From an uncultured Chitinophaga sp. (GTDB lineage Bacteria; Bacteroidota; Bacteroidia; Cytophagales; Cyclobacteriaceae), in assembly GCA_902168205.1 (NCBI GenBank), contig CABHOK010000007.1, forward strand, positions 248,001 to 312,000: DNA of 64,000 nucleotides, in the 5' to 3' direction. A program made the position numbers and the translations under genes. Shown here one piece after another: positions 1 to 64,000 of this stretch. The notes beneath the pieces are model-generated. The model saw only the letters and a list, made by a program, of their open reading frames with translations. It was not told where the DNA came from and did no database searches. The first letter of the stretch is position 1; the number at the start of each line of letters is the position of its first letter.

Positions 1-150
1 CATGTTGACACCGGTGATGTAGAGAATTGAAAACAATATCAATAACACCACGAGTCCTGCGCCAAGGTATCCAATGTACTGAGCCTTCAATCCTTTGAAT
101 TCGATTGGCTTATTGATACCCTTGTTGATATTGTATACACTGGTTGCCAT
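1..150 (-). CDS. traF: Conjugative transposon TraF-like (DUF4133) protein, 3' end cut by window edge
   Basis: Reading leftward from the ATG at 150-148, 50 codons stay open to the window edge. The product begins MATSVYNINKGINKPIEFKG and runs into a hydrophobic segment. This N-terminus (short polar stretch, then K-P-I-E-F-K-G-L, then a transmembrane helix) is typical of the DUF4133/TraF family of Bacteroidota conjugative elements, a small inner-membrane subunit of the mating apparatus. The upstream traE stop TAA and this ATG share one base (TAATG), so translation is probably coupled. The C-terminus is not visible. Family assignment is from memory of the family pattern. Confidence 0.8.
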   Translation of the reverse strand, partial: MATSVYNINKGINKPIEFKGLKAQYIGYLGAGLVVLLILFSILYITGVNM

Positions 151-476
151 TAGATGCCGAAGAATGAACCCAACACCGTAGCCACAATCACCAGGAATAC
201 ACAGCTTCCAAACCATGCTGCGGCAACTTTACTCGTATCTGGATCACCACTGTTCCATTTCTGATAAACCTTAACAGCGCCAACAAGTCCAACGACTGCG
301 CCAATAGCATACATAAGTTGAGTTCCAGTATCAAAGTAACCGCGTACCTGAGTCGCGGCTTCATTGATACCCGCATTACCGTCCTGCGCATAGGCAACAA
401 CGTACGATAAGCAATACACTGACAGAGCCAACAAAAAGGCTCTTCCCCTTCTGATCGTTTTCATTTCACTTTTCAT
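150..476 (-). CDS. traE: Conjugative transposon TraE-like (DUF4134) protein
   Basis: This 108-residue protein has an N-terminal hydrophobic segment ending in YVVAYAQDG, which looks like a signal peptide or first helix. Two more membrane helices follow (YAIGAVVGLVGAVKVYQKW and a C-terminal WFGSCVFLVIVATVLGSFF). That order and the GAVKVYQKWNSGDPDT turn match the DUF4134/TraE family of Bacteroidota conjugation systems, a small membrane component of the mating channel. I chose the ATG at 476, which overlaps the upstream gene by 11 bases and gives MKSEMKTIRRG. A frame extension to 521 would add a stretch wholly inside the upstream gene. The gene is coupled to traF by a one-base overlap. Confidence 0.85.
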   Translation of the reverse strand: MKSEMKTIRRGRAFLLALSVYCLSYVVAYAQDGNAGINEAATQVRGYFDTGTQLMYAIGAVVGLVGAVKVYQKWNSGDPDTSKVAAAWFGSCVFLVIVATVLGSFFGI

Positions 477-1050
477 AATTGTTTTTAGTTGTTGATTGAT
501 GTATAACTTCACCATTAGCACTCAACCACAATGAATTCAATTCTTCGACACTGAAGCTTATGGATTGATTGCCCTTAAAATATTCGTGGATAAAACTGAT
601 TACCTCCTGCTGAACAGGAGTTCCAGAGAATTCCGGACGTTGTTGAACTAGTCTCCTAATCTTTTCTACGTAAGTCGCCTTGTCTTTTTTCTTTGATGCC
701 AGATACATGAACACTTCCTCAAGGGCATCCATCAAATCCACACCAGCAGAGTCTGCACGGTTTGCTGCAAGCAGTTCCTCGGGCTGAGATTCAAAACTCA
801 GCTCTTCGGAAGACGCGATACTTTGTTTTGTTGGAATTTGCTTCCGGACGGAAGTTGAGATACTTCCCATGAACTTACCTTGCGGTAGATTACTTTTAGA
901 AATGTCAGGCTTTGCTTTAGAGGCAGGCTCGCCTTTAAGCTTCTGAAGGATGTCCCTCGAATAAAAGATTGCAACTGTTATGACGTAGTATCCGGCCGCT
1001 AAGCATCCGACTGCAAACAGATACTCTTGCCAAGAAATAGATTTGAACAT
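466..1050 (-). CDS. Membrane-anchored protein at the head of the tra operon
   Basis: This 194-residue protein has one clear N-terminal transmembrane helix (residues about 10-30, YLFAVGCLAAGYYVITVAIF). A charged, low-complexity linker follows (about 35-100), then a helical C-terminal region (about 100-185). I recognise no enzyme motif. It is first in a run with traE and traF, which it overlaps, so a role as a conjugation accessory or regulator of the mating channel is likely but inferred. Its ribosome binding site GGAGGT lies in an 8-bp hairpin just before the start codon (see 1054-1078). Confidence 0.7.
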   Translation of the reverse strand: MFKSISWQEYLFAVGCLAAGYYVITVAIFYSRDILQKLKGEPASKAKPDISKSNLPQGKFMGSISTSVRKQIPTKQSIASSEELSFESQPEELLAANRADSAGVDLMDALEEVFMYLASKKKDKATYVEKIRRLVQQRPEFSGTPVQQEVISFIHEYFKGNQSISFSVEELNSLWLSANGEVIHQSTTKNNYEK

Positions 1051-1053
1051 ATG

Positions 1054-1078
1054 ACCTCCGTTTTTGCGTTACGGAGGT
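1054..1078 (-). promoter_or_regulatory. Hairpin covering the Shine-Dalgarno of the first tra gene
   Basis: On the minus strand the leader reads ACCTCCGT, a 9-base loop, then ACGGAGGT, and the ATG follows 3 bases later. The two 8-base arms are perfectly complementary, and the second contains GGAGGT, the best ribosome binding site for the gene at 1050. Folding would hide that site. This suggests translational control of the tra operon; the fold is seen directly, its regulatory use is inferred. Confidence 0.5.
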
Positions 1079-1147
1079 AAAGGTGTGATCCGTCAAAAGG
1101 AAATGATACACAGTTGGGTCACAGGTGGGGAAGATTTTCCGAGCTTT

Positions 1148-3070
1148 TTAGATTAAACCTTGACCTTTAGACTTATCCCATTCTTTTATAATGTGCTTAC
1201 GGAATTGGTCATCATTTGCATGCTCCAAAACAATCACTTGTGGCCGAACACCATATTCTTTTTCAATGAGATTAACTTCCTCATCAATCACCCGAAATAT
1301 TTTACGCACCTGCTCAATATTGTCGTCATACATAACTTGATCCTCTTGCTCCATCTGGTCTTTCGAAGCCGTCTTTGGAAAATAGACTTGGCTAGGTTGA
1401 TCAAACATGAGAAAAGTCGGAATCATCGATTTTTTTCTTGAAGACGAAAGATGAAGAAATGAAAGAAATATAGACAGGTGGCAGGCAAGCCAATTCGCGC
1501 CACTACCCATTTCGTCCAGTCGAATCTTTTCGTTATTGTGCAAATGGTAAAAACTTAGATCCTTTAGATCAAAAAAGAAATTGATCGGTTTAAGCTCATC
1601 TTCAAAGTCTAACTTGTTCGCGATTCTGTCCATATTCCTTTTCAAAAGATCTTCGGATGATGAATAAAACTCATCGAGATTATATTTCTTCAACTTTTCC
1701 ATGATTGAAGAAAGTTCTGTTCTCAAATCATTCATTAATGCACGCTCCCCTCCATTGACATTTTCGTTCAAATAGTTTCTAATGGACGATTCGATCACAC
1801 CCCTTTGGAATATAATCTCTTCGCGCTTATTTTTTCCCTCCATAAACTTCTCATCAATTACCGTCAGCTGCTTGATATTTCTACTTAATCGAGCAATGTC
1901 AGAATCCACAACCCGTTTTCTTCCTTTCAAATCATTAATCGTAACAGAATTATCCTTACTATAACCGTGCACCTTTGTCAGTTCGTCAACCAACTTTGCT
2001 TTTGAGTCGGAAAGCATTTTTATATTCTCATTCAATTGACTTACTTGACTGCTGCATATTGGGCAAGTTATATCTCCGTCAACCGATTGATTTTGATGTG
2101 TAAAAACCCTCACCAATTCTTTTGCGTAGTCAAAACTTTCATCGGTAGACTGAAAAAGGTTATTTAAAGCTTTTTCGATCTCATCTCGCTGAACATATAG
2201 TAACTCACGTTCTCTTTGAAAAGTCGAGATATCTTGATAGACCTTAGATTGATTTTCTAACACCTCTGGTGGGTTTGGCAATGCGAGCCCAATTTTTCTC
2301 AATTGAGCCAGTGAAAGATCCTTTTCTAAGACTAATCCAAGCAAAGAATAATAAACCTGTATCAGGTCTTCCAAATATTTTTTTTGATTTGTCTGAGATG
2401 CTGCAAGTCTGTCCAGTATTTTCTGCTCAGCAATAATTTGCCGTTCAATATTTTTCTGTTGACGAGACAAATCATAGTAATTTTCATCTGCCGCCCCAAA
2501 TAATACTGGCATCGCTTCAATCACTCGTTTCCTTTTTATTGCATCATCTAGTCTATAAAATACAGCATGTTTGTTTGCAACTAGATTTTGATGTTGGAAG
2601 ACAAATGAAACTGTGTCACGAATTGATAGTTTACCCAGTGGCCTTTCCTCAGAATCATTTAATTGCCTTACTGAAAGACCTACAAGCTCCTCAAATTCCG
2701 TCTGCACATCATTTTTTATTGGCTTCAAATTGAGATTATCAAAGTATCCTAGTTCAAGTCCCTCTAAAGTTGTTAAGTCAAATTCTAGTGTCAGGTAGGC
2801 ATAATTTGAGTTATCCCTAGCTGGCCTACCTATTAGGATGTATTTATCATCCACCTTCAAGATTAACACGTACAGGTGAGCAAAGTCTGTTATTTTTCCT
2901 TTGGGAATGCTTGATCGAGACGAGAACAGACAAAAATCAACGATCTCAATAAGCGCACTTTTCCCAGTTTTTGAGTCCCCAGTTACAATATTAAGTCCAT
3001 CCTTAAACGGTATTGCACGTTTTCCTCCGTCCTTATTGAAGACTAATACTCGCTCGACAATGATGCTCAT
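1148..3070 (-). CDS. ABC-3C system ATPase (DUF3732, SMC/Rad50-like)
   Basis: This 640-residue protein has a split ABC ATPase design. A Walker A motif GDSKTGKS (residues 31-38) sits near the N-terminus. A long coiled-coil middle holds a CPIC knuckle (about 337), as in Rad50-type zinc hooks. The C-terminal half has an MGSGANWLACH signature-like motif (about 523) and a Walker B-type strand FLMFDQPSQ (about 553). This matches DUF3732, the ATPase of ABC-three-component defence systems described from comparative genomics by Aravind and colleagues. The start overlaps the stop of the middle component by four bases, so translation is coupled. It probably senses or remodels foreign nucleic acid and licenses the nuclease partner, but the mechanism is unproven. 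Confidence 0.85.
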   Translation of the reverse strand: MSIIVERVLVFNKDGGKRAIPFKDGLNIVTGDSKTGKSALIEIVDFCLFSSRSSIPKGKITDFAHLYVLILKVDDKYILIGRPARDNSNYAYLTLEFDLTTLEGLELGYFDNLNLKPIKNDVQTEFEELVGLSVRQLNDSEERPLGKLSIRDTVSFVFQHQNLVANKHAVFYRLDDAIKRKRVIEAMPVLFGAADENYYDLSRQQKNIERQIIAEQKILDRLAASQTNQKKYLEDLIQVYYSLLGLVLEKDLSLAQLRKIGLALPNPPEVLENQSKVYQDISTFQRERELLYVQRDEIEKALNNLFQSTDESFDYAKELVRVFTHQNQSVDGDITCPICSSQVSQLNENIKMLSDSKAKLVDELTKVHGYSKDNSVTINDLKGRKRVVDSDIARLSRNIKQLTVIDEKFMEGKNKREEIIFQRGVIESSIRNYLNENVNGGERALMNDLRTELSSIMEKLKKYNLDEFYSSSEDLLKRNMDRIANKLDFEDELKPINFFFDLKDLSFYHLHNNEKIRLDEMGSGANWLACHLSIFLSFLHLSSSRKKSMIPTFLMFDQPSQVYFPKTASKDQMEQEDQVMYDDNIEQVRKIFRVIDEEVNLIEKEYGVRPQVIVLEHANDDQFRKHIIKEWDKSKGQGLI

Positions 3071-3543
3071 ATGTTTGTTATTCTAAACTTCAGGAATATT
3101 GTAAAGTATGACTCCTTTGCTAATACTAACCCAAGATTATAAGACGCTTTGTATAGCTTGCGAAGATCTTCACTTTGTTCACCATGAAAATCAATCCCAT
3201 TGCACCATAAAAAAGGAGCAATCTTTAACCCGGCAGTCTTCGTTAGAACTAATAGTGCTTGATTTGTCAAGTTCCGGTATTCAGGAAGTCTCTCATTCAA
3301 CTGATTCAAGATGTATGAGTAATTTTTACTGTTTTCCAGAAATGTGTTAAGGCGTGAGTTCTTATTTAATGCTGACAACTTTTCACTTAACGCGCCATTA
3401 TAAAGAATTGGTAAAATCAAATAGACCAATTCCCATTTGATTCCTTTGGGGTTTTTCGATTGAAATCCACTCAAACAATGATGAATCAAATTGCTAGTAT
3501 GGAATGGATTAAAAATCAATCGCTCTAAATCACGTGCGTTCAT
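3067..3543 (-). CDS. ABC-3C middle component
   Basis: This 158-residue, largely helical protein begins MNARDLERLIFNPFHTSNLI, the kind of N-terminus seen in the three-component ABC system middle component (a short leader, then F-N-P). No catalytic motif is visible. The family is known only as the obligatory link between the DUF3732 ATPase and a variable effector, and here it lies exactly between those two genes. Both junctions overlap by four bases, so the three products are probably made in fixed ratio. Assignment rests on the N-terminal pattern plus gene order. Confidence 0.8.
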   Translation of the reverse strand: MNARDLERLIFNPFHTSNLIHHCLSGFQSKNPKGIKWELVYLILPILYNGALSEKLSALNKNSRLNTFLENSKNYSYILNQLNERLPEYRNLTNQALLVLTKTAGLKIAPFLWCNGIDFHGEQSEDLRKLYKASYNLGLVLAKESYFTIFLKFRITNI

Positions 3544-4679
3544 GGTCGAGAGAGTTTCCAGGTAAATTCATTTCTAACTTCGACATTGTGATGAACTCTT
3601 CCTTTTGGATAATAGTCGCTAACTCTTTTTACGCCAACGATCTCCAATTTATTTTTTGACTTTTCCAAACATTCATTAAAGAATTCCCTCGATTTAGAAA
3701 CGAGCTCATCATCTGTTAAACCAGGGGTTTGGCGCAATCTATCAAAATGGGATAGGTGGACATCAGTCATATGCTCATAAATTGATTCATCGTAGTTATC
3801 CAGCTCCTCTGAAAGTAATGGTCTATTCGTCAGCATAACCATCCGACTTTGCTGGCTCCTAAGGAAATCATTTACAGCAATACTTATCGCATTTACAAAC
3901 TCGATCCCTTTAATTTCAGCAGCAAACCTGTAGGTGTGTGTGCTGCTAGATAATGCTGATTTACTTATCACCGGAAATACTAAATCGTCCATCTGATATT
4001 TTTTCAGTTCAAATCTAAGCGTCTCCCTAAACTCATTTACATCGATTGTCCAACGATAATTTTCCCCCGCTGATGTTATGAGCTTTTTGGAGATAAATCC
4101 GAGAAGCCGTTCCAATAGCGCATCTCTTTTATCCTCAGGTAACGAATTCTTAATTGCTGGATGATTAACTAAATCCTTATAGAAATCACCTGCCACCTTC
4201 TTTTCGTCATCAATTATCAGCTTTCCCAATATTGTCTCGAGTTGTTTTGTTTCGCATGCCTTCACCTTTTGGTAATGCTTGTCGATAGTGGCGTTAGAGG
4301 TAATACCTAATACGAGTGACCGTTTTTTTGCAGGCCGTTGCTTACCCCAGTCGACAAAAATTGACTTTTCCTTAATCGTTGCCGTTGTGTATAGAACAAA
4401 TTGCGTGTGTGATGAAAATTCATCATAGTTTTCGACCAAGTTTCCCAATGTTTTCCAAAAGTCGATATGAGTATCATTGAGATTCTTATCAGGATCTATC
4501 GAAGACTTTATCTCGGTAGAGACCATCCCATCGGATACATCACCATAGCATTCAAGGTAAATTTTAGAGTTATCATCTGCATCCAGGCATTTTGACAAAG
4601 CATACATTTCTTGATACTTGGTTCCAAGAATTTTTGTTGACGCGTCCGTTTTTACATCTGCTGTGACTTTATCTTCCAT
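3540..4679 (-). CDS. ABC-3C effector with probable PD-(D/E)XK nuclease domain
   Basis: In this 379-residue protein the first 100 residues carry a restriction-nuclease-like pattern. E43 is in YLECYGDVSDG with D47 close behind, E56-x-K58 follows (TEIKSS), then a helix with NDTHIDFWKTLGNLV. The same layout occurs in DUF4297/Cap4-type DNA-cutting domains. Residues about 150-379 are helical with no recognised motif and probably form the part that docks on the middle component. In ABC-3C operons this third gene is the variable effector. DNA cleavage is inferred from E43/D47/E56/K58; loss of activity on mutating them would test it. It follows the PLD-type gene by 13 bases. Confidence 0.7.
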   Translation of the reverse strand: MEDKVTADVKTDASTKILGTKYQEMYALSKCLDADDNSKIYLECYGDVSDGMVSTEIKSSIDPDKNLNDTHIDFWKTLGNLVENYDEFSSHTQFVLYTTATIKEKSIFVDWGKQRPAKKRSLVLGITSNATIDKHYQKVKACETKQLETILGKLIIDDEKKVAGDFYKDLVNHPAIKNSLPEDKRDALLERLLGFISKKLITSAGENYRWTIDVNEFRETLRFELKKYQMDDLVFPVISKSALSSSTHTYRFAAEIKGIEFVNAISIAVNDFLRSQQSRMVMLTNRPLLSEELDNYDESIYEHMTDVHLSHFDRLRQTPGLTDDELVSKSREFFNECLEKSKNKLEIVGVKRVSDYYPKGRVHHNVEVRNEFTWKLSRP

Positions 4680-4692
4680 TCTTTGGTACTGG

Positions 4693-5406
4693 TTACAGAT
4701 TAAATGTTTCTTTAGCCTTCTTCCAGTTCTTCTTGAGTATTGGCTGTTTTACTGAGGTTTCTCCGTTAGAGGCCTCGCCAGAGAAATGACAATATTTTTC
4801 CGGATAATCTTCGTCACCATACTCGTTCCATTTCTTATAGGCCTCCTTACTCAACGGCTTTTCGATGTCAAATGGAATTGATACACCGGTCCGGATGCAA
4901 TAGCCTTTCCCATCAGTCGATGATTCCTTATTAGTTTTCTTTGAACTGTTTTTCGCATCAATTTTCTGGACGGTTACGCGAATCTCCTCACTGATTGTTA
5001 GTAGCCTTTGCACTTCCTCGAAAGTATCCTTGTATAGTTCTGGATCTCCTTCTTTCGTGATGTGAATTCCCATTTCGTTGTTGTTGAGTTGTGAGAATTC
5101 ATAAAGGTTCATCGAGGTAATGATTGCCTCGTTATCGTTGATATAACATTTTGCGTGAAGTGTTTTGCAGATTGAAGTCCGCACTCCTATCTGATTCGCA
5201 AGCCAATTGTTTTCATCAGGATGAAGTTTGTTTTCCCGGTAGACAATTCTGATGTCCTTTTTCTGGATGTTTAGATTCTGGATGTGCTCTTTGATTCTAT
5301 CATTAAATTGCAAATACGGACTGACAAGAATAAGTTTATCCTTTGTCCGCTTAATGAGCTCTTCTAAGTAGAAAGTCACTCCACTTGTATTCAGGAATTT
5401 CGCCAT
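4693..5406 (-). CDS. Phospholipase-D-family nuclease-like protein, first gene of the ABC-3C operon
   Basis: This 237-residue protein has a single HKD motif: H84-x-K86-x4-D91 in LHAKCYIND, followed by ITSMN (N100) and an acidic E111 in NNNEMG. The N-terminal strand LILVSPYLQ is also typical of the fold. One HKD per chain means it should act as a dimer, as in Nuc/BfiI-type nucleases. The C-terminal 80 residues (from about 155) are polar and include a YCIRTGVSIPFD segment. It sits 13 bases upstream of the ABC-3C effector in the same orientation. It may be a fourth component or a separate nuclease; phosphodiesterase chemistry is known for the family but the substrate is not. Confidence 0.75.
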   Translation of the reverse strand: MAKFLNTSGVTFYLEELIKRTKDKLILVSPYLQFNDRIKEHIQNLNIQKKDIRIVYRENKLHPDENNWLANQIGVRTSICKTLHAKCYINDNEAIITSMNLYEFSQLNNNEMGIHITKEGDPELYKDTFEEVQRLLTISEEIRVTVQKIDAKNSSKKTNKESSTDGKGYCIRTGVSIPFDIEKPLSKEAYKKWNEYGDEDYPEKYCHFSGEASNGETSVKQPILKKNWKKAKETFNL

Positions 5407-5430
5407 AGGGTTGTATAAAATAATTAACAG

Positions 5431-5448
5431 CTATCTGTTAACGGATAG
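5431..5448. promoter_or_regulatory. Imperfect palindrome in leader of the defence operon
   Basis: CTATCTGTTAACGGATAG is an 18-base near-perfect inverted repeat (16 of 18 positions) centred on GTTAAC. It lies 25-42 bases before the PLD-type start codon, downstream of the candidate promoter at 5524-5544. The position suits a repressor operator, but the binding protein is unknown. Confidence 0.35.
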
Positions 5449-5523
5449 AGTTCCAAAGCCAATTGAGGATTCCAAGTGGGCTCGTGATCGCGTGGATCGG
5501 GTGGGTCAGGGAATCACCGACTA

Positions 5524-5544
5524 CTAAAGTAAAGATTTAATCAC
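5524..5544 (-). promoter_or_regulatory. Candidate promoter of PLD/ABC-3C operon
   Basis: On the minus strand TTG (complement of 5542-5544) is followed after 20 bases by TACTTTAG (complement of 5524-5531). This is close to the Bacteroidota -33 TTG / -7 TAnnTTTG pattern, with one mismatch in the -7 element. It would give a leader of about 110 bases that contains the palindrome at 5431-5448. Confidence 0.35.
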
Positions 5545-5587
5545 AGCCGGTCAACAGTTTGCAGGGGTTGGGATTGGACTAAAAGCA

Positions 5588-5613
5588 AAAAGGCAATCTT
5601 TCGACTGCCTTTT
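5588..5613 (-). terminator. Rho-independent-type terminator
   Basis: AAAAGGCA (5588-5595) and TGCCTTTT (5606-5613) are perfect complementary arms around a 10-base loop, followed on the minus strand by a T-rich run. It lies about 30 bases past the stop of the 55-residue gene and separates the mob/rteC side from the defence operon. Confidence 0.6.
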
Positions 5614-5641
5614 GTATGAATTAAATAGATTGTATCTATGC

Positions 5642-5809
5642 TCAGCTAGAACGCTTCTGGAAAGCCTTAGGAAATCCATGCTTTTCCAAGAACTGTTTAG
5701 AGTCATTGGCTTTCTTCACAAAGAATGCCTCATTGCCATAATCCCTCACGGTGGAATTCACCACTGCTTTTGAGCCTACTTTTTGAATGTGTTTCTTTTC
5801 GTTAGCCAT
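5642..5809 (-). CDS. Small basic protein of 55 residues, unknown function
   Basis: The open frame MANEKKHIQKVGSKAVVNST... ends ...AFQKRSS. It is preceded by a good ribosome binding site (GAGGTC about 6 bases before ATG) and followed by a terminator. The protein is basic, with K-rich ends and a central RDYGNEAFFVKKANDSKQF segment, and has no membrane helix. It lies 36 bases downstream of the DUF6934-type gene in the same orientation. I know no function; a two-gene accessory module with its neighbour is plausible. Confidence 0.65.
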   Translation of the reverse strand: MANEKKHIQKVGSKAVVNSTVRDYGNEAFFVKKANDSKQFLEKHGFPKAFQKRSS

Positions 5810-5845
5810 TTTTGACCTCGTTTTCTACCCTACAAATTTAAGCAT

Positions 5846-6295
5846 TTATTTTCGCCTTGCCATAAAGGCCTCATAATTCGTGCCCATTTGGAAGGCCTCC
5901 CAGCCCACACCCTTTTTAAACGCATAAATCTCTAAAATTGGTTCAATTTGAGCCAAATTCGCAGAAATTCCCATTTGATACAGTCTTGTGCGGGCCGGGG
6001 TACTCCCGACAGCATAAACCAACATGTCCGGATAAGCGGCTGTGAAATCCAGAACAGTGGCAGCCACGGTCGCCAGCACTTTTTGGGTATCCTGGTTATT
6101 GGTAGTCGAGACATCATCGATCCGAGATTCCGCCTCATTCCAATCACCAAATCCTAAGTTGAAATAAGTCATACCGTCAACGTTGCGCGGTGAGTACCGT
6201 ACAACTTTCTTAATCGAACCCTTAGGGCCAGTGCTCTCGAATTCAAAATCGAGAAATGATTCATTCGTCTGAAAACTGTATTGGACCTGGTTCAC
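5846..6295 (-). CDS. DUF6934-type protein, unknown function
   Basis: This 149-residue soluble protein has an N-terminal beta-rich part (YSFQTNESFLDFEFESTGPKGSIKK), an Asp-Trp-containing FGDWN motif, a helix around VLATVAATVLDFTAAYPD, a nucleotide-loop-like VYAVGSTPARTRLYQ, and the tail NYEAFMARRK. This order fits the small Bacteroidota DUF6934 family, which often sits in mobile islands and has no assigned role. It precedes the 55-residue gene by 36 bases. Fold and function remain open. Confidence 0.65.
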   Translation of the reverse strand: MNQVQYSFQTNESFLDFEFESTGPKGSIKKVVRYSPRNVDGMTYFNLGFGDWNEAESRIDDVSTTNNQDTQKVLATVAATVLDFTAAYPDMLVYAVGSTPARTRLYQMGISANLAQIEPILEIYAFKKGVGWEAFQMGTNYEAFMARRK

Positions 6296-6330
6296 TTTAT
6301 TTTACTTATGAACTCGTAAAATACCAACTT

Positions 6331-7149
6331 TTACTCAACTAGCATTGGTTCGTCTAGCCTCTCAGCCAGTTTGAATTTGAGCTCGTCAAGAAAAACCGTC
6401 TTCGCCTTTTTGCGTCCTTGAATGTCACGGAAGGTCCTGTAGTAATTTCCGAGGTCAACATGAAAGATCTTTTCAAAATAGGTCGCAATCATCTTCACAT
6501 CAGTCACAGATTTATTGAACACTCCCGAAACTTGAAGCGCGTACATCAGTTCAATCAGCGATATCTTTGGGCCTGTCCATTGGAGTGGACTGTACTCGTC
6601 CACTGGCATTGTGAGTTTCTCAATAGCTTTAGTCAGATGCTCCTTCATCAACTCATAAGACTGAAGCAAACAGAATCTATGATCGAATGGCGTGCAGAAA
6701 CGTGAGTCGTAAATGACATCGTTGCCAGTCTCATGATTCTTGTCAGGTAAAAAGTATTTTGAATCCAGGTAAGTTGAACCTAAATGCAAGTACTTGTAAA
6801 ATTCCATGTGCGTATTGATAAACGCCTGACCTTTCTGCAATGCCTCGAGGTAGTGTTTAATAATAGAATCTTTTTCCAACGGCTTTGAGACTTCGATTTC
6901 AAATAGCTCGTTGTGAAACAGTAATAAACTCACAAACTTCGGCTTGATATTCTTGAAGAAATAAATCTCTTCCTGCGGTGATGAGAACTCGTATTGATAG
7001 AGGTAGTTCTTAAGACCATAGGTGTGCGATTTCACTATCTCTATATAATTACTCTCCTTGACAATTGAGTCCTTTGCAGATAACTCCACTTCTGCCAACT
7101 TCTCTTGCATCGTCACATATAATTCCTCGGCAAATTCTTTCATATCCAT
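6331..7149 (-). CDS. rteC: RteC domain protein, regulator of conjugative element excision
   Basis: This 272-residue helical protein has a C-terminal RteC signature: WTGPKISLIELMYALQVSGV followed by YFEKIFHVDLGNYYRTFRDI. The N-terminus has the long helices typical of the family (MDMKEFAEELYVTMQEKL). In CTnDOT, RteC activates the excision operon. Here it lies two bases downstream of the coupling-protein gene, so it is made from the mob operon. A second, divergent RteC-like gene lies at 13060-14250. The molecular target in this element is not visible. Confidence 0.85.
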   Translation of the reverse strand: MDMKEFAEELYVTMQEKLAEVELSAKDSIVKESNYIEIVKSHTYGLKNYLYQYEFSSPQEEIYFFKNIKPKFVSLLLFHNELFEIEVSKPLEKDSIIKHYLEALQKGQAFINTHMEFYKYLHLGSTYLDSKYFLPDKNHETGNDVIYDSRFCTPFDHRFCLLQSYELMKEHLTKAIEKLTMPVDEYSPLQWTGPKISLIELMYALQVSGVFNKSVTDVKMIATYFEKIFHVDLGNYYRTFRDIQGRKKAKTVFLDELKFKLAERLDEPMLVE

Positions 7150-7151
7150 AA

Positions 7152-9095
7152 TTAAGCTGCTTTTTTGGTTACTTGATCTACTATGTATTCAATCTCACGT
7201 TTTATCAGGAGATAATTCTCCATGATCTCCTCTTGCGTCACATCCCGCACTTTGGGTATCGGGGCATAGCTATCTTCTTCCCGTTTTATCGCTTCATGAT
7301 CGTTAATGATTTCGTTGTGAAATATTTTTAGGCTGATTTTCTGATCTGGATCATCTGCAACCATTCCAACAAATTCACCTGATGACAGTGAAGCTATTTT
7401 TGAAGGTGGAATTGCGGAGTCGAGTTGTGTAGACTTGCTGACTGATGTATCTGAACTGTTAATTGAAACACTCTCACGTTCCTGGACGATTTTTCCAAAT
7501 CTGTCCGATAACAGTTTAGCAGTCTCTCCTACTACCTGTCCACTGATGACATTTCCCACAATGTTCATTATTACCTCGGCCTGCTCCTTACCATAGTCTT
7601 TTTTAAGCTGGCTGTAGTCCTGCACCGCTAGTGTGGTGGCAACTTTGTTAGCCCTGGCTGTTGCCATCAATGTATCGATCCCATTAAAATATATAGTCGG
7701 GAATTCATCGAAGATTAAGCTACTCTTCATCTGGTGCTTCTTGTTCACCAGCTTAATAACACGCGTGATATAAAGTGAAAGCACGGCACCGTAGATCTGC
7801 TGCTTTTGAGGATTGTTCCCCATGCAAACGATCTTTGGTTTATCAGGATTATTTAGGTCAAGCGTAAAATCATTGCCGGAAAGTACATAGTATAGTTGAG
7901 GCGAAGACAATCTTGCTAATCCGATCTTAGCACTAGCCACCTGCCCTTCGAGCTGCTCCATCGCTGAATTTCTGAATGCTGATCGAAAAGGATTGATCAA
8001 TACTTCAACTTCTGTCTCTGACCCCAGAATCTTAAACAGTGTTGGATAGTCGAGTTGCATCAATTCAATTACGTGCGGCAGGGTGCAAAAGCATCCCCCT
8101 TCGAATTTCTTCAGAAACCAGATTATTGCAGTCACGAAATTTATTGGCGACTCAACAAAGAAGTCCCCCTGCTTCTTGATCCAATCGCGATTTAATCCAA
8201 GCATGATGGTGCGGGAAGACTCCGTGGCGTCAGTAATATCAAACATAGTCGAAGGATCGAGCGGATTACACCGGTGGTATATATGATCGAAATTGATCAC
8301 ATAAAATTCCGGTTGAATTTGATAGGCGTTTCTATTTTGGATGAGCGCGTTATAAGCAATGATCGATAAGTCATCGAACTTGAAATCGTAAACAAACATC
8401 GAAAAGCCTTTGCGGATGTGTTGAGTAATTACATGACGAATAACAAAGTAAGACTTACCGGCACCAGGTGTACCAATAACGAGCAACGAGCGAAACGGGT
8501 TAATGAAATTAATCCAACTCGAACGTTCCTTTCCTTTAATTACATACTTCGCGGGAAGATTGATGCTGTACTGATTGTCTAAAAGCCGTTCCTCCTGCGG
8601 AAACGATTCATTCCTAGCATTAAAAATGTCGGAAGTCAACTTCAGCTTTAATAGTCTTGACAGTCGCGCTCCACCTGTCAACATTAAAACGTAGCCCAAT
8701 GCGATAAATACAAAATAACAATACACCTGCCATTGCAATTGAATTGTCATTTCAAAAACATAATGACAAACGAAGAATATGGAAGCACCAAACACAACAA
8801 AGGTTACTGCGGCCGTTGCGCTTGCCTTCTCTTCCTTTTTACCTTTAACACCTACCAAAGAAATGACTAGAAGTAAGAATGTAAAAATCTTTGAATAATA
8901 AATGGAGTTGAACAATCCAGTTGCCGCAACCTTAATTAAAACCTTGTCGCTGAACTCACTTGTGTAACCCCAAAATTTAAAAGCCTCATAGCAGAAGTAA
9001 TAACAATGGACAACGAGCACGACAAGGCTTCCCATTCTCGTAAAGTCCACAATCTTCCTCAATGCTTGATCATTCTCACCTGTCTGATGTGCCAT
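7152..9095 (-). CDS. Type IV coupling ATPase, TraG/MobC family
   Basis: This 647-residue inner-membrane ATPase has N-terminal membrane helices between residues about 20 and 150. A Walker A motif GTPGAGKS is near residue 212 and a Walker B-type strand SSLIFDEFPTIYF near 460. The segment TLAVQDYSQLKKDYG is typical of coupling proteins. It would link the relaxase-DNA complex to the mating channel. The start overlaps nothing and lies 10 bases after the relaxase stop; a two-base gap separates it from rteC. Length and motif order suit Bacteroidota MobC/TraG proteins. Confidence 0.9.
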   Translation of the reverse strand: MAHQTGENDQALRKIVDFTRMGSLVVLVVHCYYFCYEAFKFWGYTSEFSDKVLIKVAATGLFNSIYYSKIFTFLLLVISLVGVKGKKEEKASATAAVTFVVFGASIFFVCHYVFEMTIQLQWQVYCYFVFIALGYVLMLTGGARLSRLLKLKLTSDIFNARNESFPQEERLLDNQYSINLPAKYVIKGKERSSWINFINPFRSLLVIGTPGAGKSYFVIRHVITQHIRKGFSMFVYDFKFDDLSIIAYNALIQNRNAYQIQPEFYVINFDHIYHRCNPLDPSTMFDITDATESSRTIMLGLNRDWIKKQGDFFVESPINFVTAIIWFLKKFEGGCFCTLPHVIELMQLDYPTLFKILGSETEVEVLINPFRSAFRNSAMEQLEGQVASAKIGLARLSSPQLYYVLSGNDFTLDLNNPDKPKIVCMGNNPQKQQIYGAVLSLYITRVIKLVNKKHQMKSSLIFDEFPTIYFNGIDTLMATARANKVATTLAVQDYSQLKKDYGKEQAEVIMNIVGNVISGQVVGETAKLLSDRFGKIVQERESVSINSSDTSVSKSTQLDSAIPPSKIASLSSGEFVGMVADDPDQKISLKIFHNEIINDHEAIKREEDSYAPIPKVRDVTQEEIMENYLLIKREIEYIVDQVTKKAA

Positions 9096-9105
9096 GGTAA
9101 ATTTG

Positions 9106-10350
9106 TTAAATGGATCTTCCTCTCCGCTTCTTCTTCCTTTTCAAATCATAAGGAGTATTTGAATGATCGACATCTGCTTCAGTTAATTTTTGCAACAAAT
9201 CCGAGCTAATGCCTGTACCCTGGCTTTTGACTTGATGTGTTGACTCATCTCGAAATTCTTTCGCAGGCAAACGAGGTATTGGTGCACCTTTGCTGTTAGG
9301 GTCAACCTGAAAGCGATCTTGAATTCCCTTTGCGCTGTATCCCTTGCCTAAGGTGCTACCATTGAATACGCACTTCGTTTCGTTGTCTATGAATGTTAAT
9401 CCATAAATCCTTCCACCTTCATTTTGTCTTACAACCGGGTAAATGCCTTTGGCCACCATGTGCCTGACGAAGTCTTGAAATTGCTTTCCGTGTTTTGGTT
9501 CGAAAGCGTCAATGATCTTCTTTACTCTATCCTTCTGTGGCTCTTTCCTGATTTCGTTGAGTTCAAACTGACCAGTCAGAAATTGCAAAGTCGGTTTGCC
9601 ATAGATTGAGCTTGCCTTAATAGGAACTCCAACCATTTGACCTTTCTTATTTAGTAATGAGTATCGCAATCCATTCATTGTCCGAATCATCGTGCCTTCC
9701 TTTCCCTGATCTGCGATTACATTGTACTGTTTCAAAACCGCATTCAATTCATGGATTGATGTGAACTTGTAGGATCTGACAACTGCGTTGACAATATTGG
9801 AGATTGTACGCTTGGTCTCTGATTTTCCATAGACAGCCCTTGTGATGTCGGCAGGCTTCAGAATTTCATTTCTGTGGTTTCGTCCTTGTGCTTTGACAAG
9901 ATTGAAATCAATTTCAATTTCTCTCCGTGCCGTTTCAGACTTATCCCGGCCAATGTTGTGAAGGTCGATTCTGCTCCCGTCAACTTTGACATTTGTGGTG
10001 ACTAAGTGAACATGTGGGTGAGCCGCGTCAAAATGCTGGTACACCAGGTATGGTTGACTACCGAAACCGATTTTATCTAAATAGGCCGCTGCGATTTCTT
10101 CCAGTGTATTTTTATCTAGGCGATCGCTGTTGTCAAAATTCAGTGAAATATGAATAGCGTTGGTCTTTACTTTCGAATTCAAGAGTTGATAATCAAGAAA
10201 GGTCTGCAACTTGCCGTTAAAGCTTAACACACCTACCCTTACCGGAAACCCCTCCGCTTTAATGCAAGCCGCAGTTCCTTCCTTAACTTTGTTCTCATTA
10301 TAGCTTAGAACTCCACGTATCGTTTTCCCTGTAATCACCTTTGCAACCAT
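9106..10350 (-). CDS. MobB-type relaxase (MOBP/relaxase family)
   Basis: In this 414-residue protein the relaxase domain is N-terminal. The early YNENKV segment (Tyr16) is the likely DNA-nicking tyrosine. Further on, HFDAAHPHVHLVTTNV gives the three-histidine metal site HxHxH near residue 115. The C-terminal part (about 230-414) is charged and variable, with a KRKKKRRGR tail that probably binds DNA. It overlaps the upstream accessory gene by 16 bases. It nicks oriT and leads the strand into the recipient; the nick site is probably in the upstream gap 10740-11062. Confidence 0.9.
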   Translation of the reverse strand: MVAKVITGKTIRGVLSYNENKVKEGTAACIKAEGFPVRVGVLSFNGKLQTFLDYQLLNSKVKTNAIHISLNFDNSDRLDKNTLEEIAAAYLDKIGFGSQPYLVYQHFDAAHPHVHLVTTNVKVDGSRIDLHNIGRDKSETARREIEIDFNLVKAQGRNHRNEILKPADITRAVYGKSETKRTISNIVNAVVRSYKFTSIHELNAVLKQYNVIADQGKEGTMIRTMNGLRYSLLNKKGQMVGVPIKASSIYGKPTLQFLTGQFELNEIRKEPQKDRVKKIIDAFEPKHGKQFQDFVRHMVAKGIYPVVRQNEGGRIYGLTFIDNETKCVFNGSTLGKGYSAKGIQDRFQVDPNSKGAPIPRLPAKEFRDESTHQVKSQGTGISSDLLQKLTEADVDHSNTPYDLKRKKKRRGRSI

Positions 10351-10739
10351 TTCCGTCCAAGTGTATCGACCATTTCCATTAACGCATTGACCTTTTCACC
10401 GACCTTTGAGTATTCCTCGGCCACCTCCATCGCATAGAACATCTTCTTTCGCTCCGTGTCAGCAGCGTGGAAGTGCCGGGTGATCTGATTGACATTTGTT
10501 CCGATTGCCCGCAACTCTGCACGAATACCAGCCAATTCTTGAATATGCCCGTGCAGGGTCATATCGCGTTGGACCATTACAATTTTCTCATTAGATAAAA
10601 CTCGTCTGAGAAATTCCGCCATAGAGCGGCAATTGGATTTTGAACGGAGTCCCTCTAATTTCTTCATGGTTCCATCCGTAACGCGCACCCGTACTCGATG
10701 AATTAAGAGAGAATCCGGATCACATTTCTTTCGTCCCAT
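10335..10739 (-). CDS. Relaxosome accessory protein, MobA/MobC type
   Basis: This 134-residue basic protein has a ribbon-helix-helix-like N-terminal half (VRVRVTDGTMKKLEGLRSKSN, then SMAEFLRRVLS). It also carries the ELRAIGTNVNQITRHFH motif that marks mobilisation accessory proteins of the MobC (bacterial mobilisation) family. Such proteins bind oriT and help the relaxase melt and nick DNA. It is first in the mob operon and overlaps the relaxase gene by 16 bases. The start at 10739 follows directly after the candidate oriT gap. Confidence 0.85.
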   Translation of the reverse strand: MGRKKCDPDSLLIHRVRVRVTDGTMKKLEGLRSKSNCRSMAEFLRRVLSNEKIVMVQRDMTLHGHIQELAGIRAELRAIGTNVNQITRHFHAADTERKKMFYAMEVAEEYSKVGEKVNALMEMVDTLGRKWLQR

Positions 10740-11062
10740 TGCGATTGATTTACATAGGCGAAGTAAAATGAAGAGTGATTTAGAAAACAGTTACAAGGGT
10801 ACTAGTACCCCCGACAACTGATTGAATTTCAGGAAGAAAAAATCACAAACTTTTTTTTCAAGGGGCTTAGAGGGGTCATAACTATGTCCCTGCGAATGCA
10901 GTAACAGCGGGCCGAGTTCCGAGGACGCGTTAAACTATTTTTGGCTGCCAAAAATACATCTTGCTGATGCTGGAAGACAAGCATCGAAGCCCTTCAGATG
11001 AGGACATAAAAAAGCCCGGACATTTATCCAGGCTTTATAGATTATTATAGTTTTAGATTTAG
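10740..11062. other. Mob upstream gap, candidate oriT
   Basis: This 323-base non-coding stretch lies directly before the relaxosome operon. It holds a perfect 14-base palindrome GGGTACTAGTACCC at 10797-10810, flanked on the minus strand by TTGTCGG and TTGTAAC. A G-rich tract AAGGGGCTTAGAGGGGTC lies near 10860-10877 and a terminator sits at 11009-11038. In Bacteroidota elements oriT usually lies next to the mob genes, so this is the best place for it. The nick position cannot be read from sequence alone. Confidence 0.45.
11009..11038 (-). terminator. Terminator after the Zn-finger membrane protein gene
   Basis: On the minus strand AAAGCCTGGA, six bases, then TCCGGGCTTT is followed by a run of T (arms at 11027-11036 and 11011-11020, one G-T pair). 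It ends transcription coming from 11063 and insulates the candidate oriT and mob operon. Confidence 0.65.
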
Positions 11063-11620
11063 TTATGCTGCCTTCCCTGATGTTTTATCAGACAATTGAA
11101 TTTCGTCCTTTCTACGGTACTTGTGAGCTTTTGAGACGTGGCCGTCAAGGGCTCTTTTATTTGTGAATGGTCCTGCATTGCACTCTTCACAGAACAGTTC
11201 GATCTTCTCTTCTCTAACTCTGCGGTAGAACAATTCACTTAACTGCCAGACCGACAGCGAATGCGTGAGGCAAATAAAAAGACTGATAATGGTCGTTTTA
11301 ATATTGACAACTGTTGGATCTTGGACCGTTACAAACCAATAATCGTAATAGAAGGCGTTGAGGAAAAAACTGACAACCGCGTAAAACTTCCCTGTGTTCT
11401 TATATCCATTAATTAGAAAGATCAGAATCAGGAACTCGATCACAGCCGCCAAGCCGACACCATAGATCCAATTCAGGACGGAATAACCTGAAAAGGTCAT
11501 GTCAAGGTGCTCCAATTGCATGAAAAGGCTACCGGCATGAGGCACGTAGAGGATCATAAGGATAAGCGCACCGTGAAAGATGGCTTGCTTACTTTCGAGA
11601 TAGGTCACTATTTGGTTCAT
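11063..11620 (-). CDS. Membrane protein with C-terminal C2H2-like zinc finger
   Basis: The protein has 185 residues from the ATG at 11620; a TTG 30 bases earlier could add ten. Four or five membrane helices span residues about 15-145 (for example AVIEFLILIFLINGY and TTIISLFICLTHSLSV). A cytoplasmic tail carries CEECNAGPFTNKRALDGHVSKAH, spacing C-x2-C-x12-H-x4-H as in a C2H2 finger. I do not know its role. The mix of a membrane domain and a nucleic-acid-type finger between a primase and oriT suggests tethering of transfer DNA, which is inference only. Confidence 0.6.
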   Translation of the reverse strand: MNQIVTYLESKQAIFHGALILMILYVPHAGSLFMQLEHLDMTFSGYSVLNWIYGVGLAAVIEFLILIFLINGYKNTGKFYAVVSFFLNAFYYDYWFVTVQDPTVVNIKTTIISLFICLTHSLSVWQLSELFYRRVREEKIELFCEECNAGPFTNKRALDGHVSKAHKYRRKDEIQLSDKTSGKAA

Positions 11621-11646
11621 AATTTCTTTGTTAAGGTTGATTGAAA

Positions 11647-12537
11647 TCAAATTCTGACAGACCGTTTGGCAGCTGGCTCAAGCTGGGCGACCAGATATTC
11701 GTTGACATCTTTATGAGCGGAATAAAAACCCGAGCAATCCATGAAAGGAATATGGCAGCCGTGCAGATTCTTCTTCGCAGTATGCCCTGCCTGATCGTTA
11801 TCGAGAAAAAGGAACGTTTCATGACTTTTTAATAAATCCTGGCTTCTCTGAATGAAGCTTAATGAATTCAGGATAAGAAAATCCGCCTCTGTTCCGAAGG
11901 CCGGTGTCCTGCTTTTCAGTTGCTCGATGGACAGGAAGTCCATGAAGCCTTCCACGACATACAGCTTGTTTGAATCGTTATCAATAAAAGATATGTCTTT
12001 GGGAGTCGATGAACCTTTAAACCAATTGTTCCGAAGTTCAAAGCCGCCAGATTTGTTTTCAAACCCTACAGCCAGGTAGTTCTTATTGGCAATCTCGAAT
12101 GAGACTTGCTTGCAATATTGAAACGCCAGATCCTCATCAATTCCTCTTCCCCGCAGATATTCGATTAGTTCCTTATTGCGGAGTTCATCAATTGACAAAA
12201 TACTGAGTCTATTCTCGGGTTCCTTTGGTTTGTTTCGGTGAAGGGAAAACGTTGAAGGTAAAGGATTGCAGTTCGACAACTGATTCACGAATTCCGAAGC
12301 TGTACAAGTATTGAGTCGGGCACCGAGGTCGATCAAAGTCCCTCCTTCACCTGACCCGTGGTCATACCAAAGGTTCAATTTATTATTGACTTTGAATGAC
12401 GGGTCCTTCTCTCCTCTTAGCGGTGAGTTATACCAAAAGTTGTTTCCTCTGATCTTTGCTGGTTCAATTCCAATCGAGCTTAGGTAGTCGACTATTGAAA
12501 TCTTCTTTGCGTCTGAAAAAGTAAGAGCCATATCCAT
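11647..12537 (-). CDS. Toprim-domain primase-like protein
   Basis: This 296-residue protein's N-terminal part (residues 1-75) resembles the zinc-type entry domain of bacterial primases (FWYNSPLRGEKDPSFKVN, then LWYDHGSGEGGTLIDL) but lacks the cysteines that would bind zinc. The Toprim core has the conserved glutamate in LYVVEGFMDFLS (near residue 190) and the acidic pair in FLFLDNDQAG (near 247). Proteins of this type prime the transferred strand in Bacteroidota conjugative elements. It is part of a minus-strand run with the lipoprotein and regulator genes upstream. Confidence 0.8.
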   Translation of the reverse strand: MDMALTFSDAKKISIVDYLSSIGIEPAKIRGNNFWYNSPLRGEKDPSFKVNNKLNLWYDHGSGEGGTLIDLGARLNTCTASEFVNQLSNCNPLPSTFSLHRNKPKEPENRLSILSIDELRNKELIEYLRGRGIDEDLAFQYCKQVSFEIANKNYLAVGFENKSGGFELRNNWFKGSSTPKDISFIDNDSNKLYVVEGFMDFLSIEQLKSRTPAFGTEADFLILNSLSFIQRSQDLLKSHETFLFLDNDQAGHTAKKNLHGCHIPFMDCSGFYSAHKDVNEYLVAQLEPAAKRSVRI

Positions 12538-12619
12538 TTAATTTGGTTATGGCTCGAATGTCTAAATAGATATTTATCACCGCCACCAAGTTGTTACCAA
12601 CCTTGGTGAGAAATAATTG

Positions 12620-13048
12620 TCAATCAATTTTCGCGTAGGCAATTTCAGATTTACCACCCACAGACAACTTGTTATCTTCAGATATCACGAGATCTGGTGC
12701 TGATCCAGAATTAAGTGTGCGAGAACTTTCATTATACTCTGCTGTGAAAGTTGGCAGGGGACCTGATTCTGCATGCTCCATGTTTCTCCAACCTTCCTGG
12801 TCATAATCGTTCATGCTCCACTTCGAATTCCTTACCTCGAAATTGTCACCTGCTGATGTAATATAAATAGTGTCCCGTACAGTTCGCATACCCATCTTAT
12901 TTCCACTCAGCTGATTCAAAATCTCGCTAGAATATTCACGCACATATGTCCCGGCAATAGAATTGCTAATCGAACTTGCGCTTTCAGAGTTCCCACATCC
13001 ATAGCAGATCGAAACTCCAACTAAAAAACTAACAACACGCATCATCAT
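12620..13048 (-). CDS. Small lipoprotein, unknown function
   Basis: This 142-residue protein has a lipoprotein signal (MMMRVVSFLVGVSICYGCGN, probable acylated Cys at 18). The mature part is polar and beta-rich, with IAGTYVREYSSEILNQLSG followed by VRDTIYITS. That is a layout seen in small outer-membrane lipoproteins that report on a ligand or measure a threshold, but I recognise no family. It lies 11 bases after the RteC-like gene and 82 before the primase gene, so it is probably co-transcribed. Confidence 0.6.
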   Translation of the reverse strand: MMMRVVSFLVGVSICYGCGNSESASSISNSIAGTYVREYSSEILNQLSGNKMGMRTVRDTIYITSAGDNFEVRNSKWSMNDYDQEGWRNMEHAESGPLPTFTAEYNESSRTLNSGSAPDLVISEDNKLSVGGKSEIAYAKID

Positions 13049-13059
13049 AGTCTCAAAGT

Positions 13060-14250
13060 TTAGTTTTCGTTGATAAAGTTTAATACTGACTGCAACATCT
13101 TTTTTACAGCATCTTTAGTGCCATTCTCCACGCTGTAATATTTTATCCTGAAACTCTCGTATGACAGAGATTCAGATCGCTTTGTCTTCGCGTATTTAGT
13201 AAGAAATCGAATTAGCTCTGAAGTATTTTTATTTTGAATAACGCCAGTTTCGGTGAACGCCCGGAATAGGTAAGCCAGTATAGAAACCGAAAGATCGAAG
13301 TTTAATTTAAACTCCGTTGAGATCGTATCTTCAGCATTCAGCGTGACTGGTGATAACTGCTGCTTGTTTTTCAAGTACTGCACTTCTTGCGAAACCCATT
13401 CGGCAATCTGAATATTGACAGGCACACTAAGGTGGTTAAAAGCAAAATGCCCAAGGCCAGTTTCTTGATTAGCGAATTTCAGGTAGAACGCAAGTTCGTC
13501 AAGCTTCTCGTTCACCGATGCAACTTTGTTAACCGCCCACTGTATGTATCTTACAAAGTATTGATAGAATAATTCCTCATTGTAGTTACAATGCATTAGT
13601 AATCGAATCAAGTCTAAAGTTTCAGTGGTGGAATCCGTCCTTAAATTCGCAAGTTGAATGCGCAAGAACTTAAAATAGTAAAATGTTCGGAAGCTAACGT
13701 GTGTCGGGTCAGTGATGAATCGGTCTACAGTATTCTTTACCAGTTGAATCAGGCCAATGTCAATGTTTATGTTTCTAAACTTTTCCGTAACTGTCTCATT
13801 GAATGCGTTTAGTTCGAGACGAATCAAACTTCCTGCGGCAGTTGGCATCCTCATGTCCAGATCAAAATACTCTGGAAAATGTTCTTCAAGATATGTAAGC
13901 AAATCCGACAACTTAGTTACAACCGGATCGAAAATCTGATCCCCGCTCCCAGCCTGCGTGTTTGCTTGAATAGTGTTAATGAGATCAATCAAAGATTCCT
14001 GGTGAAAATGAAAATAGCGCTTGACCAGGTTCTCGTTCTCAAACGAAACAACTTGATGTCTGAACGCCTTCTTAATTTTCGCGCATTCGGAATCCAATTC
14101 CTTATGGAACTCCGGAACGTCAACAGTTATCGACTCCGAAGCGGCAAGGGAAATGTTCTCAGTTATCTTTGACTCTATCGTTTCAAGTTCGTACGCCAAC
14201 TTCCAAAGTTTAAACCCACAATCCTTAACAGCTACTTGGCTACGATACAA
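13060..14250 (-). CDS. RteC-like helical protein
   Basis: This 396-residue protein is almost wholly helical and has no membrane segment. The last 100 residues (FKLNFDLSVSILAYLFRAFTETGV, then SYESFRIKYYSVENGTKDAVKKML) follow the same order as the RteC C-terminal domain of the gene at 6331-7149, but with weak identity. The first 250 residues do not resemble anything I know. It stands between the hybrid sensor kinase and the lipoprotein gene. I infer a regulator of excision or transfer; a profile search with the RteC family would confirm or refute this. Confidence 0.55.
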   Translation of the reverse strand: MYRSQVAVKDCGFKLWKLAYELETIESKITENISLAASESITVDVPEFHKELDSECAKIKKAFRHQVVSFENENLVKRYFHFHQESLIDLINTIQANTQAGSGDQIFDPVVTKLSDLLTYLEEHFPEYFDLDMRMPTAAGSLIRLELNAFNETVTEKFRNINIDIGLIQLVKNTVDRFITDPTHVSFRTFYYFKFLRIQLANLRTDSTTETLDLIRLLMHCNYNEELFYQYFVRYIQWAVNKVASVNEKLDELAFYLKFANQETGLGHFAFNHLSVPVNIQIAEWVSQEVQYLKNKQQLSPVTLNAEDTISTEFKLNFDLSVSILAYLFRAFTETGVIQNKNTSELIRFLTKYAKTKRSESLSYESFRIKYYSVENGTKDAVKKMLQSVLNFINEN

Positions 14251-14302
14251 ACTTGGATTTAATGGCGTACGATGGCAATACTATTTTAGCTGTAATTTCA
14301 TA

Positions 14303-16570
14303 CTAGTTTTCCTGTACGGTTCTGCTGTTGACTGCTGAATTCGAGCCAGTTATCAATTCCTGAGCTTCCAACCGGCTGATCAGTTCAATCTTATTGTTCA
14401 CCCCAACCTTTGAAAATATATTCGATATGTGCTTGCTCACCGTCTTTTCCGAGATCGACAAATCTGCGCCAATAATCTTGTAGGGATTGCCCTTAATAAG
14501 GAGCTTAATGATCTCCACTTCACGTGAGGTCAAATGATACTTCTTACAATTATCCGTGAAGGCACAACGCTTGCTTGAGACCGTCTGAGGTGGCTGATGT
14601 CTATCCTTCATAACTGACTGGTAAGCCTTGCTGACAAACGCCTCTCGGTGCCGCTTCAGATTAGCGAGTATTGATTCTACCCGCGCCATAAGCTCTTCAA
14701 TCTCAAACGGCTTCCGGATATACGCCACTGCTCCAATATTTAGTCCCGTAAGTCGGTCTTCGCTTGTTCCCTTGGCTGTAAGGAATATAAATGGAATGTG
14801 AGCATACCGTTCCATTGAGCTTACCTCTTTACAGAATTCATATCCATCCATTTCGTTCATCATGACATCAGAGATAATTAGGTCAACGGCCGATAATGAA
14901 TTCAATCTATGAATTGCCTCTTTCCCGTTTCTCGCTACTGCAACATTATACTTGTCTTTGAGTTTCTTGCGAAGAAAGTTTAGCATCTCAATGTTATCTT
15001 CGACCAACAGAACAAACGGCTTGTCCCCGTCCAGGCTTTCTTCTAGGAGGATCTGGTTGTTCGCAAAATCAATGTCCTCAGTACTGATTCCCTCCTGCAC
15101 GACTTCATTCGCATTAGTAGCAAGAGGTAATGAGACCTGGATATGTGTTCCTTTGCCGACTTCGCTTGCCAAATGAATAGTTCCTTGAACATCTGCGACA
15201 ATCTTTTTGACAATCGAAAGTCCCATGCCCATGCCCTCAGAATTTCTTCCTGGTACTGATAGTTTGTAGTAAGGTTCGAATATTTTTTCCTGTTGATCTT
15301 GGGGAATCCCGTGTCCTGAATCCAGTACGGAAAAAAGAACTCGATCACAATCCGCAATTAAACTGATCTCGATTGTCGAACCTTCATCTGAGTACTTGAT
15401 TGCATTTTCTAAAAGATTGTTTACGATTCTATCAACGGCACCGGGATGAGCTTTAACATAAAGACCCGAATTGACCTTGGCAATGAAATTGATTCGCTTC
15501 TTTTCTGCAGCATGTCTGAACAGCGAAACCTTGTCATTTAACAGTGACGTAAAGTTTGACACTCTATTGTGATTATACTGGCTAAATCCTCGCTCGTAGG
15601 ATTCAACATCAAAGAAATTGACAATGTCATTCGTCAATCTTTTAACGTTATTCTTGATCACTTTAATCTCATCCGTCTCGCCATGATTCTGGATGTATTC
15701 ACTTAGATAATTATTGATCAGTGTTAAAGGAGTTTTTGTTTCATGTGCAAGATTGATGAAAGTCGTCTTCTTGGCCTCCATAACACTTTCCAGTTTTTGA
15801 GTGCGCTTCTTTACCTTCTTCCGCAAAGTCTTAGTCATGTTTTGAAGATTCTTCTCCGACTCGATGAGTTTTTCATATTCCCGTCTCGATTGTTTAATGG
15901 CGGACCTTACATAAATGATTGTCATCATGAGAAATCCGGCATTCGTAACCGAATGTTCTATTACCTGAAAATCTCCAAGGAACACTATAACAGGAAGCGA
16001 TGCCCAACATACCATTGAGATATATGCGACAATCGCATGTTCATAAAGTGGTTCATCCATCAGTTTACCTTCGGCCTTAGCGGTTCTGAACTTCAGCAGC
16101 AGTGCGCGAGCCGTGCTGTAGATGAAACCAAGTCCATAACAAAATGGTACAATCACTGTAAGTCGTGCGCTAAGCCTACTATCGCCCGTTAACAGGTATG
16201 GCACAACAAACAAAAACACGAACGGAAGAAATAGGAAGAATAATAATCCATAGGTGGCAAAGAACTTTAAGTGTTTTAGATCAAACACTTTGTAGAAATA
16301 GTAGACGACATACATGGACATTGCGAAGCCAACGAAATAGGCTACAATTGTCTGAAATGTCATTGGTAAGATCCATTGCTTATCAGGGAAGAGGCCGCTG
16401 CACAGGTTGTAAGCAATTAAACAAACCAGTAAAAGCAAATATTGAAGCCTGCTCTTCTCTGCCGGGCGTTGAAGAAAATAGATGCCCTGAAAAACCAACA
16501 TCACTAGTTCGAACACAGTTATCAAAAAAGTAACCATGTGCATTTGTGTATGCATGAAGTACATAGTCAA
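14303..16570 (-). CDS. Hybrid sensor kinase with receiver and LuxR-type output domain
   Basis: This 755-residue protein has, in order: seven predicted membrane helices (about 10-230), a coiled linker, a HisKA domain with the phospho-accepting His in FINLAHETKTPLTL (near residue 275), and an HATPase with GHGIPQDQQEKIFEPYYKL and GMGMGLSIVKKI. A receiver follows with the Asp in LIISDVMMNEMDGYEF (near 567), then a LuxR-type helix-turn-helix (LTSREVEIIKLLIKG..., about 690-745). Everything from sensing to DNA binding is in one chain. In related conjugative elements RteA/RteB play this part with RteC, so it probably controls transfer here. The ligand is unknown. Confidence 0.85.
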   Translation of the reverse strand: MTMYFMHTQMHMVTFLITVFELVMLVFQGIYFLQRPAEKSRLQYLLLLVCLIAYNLCSGLFPDKQWILPMTFQTIVAYFVGFAMSMYVVYYFYKVFDLKHLKFFATYGLLFFLFLPFVFLFVVPYLLTGDSRLSARLTVIVPFCYGLGFIYSTARALLLKFRTAKAEGKLMDEPLYEHAIVAYISMVCWASLPVIVFLGDFQVIEHSVTNAGFLMMTIIYVRSAIKQSRREYEKLIESEKNLQNMTKTLRKKVKKRTQKLESVMEAKKTTFINLAHETKTPLTLINNYLSEYIQNHGETDEIKVIKNNVKRLTNDIVNFFDVESYERGFSQYNHNRVSNFTSLLNDKVSLFRHAAEKKRINFIAKVNSGLYVKAHPGAVDRIVNNLLENAIKYSDEGSTIEISLIADCDRVLFSVLDSGHGIPQDQQEKIFEPYYKLSVPGRNSEGMGMGLSIVKKIVADVQGTIHLASEVGKGTHIQVSLPLATNANEVVQEGISTEDIDFANNQILLEESLDGDKPFVLLVEDNIEMLNFLRKKLKDKYNVAVARNGKEAIHRLNSLSAVDLIISDVMMNEMDGYEFCKEVSSMERYAHIPFIFLTAKGTSEDRLTGLNIGAVAYIRKPFEIEELMARVESILANLKRHREAFVSKAYQSVMKDRHQPPQTVSSKRCAFTDNCKKYHLTSREVEIIKLLIKGNPYKIIGADLSISEKTVSKHISNIFSKVGVNNKIELISRLEAQELITGSNSAVNSRTVQEN

Positions 16571-16640
16571 ATCGTTTAAATAAAGTACCGATCAGTTTCA
16601 ATGAACCGATTCAAGTACAACTCACATTAAAAAGTAGAAT

Positions 16641-17210
16641 CTAAACCCTGCGTAATTGATAAAGTGTGTATGTGAGCTGGAGCGATTGGAAAATCTCAAA
16701 TCCGAATTTTTTATAAAACGGCAGATTTTTCTCCATAGAGGTTTCGAGATATATGGGTCTTTTTTTCCTTTCGCATTCATTAATCACTTCCTGAATAAAA
16801 GCACTTCCAATGCCTTTGCCATGAAGCTTAGGATTCACTCCGATAAACCATAAGTATGCTATCGGTTCTTTGGGATGGTTCGACTTGATCATTGCCTCAC
16901 GCTTCAATACAGCGCTGACGCGATCAAGACCAATAACTGATAACGCTAGTTTTAAGTCCCAAAGAAGAGTGCGGAATGAAGAACGTTTCTTATCGGGGAA
17001 TAGAATCAGAGCACACGCTTGTTGATCATCAGATATCCATACTTCACCGAATTCGTTGCACACGTTGAAAGAATAATCCATGAGATTTCTTATTCGATCA
17101 ACTCTCTTCAGATCTTGCTTAACTACATAATTGACGCTTTTGTTGTCATCGAAGGATCTGGTGAGAATATCCAGAATGATGGCTTTGTCAGAAATATCGG
17201 CTTTCCTCAT
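16641..17210 (-). CDS. GNAT-family N-acetyltransferase
   Basis: This 189-residue protein starts at the ATG at 17210 (MRKADISDK), which begins at the first strand of the fold. The acetyl-CoA binding loop is LHGKGIGSAFIQEVI (a Q/R-x2-G-x-G/A type motif), followed by PIYLETSMEKNLPFYKKFGF, the usual motif B. The preceding beta-4 strand IAYLWFIGVNPK also fits. The substrate cannot be read. It lies 29 bases after the XRE regulator gene in the same orientation. Confidence 0.75.
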   Translation of the reverse strand: MRKADISDKAIILDILTRSFDDNKSVNYVVKQDLKRVDRIRNLMDYSFNVCNEFGEVWISDDQQACALILFPDKKRSSFRTLLWDLKLALSVIGLDRVSAVLKREAMIKSNHPKEPIAYLWFIGVNPKLHGKGIGSAFIQEVINECERKKRPIYLETSMEKNLPFYKKFGFEIFQSLQLTYTLYQLRRV

Positions 17211-17239
17211 GCACAACAAACCTAAATACAAATTCCCGA

Positions 17240-17488
17240 TTACAGATCTCTCTTCACCTTGTACTTAAATTCCAGGAGCTTCGATGGCTCCTCGCCTAAC
17301 CCTTCAGCCAATATCCTTAATGTATTGAGTGTCGGACTCCGTTCGCCTCTCTCAAATCTTCCGATCTGACTAGTTGGGATCACGCATTTATATGACAACT
17401 CCTCCTGTGAAAGGCTTTTCGCCAATCTCAATCTCTTCAGATGCTTTCCAAACGCTTTAACATAACCTAAATCTCGGTTGTGACCCAT
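17240..17488 (-). CDS. XRE-family helix-turn-helix regulator
   Basis: This 82-residue protein is made up almost wholly of a Cro/C1-type helix-turn-helix: LKRLRLAKSLSQEELSYKCVIPTSQIGRFERGERSPTLNTL (residues about 18-58), with a short basic tail. Proteins of this size are usually local repressors. It is divergent from the LexA-like gene across a 178-base gap that has an 18-base palindrome at 17525-17542, its likely operator. It is first in a probable operon with the acetyltransferase. Confidence 0.8.
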   Translation of the reverse strand: MGHNRDLGYVKAFGKHLKRLRLAKSLSQEELSYKCVIPTSQIGRFERGERSPTLNTLRILAEGLGEEPSKLLEFKYKVKRDL

Positions 17489-17524
17489 TTCATAGCGAAT
17501 GTGCTGAAACAGGGCTTTTTATGT

Positions 17525-17542
17525 TAGAGCCAATTGGCTCTA
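17525..17542. promoter_or_regulatory. Perfect 18-bp palindrome between XRE and LexA-like genes
   Basis: TAGAGCCAATTGGCTCTA is a perfect inverted repeat in the 178-base divergent gap. It lies 37 bases before the XRE start codon and 125 before the LexA-like start. This position and symmetry suit an operator for the XRE dimer, perhaps controlling both directions. Binding is inferred. Confidence 0.55.
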
Positions 17543-17610
17543 TTTTGGACAGATCGCCAATTTAATTAGTTGGTTGACAGGATATTAGGCACGAATTGCA
17601 ACAAAACAAC

Positions 17611-17622
17611 AGTTCGGGAACT
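17611..17622. promoter_or_regulatory. Candidate LexA-like operator
   Basis: AGTTCGGGAACT has 5-base inverted arms (AGTTC/GAACT) around two bases. It lies 45 bases before the start codon of the LexA-like gene, where it would overlap the promoter. I infer autoregulation of the CBASS operon; no second copy was found to support a consensus. Confidence 0.35.
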
Positions 17623-17666
17623 ATTGCTCCCTGTCTGCCGTTATACACTATTAAACACATCGTATA

Positions 17667-18293
17667 ATGAGCGAAAATCAACTATCAATTAAGGCGAGAG
17701 AGGCCCTGCGCCATATTAGAAACTCAGTCATGCATACTGGAAAGGTGCTGTCTGTCCGGGATCTGATGGGATTGATGGACTATAAGTCACCACGCTCAGC
17801 GCTTTTGCTAATGCAGGAGCTTGAACATGGAGGATTTTTACGGAAACGGTTAGACGGAAGCTATTCAATGCTGAAAGACATAAGTAATAGTAAAGAAAGT
17901 GCACAGACGGTAAACGTGCCCCTAGTTGGAGCGGTAACATGCGGTGCGCCTATTCTAGCTCAAGAAAATATTGAGGCTATGATTCCAGTGTCAACGGCAT
18001 TGGCTAAACCAGGAAGTAAATACTTCATGCTTCGAGCAAAAGGCGACTCAATGAATGAAGCTGGAATCAATGACAGGGATTTTATATTAATCCGTCAACA
18101 GAATACGGCAGAAAATGGACAAGCAGTAGTCGCCCTTATCGATGATGAAGCTACGGTAAAAGAGTTTAACCGAAATGGAAGTTTTGTGACACTAAGCCCA
18201 AGATCAAGTAACAAAAAACATCAGCCGATTATTGTCACTGATGAGCTTAGAGTCCAAGGGATAGTTATCGCAACCATACCGCTACCGGAGTAA
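17667..18293 (+). CDS. LexA-like self-cleaving repressor heading the CBASS operon
   Basis: This 208-residue protein has a winged-helix-type N-terminus (residues 1-75, REALRHIRNSVMHTGKVLSVRDL). The S24 peptidase domain has the nucleophile Ser128 in AKGDSMNEAG and the general base Lys165 in DEATVKEF. The cleavage site is Cys92-Gly93 in VTCGAP, where LexA has Ala-Gly. Such proteins cut themselves on DNA damage and release their operons. It is first in a five-gene run, with a 25-base gap to the CD-NTase, so it probably ties the defence genes to DNA damage or phage takeover. The chemistry is family knowledge; its coupling here is inferred. Confidence 0.85.
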   Translation: MSENQLSIKAREALRHIRNSVMHTGKVLSVRDLMGLMDYKSPRSALLLMQELEHGGFLRKRLDGSYSMLKDISNSKESAQTVNVPLVGAVTCGAPILAQENIEAMIPVSTALAKPGSKYFMLRAKGDSMNEAGINDRDFILIRQQNTAENGQAVVALIDDEATVKEFNRNGSFVTLSPRSSNKKHQPIIVTDELRVQGIVIATIPLPE

Positions 18294-18318
18294 TGAGCAA
18301 CCACTAATATTAAAATAT

Positions 18319-19293
18319 ATGACACTTTTACAATCTATTGACGAGTTCCTTGAGAACATTACCGTCACCGACAGACAAGAGGAAAGTATAAAATCTTCTC
18401 TTTCAAACTTGAACGATCATTTACTTGACAAAGAAAATGATTTACACGTTCTCAGAACGTTTACGAATGGGTCTTACGAAAGAGACACCAACATCCGGCC
18501 ACTAAAAGATATTGACCTGTTTGCCGTCCTTGATTTTGAGAAATGGAAAGACAAAAATGGGAACCTGCCGACACCGCAGTCTGTATTAACGAAACTAAAA
18601 AATTATCTTAATGGATTGGATGACTATAAAGATAAGGTAAGACAAGATCGACCATGTGTAACAATCGAATTGAGCGATAAGGATTTTGATGTCTTACCAA
18701 GTTTTCCGCAAACCACGGGAGGCTACTTGATTCCAAATCACGATCTCTCAGTATGGACCTACTCGTATCCCGAGGAATTAACGAAAAATTTGAACAGCAT
18801 TAACAAAACAAGGAATTACAAAGTTAAGCCAACAATCAAGGCGTTAAAAAACTGGAACAGAGAAAATTTAAAATACATTCCGTCTTACCATATTGAAGAG
18901 GTAGCCATTAGTATTTTCCAGGTCAATAGCTTTACAAACTTTGAAGAAGCTATCAGGATATGGTATACCAACGCAGAGAATCACCTTGACCCTGGAAAGT
19001 TTGATTCATACAACGATTTCGAGACTGCTATCAAAAAAGTCAGAAAAGTAAAAGACAAACTGAAAGACGCAAAGGAATATCTTGACGATGATAAAGAGAC
19101 AAAGGCAAAACAAATCTGGAAGGATATTTTTGGCAAGGAATTTCCAGCCGTTGAAGAAGACGTAGAAGAGGCGAAGGCATTCTCAAAATCGCTCTCAGCC
19201 GGCACACTTAAGATTTCAAGCGCTGGCGCGTTATCGACATCCTCCGGCTACTCAGTTTCAGCGTCAAAAGGTTACTATGGCGATATATTATAA
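18319..19293 (+). CDS. CBASS CD-NTase (SMODS-type nucleotide cyclase)
   Basis: This 324-residue protein has the catalytic signature G51-S52 in FTNGSYERDTNIRPLKDIDLF, with D64 and D66 as the metal-binding pair and D124 in SDKDFDVLPSF as the third carboxylate. All key residues are present. Helical C-terminal parts follow (about 170-300), then a Ser-rich tail ending in GYSVSASKGYYGDIL. In type II CBASS, conjugation of the enzyme's C-terminus by an E2-like protein primes cyclase activity, so the Gly/Ser tail is notable. It overlaps the E2-like gene by 17 bases. The nucleotide product cannot be told from sequence. Confidence 0.85.
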   Translation: MTLLQSIDEFLENITVTDRQEESIKSSLSNLNDHLLDKENDLHVLRTFTNGSYERDTNIRPLKDIDLFAVLDFEKWKDKNGNLPTPQSVLTKLKNYLNGLDDYKDKVRQDRPCVTIELSDKDFDVLPSFPQTTGGYLIPNHDLSVWTYSYPEELTKNLNSINKTRNYKVKPTIKALKNWNRENLKYIPSYHIEEVAISIFQVNSFTNFEEAIRIWYTNAENHLDPGKFDSYNDFETAIKKVRKVKDKLKDAKEYLDDDKETKAKQIWKDIFGKEFPAVEEDVEEAKAFSKSLSAGTLKISSAGALSTSSGYSVSASKGYYGDIL

Positions 19294-19699
19294 ACCATAC
19301 AACTCCTTCATTCAAATAGCAGCAATGAAGTCACGGTTTCCTCAGTTTCGTGTGAAGCAGAAAGGAAACCTCGATATCCTTTTTACTGGAGAGTTGAAAG
19401 TCAAAGATGCTTATCCTTCATATACCATCTCCGTACATTATAGAGGTGACACGTACCCCTCTGTTAAAATTACTAAACCATCATTGGTTGATGATCCGCC
19501 ACATTTCTACAAAATGTTGGGCGAGCCGTGTCTCTATAAGCCAAAGAATTATCATTGGGACAAAAGGAAATTAGTTGCTACCGATATTGTCCCCTGGACA
19601 GCGGGATGGATCTATTTTTATGAAACCTGGCTCCGGACCGATAAATGGCTGGGCCCAGAAGCAGAGCATGACGAGCCTCAAAAAGAAAACCCCATTTAG
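19277..19699 (+). CDS. E2-like conjugating protein of type II-short CBASS
   Basis: This 140-residue protein has a short E2 fold: YTISVHYRGDTYPSVKI strands, then GEPCLYKPKNYHW with the candidate active Cys85, and the tail helix WTAGWIYFYETWLRTDKWLGPEAEH typical of prokaryotic E2 proteins. No E1 domain or Jab peptidase is present in the operon, so this is the short form (E2 only). In related systems the E2 joins the C-terminus of the CD-NTase to target proteins and so primes signalling. The start overlaps the CD-NTase gene by 17 bases. Confidence 0.8.
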   Translation: MAIYYKPYNSFIQIAAMKSRFPQFRVKQKGNLDILFTGELKVKDAYPSYTISVHYRGDTYPSVKITKPSLVDDPPHFYKMLGEPCLYKPKNYHWDKRKLVATDIVPWTAGWIYFYETWLRTDKWLGPEAEHDEPQKENPI

Positions 19700-19700
19700 A

Positions 19701-20480
19701 ATGATTAAACGAATTGTACCACACGAAGTATCTTTCAATCAGGTTGAACGAATAGGTTCTATCAATAACTACATTTTAATTGCGTCCACGGCAATTGTTG
19801 CCTCAACCATATTTTTTGAAGAGGCAATAAAGACCTCACGACAGTTGAATGATGGTTTGAACGCATTTAACTCACTGCTAATCGTCATGTATATCATCTT
19901 GGAAATCATTGGTTCGTTTCTGCTGCACAGAGCCGAGGCAAAAAGGCGACTTGATTTCATTGACAATTCGTTTGACACAAGCTATTCTGGAACGAAATCG
20001 GAGAATTATTTCACCAACGGAAATCTTTCACCTAATTTCTACAAGATGGCAGTTAATTGTTTTGAAAACACTTTCTTCACCTCAAACATAAGCAGGCGCA
20101 TGCTATTCCCATTATTCGTCAAAAATTTAATCATAATCGCAATCTTCGTCATGGCTGCAGCACTCGGGGAAAAACGAATCGTGGTTAACCTACTGCAAAT
20201 GGCATTGCCGATCCTGCTATTACAGCAACTTGTAAAGTTGTCACTTTATGTGTACAGCACCGAGCTTCAGTTGGCCAACTTCAAGGAACTATTTAATGAT
20301 TTGAAAAGTGAAAGTCATGAAAAGCGAATACCTGAAATGCTTAGAAATGTAATTTACTATGAAAGCAACATTAGCTGGGCTTCTATTCTCCTTTCAAAAA
20401 ATCTATTTAAGAAACTAAATCCAGACCTGTCGCAAGAGTGGAGTCGATTGAAGGATGAATATAAAATTCCAAAGATTTAA
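19701..20480 (+). CDS. S-4TM pore-forming effector of CBASS
   Basis: This 259-residue protein starts at the ATG at 19701, one base after the E2 stop. An in-frame upstream extension would only overlap the E2 gene. Four membrane helices are clear: about 22-42 (YILIASTAIVASTIFFEEAI), 55-77, 140-162 (LFVKNLIIIAIFVMAAAL) and 165-190. The cytoplasmic C-terminus is helical. The layout fits the SMODS-associated 4TM family. Once the cyclic nucleotide binds, such effectors are thought to breach the inner membrane and stop phage growth by killing the cell. Ligand and pore function are inferred from the family. Confidence 0.75.
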   Translation: MIKRIVPHEVSFNQVERIGSINNYILIASTAIVASTIFFEEAIKTSRQLNDGLNAFNSLLIVMYIILEIIGSFLLHRAEAKRRLDFIDNSFDTSYSGTKSENYFTNGNLSPNFYKMAVNCFENTFFTSNISRRMLFPLFVKNLIIIAIFVMAAALGEKRIVVNLLQMALPILLLQQLVKLSLYVYSTELQLANFKELFNDLKSESHEKRIPEMLRNVIYYESNISWASILLSKNLFKKLNPDLSQEWSRLKDEYKIPKI

Positions 20481-20491
20481 TTTACAGATCG

Positions 20492-21295
20492 ATGGATGTT
20501 GGCATAAATAACTATTTGAAAAGAATTGCGTCTGAGCTTCTGATCAAAGGTAATAGCATTCCCGGCATCAACATTGCAAGATCAATAGAGGTCCTTCAAA
20601 AAAATCTGATTGAGCATTTCCCAGGCGAATTAAGCTACGTCAAGGTGTTTGGTTCCTATGCGAGGGGAACTATGCTCCCGAGAGAATTTGATCAAAACTC
20701 CGACATTGACATATTGATTGGTTTCAATACAACGAGTTCAAAGCTGAGGCCGGAATCCTACAGAGAGCGCTTAAAGAAATTTGCTTTCAAGCATTATCCC
20801 AATGCCAAAGTGACAAAAGATCATCCATCAATCGTAATCGAACTTAATCATGTTAACTTCGATTTAGTTCCAAGTATTTTCGACAAAGGAATCATCTGGG
20901 ACAGTATTGAGATTCCTGACAAAGATGGAGGATGGATGGAAACCGACCCGGAAAAGTTCAGCAAAAAATTAACTGATGCAAACACCAGTTACAACTCAGT
21001 CGTAAAGCCAATCGTGAGACTTCTAAAGGCGTGGAACGCACATCAAGGATATCCATACTATTCGTATGATCTTGAATCTGCAATAGTTGATATGAGCTTT
21101 AGCTCTGACACGTACTCAAGCGGTTTCTTTTATGCAATCGCTGAATTACCGACTTACTCGTTACCAAACGTTTCATCAAAGAAGGTCGATGTACTGCGTA
21201 ACCATGTTACTTGGATAAAAGAGTATTTGTCGCGAAATGAACTGTCAAAAGCAAAAGAGGTAGTGAGACGAATCATTCCAGTTAAAATTAATTAA
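20492..21295 (+). CDS. Second nucleotidyltransferase of the CBASS operon
   Basis: This 267-residue protein is distinct from the CD-NTase. It has VFGSYARGTMLPREFDQNSD with G54-S55, then D71 and D73 (SDIDILIGF) and a third Asp at 124 (VNFDLVPSIF). The active-site residues are all intact, so it should transfer nucleotides. The C-terminus lacks the Gly/Ser tail of the first enzyme. It lies 11 bases after the effector gene and ends the operon. It might make a second signal, tune the first enzyme, or modify RNA. Second transferases in short type II operons are known from genome surveys; their role is not established. Confidence 0.8.
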   Translation: MDVGINNYLKRIASELLIKGNSIPGINIARSIEVLQKNLIEHFPGELSYVKVFGSYARGTMLPREFDQNSDIDILIGFNTTSSKLRPESYRERLKKFAFKHYPNAKVTKDHPSIVIELNHVNFDLVPSIFDKGIIWDSIEIPDKDGGWMETDPEKFSKKLTDANTSYNSVVKPIVRLLKAWNAHQGYPYYSYDLESAIVDMSFSSDTYSSGFFYAIAELPTYSLPNVSSKKVDVLRNHVTWIKEYLSRNELSKAKEVVRRIIPVKIN

Positions 21296-21339
21296 GCAAC
21301 AATCGAGATCATTTTAAAGTAAGCGTTGATGATCTCACT

Positions 21340-21502
21340 CACTCTGCCTACCTTTGTTCCAGTAACAAACACGACAACATTTTCTTCAGGGATGTTTAGA
21401 GATGTTAAGTGATGCTTCGGTAATTTTTGTTACCATTTTGTTACTCAAAGGGTGCAACGCCCTGGCTATCAATAAAGGACATATTTTGTATCGGTAAATA
21501 GT
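21340..21502 (+). repeat. Element end A: arm sites plus recombination core
   Basis: GGGATGTTTAGAGATGTT begins near 21389. A pair of TTGTTAC sites follows at 21427-21433 and 21438-21444 (11 bases apart), then the core ATTTTGTATCGGTAAATAGT at 21483-21502. The same order recurs at 29.7-29.9 and 35.4-35.6 kb. I read this as the right end of the conjugative element. The match is seen directly; the recombinase role is inferred, as no integrase gene lies in the window. Confidence 0.6.
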
Positions 21503-21599
21503 CGCTTCAACTAATTGATAATCAGCTAATTAAAAATTCAGAACAGAATGTGAAGTAAAATTCAATTATCTGACTTTCAGGTTATTAGCGAAATCGCTC

Positions 21600-21690
21600 C
21601 TCAATTCCGGTGCATTTTTGTTGCTAGTTTGTTGCTCAAACCCAAACATCCCTAAATAAGCAACAAAAGTTTTTAGGTTCATTTAGGTGT
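21600..21690. repeat. Inverted arm-type boxes, candidate left end of the next element
   Basis: Two TTGTTGC sites (21618-21624 and 21629-21635) are followed by AAACATCCCTAAA (21644-21656), the reverse complement of the TTTAGGGATGTTT box seen in end C. An inverted TTGTTGC (GCAACAA, 21660-21666) comes next. The mirrored box suggests the left end of an element running from here to end B. The remainder of the 446-base gap 21296-21741 holds no gene that I can see. Confidence 0.45.
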
Positions 21691-21741
21691 TCAATTACCC
21701 AAATGTCGTAACTTAATACGTCAAATGACGTATCTATTTTT

Positions 21742-22164
21742 ATGATAAAATTTCTGGAACATCTAGGTGAAGCCGGCTTAGGGGAAGTTGATTCAAGGCA
21801 AGGGTTGTGGCATGCAATCCGTCAGCGGCCGTTAAAGAAAAGACATGTAATTTTCATTTCATTTAAACTTGGCCTACCGCAAAAAGATACTGCAGAATTA
21901 ATCGGAGTTTCAGTAAGAACTTTTCAGAGACAAAAGAGAACGGCTAATATTACCAACGCAGCTTCTGAGAATGTGATTAAACTCGCAGAACTGTACGAAG
22001 TTGGGCTAACGACATTTGATAACGATGAAGAATCATTTCATGCTTGGTTAAATGCGTCTGTACCCGCACTGAACAACGAAAGACCAATTGACCTTCTATC
22101 CTCCGCTCTTGGGATAGACCTTGTTAAAGATGAGCTTCTTAGAATTGAATACGGTATTTACTGA
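21742..22164 (+). CDS. Xre/ParS-type antitoxin (DUF2384 C-terminus)
   Basis: This 140-residue protein has an Xre-like helix-turn-helix around LGLPQKDTAELIGVSVRTFQRQKR (residues 35-60). The C-terminal DUF2384/MbcA-ParS domain (FHAWLNASVPALNNERPIDLL, then ALGIDLVKDELLRIEYGIY) is the part that holds the toxin. Its stop and the start of the RES gene share one base (TGATG), the tight coupling expected of a toxin-antitoxin pair. It should bind its own promoter just after the element end. Confidence 0.85.
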   Translation: MIKFLEHLGEAGLGEVDSRQGLWHAIRQRPLKKRHVIFISFKLGLPQKDTAELIGVSVRTFQRQKRTANITNAASENVIKLAELYEVGLTTFDNDEESFHAWLNASVPALNNERPIDLLSSALGIDLVKDELLRIEYGIY

Positions 22165-22616
22165 TGCTTGTATATCGGATTCAAAAAGCCAAGTATGCTG
22201 CTGATATAAGTGGCTTCGGATCAACACTTGTCGCAGGACGTTGGCACTTAGCTGGTAAAAGTCCAATTCTATATACATCAAGTAATATTTCGTTGGCAAT
22301 TTTAGAATATGTGGTCCACTTAACCTCATCTGTTAAACCGCCTGAATTGTTACAATTAACGCTGGAAATTCCTGACCCTTCCATTGTGACGATAGATCAT
22401 GCTAATCTTCCTGATAATTGGAATGCGAAAGGATACTTCGACAACGTACAGCGGTGGGGAACAGAATGGCTGCAAAGCCTGGCATCATTGGCAATTATGA
22501 TTCCCTCTGTAACTTCTCCCGACAATAATATCTTAGTCAATCCACGTCACCCTGACTTCGGATCTGTAAATATAATTGACAGTAGGCCGATTACTTTGGA
22601 CGATAGGTTGATATAA
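22164..22616 (+). CDS. RES-domain toxin
   Basis: This 150-residue protein is a complete RES domain: an N-terminal VYRIQKAKYAAD strand with Arg5, then GRWHLAGKSPILYTSSNISLAILEYVVH with the conserved Arg, Tyr and Glu, and an IPSVTSPDNNILVNPRHPDF end with the conserved Ser and NP/HP residues. RES toxins remove NAD+ and stop growth. The start at 22164 overlaps the antitoxin stop by one base. It is the first cargo pair after the element end, and may stabilise the element or act against phage. Confidence 0.85.
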   Translation: MLVYRIQKAKYAADISGFGSTLVAGRWHLAGKSPILYTSSNISLAILEYVVHLTSSVKPPELLQLTLEIPDPSIVTIDHANLPDNWNAKGYFDNVQRWGTEWLQSLASLAIMIPSVTSPDNNILVNPRHPDFGSVNIIDSRPITLDDRLI

Positions 22617-22700
22617 CTAAACGCGTTCTCATGAAGAAACCTTCATTAAAAAAAAATGCTGCTCAGTTCTCCTTTCGGCAACATATTGTAAAGCCTGCTA

Positions 22701-25700
22701 ATGCCTTTTCACCAATCCCCAGCCGACTCTCCGAATGTAACACTCAACTTAATGAATGAAGAAGAAATAAGGAGCAAAATACTCTTACCGTTTTTAAAAG
22801 ATTTGGGTTTCGAACTCACCGATATTTCTTTAGAAACAAGGTTTACAATTCGACTTGGAAAGTCTAAGCATAAGGTTGGGCGATCAGATATTTTATGCAA
22901 GCGCGATGGTAGAAATTTGTTCGTCATCGAATTAAAAAATGATTCGGTCACCATTAACCAGCGTGATATTGACCAAGGAATTTCGTATGCGCGGCTATTG
23001 CCTGATAACATAGCTCCGTTTACGATCGTCAGCAACGGAGTAACGATCCGAATTTTTGATTCCATCTCGCGTGAAGAATTAACCAATAGTAAAATTTCAG
23101 AACGATCTGAATACTGGAAAAGTGGATTCACATTATCGTCTGAAATCGATCTGAAAATAAGATACGAGGCTCTTACAAACTTCGTATCATTCTCCCTGGA
23201 AAACTTAAAAGTATTCTGTGAACATCAGGTTAGTGACAGAATGGGAACTATCATTGGCAACATTGATAATCCTTATGCTAAGTTTGTTAAAGAACTGTAC
23301 GTTGAACGAGTAAGCCTTCAAAAAGAGTTCAACAATTTCGTGCAATCCGATTGTAAAGTTTTTGGGATAGTCGGTGAAGCTGGTGTTGGCAAAACCAGTG
23401 TCATGTGTTCATTGGCGCTGCAAAAAGTTGAAAAAGGATTTGTCTTCTTTTATAACGCACCGATCATCAATAAATCTCCTATTGAACTTATTGCACAGGA
23501 TCTGAACCTTGCGTTTTCAAGCAAAAGCGAAAGCGATACAATCTTAAAGAAACTTGATGCGTTGGGGAGACATCTAAACAAGGATATCATCATTTTCATT
23601 GATGCGATAGACGAAAACAGAGACACACATTTGGAACTTGACCTGAGTGAAATAGCGCTTACCCTGAGAAATCTAAGTCGCATTAAGATGTGCGTCAGTT
23701 GCAAGTCAAGTGTTTGGAATAGTGTAGTAAAGCGAAATAATACTCCAACTCATCTTTATGAGGAGTTGCAAAAATACCACTCTAGCAATCCAAAATTACC
23801 CGGCAATAATCCAGGCTTTCATCTTGAAGACTTCAGCGAAGACGAGGCGCGAAGTATCATTCCACTATACAAAAAGGCTTTCGGATTTAAGGGTGAAATT
23901 TCAGCCCAGCTATTGAAGGAATTAAGAAATGGATTCTTTCTTAGAATCTTTAGTGACGTCTATAGTAATCGTGAAATACCCAGCCAGATTAATGACACAG
24001 AATTGATCAGGAAGTATCTGAAGCAATCGCTTGACAGCACACCGACAGGTTTTGAATCAGGCATCAGAATATTATCCAGAATTGGAGAAATTTTGATTTC
24101 GCATCCGTTCAGCTCGAGTGAAACCTTCCACAAGGAAGGTGTTACTGTTGAGGATATTCTTGAGCATTTGAGTTTTGCGCTGGACGAAAAACTACCCGAA
24201 GATTTATTCTCCCGGACGATACTTATCCGGTCCAGCAAAGATGATAAGGAGACAGTAGCATTTTACTATTCGAAAATCCGAGATTACATCATATGTTATC
24301 ATTCGTTTAAGCTACACAAGTTGACAGATGATCAATTCTATAATCTACTTGACAAATTTTATCTGAATTATATCGGTGAAAGCGCTATCTCATTTTACAC
24401 AGACCATGCAAGTTCGGCCCAGAGACGCATAATTGCGAAGTTTAAAGAAGATAAGGGCTGTGCTTATGCAGCGCTGTACCAATCTTATTTAGACGAACAT
24501 TTCAAAAGGTTCAAGACAAAATTTGACCCAGGGACTGAGGGCGATATTGGAATCTTTCTACCCGTTGATTTACTGAATACAGACGGATATGCGTTATTCG
24601 CTCTTGCTTCAGGATCATCCGATAGAGTCCAACATATCGAGGTGAAAAAGGGATTTATTACCGAGCCTGATGACGATAAGCTTTTTAAAAAGGGAGCGAG
24701 AAGAATATTTGGAAGCAATAAGTCACTATTAGTTGCTGACCAAGGTAAAATTGTTCGTGAGAACGTTTACAAACAGCTAAAAGACATCATTGCAAAGGGA
24801 AAGCTTAATTCGTACAACTCCGACATTCTTCTACTCGAACAGTTGTCAGTGATTCTCTACTATTACAGGACGAAACTCCACTACAAGGATGAACTGAAAG
24901 ATCTTTATTTACCTAGGCTCAACTTACTTTATCCGATTGATTTAAACATACTGAGAGATCAACTTTACAAATTCATTGTTACCGAACATTATCAACGTAA
25001 GCGAAAATTCACAAAAGAGGCAGTCGCACAAAAGGTTGAAGAGGCTGTGCGCGAGGGCCGGGAGGTACCCAAGCTACACATCTCTGGTGACTTCCCTCCT
25101 TTTGAAGAATTATTCAAGATTGTCGAGATACTAATCAACCGTGGCTACACCCTTCTTTCCGAACATCATCTTCCTTGCCCGGACATACCTATACGCGAGG
25201 TACGTACGCATGACGGGGTTAAAAGGCTTGAACCGCACTGGAGTCGGATCTTGCAATTCAGCGAAGGTCAGGCAAAATTGTATATCGAAAGTTTCTTGAA
25301 ACACTTTGATTCTGCATACAGAGATTTTGTGGATTACAATTTCCCAACATTCAGGAACAAGTTTCCATTTTATAACACAATGCCTCATGAATACTTCGTC
25401 TACATGAAAGATTCGGATGTGCTGAAATGGGGACATTTAGGATATCGCCAATCGGAAACGGGGAAAGTTGAAGTCAATTTCAAAGAACTTATATCAAGCG
25501 AGAAAATATTTGAACAAAAGGAGACTGAAATTTTGCATGCATTTTCTCTTGATCACATTCTTCATGTTGATTACTACCATACAATCCCGACCGTAGATAA
25601 ACTCAGAACTTCTGAAGTTGATGACTTCTGCATTCTAAGAAATTGGGTGTATCAATTTTTGAAGGACGATATGAGAGAAATTTTCAAGGCGAACGGTGAG

Positions 25701-25709
25701 CACATATAA
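22701..25709 (+). CDS. HSDR_N-type nuclease fused to a STAND-like ATPase
   Basis: This 1002-residue protein has, at residues about 20-120, a type I restriction HsdR_N-like nuclease domain with Asp in GRSDILCKRDG and the E-L-K motif in FVIELKND. A P-loop NTPase follows: Walker A GEAGVGKTS (near 223) and Walker B IIIFIDAIDENRD (near 297), typical of NACHT/STAND proteins. The last 550 residues are helical with no recognised repeat and probably sense a target. The design (nuclease, NTPase switch, sensor) matches anti-phage STAND proteins such as Avs. It is followed by a SMEK-domain gene after 23 bases. Which phage molecule it senses cannot be told. Confidence 0.75.
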   Translation: MPFHQSPADSPNVTLNLMNEEEIRSKILLPFLKDLGFELTDISLETRFTIRLGKSKHKVGRSDILCKRDGRNLFVIELKNDSVTINQRDIDQGISYARLLPDNIAPFTIVSNGVTIRIFDSISREELTNSKISERSEYWKSGFTLSSEIDLKIRYEALTNFVSFSLENLKVFCEHQVSDRMGTIIGNIDNPYAKFVKELYVERVSLQKEFNNFVQSDCKVFGIVGEAGVGKTSVMCSLALQKVEKGFVFFYNAPIINKSPIELIAQDLNLAFSSKSESDTILKKLDALGRHLNKDIIIFIDAIDENRDTHLELDLSEIALTLRNLSRIKMCVSCKSSVWNSVVKRNNTPTHLYEELQKYHSSNPKLPGNNPGFHLEDFSEDEARSIIPLYKKAFGFKGEISAQLLKELRNGFFLRIFSDVYSNREIPSQINDTELIRKYLKQSLDSTPTGFESGIRILSRIGEILISHPFSSSETFHKEGVTVEDILEHLSFALDEKLPEDLFSRTILIRSSKDDKETVAFYYSKIRDYIICYHSFKLHKLTDDQFYNLLDKFYLNYIGESAISFYTDHASSAQRRIIAKFKEDKGCAYAALYQSYLDEHFKRFKTKFDPGTEGDIGIFLPVDLLNTDGYALFALASGSSDRVQHIEVKKGFITEPDDDKLFKKGARRIFGSNKSLLVADQGKIVRENVYKQLKDIIAKGKLNSYNSDILLLEQLSVILYYYRTKLHYKDELKDLYLPRLNLLYPIDLNILRDQLYKFIVTEHYQRKRKFTKEAVAQKVEEAVREGREVPKLHISGDFPPFEELFKIVEILINRGYTLLSEHHLPCPDIPIREVRTHDGVKRLEPHWSRILQFSEGQAKLYIESFLKHFDSAYRDFVDYNFPTFRNKFPFYNTMPHEYFVYMKDSDVLKWGHLGYRQSETGKVEVNFKELISSEKIFEQKETEILHAFSLDHILHVDYYHTIPTVDKLRTSEVDDFCILRNWVYQFLKDDMREIFKANGEHI

Positions 25710-25732
25710 CTAAATAAAAGGCATCGATAGTT

Positions 25733-26851
25733 ATGGACATTCGTAAAAAGTCTCTTGACCACATTGTTCAGCAGCTCACACACGTAAAAAGTCACGTCAT
25801 TGCACGAGCCGGGCTTCGATTAAATGATTTGAATATCCACGCGGAAGAATTTTTCAAATCATTATTGAATATGGTTTACGGTTATAAACTAGTCAATCTA
25901 AATCTTGACGATATTTTTAAAACTGCAATTGATCTAGCTGATCCAGATGTTAAGATTGCATTTCAGATAACCTCAGAGAACTCCCGAAAAAAGATTAACG
26001 AAACACTAAGAAAGTTTTGTGAGAATGAATCCCACAAGGAGTTTAGGACTCTCAAAATTTTGATCATTGGGGATGCACCAAGCCGGAAAGGAGATTTCAA
26101 ATTTGAAGATTTCCTATTTGATTATAATAAGGACGTAGTTGACATCAATGGACTTCTCCGAGTTATTCAGGGATTGGACACTCAACTTTTGAAGGAGATT
26201 TCCGATTGGCTTACACGGGAGTTTGATCGCAAACAAAACTACAGTTTTTCCATTCCCGATAAACAAGACTTTGAGCGGTACTTTGCTATGTTCCTTAATC
26301 CAGACAATGATGCCCGCCTATTATTACTTCAGGCACAACCCACACTTGCAGATTGTAAGGAGATTTTTGCAGAAGAATATTATCGACACGTTCATAGTCT
26401 TTACACCATTTATTACTATCAATTATTAGAAGAGTCGAAACTAAACAACACGTTTCGAGACAAGGATTTTTTTATCAGTAAGTCATCCACTTACGCGGAA
26501 CTTAGAGATGGTATTGCGCGCCACTTACCTGGCGGGATGACAGACGCATTCAAAATGGGCGCATTGAGGCCAGGAAAAGTCAGTTACTACACCATTTCTT
26601 TCATTGCGAATGGCAAAGAACACGGAGTATCGTTCAAGCTTTGGGCTTATCTTAATAACCGTTGGGTTTTCTTTCCCAAACCGTGGCAAATTGCTCAGGG
26701 AATTCACGAGCTTAAGACAAACTCAAGATTCCGATTTTTAATAAAAGCGTTAAAATTTTTAGGGGTTAAAAGTATCCGGTCGCAAGACGATGCACATCGT
26801 GTTTTTATGACAGTATTTCTATTGGGCGAGTTTACTTCGGAACAAAATTAG
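25733..26851 (+). CDS. SMEK-domain protein, candidate partner of the STAND ATPase
   Basis: This 372-residue protein's N-terminal 130 residues fit the SMEK domain pattern: NIHAEEFFKSLLNMVYGYKL, then AIDLADPDVKIAFQITSEN (residues about 63-85) and a following KINETL helix. The acid residues plus Q-I-T-S suggest a restriction-nuclease-like fold. The C-terminal 200 residues are helical and unrecognised. It lies 23 bases after the STAND gene in the same orientation, so it is probably co-transcribed. A two-protein anti-phage unit is my inference. Confidence 0.65.
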   Translation: MDIRKKSLDHIVQQLTHVKSHVIARAGLRLNDLNIHAEEFFKSLLNMVYGYKLVNLNLDDIFKTAIDLADPDVKIAFQITSENSRKKINETLRKFCENESHKEFRTLKILIIGDAPSRKGDFKFEDFLFDYNKDVVDINGLLRVIQGLDTQLLKEISDWLTREFDRKQNYSFSIPDKQDFERYFAMFLNPDNDARLLLLQAQPTLADCKEIFAEEYYRHVHSLYTIYYYQLLEESKLNNTFRDKDFFISKSSTYAELRDGIARHLPGGMTDAFKMGALRPGKVSYYTISFIANGKEHGVSFKLWAYLNNRWVFFPKPWQIAQGIHELKTNSRFRFLIKALKFLGVKSIRSQDDAHRVFMTVFLLGEFTSEQN

Positions 26852-26886
26852 TTTAAATCAATACACACCAGTCTAAAAATGCGATT

Positions 26887-27103
26887 CTAATCATTTCTCA
26901 TTTTCATTTTCCAATAATTGATTGTATAAGCTGTTAGGGTTACCGCAAAAGATATCGAAACCAAAACACTTAGGACAAGTCCCAAAAAGTACAATGTGCA
27001 CAAATTATAGTATTCCGCTGCACCAACAGAGGTCAAAGTCACAAGCAGGGCCCACAAGTTTTTGATTTAAGTTTATTTTAAAGTTATCGGTGTTCATATG
27101 CAT
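26887..27103 (-). pseudogene. Frameshifted small membrane protein
   Basis: From the ATG at 27103 (or the second, at 27097), the first frame stops early. If one A is dropped from the A5 run at 27059-27063 (minus strand), it runs on to the TAG at 26887-26889. That gives about 71 residues with a polar start and two membrane helices (LWALLVTLTSVGAAEYY and YFLGLVLSVLVSISFAVTL), then YWKMKMRND. It starts 13 bases after the 810-residue membrane protein gene. The break may be a sequencing slip, a dead gene or slippage; no tool here can tell. Confidence 0.45.
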
Positions 27104-27116
27104 TTGATTTTAAGTA

Positions 27117-29549
27117 TCAAAATGTTTGAATCTCATCCAAGGCATTTTGTATCCCACCCTCTTGAAAGGCGTCAGTTGCTCTTAAAGAAACAATCCTGAC
27201 ACCTTTCTTGAACCAGCAATAGGCGAGAAAATCCACGTTTATATCGACCATGTTTCTTAACTCTGCTTCACTTCTTACTTGCTGTTCCAGGTATCTGTTA
27301 AGCAACTCTTGATTCTTGTCTAATTCCGTGAACTTACGGTATATTTTCAACGGTTCATCAATGATCTCCAAATTTTCCCACCACTTCTTAACGTCCTCGC
27401 TTAATCCCTCCAAATCTTTCCAGTCCTTGTGTTTGATCATTGGGAAGTCAACTTTCCGCAGGACGTATAATGTGTACTCTGCAAAAGGGACGTTGACATC
27501 AAATGTGTAGATGGGAATTCCCTTGTATTTATAATCTTCGTCACCTGTATGATCTTGAAAGTCTATCTGCCCAGACTCTTTCAAATACTCGATGTCAACG
27601 TTGAATGCGATAATAGCGTGCTCATCCGCTTTAAGTTTTAACCGATCCACCGCATCAAAAAACAACTCCCTTTTTACTTGATAGCTAACTGTCGTGTTCG
27701 AGCTAAACTTAATAGATATATGACCACAGTAATCACTTTTTATTTTACTACCAAGAAAATTATCAAATCCAAAATAGCTCTCGCTCGAATTTTTAACAAG
27801 CGCTTCTTTATCAATTGCGGTTCTTTCCCCTCGAATGACTTGCATCGTGTCACTAACCGGATCTCGCTCATTTGCGGCAACATCTTTTCCCGCAATTCTA
27901 GAGAACATATCATGGGCATTGCGGATGGCCACGACTGTACGTTCATCAAATTGCTTCATCAGATCTTCATCAAGCTCTAGATTATTCAGTGTTTCTCGAA
28001 ATCCATCTTTTAAGGCCTGCTCCAATTCATCTAAGAAATCCAAAGGATGCGGGAGTCCCCGTTTCTTGCACTCAGCTGGGTTAATCCAATCGAGTTTAAG
28101 TTCACGCATAACGTCTGTATCAGAAATGAATTCCTCAACCTTCTTTCGAAAATGGGCCAGGTTTTCCTGCCAGTACTTTTTATCTGATTGTTCAACTGGC
28201 AATTGTGGGATTGTTAATCGACTGTAGCCATAGTGAAAAGGGGTCAACCATTGTTTCAAGAAAACTAAGGTGAGATAATTTCGTCCGATGGATTTCACAT
28301 CCATCCTGCCGTTCATTGCATCAAACTCAATATCTTTAAAGAAATATGGGATAGTAAATCCGTGATCGAAAACATCAGATCCCAGATATGAGAAATAAAG
28401 TTTAAATATTTCGGCCATTGTATCAGGCACCAATACATAAGATGGGGGTTGCGACTGCGTAAAAAACCAAACCCTGAAAAGGGCCTTATATCTCTTTTTG
28501 TACATTAAATATGCACCAAGAAATGTATGTAATTGGACGAATGATGTTTTATGAGCCGCTAGTTTATTCCTGAATTCTTTGCTTTCATTTGTCTCCTCAA
28601 AGTCATCATTGTATTGAACTCTAAGAGTTTCCAGATTATACCTACAATACTGGTGAGCACTTTCCCAATATCTATAAATCTTATCATCTCGGTCATTTTC
28701 GACCAGCAAAAATAAATTGTTCCAAATACCTTGATAAGTCTGTTGGTGTAAAAATTGTTTGTTCTCATAGTCACCCGTAAAGAACGCGTTCCCTACGAAG
28801 AATTCTATGTTCTGATGATAATGATCGTCCTTATTCCGAATGAATGTCGCGATGATGTCATAGGTACTATTGTACATCTCAGTAGGAAAGAGGACAATCT
28901 CTTGGCCCCGTTGATCCGCATATTTTATAAACGCAAAGGCGTTTGCTATAAATTTTTGCCTTATGTCCTCCTGTAGCTTTCTATCTCTTCCGGTAATAGC
29001 GTAAACATACAGATCAACTATTGAATGCCAGATATTTAAGATTTCTAACTTTTTCTTCCGAATGAGTTTTTGTTTCCCTTGATATTTTGAAATGTCCGCG
29101 ATGTCTAACCGCTTACTATAAAAGCTAAATAAATCTTTTCCGCTTAGGTATGTAAGAAGGAGGCGAATGTTAAAAAAGAATGCTAACAATAGGTTAACGA
29201 TCAAAAGGAAATCTAAAAAGATGAATTGCTTGAACTGTGTTACACATAACAACGTAACAAAGACGGAACTTATTAGAGACCAAAGAAACCATTTATGACG
29301 TGGTTCCTTTTTAAATCTGTCGATGATATGAGTCGACTTGTACTGATCGTTTAACCTACTAATGGTTTGAATAATTAACGGATAGGAAATGCTTAAAAGA
29401 CCAGGAATAAAAGCAATCGTCACCCTGAATACCTCAGAATCCGCTAGCGTACCGAAGAAATGGACAATTGATTCAACGGTAGTTGAAAAGCTTTCTGAGA
29501 TTGTTAACAGTAAATTCTTGATGAAATCACTGCATGCTAAAAGTTGCAC
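27117..29549 (-). CDS. Large membrane-anchored protein, unknown function
   Basis: This 810-residue protein starts with GTG at 29549, since no nearer in-frame ATG exists. Three membrane helices lie within the first 160 residues (for example VTIAFIPGLLSISYPLII, FLWSLISSVFVTLLCVTQF and FIFLDFLLIVNLLLAFFF). About 650 cytoplasmic residues follow, rich in aromatic and charged residues. I recognise no motif or family. It faces the STAND/SMEK genes and ends the cargo of the 21.5-29.8 kb interval. A short IR (29568-29582) is upstream. A membrane-bound effector or sensor is one reading; function is open. Confidence 0.6.
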   Translation of the reverse strand: MQLLACSDFIKNLLLTISESFSTTVESIVHFFGTLADSEVFRVTIAFIPGLLSISYPLIIQTISRLNDQYKSTHIIDRFKKEPRHKWFLWSLISSVFVTLLCVTQFKQFIFLDFLLIVNLLLAFFFNIRLLLTYLSGKDLFSFYSKRLDIADISKYQGKQKLIRKKKLEILNIWHSIVDLYVYAITGRDRKLQEDIRQKFIANAFAFIKYADQRGQEIVLFPTEMYNSTYDIIATFIRNKDDHYHQNIEFFVGNAFFTGDYENKQFLHQQTYQGIWNNLFLLVENDRDDKIYRYWESAHQYCRYNLETLRVQYNDDFEETNESKEFRNKLAAHKTSFVQLHTFLGAYLMYKKRYKALFRVWFFTQSQPPSYVLVPDTMAEIFKLYFSYLGSDVFDHGFTIPYFFKDIEFDAMNGRMDVKSIGRNYLTLVFLKQWLTPFHYGYSRLTIPQLPVEQSDKKYWQENLAHFRKKVEEFISDTDVMRELKLDWINPAECKKRGLPHPLDFLDELEQALKDGFRETLNNLELDEDLMKQFDERTVVAIRNAHDMFSRIAGKDVAANERDPVSDTMQVIRGERTAIDKEALVKNSSESYFGFDNFLGSKIKSDYCGHISIKFSSNTTVSYQVKRELFFDAVDRLKLKADEHAIIAFNVDIEYLKESGQIDFQDHTGDEDYKYKGIPIYTFDVNVPFAEYTLYVLRKVDFPMIKHKDWKDLEGLSEDVKKWWENLEIIDEPLKIYRKFTELDKNQELLNRYLEQQVRSEAELRNMVDINVDFLAYCWFKKGVRIVSLRATDAFQEGGIQNALDEIQTF

Positions 29550-29567
29550 AATGAGCTAGTTTTGAGG

Positions 29568-29582
29568 TCGGGTTTATCCCGA
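29568..29582. promoter_or_regulatory. Inverted repeat upstream of the membrane protein gene
   Basis: TCGGGTTTATCCCGA has perfect 5-base arms (TCGGG/CCCGA) around five bases. It lies 18 bases before the GTG start of the 810-residue gene and may act as operator or hairpin leader. Function is inferred. Confidence 0.3.
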
Positions 29583-29679
29583 ATTTAGCTATTGTAATCG
29601 TAAATATCATCATTGGTGATTTTTGTCGCCATTATCCTTTACTTGACACTAAAAGCGGTTGATGTTCTACTTGCCAATA

Positions 29680-29872
29680 TCTACCTTTGTCACACGAACA
29701 AACACCTAAAAAACTCTTTCGGGATGTTTAGTTTTTTCTAGCGATGATTAGGTATTTTTTGTTGCTAGTTTGTTGCGCGAGGCCTTCAACGTTTTGATTC
29801 TCAGTCTTGAGAAGATTTTGTATCGGCAAGTAGTTTGTAATCAAATATCTACACGAATAACACCATTTAATT
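29680..29872 (+). repeat. Element end B: arm sites plus 58-bp repeat
   Basis: GGGATGTTTAG lies near 29721 and TTGTTGC occurs at 29759-29765 and 29770-29776 (11 bases apart). The core ATTTTGTATCGGCAAGTAGT sits at 29815-29834, continuing to 29872. The 58 bases 29815-29872 match 35501-35558 with one mismatch. It marks the junction between the defence interval and the decayed metal interval. No tRNA or gene end is visible in the core itself. Confidence 0.65.
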
Positions 29873-29876
29873 GAAG

Positions 29877-31045
29877 TAGTTTCGACTTAATCTGACAGTT
29901 GGGTTAACTTAGAAGTGCATGTCGTATGATGGGATATTCACGCGACAGTTTTTTATCGTATCAAAGAGTTGTTTGATACCGGAGGGGAGCTCGCCCTTAA
30001 AGAAGTTAGTCGGAGAAAAGCCATTCCAAAAAATCGAGTTGAGCTTCATGTAGAGGAAGCCGTTGTTTTACTAGCAACCGAACAGCCGGCACTCGGTCAA
30101 GTTCGTGCATCAAATTAGCTACGCAAGCGTGGTATATTTATATCTCCTTGTGGCGTTCGTTGTGTATGGCAGCGTCATGATGTGGAAACATTTTCCAAAC
30201 GCTTAGCTGCTCTCGAAGCTAAAGTGGCTCAAGAAGGACTTATTCTTACCGAGGCACAAATGATTGCTATGGAAAGGAAGCGAGAGAAACGTGAAGCTTC
30301 TGGTGGAATTGAGACTGAACATCCTGGGTATCTTGGAGTTCAGGATACATATTATGTGGGCAACATTAAAGGTGTTGGCAGAATCTATCAGCAGACCTTT
30401 ATCGACACCTATTCAAAGGTAGCTTTCGCTAAACTATATGATCGCAAGAATGCTATCACAGCAGCCGATATGCTTAACGATAACGTGGTGCCATTCTTCG
30501 AGGAGCAACAAATTCCATTGCTGCGAATATTAACCGATCGTGGCACAGAATATTGTGGTAAAGCAGAGTACCATGAATATGAACTATATCTACAGATCGA
30601 AAATATTAAACACTCTAAAACACAAGTCAAGAGCCCGCAGAGTAATGGCATTTGCGAACGCTTTCATAGAACTATACAAGATGAGTTTTATGCTATAGCT
30701 TTTCGAAAGAAGCTGTACGAGTCGTTAGAGTCATTACAGAAGGATCTCGACCAATGGATTGAAGAGTATAATGAACAGAGAACGTATTCAGGAAAGCACT
30801 GCTTTGGAAGAACACCTTGGGAAACCTTTGTCGCCTCTAAAGAACTAGCGACTACTAAAATGATTGATGGCAACTGTCAATCGGCATGAGTATACTATCG
30901 CATTACTTCCTCATAATGGCTTCGGCTGTGCGAAAGCCTTTGCGTGGCCACTCGCGAAGCCCTTGACTTCTTGGGAGCGGTGGCTACCTTTGCCTGTGAG
31001 GAAGGAACGCCAGCCTAGCTCAACTGTCAGATCAAGTCTTAACTA
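29877..31045 (+). mobile_element. Decayed IS481-like insertion sequence
   Basis: Imperfect 27-base terminal inverted repeats lie at 29877-29903 and 31019-31045 (23 of 27 positions match, inner part CTGACAGTTG). They enclose one broken transposase gene. No clear target duplication flanks it, which fits deletion or rearrangement on one side: the P-type ATPase fragment begins right at the right end, and the element starts five bases after the 58-base repeat. Confidence 0.6.
29905..30889 (+). pseudogene. IS481-family transposase, broken by frameshift and stop codon
   Basis: The intact 235-residue portion (30182-30889) holds the DDE residues: D in [10 protein letters not shown] in [10 protein letters not shown] and E in NGICERFHR. 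Upstream the helix-turn-helix region can be followed (CRMMGYSRDS, FDTGGELALKEVSRRK), but it is broken in two or three places. An extra T in the T6 run near 29949 shifts the frame, a TAG near 30115 replaces the usual Glu of SNELRKRG, and a TAA precedes CRMMGYS. It is therefore not functional. Identity with the IS481 family rests on remembered sequence. Confidence 0.7.
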
Positions 31046-31444
31046 TTACAGATAATATTTTACTCGATTGTGATCAGTGCTGCCGGGCTTGGCGCGGTCA
31101 CGACAAGTCACTTCCTCCTTCACAAGGAAGAAGGATGGAATCCTGAACTCTGCAACAACATCTTATTCTTCACACTGATCGGCTCTCAATTGCTACACGT
31201 ATTGAACATGAATGCAAGAGGAACAACCATATTCAAATCTGAAATCACTCGAAACAAATACGTATGGTATTCAATCCTTGTATGCGTTGCTATTCTAATA
31301 GGATGTTACGAAATAACTCCTGTAAGCCAAGCGCTCTCATTGTTCCCGCTTACAATTTTTGACTGGACAATAATTATCACATTCAGTTTCGCGGGTCTTA
31401 TCATCAACCAACTTGCTAAAGTGTTCAACATCATAAAACAATGA
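31046..31444 (+). pseudogene. C-terminal fragment of a P-type cation ATPase
   Basis: The open frame begins right at the right end of the insertion sequence (LLQIIFYSIVISAAGLG...) and runs for about 132 residues. Four membrane helices and the motif NNILFFTLIGSQLLHVLNM are typical of the C-terminal region of cation-transporting P-type ATPases. The catalytic domains, including the phosphorylated Asp, are missing and are not seen elsewhere in the window. It is a remnant cut by the insertion sequence. Confidence 0.7.
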
Positions 31445-31447
31445 GCC

Positions 31448-31952
31448 ATGAAAACTCTATCACGAAAAGAAATCTTCCCTGCGTCATCGCAGCAAGTATT
31501 CAAAACAATAGATGATCTTGGCGTTACCGGAATGCACATGACAGAATCGTCAGGAATGATGATGGGAAGCAAATTGGATTGAATTTTTAACCACTAACAG
31601 AACAGGAATAGGGTCGCGTTATCGTTGGACTGGGAAGATGATGGGCATCCCAATGGACTTCACAGTTGCAGTAACTAAATGGGTTGAAGGAAAGGAGAAG
31701 GTCTGGGAAACGATCGGTCCGACCAAACTAATAATATATTCGTGGTATCGCATGATTCTCCAAGTGAAGCAACAAGGAGAAAAAACAGAAGCAGAATTAT
31801 CAATTACTTATGAAAAACCTGCAGGCCTTTTTAATAAAATACTCTGCTTCTTCTTAGCAGACTGGTATTGCCGTTGGTGTTTACGTCAGATGCTTGGCGA
31901 TGCGAAGAAAAGATTGGAACAACAAATGAGCATTCAGTCAGTTTCGATATAG
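31448..31952 (+). pseudogene. SRPBCC-family protein, frameshifted
   Basis: From the ATG at 31448 the frame gives MKTLSRKEIFPASSQQVFKT and ends at a TGA at 31580-31582 after 44 codons. A second frame continues at once as EFLTTNRTGIGSRYRWTGKM and runs to 31952, with the KWVEGKEKVWET strand and a C-terminal helix ending MLGDAKKRLEQQM. The joined product is a typical SRPBCC/polyketide cyclase-like domain of about 168 residues. The one-base shift makes it a likely pseudogene. The start codon overlaps the end of the ATPase fragment. Confidence 0.65.
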
Positions 31953-32000
31953 CAACGTAGTAACAACAATGTTTGTCTTACTCATAAGATCACAGAAATC

Positions 32001-35000
32001 ATGATTAAGAAACTGATAAGCTGGTCGATCAAAAGCAAATGGATGGTGCTAATCATGTATTCCATCATGATCGTCTACGGGATTTATTCTGTTTACAACA
32101 CACCTGTCGATGCAATCCCAGACCTGTCAGAAAATCAGGTCATCATATATACGGAGTGGATGGGAAGGAATCCTCAGATCATAGAAGATCAAATCACGTA
32201 CCCGTTAACATCGAACTTACAGGGTATTCCGAAAGTGAAGAATATTCGTGGCGCTTCCATGTTTGGAATGAGTTTCGTCTTTATCATTTTCGAAGACAAT
32301 GCGGATATATACTGGGCGCGTGCTCGCGTGTTGGAACGGTTGAACTATGCAACAAGACTACTTCCTTCAAATGTAACGCCTACCCTCGGTCCGGATGGAA
32401 CGGGCCTTGGCCATGTCTACTGGTACACCCTTGATGCTCCAGGATATGATCTTGGAGAGCTACGAGCCTTGCAAGATTGGTATGTGCGGTTCGGCCTTCA
32501 AACAGTCGAAGGTGTGAGTGAAGTCGCTTCCTTCGGAGGATATCAGAAACAATATCAGGTTGTGGTTGATCCGATGAAGCTTCGTTACCATGGAATAGCC
32601 TTGATGGACGTTGTAAACAAAATCAAAGAGAACAACAATGAAGTCGGAGGTCGAAAGTTTGAATTGTCTGACATCGGATACATTATTAAAACCACTGGCT
32701 ACCTCAAAAATATAGATGAAATTGAAAACATCCCACTTAAAACGGTCAACACAACACCGATACGAATAAGGGACATCGGCACCGTTCAGATGGGAGGCGA
32801 CTTACGCTTAGGAATCGTTGATGAAAATGGTGAAGGCGAAAAGGTAGGCGGAATAGTGATTATGCGCTATGGCGAAAATGCAAAAGAGGTTATAGACCGT
32901 GTCAAGACCAAAATCGAAGACATCAAAAAAGGTCTCCCGGAAGGAATAAATATTAAACCCGCCTATGACCGCTCTGACCTGATCAATGCTACCATTGATA
33001 CTTTGAAAGAAGCGGTGACTGAAGAAATCATTGTAGTTGCTATCGTGCTGTTCATTTTTTTATTACACGTCAGGAGCGCACTGATAGTCGTGATCACAAT
33101 ACCTGTATCCGTTCTTTTTGCCTTCATACTGATGAAGTGGTTTGGAATTACTTCCAATATCATGTCGCTGGCTGGCGTGGCACTGGCGGTAGGCGATTTG
33201 GTCGATGCAGGAATTGTAATGGTGGAGAATGCAATGAAGACAATTGGTGGCGAAGCTGAAACAAATTGACAATGGAAGAGACGCGAATAGATAAGATTGA
33301 AAAGTCCTCGCAGTTGATTGGCAAAGCTGTGGTGAGCTCTATTCTCGTTACGCTCATCTCGTTTAGTCCGATTCTTTTTTTAACGGGTCAGGAACACAAA
33401 CTCTTCTCTCCTCTTGTATGGACGAAGACATTTGCAATGATCGGTTCGGCATTGGTCGCAATCATGCTAGTCCCGGTTTTGATGGCCTTATTCCTAAAAG
33501 GAAAAGTCAGGCCTGAAAGCAAACATCCTATAAGTAAATTCCTTACGCGGATCTATGGACCGATCATAAAATGGTGTCTGAAATGGAAAAAGGTTACCCT
33601 CGGGCTCGCGCTTGCTTTGGTGCTTGGAAGTGTTCCACTCGTTATCAAACTTGGAACGGAATTCATGCCGTCATTGGATGAAGGCTCACTGTTATTCATG
33701 CCAGTCACGTTGCCGGATATTTCGAACAACGAAGCAAAACGTCTACTTCAAGTACAGGACAGGATAATCAAGTCAATACCCGAGGTTGAAAATGTTTTGG
33801 GAAAGGCGGGTCGTGCAAACACTGCAACAGATAACGCTCCCATCAGCATGATTGAAACAATAATCATACTCAAACCTCAACGAGAATGGCGTGACGGAAT
33901 TACAAAGGACGATATCATCCGCGAGTTAAACAGTAAACTGGCTATCCCGGGAGTGATCAACAGTTACACTCAGCCAATCATTAACCGAATCAACATGCTG
34001 TCAACCGGGATCAGGACGGATGTTGGGATCAAGATCTATGGCCAGAGTCTTGATTCAATCAACATACTAGCCCATGAATTTAAAAAACAGCTCGAAGGCC
34101 TTGAGGGAGTTGCTGACCTGTATGTTGAACCAATTGTGGGCGGGAAATACATTGACATAAAGATTCGAAAGGAAGAAATAGGCCGATATGAATTGACCGT
34201 GGATGATATCAATATGTTCATTGAAACTGCACTGGGCGGAATGAACGCAACAACAACTATAGAAGCTCGTCAGCGCTTTCCTGTAAATGTGCGGTTCGCA
34301 CAGGACTACCGTAATACAATTAATCAAATCAAGAATCTGCAGGTACAGACAAACAACCTCGGTCCTATTCCATTATCAGCTGTCGCAGAAGTTAGTGTTA
34401 CTGAAGGGCCGCCAATGATTAATTCAGAGAACGCGATGCTCCGGGGTACTCTTCTTTTCAACGTCAGAGGCAGAGACATGGGAAGCACAGTTTCAGATGC
34501 AAAGGAACGCCTGGAGAAAGCTGTGAAGAACTTACCAAAGGGTTACTATCTGGATTGGAGCGGTCAGTACGAAAATCAAGTTCGGGCACAGGACAGGTTG
34601 ATGGTGATCATCCCCATAGTTCTGATAATTATACTTGCGGTGCTGTACTTCACTTTCAATAATATGAGAGAAGTACTGATCGTGCTAAGTAGTATTCCTG
34701 TCGCACTGGTTGGCGGAGCATACTCCTTGCATTTCTTTGATGTCAATTTTTCGGTTGCCGTGGCAGTTGGCTTTATCGCATTGTTTGGTATTGCAGTCGA
34801 GACTGGCGTATTAATGCTGGTCTACCTGAACAACTCTCTCTACTTCAAAATAAAAAATCATACATCCGGCAAGGTTACAAACGAGATCATCGAAGACGCA
34901 GTGTACGAAGGTGCTGTTCAACGCCTTCGTCCCAAACTCATGACTGTGCTTGTGGACGTCATCGGATTAATGCCGGTACTCATCGCTACCGGAACTGGAA

Positions 35001-35155
35001 GCGATGTGATGAAACCGATTACTATTCCCTTTGTGTTTGGATTGTTGACGTCAACGCTGTTTGTGCTAATTGTGCTTCCAGTGATATATGCTTACGTCAG
35101 AGAGCGGGAATTGTGCAAAAGAGGTACCTTAGATCACAAACTACTTGAGGATTAA
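32001..35155 (+). pseudogene. CusA/CzcA-type heavy-metal RND efflux pump, split by a frameshift
   Basis: Frame one (32001-33269, 422 codons) gives MIKKLISWSIKSKWMVLIMYS, the periplasmic domain, and the pump core motif GDLVDAGIVMVENAM, then stops at TGA 33267-33269. Frame two (33266-35155, 629 codons) starts at TTG and continues with RIDKIEKSSQLIGKAV, a second membrane block and a TGSDVMKPITIPFVFG segment. Joined, the product has about 1,050 residues, the usual CusA length. The break falls just after TM4. Both neighbours are also broken, so decay is more likely than two separate genes. Such pumps export copper, silver, zinc or cobalt; the ion is not clear here. Confidence 0.7.
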
Positions 35156-35400
35156 ATTTATAGATCACTCAACGGATTACCCTCGTTTGTCATATCACTT
35201 TTCATATTAAACCTGATCTGCAAGAACTCGGCTATCGCTTCCAAATTTGGAATCCGTGATCTATTCTCCAATCCCCGCGAATTCAAAACATTGATCGGAT
35301 ACTTGTTGCAAAGCAATTGCCTTCATCGTATAAGAATCAATTGTAAACACTCTCTGGTGTACCCCTTACTTTTCCTACCCGTAAGAGGAGGTTAAAATTT
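35156..35400. other. Non-coding stretch with possible gene remnant
   Basis: No intact gene is visible. On the minus strand a 48-codon open stretch ending at 35158 reads like a protein tail (KYPINVLNSRGLENRSRIPN... ending NPLSDL) but has no start or family I recognise. It is probably a remnant of an element gene. The element end follows from 35401. Confidence 0.3.
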
Positions 35401-35558
35401 CTTTAGGGATGTTTAGAGATGTTGAGGTGTATTTAGGTAAATTCTTGTTACCATTTTGTAACTCACAGAACGCAAAGTACGGACGATCGTTGAAGGGCAC
35501 ATTTTGTATCGGCAAGTAGTTTGTAATCAAATATCTACCCGAATAACACCATTTAATT
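35401..35558 (+). repeat. Element end C: arm sites plus 58-bp repeat reaching the AraC gene
   Basis: TTTAGGGATGTTTA (35403-35416), TTGTTAC at 35445-35451 and TTGTAAC at 35456-35462 (11 bases apart) precede the core ATTTTGTATCGGCAAGTAGT at 35501-35520. The repeat goes on to 35558, matching end B except for one base. It covers the stop codon of the AraC-type gene (35553-35555). This looks like the right boundary of the integrated stack. Confidence 0.65.
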
Positions 35559-36449
35559 CATGGAGCTCCTGTACTCCTGTGGGGTCACGCCCGTATGTTG
35601 CTTAAATACCCTTGTAAAATGCTGCGGATATTTAAATCCAAGCTCATAAGCAATTTCACTAACTGACTTATCTCCATCGAAGATCTTCGACTTCGCTGCA
35701 TCGATAAGTTTCAAGTGAATGTATTCGTTCGCTGACTTACCGGTTTCTTTTTTAATAAGGTCGCCAAAATAATTAGCGGAGAGATTCAGTTCATTCGCAC
35801 AGTATGCGACCGATGGCAATCCAACTTCCTGTGGTTTGTCGGATGCAAAGAATTCATTGAGGAGTGTCTCAAATCGCTCCAGTATTCCTTTATTAACGTT
35901 GTCACGAGTAATGAACTGGCGATCGTAAAAACGAACACAGTAGTTTAAAAATAATTCAATGTTTGATGCAATGAGCGTCTTGCTATACTTATCAACTCCG
36001 TGTTCTAATTCAAATTGAATTTTTGAAAAACAATCCAAAATGATTTGTCTTTCACGCTCTGACAAGTGAAGCGCTTCGTTTGTTGTATATGAAAAGAACG
36101 AGTAGTCATTCATGTGACGTCCGAGAGAGGTGCCGTGAATAAAGTCGGCATGAAATATCAACGCTCGGCCTTGAGGCTGGTAAAACTCGTCACCGTGTGA
36201 ACCGATTACCTGCCCAGGAGCTAAAAAGACAAGTGTGCCCTCTTCATAGTCGTAGTTACTGATACCGTACTTCAGATCACCACATTTAATCTCTTTGAGG
36301 AATACAACATAAAATCCATAGCTCATTTTTCTCAGCTGCCTTTGGGCCGCTTTTGAAAGATCAACAACGCTTACAAGCGGATGCAGGGTTTCGTTCCTGT
36401 TGAAGGCATTGTACTGGCTGACTGTATCAAATTTCAAAATCTCTTCCAT
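35553..36449 (-). CDS. AraC-family transcriptional regulator
   Basis: This 298-residue protein has an N-terminal cupin-like sensing part (about 1-160), with QVIGSHGDEFYQPQGRALIFHADF. Two C-terminal helix-turn-helices follow in SVAYCANELNLSANYFGDLIKKETG and SVSEIAYELGFKYPQHFTRVFKQHTGVTPQEYR (about 200-295), the standard AraC/XylS layout. It is divergent from the 36.6-47.9 kb gene cluster, with 152 bases between, so it probably activates that cluster. The last two codons lie inside the element repeat C, which may have replaced the original end without changing the protein. Confidence 0.85.
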   Translation of the reverse strand: MEEILKFDTVSQYNAFNRNETLHPLVSVVDLSKAAQRQLRKMSYGFYVVFLKEIKCGDLKYGISNYDYEEGTLVFLAPGQVIGSHGDEFYQPQGRALIFHADFIHGTSLGRHMNDYSFFSYTTNEALHLSERERQIILDCFSKIQFELEHGVDKYSKTLIASNIELFLNYCVRFYDRQFITRDNVNKGILERFETLLNEFFASDKPQEVGLPSVAYCANELNLSANYFGDLIKKETGKSANEYIHLKLIDAAKSKIFDGDKSVSEIAYELGFKYPQHFTRVFKQHTGVTPQEYRSSMN

Positions 36450-36592
36450 AGCCGGCTTTCATTTTTCTATTCAAAATTACGTGTTGTAAAGCCCTTTTCG
36501 ACACCGGCAGGCACTAATCAGTAAAATTGGTAGGTAAACCAGTAATCCGTATAAGTCCCCTGGCCTGGCATTATAACACCTTTGTAGCGTAA

Positions 36593-37585
<993 letters not shown>

Positions 37586-37601
37586 ACTTAAAGAAGAAAA
37601 A

Positions 37602-38675
37602 ATGAGGTATTTAATAATAATGACACTAGCAATTACAGCAAGTATCAACACGATCGCTGCTCAAACGAATCAAAATAATCCGAAACAAAACCCGTACACC
37701 TTGGTGTATGAGGGAGCGATTACAGAGAATGTCAAAGGTAAAGTGAATATACATCCAGTGAGTTATAAACTTAACGGAATTGATATCGCTGCGAATGTTT
37801 ACACTCCTGCCAATTATGACCCAACGAAAAAATATGGGGCAATAGTAGTGGCTCATCCAAACGGTGGTGTAAAAGAGCAGGCTTCTGGACTTTATGCTCA
37901 GCGTTTGGCCGAATCAGGCTTCATAACAATCGCCGCGGATGCAGCCTACCAAGGTGCAAGCGGTGGAGAACCGCGACATACCGACAAGCCTGCCTTCCGC
38001 ATTGACGACATACGCGGTATGGCTGATTTCATTACGGGTTATGCAGGTGTTGACGCGAACCGTCTTGGTGTGCTCGGGATTTGTGGTGGTGGTGGCTATA
38101 CACTTAAAGCTGCGCAGTCGGACAAGAGGTTTAAGGCAGTCTCAACGTTGAGCATGTTCAACTCAGGAGAAGTAAGGCGTAATGGATTTCAAAATTCACA
38201 GATAGCCACAATTCAGGAGCGCTTGAAGAAAGCATCAGAGGCACGTGCACAGCAAGCAGCGGGTGGTGAAATTATTTACGCAGGGGTGGCCAGTATTACA
38301 GACGAAGAAATAGCAAAAACTCCAACTGATCTATATCGAGAGGGATATCAGTATTACTACAGGACGCATGCGCATCCAAACTCAACTTTTTTGTATACCA
38401 TGAGCAGCTTGTTGGATTTGATGACTTGGGATGCAACTACAAATATGGATTTATTGACTCAGCCTCTTTTGATGATTGCAGGAAGCAAGGCCGATACAAA
38501 ATATATGACAGATGATGCATTCAGCAAAGCAACGAATGCCAAGAGCAAGGAGCTTTTTATTCTTGAAGGCGGAACACATATACAAAGTTATTGGAAGAAA
38601 GAATATGTGGACAAGGCGATCAATAAACTGACAGATTTCTTCAATAAGAATTTTGAGTCTGAAACGGCAAAGTAA
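37602..38675 (+). CDS. Secreted alpha/beta hydrolase
   Basis: The protein has 357 residues from the ATG at 37602, with a signal peptide ending ASINTIAAQTNQ. The hydrolase fold is marked by a nucleophile elbow-like GICGGGGYTLKAAQ (Cys in place of the usual Ser), as in dienelactone hydrolases, and by a late HIQSYW, the probable His of the triad. YGAIVVAHPNGG gives the oxyanion loop. It lies 16 bases after the reductase gene. A role in opening a lactone or cleaving an ester in the periplasm fits the cluster but is inferred. Confidence 0.75.
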   Translation: MRYLIIMTLAITASINTIAAQTNQNNPKQNPYTLVYEGAITENVKGKVNIHPVSYKLNGIDIAANVYTPANYDPTKKYGAIVVAHPNGGVKEQASGLYAQRLAESGFITIAADAAYQGASGGEPRHTDKPAFRIDDIRGMADFITGYAGVDANRLGVLGICGGGGYTLKAAQSDKRFKAVSTLSMFNSGEVRRNGFQNSQIATIQERLKKASEARAQQAAGGEIIYAGVASITDEEIAKTPTDLYREGYQYYYRTHAHPNSTFLYTMSSLLDLMTWDATTNMDLLTQPLLMIAGSKADTKYMTDDAFSKATNAKSKELFILEGGTHIQSYWKKEYVDKAINKLTDFFNKNFESETAK

Positions 38676-38681
38676 TCCACC

Positions 38682-39152
38682 ATGAAAAAAAGCATTCTTA
38701 CTATGGTTATACTTTGTGTCGCAATTCTTTCATCGTGCGCTCAACAGCGCGGTGTTGAATCATCTGACACGAACAGCACTTTTCCAAAAGGAAACAAGAT
38801 CAATAGCAGCAACTTTCAGGGAACTGCTTATCTCCAACCTCTGATGGAAGCAGATAGCCTCAATCCTATCTCTGTAGGAAATGTCACATTTGAAGCTGGT
38901 GCCCACACCAAATGGCATAAGCACCCTGGAGGTCAAATTCTTTTAGTGATGTATGGCGTTGGATATTACCAGGAGGAAGGCCAGGCAAAAAAGATACTTC
39001 GCAAAGGTGATGTAATTAAATGCCCTGCAAATGTACCGCACTGGCATGGAGCGAGTCCAGAGAGTGTATTTTCTCATGTCGCGATTACAAATCGTCATCT
39101 AGGCGATACTGTTTGGCTGAGTGAAGTCACAGACGCAGAATATAAAAAGTAA
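38682..39152 (+). CDS. Cupin-domain lipoprotein
   Basis: This 156-residue protein has a lipobox near residue 19 (VAILSSCAQQ), so the protein is membrane-anchored. The cupin core contains HTKWHKHPGGQILLVMYGVG, then KGDVIKCPANVPHWHGA, with the histidines and Glu that hold a metal. It resembles the C-terminal part of (R)-mandelonitrile-lyase-type cupins. It is six bases after the hydrolase gene and paired with another cupin at 40294-41166. Confidence 0.8.
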   Translation: MKKSILTMVILCVAILSSCAQQRGVESSDTNSTFPKGNKINSSNFQGTAYLQPLMEADSLNPISVGNVTFEAGAHTKWHKHPGGQILLVMYGVGYYQEEGQAKKILRKGDVIKCPANVPHWHGASPESVFSHVAITNRHLGDTVWLSEVTDAEYKK

Positions 39153-39184
39153 TTCGAGCTACTGAGGCTCAAACTATAATCAAT

Positions 39185-40279
39185 ATGAAGTATAACAGAT
39201 ATACACTAGTAGTACTTGCAACAATAATATTGTCCTCATTCTCTGTTGACGCTCAAAAGAAACAAGCAATCGTTATACAGGATCAAGGCAGTTTCGCCGT
39301 GGGAGGATCTGTCGTTACCGCGCCAGGAACATTTGACCCGATCAAACATGGGGCATTCAATCCTGCAAACCAAAGCTCAGAAGGTCAAACATTGCATGGA
39401 GACCATGCCTATGTGTTTTATCAGATTCCTGATAAAGCGAGGAAACTTCCTTTGGTGATGTGGCATGGTTACGGACAATTTTCAAAAACATGGGAGACAA
39501 CTCCTGATGGTCGCGAAGGATATCAAAACATATTTCTGCGACAACGCTTTCCAGTTTATCTCATTGATCAACCCAGACGTGGTCGTGCTGCGCGCGGAAC
39601 TGTAGGTGGAACAATCGCTGCAGCGCCAGAAGATCAATTGTGGTTCGGAATATTCCGTTTAGGTGTTGGCAATGAGTTTTACCCTGGTGTCCAATTCTCA
39701 AAAGATCCTGAAGCACTTAATCAGTATTTCCGGCAGATGACTCCAAACATTGGGCCCATCGATATTGAAGTAAATACAAAGGCAGTATCTGCATTGTTCG
39801 ACAAAATAGGAGAAGGAATTCTTGTTACACATTCGCACAGTGGTGGCCAAGGTTGGATGACAGCAGTTAAAAACAAGAATATAAAAGCAATTGTGTCTTA
39901 TGAGCCCGCAAGTAATTTTTTATTCCCGGAAGGACAAGTACCGGAAACGATCACGTATGCGGGAGGAAGTCTTAGGGCAGTTGGTGTTCCCATGGCAGAT
40001 TTCATGAGGCTAACCAAAATCCCAATTGTAATTTACTACGGTGATAATATCCCATCGCAGCCTGTTGAAAATCCAGGCCAGGAACAATGGCGTGCAGCTC
40101 TCACGATGGCTAAACGATGGGCCGAAACAGTAAACAAACTCGGTGGTGATGTTACGGTTGTTCACCTTCCTGAAATCGGTATAAAAGGCAACACGCATTT
40201 TCCATTTTCTGACTTAAACAACGTGGAAATAGCAGGACTTATGTCGAATTGGCTAAAAGATAAAGGACTCGATAAATAA
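39185..40279 (+). CDS. Secreted alpha/beta hydrolase, second copy
   Basis: This 364-residue protein has a signal peptide ending SSFSVDAQKK. The fold shows LPLVMWHGYGQ (oxyanion loop), a nucleophile elbow THSHSGGQGW (Ser) and a late GNTHFPF (His). It differs from the gene at 37602 in that its nucleophile is Ser, not Cys. It is probably an esterase or lactonase exported to the periplasm. It lies 32 bases after the cupin gene; together they may act on one ester-bearing compound. Confidence 0.75.
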   Translation: MKYNRYTLVVLATIILSSFSVDAQKKQAIVIQDQGSFAVGGSVVTAPGTFDPIKHGAFNPANQSSEGQTLHGDHAYVFYQIPDKARKLPLVMWHGYGQFSKTWETTPDGREGYQNIFLRQRFPVYLIDQPRRGRAARGTVGGTIAAAPEDQLWFGIFRLGVGNEFYPGVQFSKDPEALNQYFRQMTPNIGPIDIEVNTKAVSALFDKIGEGILVTHSHSGGQGWMTAVKNKNIKAIVSYEPASNFLFPEGQVPETITYAGGSLRAVGVPMADFMRLTKIPIVIYYGDNIPSQPVENPGQEQWRAALTMAKRWAETVNKLGGDVTVVHLPEIGIKGNTHFPFSDLNNVEIAGLMSNWLKDKGLDK

Positions 40280-40293
40280 AACTAATCAAGATT

Positions 40294-41166
40294 ATGAAAC
40301 ACATATTTTATATCACGCTTTTACTATGCTGTATAACCTTTAATGGTATCGCACAGGATGGCGATATTTTTCCTAAAGGAGAAAAAGCAGCAAATGTCCA
40401 CCATGTAGGAAATGTATGGTTGAATGAATTAAGCCCGGCAGATCAGGTCTTCACATATAGTACTTCTGTTGCCAAGTTCGACCCTGGCGCCAGACTCGAT
40501 TGGCACAGTCATCCAGGTGGGCAAATTCTGCTCATTACGCAAGGCGTTGGATACTATCAGGAAAAAGGAAAGTCAAAACAAACAGTACGCAAAGGTGATG
40601 TAGTTAAATGCCAGCCCGGTGTTGAGCATTGGCATGGTGCTACACCTGAAAACGGGGTAACGTACATAGCGACCTCTCCCACCCAAAATGGCAAAACGGT
40701 TTGGTTAAAAAGAGTGACTGATGAAGAGTACGGTTCAGGCTCATCCACTGCTTCGAAGGGTACCTCATATGCAAATAGTCAAGAGAAGGATGTGCTTGCA
40801 CTTTCAAAGGACAAGTGGACATGGATGGCAGACAAAAATATTGACAAGCTAAAAGATCTTTTTGATGACAAATCTGTCTTCGTCCACATGGGCGGCTCCT
40901 GGGGAAAACAACAAGAACTTGACGTAATCAAAAGCGGAGGTATTCATTACAAAAAAGCCGATGTGCATGAAGCGTCAGTGCAGATCATTGGCAACACGGC
41001 AATCGTACTAAATCGCATCACGCTACTTGCAGTCGTAGGCGGAAACGAAGTGACAAATCCTTTCATTGTAACAGAAGTGTATACAATGGAAAATGGAAAG
41101 TGGAAAATGGGATCATTGTCCTTTACCAAAACAATGGGGCCGGGAAGTGATCAACCTAAAAAGTAA
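40294..41166 (+). CDS. Cupin fused to a SnoaL/NTF2-like domain, secreted
   Basis: This 290-residue protein has a signal peptide (start MKHIFYITLLLCCITFNGIA). The N-terminal half is a cupin with LDWHSHPGGQILLITQGVG and KGDVVKCQPGVEHWHGA, close to the cupin of the previous lipoprotein. The second half (about 165-285) reads like an NTF2/DUF4440 barrel (WMADKNIDKLKDLFDDKSVFVHMGG...). The fusion of a metal cupin with a ligand-binding barrel suggests an enzyme with its own binding pocket. Reaction unknown. Confidence 0.8.
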   Translation: MKHIFYITLLLCCITFNGIAQDGDIFPKGEKAANVHHVGNVWLNELSPADQVFTYSTSVAKFDPGARLDWHSHPGGQILLITQGVGYYQEKGKSKQTVRKGDVVKCQPGVEHWHGATPENGVTYIATSPTQNGKTVWLKRVTDEEYGSGSSTASKGTSYANSQEKDVLALSKDKWTWMADKNIDKLKDLFDDKSVFVHMGGSWGKQQELDVIKSGGIHYKKADVHEASVQIIGNTAIVLNRITLLAVVGGNEVTNPFIVTEVYTMENGKWKMGSLSFTKTMGPGSDQPKK

Positions 41167-41186
41167 TCCGGATTAAATACAACACC

Positions 41187-41801
41187 TTGAAGCTGCTTAC
41201 AATAATCTTTGCTTTCATCACCATCGGCTGTTCCTCGCAGGACAGCGCTACGGAACCAAAGCGTGATGTCGCCAATAGGTCGGGCAAAGTTCTTATTGTT
41301 TACTTATCACGTACTAACAATACGAAAGCGATTGCCAAGATCATTCATGAAAAGGTTGGAGGAGATCTTGTCGCATTGGAGTTGGTAAATCCGTATCCTG
41401 ATGACTACAAGACCACAGTGGCACAGGTGGCTAAAGAAAATGAAACCGGGTTTCTCCCACCGTTGAAAACCAAAATCGACAACATTCAAAATTATGCTGT
41501 TGTGTTTGTGGGTTTTCCAACCTGGGGTATGCAGTTACCCCCGCCTATGAAAAGCTTTCTGAAACAGTATGACCTCGGGGGAAAAACAGTTGTTCCCTTT
41601 AACACGAATGGTGGCTACGGCATTGGAAGCACCTTCAGCACTGTAAAAGAGTTATGTCCAAATAGCCAGGTCGTTGAAGGATTCTCTGTCAAAGGTGGAG
41701 TCGAAAGAGATGGAATTCTTTTCGTGATGGAAGGCGAAAAGGAAAAGGAAGCACGGCTTGGGATTGAAAAGTGGTTGGAAAAGATCAAGATCATCAAATA
41801 G
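41187..41801 (+). CDS. Flavodoxin-like lipoprotein
   Basis: This 204-residue protein starts with TTG at 41187 and has a lipobox (FITIGCSSQ). The FMN loop is VLIVYLSRTNNTKAIAKII, with FVGFPTWGMQLPPPM and NTNGGYGIGS as the other flavin-binding loops. A lipid-anchored flavodoxin outside the cytoplasm would be an electron carrier for periplasmic reductases. It lies 20 bases after the cupin fusion gene. Partner enzymes are not proven, though the Mo hydroxylase downstream is a candidate. Confidence 0.75.
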   Translation: MKLLTIIFAFITIGCSSQDSATEPKRDVANRSGKVLIVYLSRTNNTKAIAKIIHEKVGGDLVALELVNPYPDDYKTTVAQVAKENETGFLPPLKTKIDNIQNYAVVFVGFPTWGMQLPPPMKSFLKQYDLGGKTVVPFNTNGGYGIGSTFSTVKELCPNSQVVEGFSVKGGVERDGILFVMEGEKEKEARLGIEKWLEKIKIIK

Positions 41802-41821
41802 CACAATCAAGCCGATCTGCA

Positions 41822-42553
41822 ATGAGAAAATTTAGAACATATCTGATAGCGATACTTTCAATGCTGGTATATCAAGCGGGACAAGCACAAGATCAGCCGG
41901 CAACAAAAACACTTTCAGATAAACAGAAGGGCATTGTGCAAATGGCAGCCTTTACTGCCAAAGGTGATCTGGAAAAGCTTAAGGTTGCCATCAACAAGAG
42001 TTTAGATGCCGGAATGTCTATAAACGAGTGCAAAGAAGTTTTCCTTCATACATATGCTTATTGCGGTTTTCCAAGAAGTATACAAGGGCTTAACACATTA
42101 ATCGCAGCCCTTGATGAGAGGAAAGCCAAAGGAATCAATGACAATGTCGGAAGAGAAGCAACTCCCGTAAATGATACAAGCAAATATGAGACTGGATGGA
42201 AAAACCTAGCCAGGCTTGGAGGGCGGTCCACGGATGGCCCAATTGAAAAACCAACATCGGGTTATGGAGCGTTCAGTCCTGAGATCGACAGATTCTTGAA
42301 GGAGCATCTGTTCGCAGACCTTTTCTCGCGTGACCTCTTGACCTATGCTGAGCGTGAGTTGACAACCATATCTGTATTAATAGCGCTAGGTAAAGGAGTT
42401 GAACCTATGCTCGGCTCACATCTTGGCTTAACGCTCAAGCAAGGCATTAGTAAAAATCAAATCGAAGAGGTGTGTGCATTGATTGAAAAATCAGTTAGCA
42501 AGGCAGATGCTGATGCTGCCAGGAAAGTATTTTCAGAAATGTCGTCTCGATAG
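41822..42553 (+). CDS. Carboxymuconolactone-decarboxylase-like secreted protein
   Basis: This 243-residue protein has a signal peptide (ending VYQAGQAQDQP). The helical domain holds ECKEVFLHTYAYCGFPRSIQGL, with the CMD/AhpD-type Glu and Cys-His residues (E-x6-H-x-x-x-C). A second half repeats the helical pattern (YAERELTTISVLIALGKGVEPMLGSHL). It may act as a peroxidase-like redox protein or a lactone decarboxylase; the family covers both. The ATG at 41822 follows a stop of the flavodoxin gene by 20 bases. Confidence 0.8.
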   Translation: MRKFRTYLIAILSMLVYQAGQAQDQPATKTLSDKQKGIVQMAAFTAKGDLEKLKVAINKSLDAGMSINECKEVFLHTYAYCGFPRSIQGLNTLIAALDERKAKGINDNVGREATPVNDTSKYETGWKNLARLGGRSTDGPIEKPTSGYGAFSPEIDRFLKEHLFADLFSRDLLTYAERELTTISVLIALGKGVEPMLGSHLGLTLKQGISKNQIEEVCALIEKSVSKADADAARKVFSEMSSR

Positions 42554-42580
42554 CGAGACACAATAGTTAGGAATGATTAA

Positions 42581-43492
<912 letters not shown>

Positions 43493-43510
43493 CTACCAAC
43501 AAACCATAAA

Positions 43511-45124
43511 ATGAAAAAACTATTCATCGGAATTACCGCACTGTTTTTCATTACCACCTCATATGCACAGCAAACCGCTGGACCAGAAGTACGCACAAAA
43601 TCAGGAGTTGTGCGTGGAGGCACTGAAGAAGACGTATCATACTTCAAAGGGATTCCCTACGCAGCACCTCCCGTTGGTGCAAACCGTTGGCGACCGCCTC
43701 AACCGGTAACTCCATGGAAAGACGTTCGTGATGCAACCAAAGACTGTGCTGATTGCCCGCAACGTGCCTGGCCGGGTTCTACATCCGTACAGTCTGAAGA
43801 TTGTCTGTTTTTAAATGTATGGACACCATCTTCCATTGAAAAGAAATCGAAATTACCTGTGATGTTTTGGATTCATGGCGGTGGATTCACTGGTGGTAGT
43901 GGTTCCGGTCCTGGCGCGTCTGGAAAAGCTTTTGCAAAACAAGGGGTTATCCTCGTAACAATTAACTACAGACTGGGACGACTTGGACATTTTGCTTTTC
44001 CTGCTTTAAGCAAAGAAAATCCAGATGAATATAAAGGCAGCTATGCTTTTATGGATCAGATTGCTGCGCTTAAGTGGGTTAAGGAAAACATTGCTGCCTT
44101 CGGAGGCGATCCTAACAACGTGACCATTTTTGGTTTTTCAGCTGGGGGAGTCGCCGTTCATTCACTCTTGACTATTCCCGCAGCAAAAGGTCTTTTTCAT
44201 AAAGCAATTGGTCATTCAAGTGGCGGACGCGATGGCGTCCTAACGGGTAGGCCGATCAATACGGATAATGCTGATCCGCTTTACACACTTTCAGCAGAAA
44301 CAATCGGGACAAATTTTGCGCGCAGACACAAGATTCAAAGTACCGATGCGGATGCGTTAGCTAAACTTCGTGCATTGAGCGTACAACAAATTGTAGATGG
44401 CGGACAGGAAAACGATAGCACTGGCGTCAGAACCTATTCAGGTCCAATTCTCGATGGAAAGCTAGTCGTGGAAACTTCGGAAAGTGCATACAATGCAGGA
44501 AGGTTTCCGAGTGTTCCGCTGATGATCGGTAATTGTAGTGCTGAAATTGGTGGGGCATTTGTTAGCACTGCGACAACGAAAGAGGCACTGTTTTCTCTCT
44601 TTGGAGAGAATGAAGCTGAAGCGAAACCCGCATACGATCCTAATGGGAACAAAGAGTTCGCAGAAGTCCAGACGATGTTCAACACAGATTGGGTGTGGGC
44701 CGAACCAGCACGCATGACTGCCAGAGCATTCACCAAGAAACGCGCTCCAGCTTACGTGTTTCAATTCGGTTATGTACCGGTTGCAGCGAGAGAAAGAGCC
44801 CGTTACGGTGCAGGTCACGGATCTGATATCGCATTTGCCTTTAATACGCTCAATGCAAGATGGGGAGCTCCTCCAGAACCTACCGCGGAAGAAAAAGAGT
44901 TAGCCAGAATCATGAATACATATTGGGTAAACTTCGCGAAGACAGGAAATCCAAATGGATCTGGCTTACCTGTATGGCCAATCTACGATACTAAGAAAGA
45001 AGAAATACTCGATATTGATTTGGATGGCAAAATTGTAGCGAAACCAGATCCAAGGAAAGCAAGACTGGACGTCATTGAAAAGGCATTTAAGAACCGGGAA
45101 AAAATCCAGGCACGCGGCATTTGA
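43511..45124 (+). CDS. Type-B carboxylesterase, secreted
   Basis: This 537-residue protein has a signal peptide ending TTSYAQQTAG. Features: MFWIHGGGFTGGSGS oxyanion loop, EDCLFLNVW typical of type-B esterases, the nucleophile Ser in TIFGFSAGGVAVHS (near residue 218), and a catalytic His in YGAGHGSDIAF. It hydrolyses ester bonds of secreted or periplasmic substrates. Situated between the second reductase and the molybdenum hydroxylase genes. Confidence 0.9.
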   Translation: MKKLFIGITALFFITTSYAQQTAGPEVRTKSGVVRGGTEEDVSYFKGIPYAAPPVGANRWRPPQPVTPWKDVRDATKDCADCPQRAWPGSTSVQSEDCLFLNVWTPSSIEKKSKLPVMFWIHGGGFTGGSGSGPGASGKAFAKQGVILVTINYRLGRLGHFAFPALSKENPDEYKGSYAFMDQIAALKWVKENIAAFGGDPNNVTIFGFSAGGVAVHSLLTIPAAKGLFHKAIGHSSGGRDGVLTGRPINTDNADPLYTLSAETIGTNFARRHKIQSTDADALAKLRALSVQQIVDGGQENDSTGVRTYSGPILDGKLVVETSESAYNAGRFPSVPLMIGNCSAEIGGAFVSTATTKEALFSLFGENEAEAKPAYDPNGNKEFAEVQTMFNTDWVWAEPARMTARAFTKKRAPAYVFQFGYVPVAARERARYGAGHGSDIAFAFNTLNARWGAPPEPTAEEKELARIMNTYWVNFAKTGNPNGSGLPVWPIYDTKKEEILDIDLDGKIVAKPDPRKARLDVIEKAFKNREKIQARGI

Positions 45125-45159
45125 TTTCGTAACTTATAAACACATTAAACACAATAGCC

Positions 45160-45618
45160 ATGGCGACAATTAACCTAAACATTAACGGTAAATCGCAGGT
45201 AGTGGACGTTGACCCGAAAACTCCTCTCCTATGGGTACTTCGTGAGCACCTCAATCTCGTGGGTACCAAGTACGGATGTGGTATCGCACAATGCGGGGCA
45301 TGTACTGTTCACCTTGAAGGAAATGCTGTGCGCTCATGTTCAGTGCCTGTATCAACCGTGTCGAATAAAAAAATTACGACTATCGAAGGTCTTTCGGAGA
45401 ATGGTGATCACCCTGTGCAGAAGGCGTGGTTAGAGCATGATGTATCACAGTGCGGCTATTGTCAAACAGGACAGATCATGTCCGCTGTTGCCCTGTTAAA
45501 ATCAAATCCAGCTCCGACTGATGCGCAAATCGAGACTGCGATGTCAGGCAATATTTGTCGGTGCGGTACCTATCTGCGCATAAAAGATGCGATCAGATCA
45601 GTGAATACACAAAGATAA
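45160..45618 (+). CDS. (2Fe-2S) small subunit of a molybdenum hydroxylase
   Basis: This 152-residue protein has a plant-type ferredoxin domain with the cysteine cluster [22 protein letters not shown], and a second cluster in CGYCQTGQ and GNICRCGTY. This is the layout of the iron-sulphur subunit of isoquinoline oxidoreductase/xanthine dehydrogenase-type enzymes (IorA-like). The large subunit follows 29 bases downstream. No signal peptide is seen; export would depend on the Tat signal of the large subunit. Confidence 0.9.
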
Positions 45619-45647
45619 AATTGATCGACTCACCATAATGTAACAAT

Positions 45648-47918
45648 GTGAAAATGGAAAAGATTAAAACATCACAAAGCAGACGATCATTTTTAAAATC
45701 GTCAATGCTAGCAGGCGGTGGCCTCATGATTAGTTTTAGCGGATTGGGAAAATTGGTTTCATCCGAGAACATCGATTTGAAAAATGTCGCAGATGAATGG
45801 AATGAGATAACAGGATATATTAAAATAACCCCCGACAATATTATTAAGATACTGAACCCTAATCCTGAGTTCGGACAAAATGTGATGACATCGCTTCCGA
45901 TGATTGTCGCTGAAGAGTTGGACGTGGATTGGAAAAAAGTTATCGTGGAAATGGGCCCACATGACAATGTTAAGCTCGGGCCTCAGTTTACGGGAGGAAG
46001 CAATTCCGTAAGGATGTATTGGAAACCTCTGCGTGAGGCGGGTGCAGCAGCACGACAAATGTTGAGAGATGCAGCTGCGCAAACTTGGAGCGTGCCTGTT
46101 GATGAGGTAACAACAAAGGCTGGATTACTCTACCATGAAAAAAGTGGTAAGTCGGGAACATATGGCGAGTTCGCATCGAAAGCTGCGGCTAATCCAATAC
46201 CGAAAGGGATAAAACTAAAAGATGTCAAGAGTTTCAACGTTGTGGGAAGCTCAAGTCGAAATGTAGAGGGTTCAAAAATTGTAACTGGCAAACCACTTTT
46301 TGGAATAGACAGCAAGGTTGACGGGATGCTTATTGCTATGATTGAACATCCACCGGCATTCGGTAAGAAACTTAAATCTTTCGATGCATCCGAAACCTTG
46401 AAGATGCCCGGTATTAAAGATGTGTTTACCATAAAATTGTACGAAGATGGTTTCGAACAGGGCGGCTTTGATACACGGACTTTTAACGACCTGTTAGTAG
46501 TCGTAGGAAACACGACATGGGAAGTAATGAGCGCCCGGAAAAAATTGAAAGTCACTTGGGAGCAGATCACCGAATCGAAAGAAACTGTTGCAGGTTTCAG
46601 AGGCAAAACTGAAGTCGTTATTCCTGCTGAGCTTGAGACTACCAGCGCGCAGCTGGCAAAGATGGTTGAATTCGCTAAGAAACCCGCGCAACAATTACGC
46701 AGAGACGGAGATCCCGAAACAGCATTCGCCAAGGCAGCACAAGTTTTAGAACGCACATATACCGCTCCGTTTTTAGCACACAACTGCATGGAGCCTATGA
46801 ATTTCTTTGCTCATGTTACAGATGAAAAAGCGTTATTCATTGGCCCGCACCAGGCACCAGGTTGGATAGAACCTACTCTATCGAAAGTGTTAAATATGCC
46901 TGCCGATAAAATAGAAATTCAAATGACGCGTATGGGCGGAGGCTTTGGTCTTCGAGCATATGGACATTACATGACGGAGGCTGCGCTAATTTCGAGAAAG
47001 ATGAAAGCTCCGATTAAACTGGTTTACAGCCGCGAAGACGATATGACTTACGGCATCTATCGTCCAATGTATACGGCTACTTATCGCGCAGCATTGGATG
47101 CTAACAAGAACCTGATTGCATTCCATGTAAAAGGTGGCGGAATACCTGAACATCCAATTCATGCAAATCGCTTTCCTGCTGGTGCTGTTGATAATTATCT
47201 CGCTGAAGGTTGGGCAATACCATCAAACATAACCATCGGAGCATTCCGAGCTCCTCGATCAAATTTCAATGCTGCAGCAGAGCAGTCGTTCTTAGACGAG
47301 TTAGCGGAGACAATGGGGAAAGATCCAATAGATCTTCGTCTTGAACTTTTAAAGCGCGCCAAGGAAAACCCTGTTGGGAAGAACAACGAATACGATGCAG
47401 ACCGATATGCAGGTGTTCTGAAGTTCGTAAGAGAAAAATCAGGATGGAATAATTCTGAAAGCAAAAAATACAGTCGCGGAGTTGCTGCTTATTTCTGCCA
47501 CAACTCTTATGCAGCGCACGTTGTAGATGTCGTGAAAAAAGATGGCCAACCGTATGTCGAACAAGTTTTTAGTGCGATTGATTGTGGTGTGGTGATAAAT
47601 CCTGATGCTGCTGTAAATATGGTTCAAGGTGCTGTTGTTGATGGAATAGGAAATGCTCTCTATGGAGGCCTGACCCACAAAGACGGTGCTCCCGAACAAA
47701 ACAATTTCAATCGCTACAGAATGATCCGACACAAAGAAGCTCCTAAAAAGATTGATGTCAGTTTTGTAAAAAGTGATACTGACCCAACCGGATTAGGCGA
47801 ACCTCCTTTTCCACCAGTCTTCGCTGCTGTTGCTAATGCGTTGTATAAAGCGACAGGGAAGCGTTACTATGATCAGCCGTTTGGAAAACATGTTGAGATA
47901 AATTCGCCTCGGATGTAA
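45648..47918 (+). CDS. Molybdopterin large subunit, xanthine dehydrogenase family (Tat-exported)
   Basis: This 756-residue protein has the Tat signal SRRSFLKSSMLAGGGLM at the N-terminus, so it is folded before export and could carry the small subunit along. The molybdenum core shows GGGFGLRAYGHYMTEAA, GAFRAPRSNFNAAAEQ and a late LGEPPFPPVFAAVANAL with the catalytic Glu. It is the IorB-type subunit of a periplasmic hydroxylase of aldehydes or N-heterocycles. The start at 45648 is GTG; an ATG six bases on also works. It ends the operon and a strong terminator follows. Confidence 0.9.
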   Translation: MKMEKIKTSQSRRSFLKSSMLAGGGLMISFSGLGKLVSSENIDLKNVADEWNEITGYIKITPDNIIKILNPNPEFGQNVMTSLPMIVAEELDVDWKKVIVEMGPHDNVKLGPQFTGGSNSVRMYWKPLREAGAAARQMLRDAAAQTWSVPVDEVTTKAGLLYHEKSGKSGTYGEFASKAAANPIPKGIKLKDVKSFNVVGSSSRNVEGSKIVTGKPLFGIDSKVDGMLIAMIEHPPAFGKKLKSFDASETLKMPGIKDVFTIKLYEDGFEQGGFDTRTFNDLLVVVGNTTWEVMSARKKLKVTWEQITESKETVAGFRGKTEVVIPAELETTSAQLAKMVEFAKKPAQQLRRDGDPETAFAKAAQVLERTYTAPFLAHNCMEPMNFFAHVTDEKALFIGPHQAPGWIEPTLSKVLNMPADKIEIQMTRMGGGFGLRAYGHYMTEAALISRKMKAPIKLVYSREDDMTYGIYRPMYTATYRAALDANKNLIAFHVKGGGIPEHPIHANRFPAGAVDNYLAEGWAIPSNITIGAFRAPRSNFNAAAEQSFLDELAETMGKDPIDLRLELLKRAKENPVGKNNEYDADRYAGVLKFVREKSGWNNSESKKYSRGVAAYFCHNSYAAHVVDVVKKDGQPYVEQVFSAIDCGVVINPDAAVNMVQGAVVDGIGNALYGGLTHKDGAPEQNNFNRYRMIRHKEAPKKIDVSFVKSDTDPTGLGEPPFPPVFAAVANALYKATGKRYYDQPFGKHVEINSPRM

Positions 47919-47925
47919 AATATCA

Positions 47926-47973
47926 AAAAGCAAAGATCGACTGCGATGATTTGCGCTGTAGTTCTTTGCTTTT
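47926..47973 (+). terminator. Strong rho-independent terminator after the Mo hydroxylase
   Basis: AAAAGCAAAGA (47926-47936) pairs perfectly with TCTTTGCTTTT (47963-47973), leaving a 26-base loop; the right arm ends in T4. It closes the plus-strand cluster; the next gene faces the other way. Confidence 0.7.
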
Positions 47974-48058
47974 ACTCCGCTAACTTTGACAGTCTCCTCT
48001 TGCACCTGCCTTTACTTCGACTGACCGAACGCAGGTAAGCGACAGGAGAGTAACAGGA

Positions 48059-49495
48059 TTAAAATACGTTTTTCCCTTGGCAGCACTGCATTAATCTCAT
48101 GCCTTCTCTATTCAGTAAAGCAACAATTCCTTTCTGCACGCTCTCTTTGAAATCTACCAGCAGATTAAGATTGTTACCTCTCCAAAGCGTTTTATTTGCC
48201 AGAAGTTCCGGCAACGATGATTCAATGCCGGCCTGCCATGCATTTTGAAATATTTCTTTTACTGCCTGATTGTCTTGTATCGGAATTGATTGCTCATGGT
48301 ATTGTCCACGATAGAACACGATTAATGCTGCCAAAGCTTGTGCAATGCGTGGAGGTGTTTTACCGGTTCGTTTAAAATACTCAAGAAGCGTTGGCAGTAA
48401 TCGCACATTGAACTTATCAATTGAATTCAAAGCAATGGAAGAGAGCTGATGATCCAGGAAAGGATTTTTTAAACGGTCCATCACTTCAACTGAGAAGGAT
48501 TTAAGTTCATCAACAGGCTGCGGCAACGTGGGAATGATCTCCTCGTCAATAAGCGCTGTCACGAACCGTTCGATGTCCTTATCGTGCAATGCTTCCCGTA
48601 CAGTTCTGAATCCACGCAGGTAACTATAGGCCATCATCGCAGTATGCGCGCCATTGAGAATGCGTACTTTTCTCAGGCGATAGTTACTTATATCTTCTAC
48701 AAACTTTACCGGCAGGTTAGCGACCTCCGCGGGAAATAACGCACGCACAAAATCCGGAGCTTGTATAGCCAGAAATGAGTATGGCTCCACCATCACGGCC
48801 GCGTTATCTTCATAGCCGGTTCTTTCCTTTACTTCCTCTCCCACTGTTGAAGAAAATCCGGGAACGATCCTGTCAACAAGCGTATTACAAAAAACATTTT
48901 CGTCACGTATCCACTGTTTAAAATCATCCGACAAAAGCCAGGATGATGCATACTTCAATACAACTTCACGTAGCATATCACCATTACGCTCTATTAACTC
49001 GCAGGGAATGACAATTATTCCTTTAAGCTTTTTATTAAAGCGTTCCCACAGCAAACGCGTAAGCTTACCGGGGAAAGTTGTAGAAATTGAATCCTCACGA
49101 AATGGTTCATCTATATATGTAATTCCACTTTCGGTTGTATTGGAAATTACAAATTCTACTGTAGGCAAACTGGCGAGTGTAACAAATCCTTCGAAGTCAT
49201 TATTGGCCTGTAAGGTTCCTTCAACACACGTAATTAACCGGATCTCCGATACTGTTTCGCCTTTACTTAAGCCCTTCACCAGTACGTGATATAAACCGTC
49301 CTGTCGATTGATTGCATTGTCCGAAGAACTTACCGATTGAATAATCCTGACATTACCATTAAAGGATGTAAGGTCGTTCATGATGTCGATCATGTAGTCT
49401 GCAAATCCCCGCAGGAAATTTCCGCTACCGAATTGAATAACTTTTATCGGGCGACTATTTATTTTAAGTGTCGTACGTGTTAATCTATTACTCAT
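48059..49495 (-). CDS. uxaB: Tagaturonate reductase
   Basis: This 478-residue protein starts IKVIQFGSGNFLRGFADYM, the NAD-binding GxGxFxRG motif of mannitol/altronate dehydrogenases. Further features are KVRILNGAHTAMMAYSYLRG, with the Lys/His pair typical of the family, and a C-terminal helical domain. It reduces tagaturonate to altronate with NADH in galacturonate breakdown. The kinship with a pectin or pentosan utilisation locus just upstream supports this. Confidence 0.85.
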   Translation of the reverse strand: MSNRLTRTTLKINSRPIKVIQFGSGNFLRGFADYMIDIMNDLTSFNGNVRIIQSVSSSDNAINRQDGLYHVLVKGLSKGETVSEIRLITCVEGTLQANNDFEGFVTLASLPTVEFVISNTTESGITYIDEPFREDSISTTFPGKLTRLLWERFNKKLKGIIVIPCELIERNGDMLREVVLKYASSWLLSDDFKQWIRDENVFCNTLVDRIVPGFSSTVGEEVKERTGYEDNAAVMVEPYSFLAIQAPDFVRALFPAEVANLPVKFVEDISNYRLRKVRILNGAHTAMMAYSYLRGFRTVREALHDKDIERFVTALIDEEIIPTLPQPVDELKSFSVEVMDRLKNPFLDHQLSSIALNSIDKFNVRLLPTLLEYFKRTGKTPPRIAQALAALIVFYRGQYHEQSIPIQDNQAVKEIFQNAWQAGIESSLPELLANKTLWRGNNLNLLVDFKESVQKGIVALLNREGMRLMQCCQGKNVF

Positions 49496-49972
49496 CTAAT
49501 TGATTTTCAATTTAACATTCTGCCTGTATCGAGCTATGTGTTTTACTACATCAAAAGACATCGTAAACCATCTACATTCCCGTACCAGGAATTTACTTTG
49601 GTAATTACAATACGTTAGAGGATGAAAGAAGAAACTACGATAGGAAAAATTTAGTCATTGACGAATTAACACTACAGCCGGGAAAAACTTCCTCTCTTCT
49701 TGCCAGAGTAATTTGTAGCATTCATCACCTCCACGGTATTCGACTTGCTCGTATGCAGGTACTAAAAAAATGTTGTTTGGTTGTTCCGTTGCAAATTTAT
49801 GCTTCGACAAAGTTTTGCAATTGACACAAACCGACTTTGTTTTTCCTAAATCCGACTTTTAGATTCGAACTGACTTTAAAAGGCTGGGAACAAAATGAAT
49901 GATTGAGCAACCAATATATACTGTAGCAAGACGTTAAACATGCTGCCTTCACCCATTTCCAGTATACCTATT
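49496..49972 (-). promoter_or_regulatory. Gap before uxaB, with a candidate promoter at 49792-49820
   Basis: This 477-base gap holds no gene. On the minus strand TAAATTTG (complement of 49792-49799) matches the Bacteroidota -7 consensus TAnnTTTG exactly. A TTG lies 18 bases before it (complement of 49818-49820). A transcript from here would give uxaB a leader of about 290 bases. The remainder shows nothing that I recognise. Confidence 0.4.
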
Positions 49973-50896
49973 TTAGGAGCGAAGTGTATTTTTCATTAAA
50001 GAAAGTAGAATTTCCGTAGCGAAATCACCAACAGAGGCAAATTTATCCGAACAAATATCCGATACATCATTGAATATACCTATACGATGTACATGCCTAT
50101 CTGGTTTATCATGGGGTATAGATAACATGGCAAGTACCGAGCCTATATATATAATACCATCGGGGCTTCGTGGCGCAACGGTTACATCTCCCAATAATTT
50201 ACTTTTTGGTTGTATCGTAAAACGACAGTCACGGTTTTCATTTTCTGCAAGAGCGGCTTGACATCCAAAGGAAGCCTCCTCGATACCAGGTACACTAGCG
50301 TGCTCCGGTGTCAAAACTATATTTTTACAGCCTTTGTCTAAAAGGTACCTGGCAAATTCACGCGCTATAATTACAGTTTCATTTGCATCCTTTCGTAATG
50401 TTGCCCTTTCAATAATTACAGCAGGACTTCCAGGATGCAGTATAGGGGGATCGAAGGATTTGTTATCGGTATTGCAGATCAGTATTCCGTCTACCCTGTG
50501 ATGGTTTAAATGTTCGATCGCAGAGCTACATGCCACTTCATCTTCCAGTGTTTGTGTTACAATAAGGCTATAACCGTTTCTGCGTGCCACGTGCTCAGCA
50601 GCTGAAATAAAGCAGGAAGCTATGGCTGTGTTTAACCGATGTACCACTGCGCCCAGCATTCCTGTATGCTGGCTTCTCAACCTGCTGGCAAAGACGTTTT
50701 GCCTGTATCCCATTTGTCTGGCGGTTGCCAGAATCCTTTTGCGCGTCTCTTTGTGTACCAGGGGAACTCCGCTCAATGCGCGGCTCACCGTAGAAGACGA
50801 TATACCTAAGGCCGCTGCAATGTCATAGATTGTTACCTCATTTTTTGCCAGCATCTTTTTCACATTACTTATTACTATATATAGCCTGTCGGGCAT
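49973..50896 (-). CDS. LacI-family transcriptional regulator
   Basis: This 307-residue protein has the LacI-type helix-turn-helix VTIYDIAAALGISSSTVSRALSG with hinge LVHKETRKRILATARQMGYRQN. The sugar-binding domain follows (ALEHLNHHRVDGILICN-like segment). The start may be the ATG at 50896, or the later ATG at 50854 where the domain begins. It stands between the GH43 genes and uxaB, so it should control one of them. Operator and inducer are not visible. Confidence 0.85.
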   Translation of the reverse strand: MPDRLYIVISNVKKMLAKNEVTIYDIAAALGISSSTVSRALSGVPLVHKETRKRILATARQMGYRQNVFASRLRSQHTGMLGAVVHRLNTAIASCFISAAEHVARRNGYSLIVTQTLEDEVACSSAIEHLNHHRVDGILICNTDNKSFDPPILHPGSPAVIIERATLRKDANETVIIAREFARYLLDKGCKNIVLTPEHASVPGIEEASFGCQAALAENENRDCRFTIQPKSKLLGDVTVAPRSPDGIIYIGSVLAMLSIPHDKPDRHVHRIGIFNDVSDICSDKFASVGDFATEILLSLMKNTLRS

Positions 50897-50964
50897 TTAA
50901 CGGAGCTTTACTAAATCAACAGAAGTCCTCGCGTACGAAACGTGCGAAAAAAACTTATCTAATA

Positions 50965-52557
50965 TCACTTTGGAGTGTTGATGCGGAAGAAGTCAAAGTC
51001 AACAAAGCCACCGGTATATTGGGAAGCGTAGTTAAACAATGCAAATCTATAGCCCATAAAATGCGGTATAGTATATGCCATTCGTAGCGTAGAACCTATG
51101 GGTGTCCACGTGATACCATCTATGCTATAGAAAAAACTTGCTATATCCTTTCGTTCCGTAAAGTCACATTGAGCCTTTAGATATATAGTATTTTTAACGA
51201 AGGGCACCGATGCTATTTCAACCGGTCTGCCGGATTCAGCTGTTACCATTACAATATGTTTCGTTCCGTTGGGCCCCTTTCTCACACCAACCTGTCCATA
51301 TTTCCTTTGCAGTAATGCTAACCCGGCAAAATCACCTTCCTTCATGTGCGTCACATCGATGAATGTTTCGGCTATACATTGCGGTCCGATGGTTCGCTGT
51401 GTGAGTGTATTGCGCGCAAGTAAAAAACTAGTATCTATACGGGCTGTTGTAAGGCGCAGATGCCCGGGTCGTGCTGACAGGGACCAGTGTTTATTATCCG
51501 GATGGTGATTCCATTGCCACGCTAACGGCAGCATACGATCACCCTTCTTTCGAGAAAATTCATCCGGGGCAACTATACCGGGGATATACCCTTGACCCGG
51601 AGGCAGGGCAAGTATATCAGGAACCTTTCCATCATCACCCAACACGGGCCAACCTTCGCTCCACGACACAGGGACGAGATACGGAATTCTGCCCACCGCG
51701 CCATAGTCACGGAACAAGTATGCATACCAACTTCCATCCGGAGAATCGATTAGTCCACCTTGCGCCACACCCTTGTCCTGTAACATTACGCGACCTTCGT
51801 ATGGTCCGGTTATTTTATCGGCACGGTGTACAATAACGGTACGCATACCCTCCCTGGGCCAGGCTATATTAAACAGGTAGTATTTGCCATTCACTTTAAA
51901 CAATTGCGATCCCTCGGCAGGTAAGCCTATATTGTTTCCTGCCGGTGCACTTGCATTGCTGATGATTACGGTTTCAGAAGCACCGGGCTTTTTTCCGGAT
52001 GCATCTGCGTTAAGCTCCACGAGCTTTATTGTTCCTGAACCATAGAGCATATAGGTCTTCCCGTCATCGTCAAAGAACAACGAGTGGTCGTGATAAGCCG
52101 GAGAAAAAGAAACTACCTTCCACTTTCCTGCCTCAATATCGTCTGTACTATATATATAGGTCCTGCCGGTAGTCTGTGCAAATGTACTTACATAATATAC
52201 TCCCTGGTGATACCGTATACTGCTGGCCCACGAACCGCGTCCATAAGCACTTTTGCCGTTGGTCAGATTTAGTTCATCAATGTTTGCAAGTGTATCATAC
52301 GCATAGCTCACCAGGCGCCAGTTCACAAGATCGTTGGATTTCATGATCGGCACACCCGGCATCATGTGCATGGTGGTACTACTCATATAGTATGCATCGG
52401 CTACACGCACGATAGACATATCCGGAACATCTGCAAAAATGATCGGGTTACGAGCATGTGTGTCTTGAGCTGATGACATTGTAATGAAGCCAAGACAAAA
52501 AATAATATTGACAGTCAGCACCAGTCTGGCACTAAACTCTTTTAAACAGGCTTTCAT
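50965..52557 (-). CDS. GH43 glycosidase (beta-xylosidase or arabinofuranosidase-like)
   Basis: This 530-residue protein has a signal peptide ending GFITMSSAQD. The five-bladed propeller shows the GH43 triad: base Asp46 in FADVPDMSIV, pKa modulator Asp157 in AYHDHSLFFDD, and acid Glu215 in GLPAEGSQLF. A C-terminal beta-sandwich (about 345-525) is present. It acts on xylan or arabinan side chains, in the periplasm. It is 70 bases after the next GH43 gene in the same orientation. Confidence 0.85.
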   Translation of the reverse strand: MKACLKEFSARLVLTVNIIFCLGFITMSSAQDTHARNPIIFADVPDMSIVRVADAYYMSSTTMHMMPGVPIMKSNDLVNWRLVSYAYDTLANIDELNLTNGKSAYGRGSWASSIRYHQGVYYVSTFAQTTGRTYIYSTDDIEAGKWKVVSFSPAYHDHSLFFDDDGKTYMLYGSGTIKLVELNADASGKKPGASETVIISNASAPAGNNIGLPAEGSQLFKVNGKYYLFNIAWPREGMRTVIVHRADKITGPYEGRVMLQDKGVAQGGLIDSPDGSWYAYLFRDYGAVGRIPYLVPVSWSEGWPVLGDDGKVPDILALPPGQGYIPGIVAPDEFSRKKGDRMLPLAWQWNHHPDNKHWSLSARPGHLRLTTARIDTSFLLARNTLTQRTIGPQCIAETFIDVTHMKEGDFAGLALLQRKYGQVGVRKGPNGTKHIVMVTAESGRPVEIASVPFVKNTIYLKAQCDFTERKDIASFFYSIDGITWTPIGSTLRMAYTIPHFMGYRFALFNYASQYTGGFVDFDFFRINTPK

Positions 52558-52627
52558 ATATACATCTTCATGTTATAATCTGGCGATTGAATTGTTTATA
52601 CTTTTAACTAATTATAGTATATATACC

Positions 52628-54349
52628 CTATTTATACATCGGATCGTTGCCACGATAATACAGGTTCTTAAAAACAGCTTCATTTGTCGTTGGCTTTCCA
52701 GATGATGTAGCATACATCGCAAATACACATCCGATGAATCCACCTGCAACCCTTGTACTCAGAAATGTGGCATCAAGGTTATCTTTCACCAATGTCCACT
52801 GGCGCGACTTTGATGCGAAGTAGAAGTCGTAGAAATTACCACGCGCATCGATGCGAAATTTCACGGGACTAACACCATCATCGAGTGACACTTGCGTAAG
52901 TAAGTCCATTCGCTCTGCTTCGGGATTACTTTTATAAAGTTGAACGAAAGGCTTTCCTTGCTCTGTCGATTTACACAGATAATAGAAATGCTTTTCATCC
53001 TGGAAAATTATTAGTCCTGCTTTTTCGTTGTCTGCCTTTGCCGGGAAGGTAACTTCAGTTTCAGTTTGACAATACAGATGCTGCTGACGTTTTCCTATAA
53101 AGGATGCGTGACCGGATTCCATACAAGTTTCAGGCGCAAGTTTCAGGACAAGCCCTATATTTGGGTCTAAGCGAAAGCGAGTACTATCGCAGGTTCTCAA
53201 AAACAACATGGAAGGGTCAAGCTGCTTATTGAAAAGCATCTCGTGTTCAAAATTTCCACTCTGCGGCCGTGTATCTTTTTGCTTTACTTCGGCATAGGGC
53301 ACCTCGTAATAGTATCGGACTTCCTTGCCCTGCAGATCTACCACGGGCCAGTCATCTCTCCACCTTACAGGGGCTATAAATGTCTCTCTTCCCGTATTGT
53401 AAAAATCACCAGCATACGGTCGCACCGCGAGAAATATAGCGTAGGTATTACCATCGGGCCCCTCTACAAACTGGGCGTGCCCGGCTGAAGTAACGGGATG
53501 TTTCCGATCATGCGGCAGATCACGTTGCGTGAGGATCGGATTGAGTTCATAGGGAACAAATGGTCCTTGCATCGACCGTGATCGGAAGACTACCTGGGAG
53601 TGATTCACGGAAGTGCCTCCTTCCGCTGCATACAGATAATACCAGCCATTCCTTTTTATAAAATGCGGGCCTTCAATCCATACTGGCTTTTTATTTAAGT
53701 CCACTCCCCCATTCACCAGAATTTGTTCTTTTCCAGTCACCTTCAAACTCGTATGATCAAATTCATACATCCGAATCGTGCGATGACCGGGATATAGCGG
53801 TTTATTGTCAGGAGCATCGCTGTTGTAAACTATATAGGCTTTGCCGTCATCAAAATATAGCGAAGGATCTATACCTTTAACTTCAGGCAACCACACCGGA
53901 TCACTCCAGGGCCCAGCGGGATTCTTGGCTGTGACCACAAAATTTCCTCCGCGATCAATCAGGGTACAGGTAACATAATATATACCATTATAATAGTCGA
54001 TAGCCGGAGCAAATAATCCGCGAGTCATGCGATGCCCCATAAAATTCATTTGTGATGGACGACTGATGACGTTGCCGATCTGTTTCCAGTTTTTTAAGTC
54101 TTTGCTGTGAAAAACCGGAATACCTGGAAAGTAAGCAAACGTAGAGTTGATGAGATAGTAATCAGAGCCAACCTTCAATACACTTGGATCGGGATAAAAA
54201 CCAGCCAGTACAGGGTTGGCTATAATGGTGGACTTTGATGCACGTTTCAGATCAGTCGAAGTGCTCTGAAGATTTTGACTATGTGTAAGTTGAACACAAA
54301 AGAAAGTAAAGAGTATCGTTAGCTGTTTTGTCATACTTTGATAAGTCAT
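52628..54349 (-). CDS. GH43 glycosidase, second copy
   Basis: The protein has 573 residues with start chosen at the ATG at 54349 (signal peptide MTYQSMTKQLTILFTFFC...THSQN). The triad residues are in AGFYPDPSVLK (Asp), KGIDPSLYFDDG (Asp) and VWIEGPHFIK (Glu), with a C-terminal beta-sandwich (about 350-573). The layout resembles xylosidase XynB-type GH43 enzymes. It differs in sequence from the previous GH43, so the pair probably split two linkages of one hemicellulose. It follows susD in the same direction. Confidence 0.85.
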   Translation of the reverse strand: MTYQSMTKQLTILFTFFCVQLTHSQNLQSTSTDLKRASKSTIIANPVLAGFYPDPSVLKVGSDYYLINSTFAYFPGIPVFHSKDLKNWKQIGNVISRPSQMNFMGHRMTRGLFAPAIDYYNGIYYVTCTLIDRGGNFVVTAKNPAGPWSDPVWLPEVKGIDPSLYFDDGKAYIVYNSDAPDNKPLYPGHRTIRMYEFDHTSLKVTGKEQILVNGGVDLNKKPVWIEGPHFIKRNGWYYLYAAEGGTSVNHSQVVFRSRSMQGPFVPYELNPILTQRDLPHDRKHPVTSAGHAQFVEGPDGNTYAIFLAVRPYAGDFYNTGRETFIAPVRWRDDWPVVDLQGKEVRYYYEVPYAEVKQKDTRPQSGNFEHEMLFNKQLDPSMLFLRTCDSTRFRLDPNIGLVLKLAPETCMESGHASFIGKRQQHLYCQTETEVTFPAKADNEKAGLIIFQDEKHFYYLCKSTEQGKPFVQLYKSNPEAERMDLLTQVSLDDGVSPVKFRIDARGNFYDFYFASKSRQWTLVKDNLDATFLSTRVAGGFIGCVFAMYATSSGKPTTNEAVFKNLYYRGNDPMYK

Positions 54350-54460
54350 GTTCATGGCGTGTCTGATGGAATGATACAAAATATAGGGCCACTCGGTATA
54401 CCGAGCGACCCTGCCTCACTTTACCCAGAATCTCAAAGTGTAGGTTCTTTTGCGCCAGGC

Positions 54461-56425
54461 TTAATCGGTAGTACGATAGCCAGGATTTTGATACGCATTC
54501 TTTTCATCAGCAGTCATGTTCATGTTGTCAAGTTGCCCCTGAGGCACGGGCCGCAGATAATGAAACTTCTCAATGGTTCTTGTAACAGTCACCGGTGTAT
54601 GATCACCTACACCAGGGCCACTAATGGTATAGGTCGCAGCAAGTTCATTCCATTTCTGTGTACGTACCAGATCATACCATCGGTAGCCTTCACCGAAATA
54701 CTCGCGAGATCGTTCTGCCAATATATAGTCTATATCAATGACAGCAGGCGTTGCTGCAGTCATGGCTGCGCTGTTATCTTCAACCTTCTCAACGTTACCG
54801 TTGTTGTCCCAACGCCACTTTCCTGCGCGCGCGCGTATCACATTGATAAGGTCACGCGCGCTTAGCCCGGCCGTTGTAGCAGCACCTTTCACTGCGGCCT
54901 CAGCTGCTACAAAATATAGTTCAGAAAACTTTGCAATATTAAACGGTCGCGTATTAGCTGCATTGGGTTGCCCCAATCCTGCACCGTTATCAGTACGATA
55001 AGTGCCCAGCTTCCAGAGACCTGGATATACCAACCTGCTTATGCCACTGGGTGCTACCACGTAATCCGCTCTGCCCGGTAGTACTCCTGCGCCTACACTA
55101 CTTTTGTAAACTGAATTAGAATAGTCAACGGATGTGGCAGGATCTTCATCCAGAAAAGTCAGGATGGGATCGCCAGGAGTAACCTGCATATTATTGGCGT
55201 TGTATAAGAACGCATTAGTGACACCGGCTTTCGGCCAATTGCCGCGGTATACTGTGGCGAACGTTCCATCATAGCGAGAATCGTTTGTCTTGTCGGCAAA
55301 TGTATTTTTGAATATCCCGTGTGGTGGTGCCATCCGAACCCATGGACGTCCCAGACCCTGTGCCGCCTCACGCTGCACCGGGTTTACCGTCTGAGGTGCA
55401 CTCCAATCTGTCTTGGAACTTGTGATGTTTGGATAGGCCCACGTCAACATCCAAACAGCAAAATTGTCTGCATCTCCACCACTTCCGTAACTCAGACTTG
55501 ATCCATTGTAGAGTTCACTTGTCTCGGTGTGGTCTGCATATAGCAGCATTTCTTTATTCCGATCATTCTCACCCAGGTTAACATCATAGTAAGTGTCCAT
55601 TAAACCATAGGGCCCCGGATCGTTGATTGCCGCGGTAGCAACATCGTATGCTTGTTGGAAATACCATTGTGCACTATGACCATCGGGGTCAATGCGCTCT
55701 GCCTCGGGGAAGGTTGGTATGTCGTTGGTATTTTCCAGCCACCAGCCAAAAGTCAGGTAAGCCTTGGCGAGGAATAGACGTGCTGTAGTTTGAGTAACTG
55801 CTCCTTTCACACGACCTGTCACTGGCAAGTTTTCGATTGCCACGCGCAGATCTGGAAATATAACTTTGGTATATACCTCCGGAACTGTGTTGCGTTTTGA
55901 CGTGCGAGAAACAGAAGTGTTAAACTTCAATTCACCGGCACCCAAGTCAAGCGGCACACCACCGAAGGTTTGAACGAGCATGAAATAATCAAATGCCCGG
56001 AATAACCTTGCTTCTGAAATCAACGCTTCTGAAATTCCGACCTGCGAAGCATTTTCAATAACACCATTGGCTGTATTGATGTTTGGAAATGCATTGAACC
56101 ATAGGTTGCTTGCATCGCTATTGGAAGGCGTAATGGGCGCAGCACCAGAGAGGTCAAAAATCTGAAAGCCGCTACCCGCGCCACTAGCGCCCCACGTTGC
56201 TTCATCGGTACCTGTCAGGGTTGAATTGTAAAAGTATGCGTTACCAAATATATAGCGCAAATGAGCATACATACCTGTAAGTCCACCATATACTCCATTT
56301 TCAGTTTTGAAATATTCGGGTGTATAAATGGCGCGTGGCTTTTCGTTCAATATATCGGTACATCCTACTAAAAGAGCCATCATCAAGACTGCTCCTTTAA
56401 CAAATGCTATAGGTATACGTTTCAT
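54461..56425 (-). CDS. susD: SusD/RagB-type surface glycan-binding lipoprotein
   Basis: This 654-residue protein has a lipobox ending LLVGC (Cys22). The early IYTPEYFKTENGVYGGLTGMY and the repeated helical TPR-like segments are typical, as is the C-terminal YRWYDLVRTQKWNELA. The protein lies on the cell surface, binds the oligosaccharide and closes the SusC channel. It follows susC by 10 bases. The bound glycan cannot be told from sequence. Confidence 0.95.
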   Translation of the reverse strand: MKRIPIAFVKGAVLMMALLVGCTDILNEKPRAIYTPEYFKTENGVYGGLTGMYAHLRYIFGNAYFYNSTLTGTDEATWGASGAGSGFQIFDLSGAAPITPSNSDASNLWFNAFPNINTANGVIENASQVGISEALISEARLFRAFDYFMLVQTFGGVPLDLGAGELKFNTSVSRTSKRNTVPEVYTKVIFPDLRVAIENLPVTGRVKGAVTQTTARLFLAKAYLTFGWWLENTNDIPTFPEAERIDPDGHSAQWYFQQAYDVATAAINDPGPYGLMDTYYDVNLGENDRNKEMLLYADHTETSELYNGSSLSYGSGGDADNFAVWMLTWAYPNITSSKTDWSAPQTVNPVQREAAQGLGRPWVRMAPPHGIFKNTFADKTNDSRYDGTFATVYRGNWPKAGVTNAFLYNANNMQVTPGDPILTFLDEDPATSVDYSNSVYKSSVGAGVLPGRADYVVAPSGISRLVYPGLWKLGTYRTDNGAGLGQPNAANTRPFNIAKFSELYFVAAEAAVKGAATTAGLSARDLINVIRARAGKWRWDNNGNVEKVEDNSAAMTAATPAVIDIDYILAERSREYFGEGYRWYDLVRTQKWNELAATYTISGPGVGDHTPVTVTRTIEKFHYLRPVPQGQLDNMNMTADEKNAYQNPGYRTTD

Positions 56426-56435
56426 GGTAAGTTTT

Positions 56436-59400
56436 TTAAAATGTCAAATTGAGACCAAGCAAGTAATTACGAGTTGAAGGCGTGTTGGTGCCCACAGTGA
56501 GTATTCTTCTCAGGTTGGCAGAATATGGCACTGCTGCATTTTCATTCCCGAACGAATTGGTTTCAGGATCCATACCGGACTCATCATGATAAGGCGAGAA
56601 CATCACAAATGGATTCTGCACCGCTATATATACCCGTACATTGGAAATTCCAGCCTTTGCCAGCAGCGGCTTTGACACGTTGTATCCAAGCGTGATGGTG
56701 CGAATTTTCAAATATGATGCATCAAAGTATCCGAGCGTGCTTCCATATTTCGGGTTGTCTCCACCGACACCACCAGGAGCCGGATATTTAGCTCCGGTAT
56801 TCTCAGGAGTCCAGTAATCTACCCTCACATTGTTTCCTGCCCGAGAGTTCAGGTTATTGAGATAGCCTGCTGATCCGTACAACGTACTGTTAAGTATACC
56901 ACCGTTCTTAAACGTGCCCACTATACTTAAATCAATTCCCTTATAGGCAACACGAGTATTGAAGCCTCCCTGGAACTTGGGCTGTATATTCATAATTTGT
57001 CTATCTTCAGCGTTAATAGCTCTTACGGGAGTGCCATCGGCATTGTATGCTCCGGTATATTTTACTTTGATCATGCCGGGCTTGCTGGCAGAGCCTGGTT
57101 CAAGGATGTTGAGGTAAGGATCTCCTTCCTGCCACAGACCGACTTTCTCATAATCATAAATCACATCAATCGGATGACCTACAAACCACCAGTTGCCTTC
57201 ATCCCGAAGTTGACCTGATGCAAGTGATACAAGCTTATTTCGGTTAGCATACAGGTTGAATCCCAGGTCCCAGCTCCAGCCGTTGAGGTTGTCAATGATT
57301 GTACCGTTCAGGGTTATCTCGATACCTTTATTCTGGGTCTGGCCCATGTTGGCAGTGATGTTGCTCACACCCGAAGTTGAAGGAAGCCCCACCGGTAACA
57401 GAACGTCCTTTGTATCCTGTACATAGTATTCTATTGTACCCGACAAGCGGTTATCAAATGCTTTAAAGTCTAATCCGTAGTTGAATGTCTGTGAATACTC
57501 CCAGCCCAGTTGTGCATTGGGTAGTTGTGAAACTGTGAAGCCCGTAGAGTATATATCATCTCCGAAATTATAAGGCCGCGTACTCAACAGACCCAATGTC
57601 TGGTAGGGATTTACAGACTGATTGGAAGTCTGGCCATAACCAACTCGGAGTTTGAGTAGGTTTATCTGGCTGATGTCGGTCATGAATTGTTCGCGGGAGA
57701 TATTCCATCCTACAGAAACAGCAGGATACGTATGCCACTTATGCCCGGATGCAAGTCGCGAGGAACCATCGGACCGGAATGTCGCGCTAAGCATATAGCG
57801 TTCATCGTAGGAGTACATCACGCGGCCCATATAGGAGAGTAAGCCCCACTGCGTGTAGCTTTGGTCCGCGGGGTTCACAGTAATCACACCATCGGCACGT
57901 CCGAGGTTATAGAATTGGAACTGGTCTGCAGGAATATCCCGTGCTGTCACGCGGGACGTATTCGAAGTTTCCTGTTGTGCAGAGTATAAGAGGACAGCAT
58001 TCACTTCATGTTTACCGAAGCTGCGATCATAGGTCAGCAGGTTTTCAACAGCCCAATTGGTCATCAGGGTGCTACTGATGGCTGCGGTAGATGGTGTTGT
58101 GGGCACGCCACTAAACACGCCTTCTCCGGTGTAATTGCCATAGTTACTTTGTCGCATGTTCAGCCCCACATTGAGGCGATACTTTAATCCCTCCACGCCC
58201 GGAATCCCTATCTCTGTATATACTGTATTGTAGGTACCATAGACTCTCGTTCTATCTATATACTTATCTCCCAAACTTTCAAATCGCTCCCGCGAAGGCA
58301 CCCACTGAGCTCCTGATGTAGACTCCTGGATAATTTCTTTCATGGTGCCGTCAGCGTTGTAAGGATTGGCAATAGGAGATCTTCCCAGCGCCATGCCAAC
58401 TGCCGGTACGTTGTCTCCATTGGTAATGGAGTAATTGGAATTGGAGTTAATGCCAATGCGGATATACCTGTTGATTTCCTGATCAAGAGAGAAGCGCATG
58501 GAATAGCGTGTGAAGTTTTGCAGGGGCACAACGGCTTCATCGCGGAAGTACCCTGCTCCGAAATAGTACGTACCTTTTTCTGTTCCACCGGATATGCCAA
58601 GATCGTGGCTGGTCACCATGGCGCTTTTATAGATCATGTCCTGCCAGTCCGTATCAACATCGTTCGATTCATCAAGGGTGTTGTTAAACTTCTGGGCACT
58701 TGCTGCGCGTAAGGCTGCGAACTCTGGCCCACTCATCATGGGATACTTTGCAAACACTGTCTTAACACCATGATAGCCATTGTAGGAAACCTGTGCTTTC
58801 TGCCCTTTTGCACCGCGGTTGGTTGTAATCAGCAGCACGCCATTGGCGCCACGCGATCCGTAAATTGCCGTGGCGGAAGCGTCCTTAAGAATATCTATAC
58901 TCTTGATGCTATTGGGATCGATATCGTTAATAGACCCGGCAAATGGAATACCGTCCAGTACGATTAAGGGATCATTACTGGCAAGCAGGGAACGCGTTCC
59001 GCGCACGCGGATTTGCATCGCTGTACCGGGTTTGGTAGAAGTCTGAGAAATATCCACTCCCACCGCGCGTCCTTGCAACGCCTGCGAGATATTCGGGGAC
59101 GGCATATCACGAAGCGTATTTCCACTCATGGACACCACCGATCCGGTGACCGCCTCCTGCCGCTGCGTTCCGTAACCAACAACGACCACTTCCGTAAGAG
59201 ATTGAATGTTTGGCAGAAGCGTAACATCAATAACGTTCCGGTTTCCGGTTGTTTCCTCCACTACAGTATAGCCAATGAAAGAGAACACCAGAACAGCGTC
59301 TTCACCAGGCACCTGAAGACTATATCCTCCGTTTGCATCACTGGTGGTACCTGTAGTTGTTCCTTTAAGCAAGACATTAACGCCTGGAAGGCTGTTACCC

Positions 59401-59543
59401 GTCTCATCGACAATTCTACCTCGCACGGTAGTTTGAGCGTACGCGCTGGTGGCAGCGACACCCATTAATAATATCAGCCAGGCTATCGGGCGATACCGCG
59501 GGCATGCACCAATAAAAATGATTTGTAGAATTCCTCTTTTCAT
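56436..59543 (-). CDS. susC: SusC/RagA-type TonB-linked outer-membrane transporter
   Basis: The protein has 1,035 residues; I chose the ATG at 59543 (MKRGILQIIFIGACPRYRP), since the frame further upstream to 59702 adds a tail with no signal. After the signal peptide (ending ATSAYAQT) comes a carboxypeptidase-like domain (TTVRGRIVDETGNSLPGVNV), then the plug with TEVVVVGYGTQRQEAVTGSV and RGTRSLLASNDPLIVLDGIP, and a barrel of about 800 residues. It moves glycan fragments across the outer membrane using TonB energy. The pair with susD is complete. Confidence 0.95.
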   Translation of the reverse strand: MKRGILQIIFIGACPRYRPIAWLILLMGVAATSAYAQTTVRGRIVDETGNSLPGVNVLLKGTTTGTTSDANGGYSLQVPGEDAVLVFSFIGYTVVEETTGNRNVIDVTLLPNIQSLTEVVVVGYGTQRQEAVTGSVVSMSGNTLRDMPSPNISQALQGRAVGVDISQTSTKPGTAMQIRVRGTRSLLASNDPLIVLDGIPFAGSINDIDPNSIKSIDILKDASATAIYGSRGANGVLLITTNRGAKGQKAQVSYNGYHGVKTVFAKYPMMSGPEFAALRAASAQKFNNTLDESNDVDTDWQDMIYKSAMVTSHDLGISGGTEKGTYYFGAGYFRDEAVVPLQNFTRYSMRFSLDQEINRYIRIGINSNSNYSITNGDNVPAVGMALGRSPIANPYNADGTMKEIIQESTSGAQWVPSRERFESLGDKYIDRTRVYGTYNTVYTEIGIPGVEGLKYRLNVGLNMRQSNYGNYTGEGVFSGVPTTPSTAAISSTLMTNWAVENLLTYDRSFGKHEVNAVLLYSAQQETSNTSRVTARDIPADQFQFYNLGRADGVITVNPADQSYTQWGLLSYMGRVMYSYDERYMLSATFRSDGSSRLASGHKWHTYPAVSVGWNISREQFMTDISQINLLKLRVGYGQTSNQSVNPYQTLGLLSTRPYNFGDDIYSTGFTVSQLPNAQLGWEYSQTFNYGLDFKAFDNRLSGTIEYYVQDTKDVLLPVGLPSTSGVSNITANMGQTQNKGIEITLNGTIIDNLNGWSWDLGFNLYANRNKLVSLASGQLRDEGNWWFVGHPIDVIYDYEKVGLWQEGDPYLNILEPGSASKPGMIKVKYTGAYNADGTPVRAINAEDRQIMNIQPKFQGGFNTRVAYKGIDLSIVGTFKNGGILNSTLYGSAGYLNNLNSRAGNNVRVDYWTPENTGAKYPAPGGVGGDNPKYGSTLGYFDASYLKIRTITLGYNVSKPLLAKAGISNVRVYIAVQNPFVMFSPYHDESGMDPETNSFGNENAAVPYSANLRRILTVGTNTPSTRNYLLGLNLTF

Positions 59544-59877
59544 AGAATTGGGTTTGAGTTGTTGAACTGCAAGGGCTACCGGGTTGGTACCAACATCATT
59601 TGGTTCCGAACTCGGAGAAGCTTTGCGTTTGCGATGAACAATAAGGCCGGCCGGATCAGCGCAAACGGTTGAACCAATCTCTTGCATTAGGCGGGAAAAC
59701 ACCTTTCACGAAATCGACAATCTCTTTTAATTTTAAATCGTGCTGTAAAAAACTGCGATTTTGAGGCAAAAACGGCTTTCAAAATTTCGCAGAGAATGCA
59801 ATCGGTTGAAAAAAGGAATGGAAACGAACGTGGATAGATAAAAATTAGCGGGATGGTGAGTGGGCCAGCACCGGATA
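59544..59877 (-). promoter_or_regulatory. Gap between hybrid regulator and susC
   Basis: This 334-base gap presumably holds the susC promoter. A perfect 12-base palindrome GTTGGTACCAAC lies at 59583-59594, 40-51 bases before the susC start codon, and might be a regulator binding site. I could not place -33/-7 elements with confidence. Confidence 0.35.
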
Positions 59878-62800
59878 TCAACTTGCGATATCGAGGTATT
59901 CAGAGGGAGCCTTACCGTACTCATCCTTAAAGCTGCGCGTAAAATAGGAAGCAGAGTTGAAACCGGTCAGGTATGCAATTTCAGAGAGAGTATATTGTTT
60001 TGTCTCCATCAACTTGAGGGCCTGTTTGAGCCGGACAGTTCTTATAAATTCAACAGCAGTTTTACCAGTAAGTGCTTTGATCTTTCGGTACACCTGTACG
60101 CGACTGAGACTGAAGAGTTCTGCGATAGAGTCAACCCCAAGCTGGGCATCCTGGATGTGCTCAACAATATAGTCAACAGCCCGCTGCAAAAACGCCTGGT
60201 CAATTTCATTGCCCGTAACTTTCGATGGCATCAGGTATACATCCTGGCTAAAATGTGAATAGAGTTTTTGTCGCGACTCAATCAAGTTCCGCACATGTGT
60301 CAATAGAAAGCGGACGCTAAACGGTTTGGTTATGTAGACATCAGCGCCCGATTCGATTCCCGTAATCTGGTCTTCAACAGTAGCCCTTGCCGTAAGCAAA
60401 ATGAACGGAATATGGCTGGTCTTGATATTGCTTTTCATTTCCCTGCAAAGCTCAATTCCGGATTTCTGTGACATCAAGATATCACTAACAATCAAGTCAG
60501 GAGTTTTTTCAATGGCCATGTGGGCTCCCTCCTGTCCGTTTCGGGCCTGCCATACTTTGAATTCCTGACCAAGCTCTGCTGCTATATATTCCCGCAGTTC
60601 TTCATTGTCCTCTACCACGAGTACTTCATACTGATCTTTACTGCCCGCATCAACGGCTGCAAAATGCCGGCTTTTGGTAACCGACTCTTCTGGTGAGCCA
60701 ACAACATCCTCCGGCATTTCTTCAGAAGCCACGACATCGTACACGGTGCAGTCGATAGGCAGGGTAATGATGAACTTTGTTTCTTTGTCGGGCAAACTTT
60801 CAGCCGTAATGGTTCCGCGATGTAATGCAACAAGTGCTTTTGTCAATGAAAGTCCGATGCCGGTTCCGGGGTTGGTAACTTTAGAAGCGGACTTAGCCTG
60901 ATAAAATTTATCGAAGATACGCGGTAACTCTTCGGAAGACATTCCGATTCCGTTATCAACAATCACGAGCTCCAGACATCGGGCAGCAGGTATAGTCTGT
61001 GAAACAGAAGTGAAGTTCGCGTTAACGATTACCGTGATCTGGCCGCCATCGGCTGTGAATTTGAATGCGTTGGAAAGAACATTCACCAGCATCCGTTCGA
61101 GTTTGTCGCGGTCGAACCAACCCTTCAGGGACGTTAACTTCGTGCGAACTGAAAACGTGATATTTCTTTTGTCAGCAATATCCCTGAACAAGGATGCAAC
61201 GCTGGTAATAAACTCTATGAGCTCTCCATGCCGGGGATTAAGTTTTAAACTACCGCTTTCGATTTTATTGAAATCCATCAGCTCATTAACCAATGACATC
61301 ATCTTGTTTGCATTCTTGTAGGCAGTGTTAACGCGCTCCTTCACAGACGAAGAGACCTGCTGGCTGCTGATCAGGCTTTCAAGCGGCATCAGGATGAGAC
61401 TCAGTGGAGTTCTGAATTCATGGGAGATGTTGGTAAAAAATTGTGTCTTGGATTCGCTTAGTTCATGCTCCTGTTCGCGGGCCAGTCTCTCAAGCGCCAG
61501 TTGATTCTTCATGCTCACACGGTCTATCCGGATTTTAATTGCAAAAAAGATCATGGCAGCAATGAGCATTATGTAGAGGCATATAGCCCATGCTGTCTTC
61601 CACGGTGCCTGGCGAATGGTGATTTCCAGTTGTGTAGGAACTTCGTTCCATGTGCCGTCACTTTGAGATGCTTTTGCTAAAAATGTATAATGTCCTGGAT
61701 CCAGGTTTGTATAGGTTGCCTGGTGATTGGTACCGGTGTAATGCCAATCCGTATCAAACCCCTCAAGCTTATAGGCATAGTTCTGTCTTGCGGAAGGGCC
61801 AAATTGTATAGCCGCAAAGTCAATGATGAACGATCGCTGTTCGTAAGATAATGCTATATCGGAAGTCAGGCTGATATGTCTGGTCATGGGTGAACCCGGT
61901 ACTCCGATGGCAACAGCCTGATTGTTGATTTTTATATCCGCTAAATATACCTTCGGTTTGCCACCGGTATTTCGTATGCTATCCGGATAAAAAGCATTGA
62001 ATCCATTGTTGTTGCCAAAGAAAAGTTGCCCGGTACTACTGCGAAGACAGGCGCTGGGATAGAAGTCGTTCGAAGATAATCCATCCTTTCTGGAGTAGTT
62101 AATAAAACGCCTGGTGTGCTGATCATACTTGGAGAGCCCCGTGTTGGCACTCACCCATAGATTGCCGGAGGCATCTGCCAATATCGCCCGAATGGTATTG
62201 CTGGCAAGGCCATCCGCTTTTCCATAATGCTTAAACTTATCCTCACCGGATACTTTCACATTTAGCCCGTTGTCGGTGGTGCCGATCCATAGGTTCTTCT
62301 TATGATCTTCGTACAAGCTCTGTATGGCACTGCTGCTAAGGCTACCGGACTCTTCTGTTTGAATGAACCATTGGTATATATAGGCATGGTCATGTTCCTT
62401 TGTCAGCGCATATAAGCCGTACATGGTACCGATCCATAAAATCCCATCCGAGTCTTCTGCAACACTGCTAACATAGGATGTACGCGTAATATAATTGGGT
62501 TTCATTTGTTCGCTCAACACAACAAAGCGCTTCCCGATCTCATCGAAATAGAAAAGTCCGCTTCCTGCTGAGCCAGCCCAAATTATACCGCGCTTATCCT
62601 CGTACAAGCAGGACGCCTTATTCTCACCAAACCCACCGGACTGCAGGAAGTAACTGGTGAGCTCCTGTGTGTTAAGGTTTAGCTTGGATACACCGTGTCC
62701 GCCAGTGCCGATCCAAAGGTTGCCGTTTCGGTCACAAATAAGAGCGGTCAAAAACTTATTCGTTAGCCGCTGGTTTATGCTTGTGCACTTTTGAAGCGTA

Positions 62801-63963
62801 CGCGTTCTGCTATCAATTCTGGCCAACCCCACGCCTTCAATTCCCAGCCATACGTTGCCTTGGTGATCTTCTGTAAAACATTTCACACGCTTGCCTGCCA
62901 GGTCCGTTGCCGAACTATAGACAGGGTTGAACTTCCCCGCCTGACTGTCTATTAAGTAAGCGCCTCGATCAAATGTTCCGATCCACGTTAATCCTGTGTC
63001 ATCAATGTAAACAGACCGTATGGAATTCGTTGGCAATACCGTGGGATTACCTTCTTCAGCAAGATATTGTGTTAACGCTCCGGAAGTTGTGTTCAGGTAA
63101 TTCAAACCAGCATGCTCGCCACTGATCCATAGATTACCTTTTCGATCAATGTTTAAGGCCACGATGTTATTCCAACTGGCACCAAACTTTTGGGAGCCCG
63201 AGAATATCTGGTTTACAGTATAGTACCCATTTGCCGGAACGAGCTTAAAAATTTCTCCATTTACACTGGTAACCCATATGTTACCTGCTTTGTCCGGAAC
63301 GAGCTGAGTAAGCTGTCGTATCGGCAAACCTTCACCAGCAAAAGTTAAAGGTACTGATATAGTTTTTGTTGTATTGAAAAGCTTGAGTCCACCTTTGGTA
63401 GCACACAACATTTGATCATCGACCCGGAGCATGCTGTTAATATAGTTTCTTGGTGATGAAGCCTTGCCAACGGCAGGATCATGGAGGTACATGAAAATGT
63501 GCGCTTCGGGATCATATATATTTACTCCTCCTCCGTGCGTACCGATCCAAAGTCTTCGTTTCAAATCAAACGACAATGCCGTGATGAAACTATTGTTGAG
63601 ATGATTTTTATTCGATGGCAAAGAATCGACATTGACAAAATGATCTTTCTCAGGATCGTATATACAGAGTCCAAAAGCCGTACCGATCCAGAGTCTTTGT
63701 CTGTCATCCTCCACGATGACGTTAATACTATTATGGCAAAGGCTGGCTTTGTCGAGAGGGTTATGTTCGTATCGATATGCGTTTGTTCCATCATACCGGA
63801 TCAATCCATCTGCCAGACCAAACCACATGAATCCCCGGCTGTCTTTGAAGAAGCAGCGCACGAATGAATTTGAAATTGCCTCTGGGGCAACGGGAGTAAA
63901 GACAACAGGCTGAGTATAGCTGCGTAGAGAACAGCACATGAAAAACAAAATTACAGGCAACAC
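59878..63963 (-). CDS. Hybrid two-component system regulator (HTCS) of the PUL
   Basis: This 1,361-residue protein has, in order: signal peptide, a periplasmic propeller of repeated LWIGT-type blades (about 30-715), a Y_Y_Y domain (about 725-785), one membrane helix (about 790-808), HisKA with His in FFTNISHEFRTPLSL (near 848), HATPase with DNGIGMSSEELPRIF and GTGIGLSLTKALV, a receiver with Asp in LIVSDILMSQKSG (near 1159), and an AraC-type helix-turn-helix (about 1260-1361). It binds a glycan fragment outside the membrane and switches on the susCD operon. It is divergent in no way: all genes run the same direction, with a gap at 59544-59877. Confidence 0.95.
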   Translation of the reverse strand: MLPVILFFMCCSLRSYTQPVVFTPVAPEAISNSFVRCFFKDSRGFMWFGLADGLIRYDGTNAYRYEHNPLDKASLCHNSINVIVEDDRQRLWIGTAFGLCIYDPEKDHFVNVDSLPSNKNHLNNSFITALSFDLKRRLWIGTHGGGVNIYDPEAHIFMYLHDPAVGKASSPRNYINSMLRVDDQMLCATKGGLKLFNTTKTISVPLTFAGEGLPIRQLTQLVPDKAGNIWVTSVNGEIFKLVPANGYYTVNQIFSGSQKFGASWNNIVALNIDRKGNLWISGEHAGLNYLNTTSGALTQYLAEEGNPTVLPTNSIRSVYIDDTGLTWIGTFDRGAYLIDSQAGKFNPVYSSATDLAGKRVKCFTEDHQGNVWLGIEGVGLARIDSRTRTLQKCTSINQRLTNKFLTALICDRNGNLWIGTGGHGVSKLNLNTQELTSYFLQSGGFGENKASCLYEDKRGIIWAGSAGSGLFYFDEIGKRFVVLSEQMKPNYITRTSYVSSVAEDSDGILWIGTMYGLYALTKEHDHAYIYQWFIQTEESGSLSSSAIQSLYEDHKKNLWIGTTDNGLNVKVSGEDKFKHYGKADGLASNTIRAILADASGNLWVSANTGLSKYDQHTRRFINYSRKDGLSSNDFYPSACLRSSTGQLFFGNNNGFNAFYPDSIRNTGGKPKVYLADIKINNQAVAIGVPGSPMTRHISLTSDIALSYEQRSFIIDFAAIQFGPSARQNYAYKLEGFDTDWHYTGTNHQATYTNLDPGHYTFLAKASQSDGTWNEVPTQLEITIRQAPWKTAWAICLYIMLIAAMIFFAIKIRIDRVSMKNQLALERLAREQEHELSESKTQFFTNISHEFRTPLSLILMPLESLISSQQVSSSVKERVNTAYKNANKMMSLVNELMDFNKIESGSLKLNPRHGELIEFITSVASLFRDIADKRNITFSVRTKLTSLKGWFDRDKLERMLVNVLSNAFKFTADGGQITVIVNANFTSVSQTIPAARCLELVIVDNGIGMSSEELPRIFDKFYQAKSASKVTNPGTGIGLSLTKALVALHRGTITAESLPDKETKFIITLPIDCTVYDVVASEEMPEDVVGSPEESVTKSRHFAAVDAGSKDQYEVLVVEDNEELREYIAAELGQEFKVWQARNGQEGAHMAIEKTPDLIVSDILMSQKSGIELCREMKSNIKTSHIPFILLTARATVEDQITGIESGADVYITKPFSVRFLLTHVRNLIESRQKLYSHFSQDVYLMPSKVTGNEIDQAFLQRAVDYIVEHIQDAQLGVDSIAELFSLSRVQVYRKIKALTGKTAVEFIRTVRLKQALKLMETKQYTLSEIAYLTGFNSASYFTRSFKDEYGKAPSEYLDIAS

Positions 63964-64000
63964 ACGACACCAAAATACCTTACTGATGCCCTTACAATAA

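Follow-up and report, generated by a model that had tools for sequence, protein, structure and literature searches.

Cis-mobilizable elements (CIMEs) are described, in the accessible text of PMC5704250, as elements that have lost their integration and transfer genes, retain attL and attR and are found accreted with IMEs or ICEs; the order CIME-ICE-target gene is tabulated in a section of PMC7563491. Related arrangements are known elsewhere: 15 of 31 Dehalococcoides ssrA islands lack an integration module and have been proposed to be mobilized in cis (PMC3146451, in the portion available), and, according to the relevant passages of PMC2768820, ACME can be excised by recombinases that a neighbouring element encodes, as demonstrated with ccrAB2 provided in trans. 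For arrays at mnmE in Bacteroidota, no report appeared among the matches listed in the open literature. The unit analysed here lies between two cores, A and B, and is probably, in our view, a CIME that carries a block of defence genes and is accreted in tandem to a tyrosine-integrase ICE inserted at the 3' end of mnmE.

A tandem array at the 3' end of mnmE

The window, i.e. the whole 64,000-nt stretch that was analysed (C7:248001-312000 of a 7.3-Mb host genome), contains three direct repeats, cores A, B and C (Table 1), which are copies of the last codons (3' end) of mnmE and are repeated along with ~100 bp of left flank; A and B are attachment-site copies. Across the whole genome, ATTTTGTATCGGNAARTAGT with up to two mismatches is found at cores A, B and C only, and the reversed control gave no match. 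The intact mnmE gene ends at C7:179759, ~90 kb to the left of the cores; next to it come an HTH_17 gene and the genes of two tyrosine recombinases, the ~90-kb ICE having two tyrosine integrases. From mnmE rightwards, the array consists of the ICE (89.7 kb), core A, the A-B unit (8.3 kb), core B, the B-C unit (5.7 kb), core C and the AraC cluster.

Table 1. Features of the array within the window (positions are those of the window)
Feature	Position	Strand	Remarks
Right part of ~90-kb integrative and conjugative element (ICE)	1..21482	.	ICE left end at mnmE, C7:179742, outside window
LmuA/LmuB-like genes of ICE	1148-4679		
RteC of ICE	6331-7149		
Coupling protein (YWFCY) of ICE	7152-9095		
Relaxase of ICE	9106-10350		
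CBASS-like genes of ICE	18319-21295		
Right arm box of ICE	21425..21446	+	59 bp left of core A, 0 mismatches
Core A	21483..21502	+	Right attachment site of ICE and left boundary of A-B unit
Left arm box of A-B	21616..21637	+	132 bp right of core A start
AAACATCCCTAAA at A-B left end	21644-21656		
Inverted GCAACAAAAG box of A-B left end	21660..21669	-	Read from sequence
Xre-type antitoxin	21742..22164	+	PF09722, PF20432
RES-domain protein, likely toxin partner	22164..22616	+	PF08808
HSDR_N nuclease + STAND-type ATPase, Avs2-like	22701..25709	+	PF13588, PF04313; PADLOC Avs2, E 7.9e-17
SMEK-domain nuclease (SMEK_N)	25733..26851	+	PF21941; PADLOC Aga_REase; PDB 26bh, Mrr domain of an Mrr-APAZ protein
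810-aa protein of unknown family	27117..29549	-	Membrane protein in the preliminary description
Right arm box of A-B	29757..29778	+	59 bp left of core B; 21/22 bases as in left box
Core B	29815..29834	+	Right attachment site of A-B
Neighbouring B-C unit	29835..35500	.	
IS-like element with rve ORF, B-C unit	29867-31055		
P-type ATPase C-terminal fragment, B-C unit	31070-31444		
RND pump gene in two ORFs, B-C unit	32001-35155		
Right arm box of B-C unit	35443..35464	+	2 mismatches
Core C	35501..35520	+	Direct repeat of A and B
AraC regulator + metabolic gene cluster	35553..47918	.	

The right boundary of the ICE is fixed by a relative in another genus. Genome G111 carries a 121-kb element at mnmE, with an Int1 that is 94% identical to that of the window (MnmE: 79.6%), and the right end of this element corresponds to window positions 21326-21502 (92% over 178 bp), the similarity ending with the core. 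Because this match stops at core A, A-B lies outside the ICE. The alternative of A-B as no more than the distal part of the ICE itself would be in keeping with the contiguity of the two and with their GC contents (37-39% versus 37-43%), but the related ICE ends at the same core, unless it is itself truncated, and there is a perfect right box at core A; we therefore regard this as very improbable. Int1 is the sole full-length integrase of its type in the window's genome, where, apart from a short 49% piece, no other match exceeds 31% identity.

Ends and genes of the A-B unit

The A-B interval spans 8,332 bp and is bounded by arm boxes at both ends. The left box has an identical 21-nt stretch in common with the B end (positions 21615 and 29756), of which the window contains no other copy, and the 20-nt arm box has two copies in the 7.3-Mb genome, one per end. 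Among 395 genomes of the phylum, the box pattern TTTTGTTRCYRGTTTGTTRC occurs at four sites, namely the left end of the ICE, both ends of A-B and one site in G653, with none for the reversed control among the matches listed. Chance repetition as the origin of the cores and boxes is ruled out by the rarity of core and box. The layout of the ends is, moreover, that of the ICE, which has its boxes 125 bp to the right of the mnmE core and 59 bp to the left of core A; in A-B there is likewise a box ~59 bp left of the core and one ~130 bp right.

The boxes of the two elements differ in that A-B has GTTGC where the ICE has GTTAC. The right end of A-B is nearest to those of G006 (72.5%, 171 bp), G158 (74.6%, 122 bp), G206 (74.6%, 122 bp) and G188 (73.8%, 107 bp), and the elements of the first two carry a different integrase, which in G006 has 45.7% identity to Int1 and in G158 is split over two ORFs. 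These similarities would suit an element of that other type, whose ends Int1 could not use and which would move only during visits by such an element. Related elements, however, mix the box types: the G006 interval C22:32333-73645 has a GTTGC box at its start and a GTTAC box at its end, albeit with further degenerate cores inside, such that it is likely to comprise more than one unit. We consider an exclusive dependence on the other type improbable; the cognate integrase may be of either type.

All five ORFs of A-B are uninterrupted (Table 1). The Pfam, PADLOC and PDB-sequence searches returned no match for the 810-aa protein, and the PDB-sequence search none for the STAND protein. Profile searches of the genes and of the interval detected no tyrosine recombinase, serine recombinase/resolvase or relaxase; no integrase remnant was found in A-B by tblastn or with a local integrase profile; and neither the five genes nor the interval had a Pfam match to conjugation or mobilization genes. 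Nor was there a Pfam match to phage-related genes (integrase, packaging, interference) among the five genes. The preliminary description had placed Xre/RES, nuclease-STAND and SMEK genes and a large membrane protein between A and B, had noted the absence of integrase and transfer genes, and had pointed to mirrored boxes at 21.60-21.69 kb as if for a left end. The boxes are indeed there, the first three gene assignments are borne out by Pfam and PADLOC, with the fourth item being a protein that has no family match, and the recombinase, relaxase and Pfam searches agree as to what is missing.

In relation to classification, A-B has attachment sites of ICE/IME type at both ends, is devoid of integration genes and, by Pfam, of conjugation and mobilization genes, and is accreted at core A to the right end of the ICE, as is characteristic of a CIME. 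As to a possible origin by deletion from an ICE or IME, the observations point both ways: its right end is related to the integrase-bearing elements of G006 and G158, but the searches of A-B gave no integrase remnant. It has no integrase of its own, as an IME would, and, by Pfam on the five genes, none of the phage-related genes that would mark a phage satellite. From the sequence, we infer excision, transfer and defence activity. Int1 of the ICE would recombine the mnmE site with B, and the ICE and A-B would then leave and transfer together, in cis. Excision of A-B alone by Int1, in trans, might also take place, as the unit keeps both arm boxes. The Xre/RES pair could help to keep the unit in place, and the STAND and SMEK nucleases would act against phage.

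Integrase-less units at mnmE in the family

Judging from RteC, the YWFCY coupling protein and the relative in Niastella, the family probably belongs to Bacteroidota. A pattern for the C-terminus of MnmE, TTYTGYATHGGNAARTRR, was used to scan 295 family genomes, of which 55 chosen genomes were listed in full; 50 pieces of sequence were fetched from 49 other genomes and added to the window array, as were ends from a further seven genomes. Being a sample, the census is biased to genomes with at least two sites. A right box with up to seven mismatches is present at 42 of the 68 core rows without upstream mnmE coding sequence (41 of 66 distinct), as against 1.1% of shuffled flanks and none of 66 cores that follow mnmE sequence. 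Its positions cluster at -58/-59 (26), -81 (9) and -71 (4); given that the motif was taken from the same sequences, these fixed positions are the more independent sign. A left box with up to five mismatches was found at 18 of 124 core rows (17 of 123 distinct), compared with none of 1240 shuffles.

In total, 39 units were counted and 33 excluded, either for want of a right box with at most seven mismatches or through mnmE coding sequence before the second core; the single G115 unit, with eight mismatches in its right box, was left out, and eight of the 39 rows were entered by hand (G006, G111, G102, G287, G195, G178, G141 and the first G305 unit). The 39 units, all with a right box, are distributed over 30 arrays: 17 have an integrase (median size 29.9 kb) and 22, spread over 15 genomes, have none (median 8.75 kb). 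In genome-wide searches, none of these 22 units had a match to PF00589, PF00239 or PF03432, the statement for tyrosine recombinases applying to the matches listed, to E ~0.001. Attachment-bounded integrase-less units are therefore frequent at mnmE in this family, and the similar small units elsewhere on which the preliminary description had made its proposal depend do exist. Nor are they always joined to an integrase-bearing element, since in 13 of the 30 arrays every counted unit is integrase-less (among these, G006 has an integrase next door and G128 a low-similarity recombinase after the last core).

The two classes differ in their left ends: a left box with up to six mismatches is present in 14 of the 17 integrase-bearing units and 3 of the 22 integrase-less ones (Fisher p = 2e-5). 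The box is thus missing from 19 of the latter, as if arm and integrase had been deleted together, and this favours the main rival to the CIME reading, namely that A-B is what is left of an older element, fixed in place and immobile since its integrase was deleted. Moreover, a genome-wide search for intact, full-length integrases with 40% or more identity to Int1 found none in 12 of the 15 genomes that contain integrase-less units, such that many of these units may be stranded; the same search in the 13 genomes with integrase-free arrays revealed none intact outside G006, and the integrase of G015, 42% identical to Int1, is interrupted by a stop. For A-B itself, we nevertheless judge a fixed remnant to be the less probable explanation, and rather unlikely: both boxes are kept and agree at 21 of 22 bases, no integrase remnant was found and the ORFs are uninterrupted.

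The three integrase-less units with a left box are A-B, a 3.3-kb unit in G120 with a MacB/FtsX-type permease, and the G006 interval mentioned above. Tentatively, and with considerable doubt, these two-armed units could be genuine passengers, non-autonomous and dependent on an integrase borrowed in trans, the mnmE end then being a docking site shared within the family, at which cassettes would accumulate over successive integrase visits. An extreme case for such a docking site is the array of G036, which with relaxed cores has 10 sites (seven strict, three relaxed) in ~80 kb and is devoid of tyrosine and serine recombinases.

Movement between genera is suggested, although no more than suggested, by the AraC cluster of the window, whose counterpart is the integrase-less unit 3 of G305, situated between two cores. 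The two share 10 protein pairs of at least 45% identity (range 49-92%), seven of which exceed the MnmE identity of 71.6%. The DNA match stops 1.1 kb short of the right core of the G305 unit, a right core for the window cluster was sought and not found, and the G305 unit was left out of the census (11 mismatches in its right box).

A second copy of the whole A-B unit was not found in the searches of contigs and family genomes. In the genome contigs searched, a single locus, in Niastella caeni, gave a relative of the STAND protein (58%); among 294 other family genomes, two have relatives of it, at 60% and 34%, and five have relatives of the 810-aa protein (25-32% identity). No convincing mnmE-type core is present in the 18-23 kb inspected around each of the Niastella, G190 (STAND) and G177 (810-aa) loci: at G190 there is an 18-mer with two mismatches inside an ORF, with no mnmE alongside, and at G177 a core-like match with four mismatches. 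These loci were rejected as instances of the same cassette.

Cargo scans of other units, 29 of them in 17 genomes, covered 229 of their 234 non-window genes (five genes crossed the ends of the stretches) and took in units that were later excluded (G036 unit 6, G305 units 2-3, G022, G188, G206 and G278). Families were tallied as the 25 commonest per set, and PADLOC covered one of three sets (74 genes) and ten single proteins. The tallies include type I restriction-modification, Fic, Eco57I-type methylase, SusD and FecR genes, two-component signalling and redox genes, and genes for carbohydrate use; permeases, a desaturase and transporters were seen in single scans. A uniformly defensive cargo is ruled out by the signalling, redox, carbohydrate-use and permease genes. 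Matches to tRNA synthetases came from the set that includes the excluded G188 and G206 units and may be ordinary chromosome.

Comparison with known elements

The preliminary description had suggested a possible passenger that uses the recombinase of a neighbouring conjugative element, comparable to a phage satellite. The separate, integrase-less unit stands, given the boundary seen in G111 and the lack of a recombinase; the comparison does not, as the closest kind is a CIME with its ICE. By analogy, A-B fits this already known kind of passenger element. The target gene, core, arm boxes and spacing together provide a sequence handle on how defence genes may travel without a recombinase of their own, and which integrase serves which ends is now directly testable.

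Among the systems that invite comparison, SGI1 carries its own integrase, and the Ccr enzymes of ACME/SCC are serine recombinases. The target gene is shared with the SGI1 family, which inserts at the 3' end of trmE (trmE being mnmE), although, in the accessible part of PMC8409611, that family is gammaproteobacterial and mobilized by IncA/C plasmids. The Dehalococcoides islands resemble the array in being stacked in tandem at one gene, whereas their modules are of the serine-recombinase type, their target is ssrA and their cargo is mainly reductive dehalogenases (PMC3146451, same portion). With ACME/SCC, A-B would share excision by a neighbour's recombinases, and the array shares composite islands at one gene end, but there the target is orfX and the hosts are staphylococci (PMC2768820, passages as above). 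The CIMEs covered in the available sections of PMC5704250 and PMC7563491 belong to another phylum and use another target gene; defined as deletion derivatives of ICEs or IMEs, they are matched by A-B on attachment sites, gene absence and accretion, for they too keep their attachment sites, have no integration or transfer genes and are arranged tandemly beside an ICE where a gene has its 3' end.

Defence and pump genes around the cores

The conjugative element (ICE) that ends at core A carries LmuA/LmuB-like genes, together with two SMODS cyclases and a 4TM effector, and core A is, therefore, flanked on both sides by dense defence genes. In the neighbouring B–C unit, the sequence of the RND pump gene reads as if the gene were broken.

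Genes on the ICE and in the B–C unit (window coordinates)
Feature	Location	Coordinates	Remark
LmuA/LmuB-like genes	ICE	1148-4679	
Two SMODS cyclases and 4TM effector	ICE	18319-21295	
RND pump gene	B–C unit	32001-35155	two overlapping ORFs, different frames

The AraC-led metabolic cluster

The sequences immediately to the right of cores B (29834-29879) and C (35520-35565) are 94% alike over 45 bp; it is as if the left end of the B–C unit had once been identical to that of the AraC-led metabolic cluster to the right of core C, an IS-like element having then entered at 29867. This cluster is common to the window (35553-47918) and genome G305 (stretch L115:5904-15793); no right core is detectable for the window copy, and the G305 copy is bounded by two cores, without an integrase.

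Repeats and attachment sites elsewhere

A second class of mnmE-linked repeat (stretches L059, L109, L110, L113, L114 and L117) consists of a downstream duplicate of the 3' coding part of mnmE that lacks arm boxes. Across the 395 genomes of the phylum searched, the arm-box pattern is matched exactly at only one further place, G653:C59:72084-72103 (L154). Downstream of mnmE in genome G036 (C1:596-684 kb; L049-L053), 10 attachment sites (seven strict and three relaxed) occur within about 80 kb. Genome-wide searches placed no serine recombinase in this array, nor, among the matches listed, a tyrosine recombinase; its cargo comprises, for the most part, signalling and redox genes.
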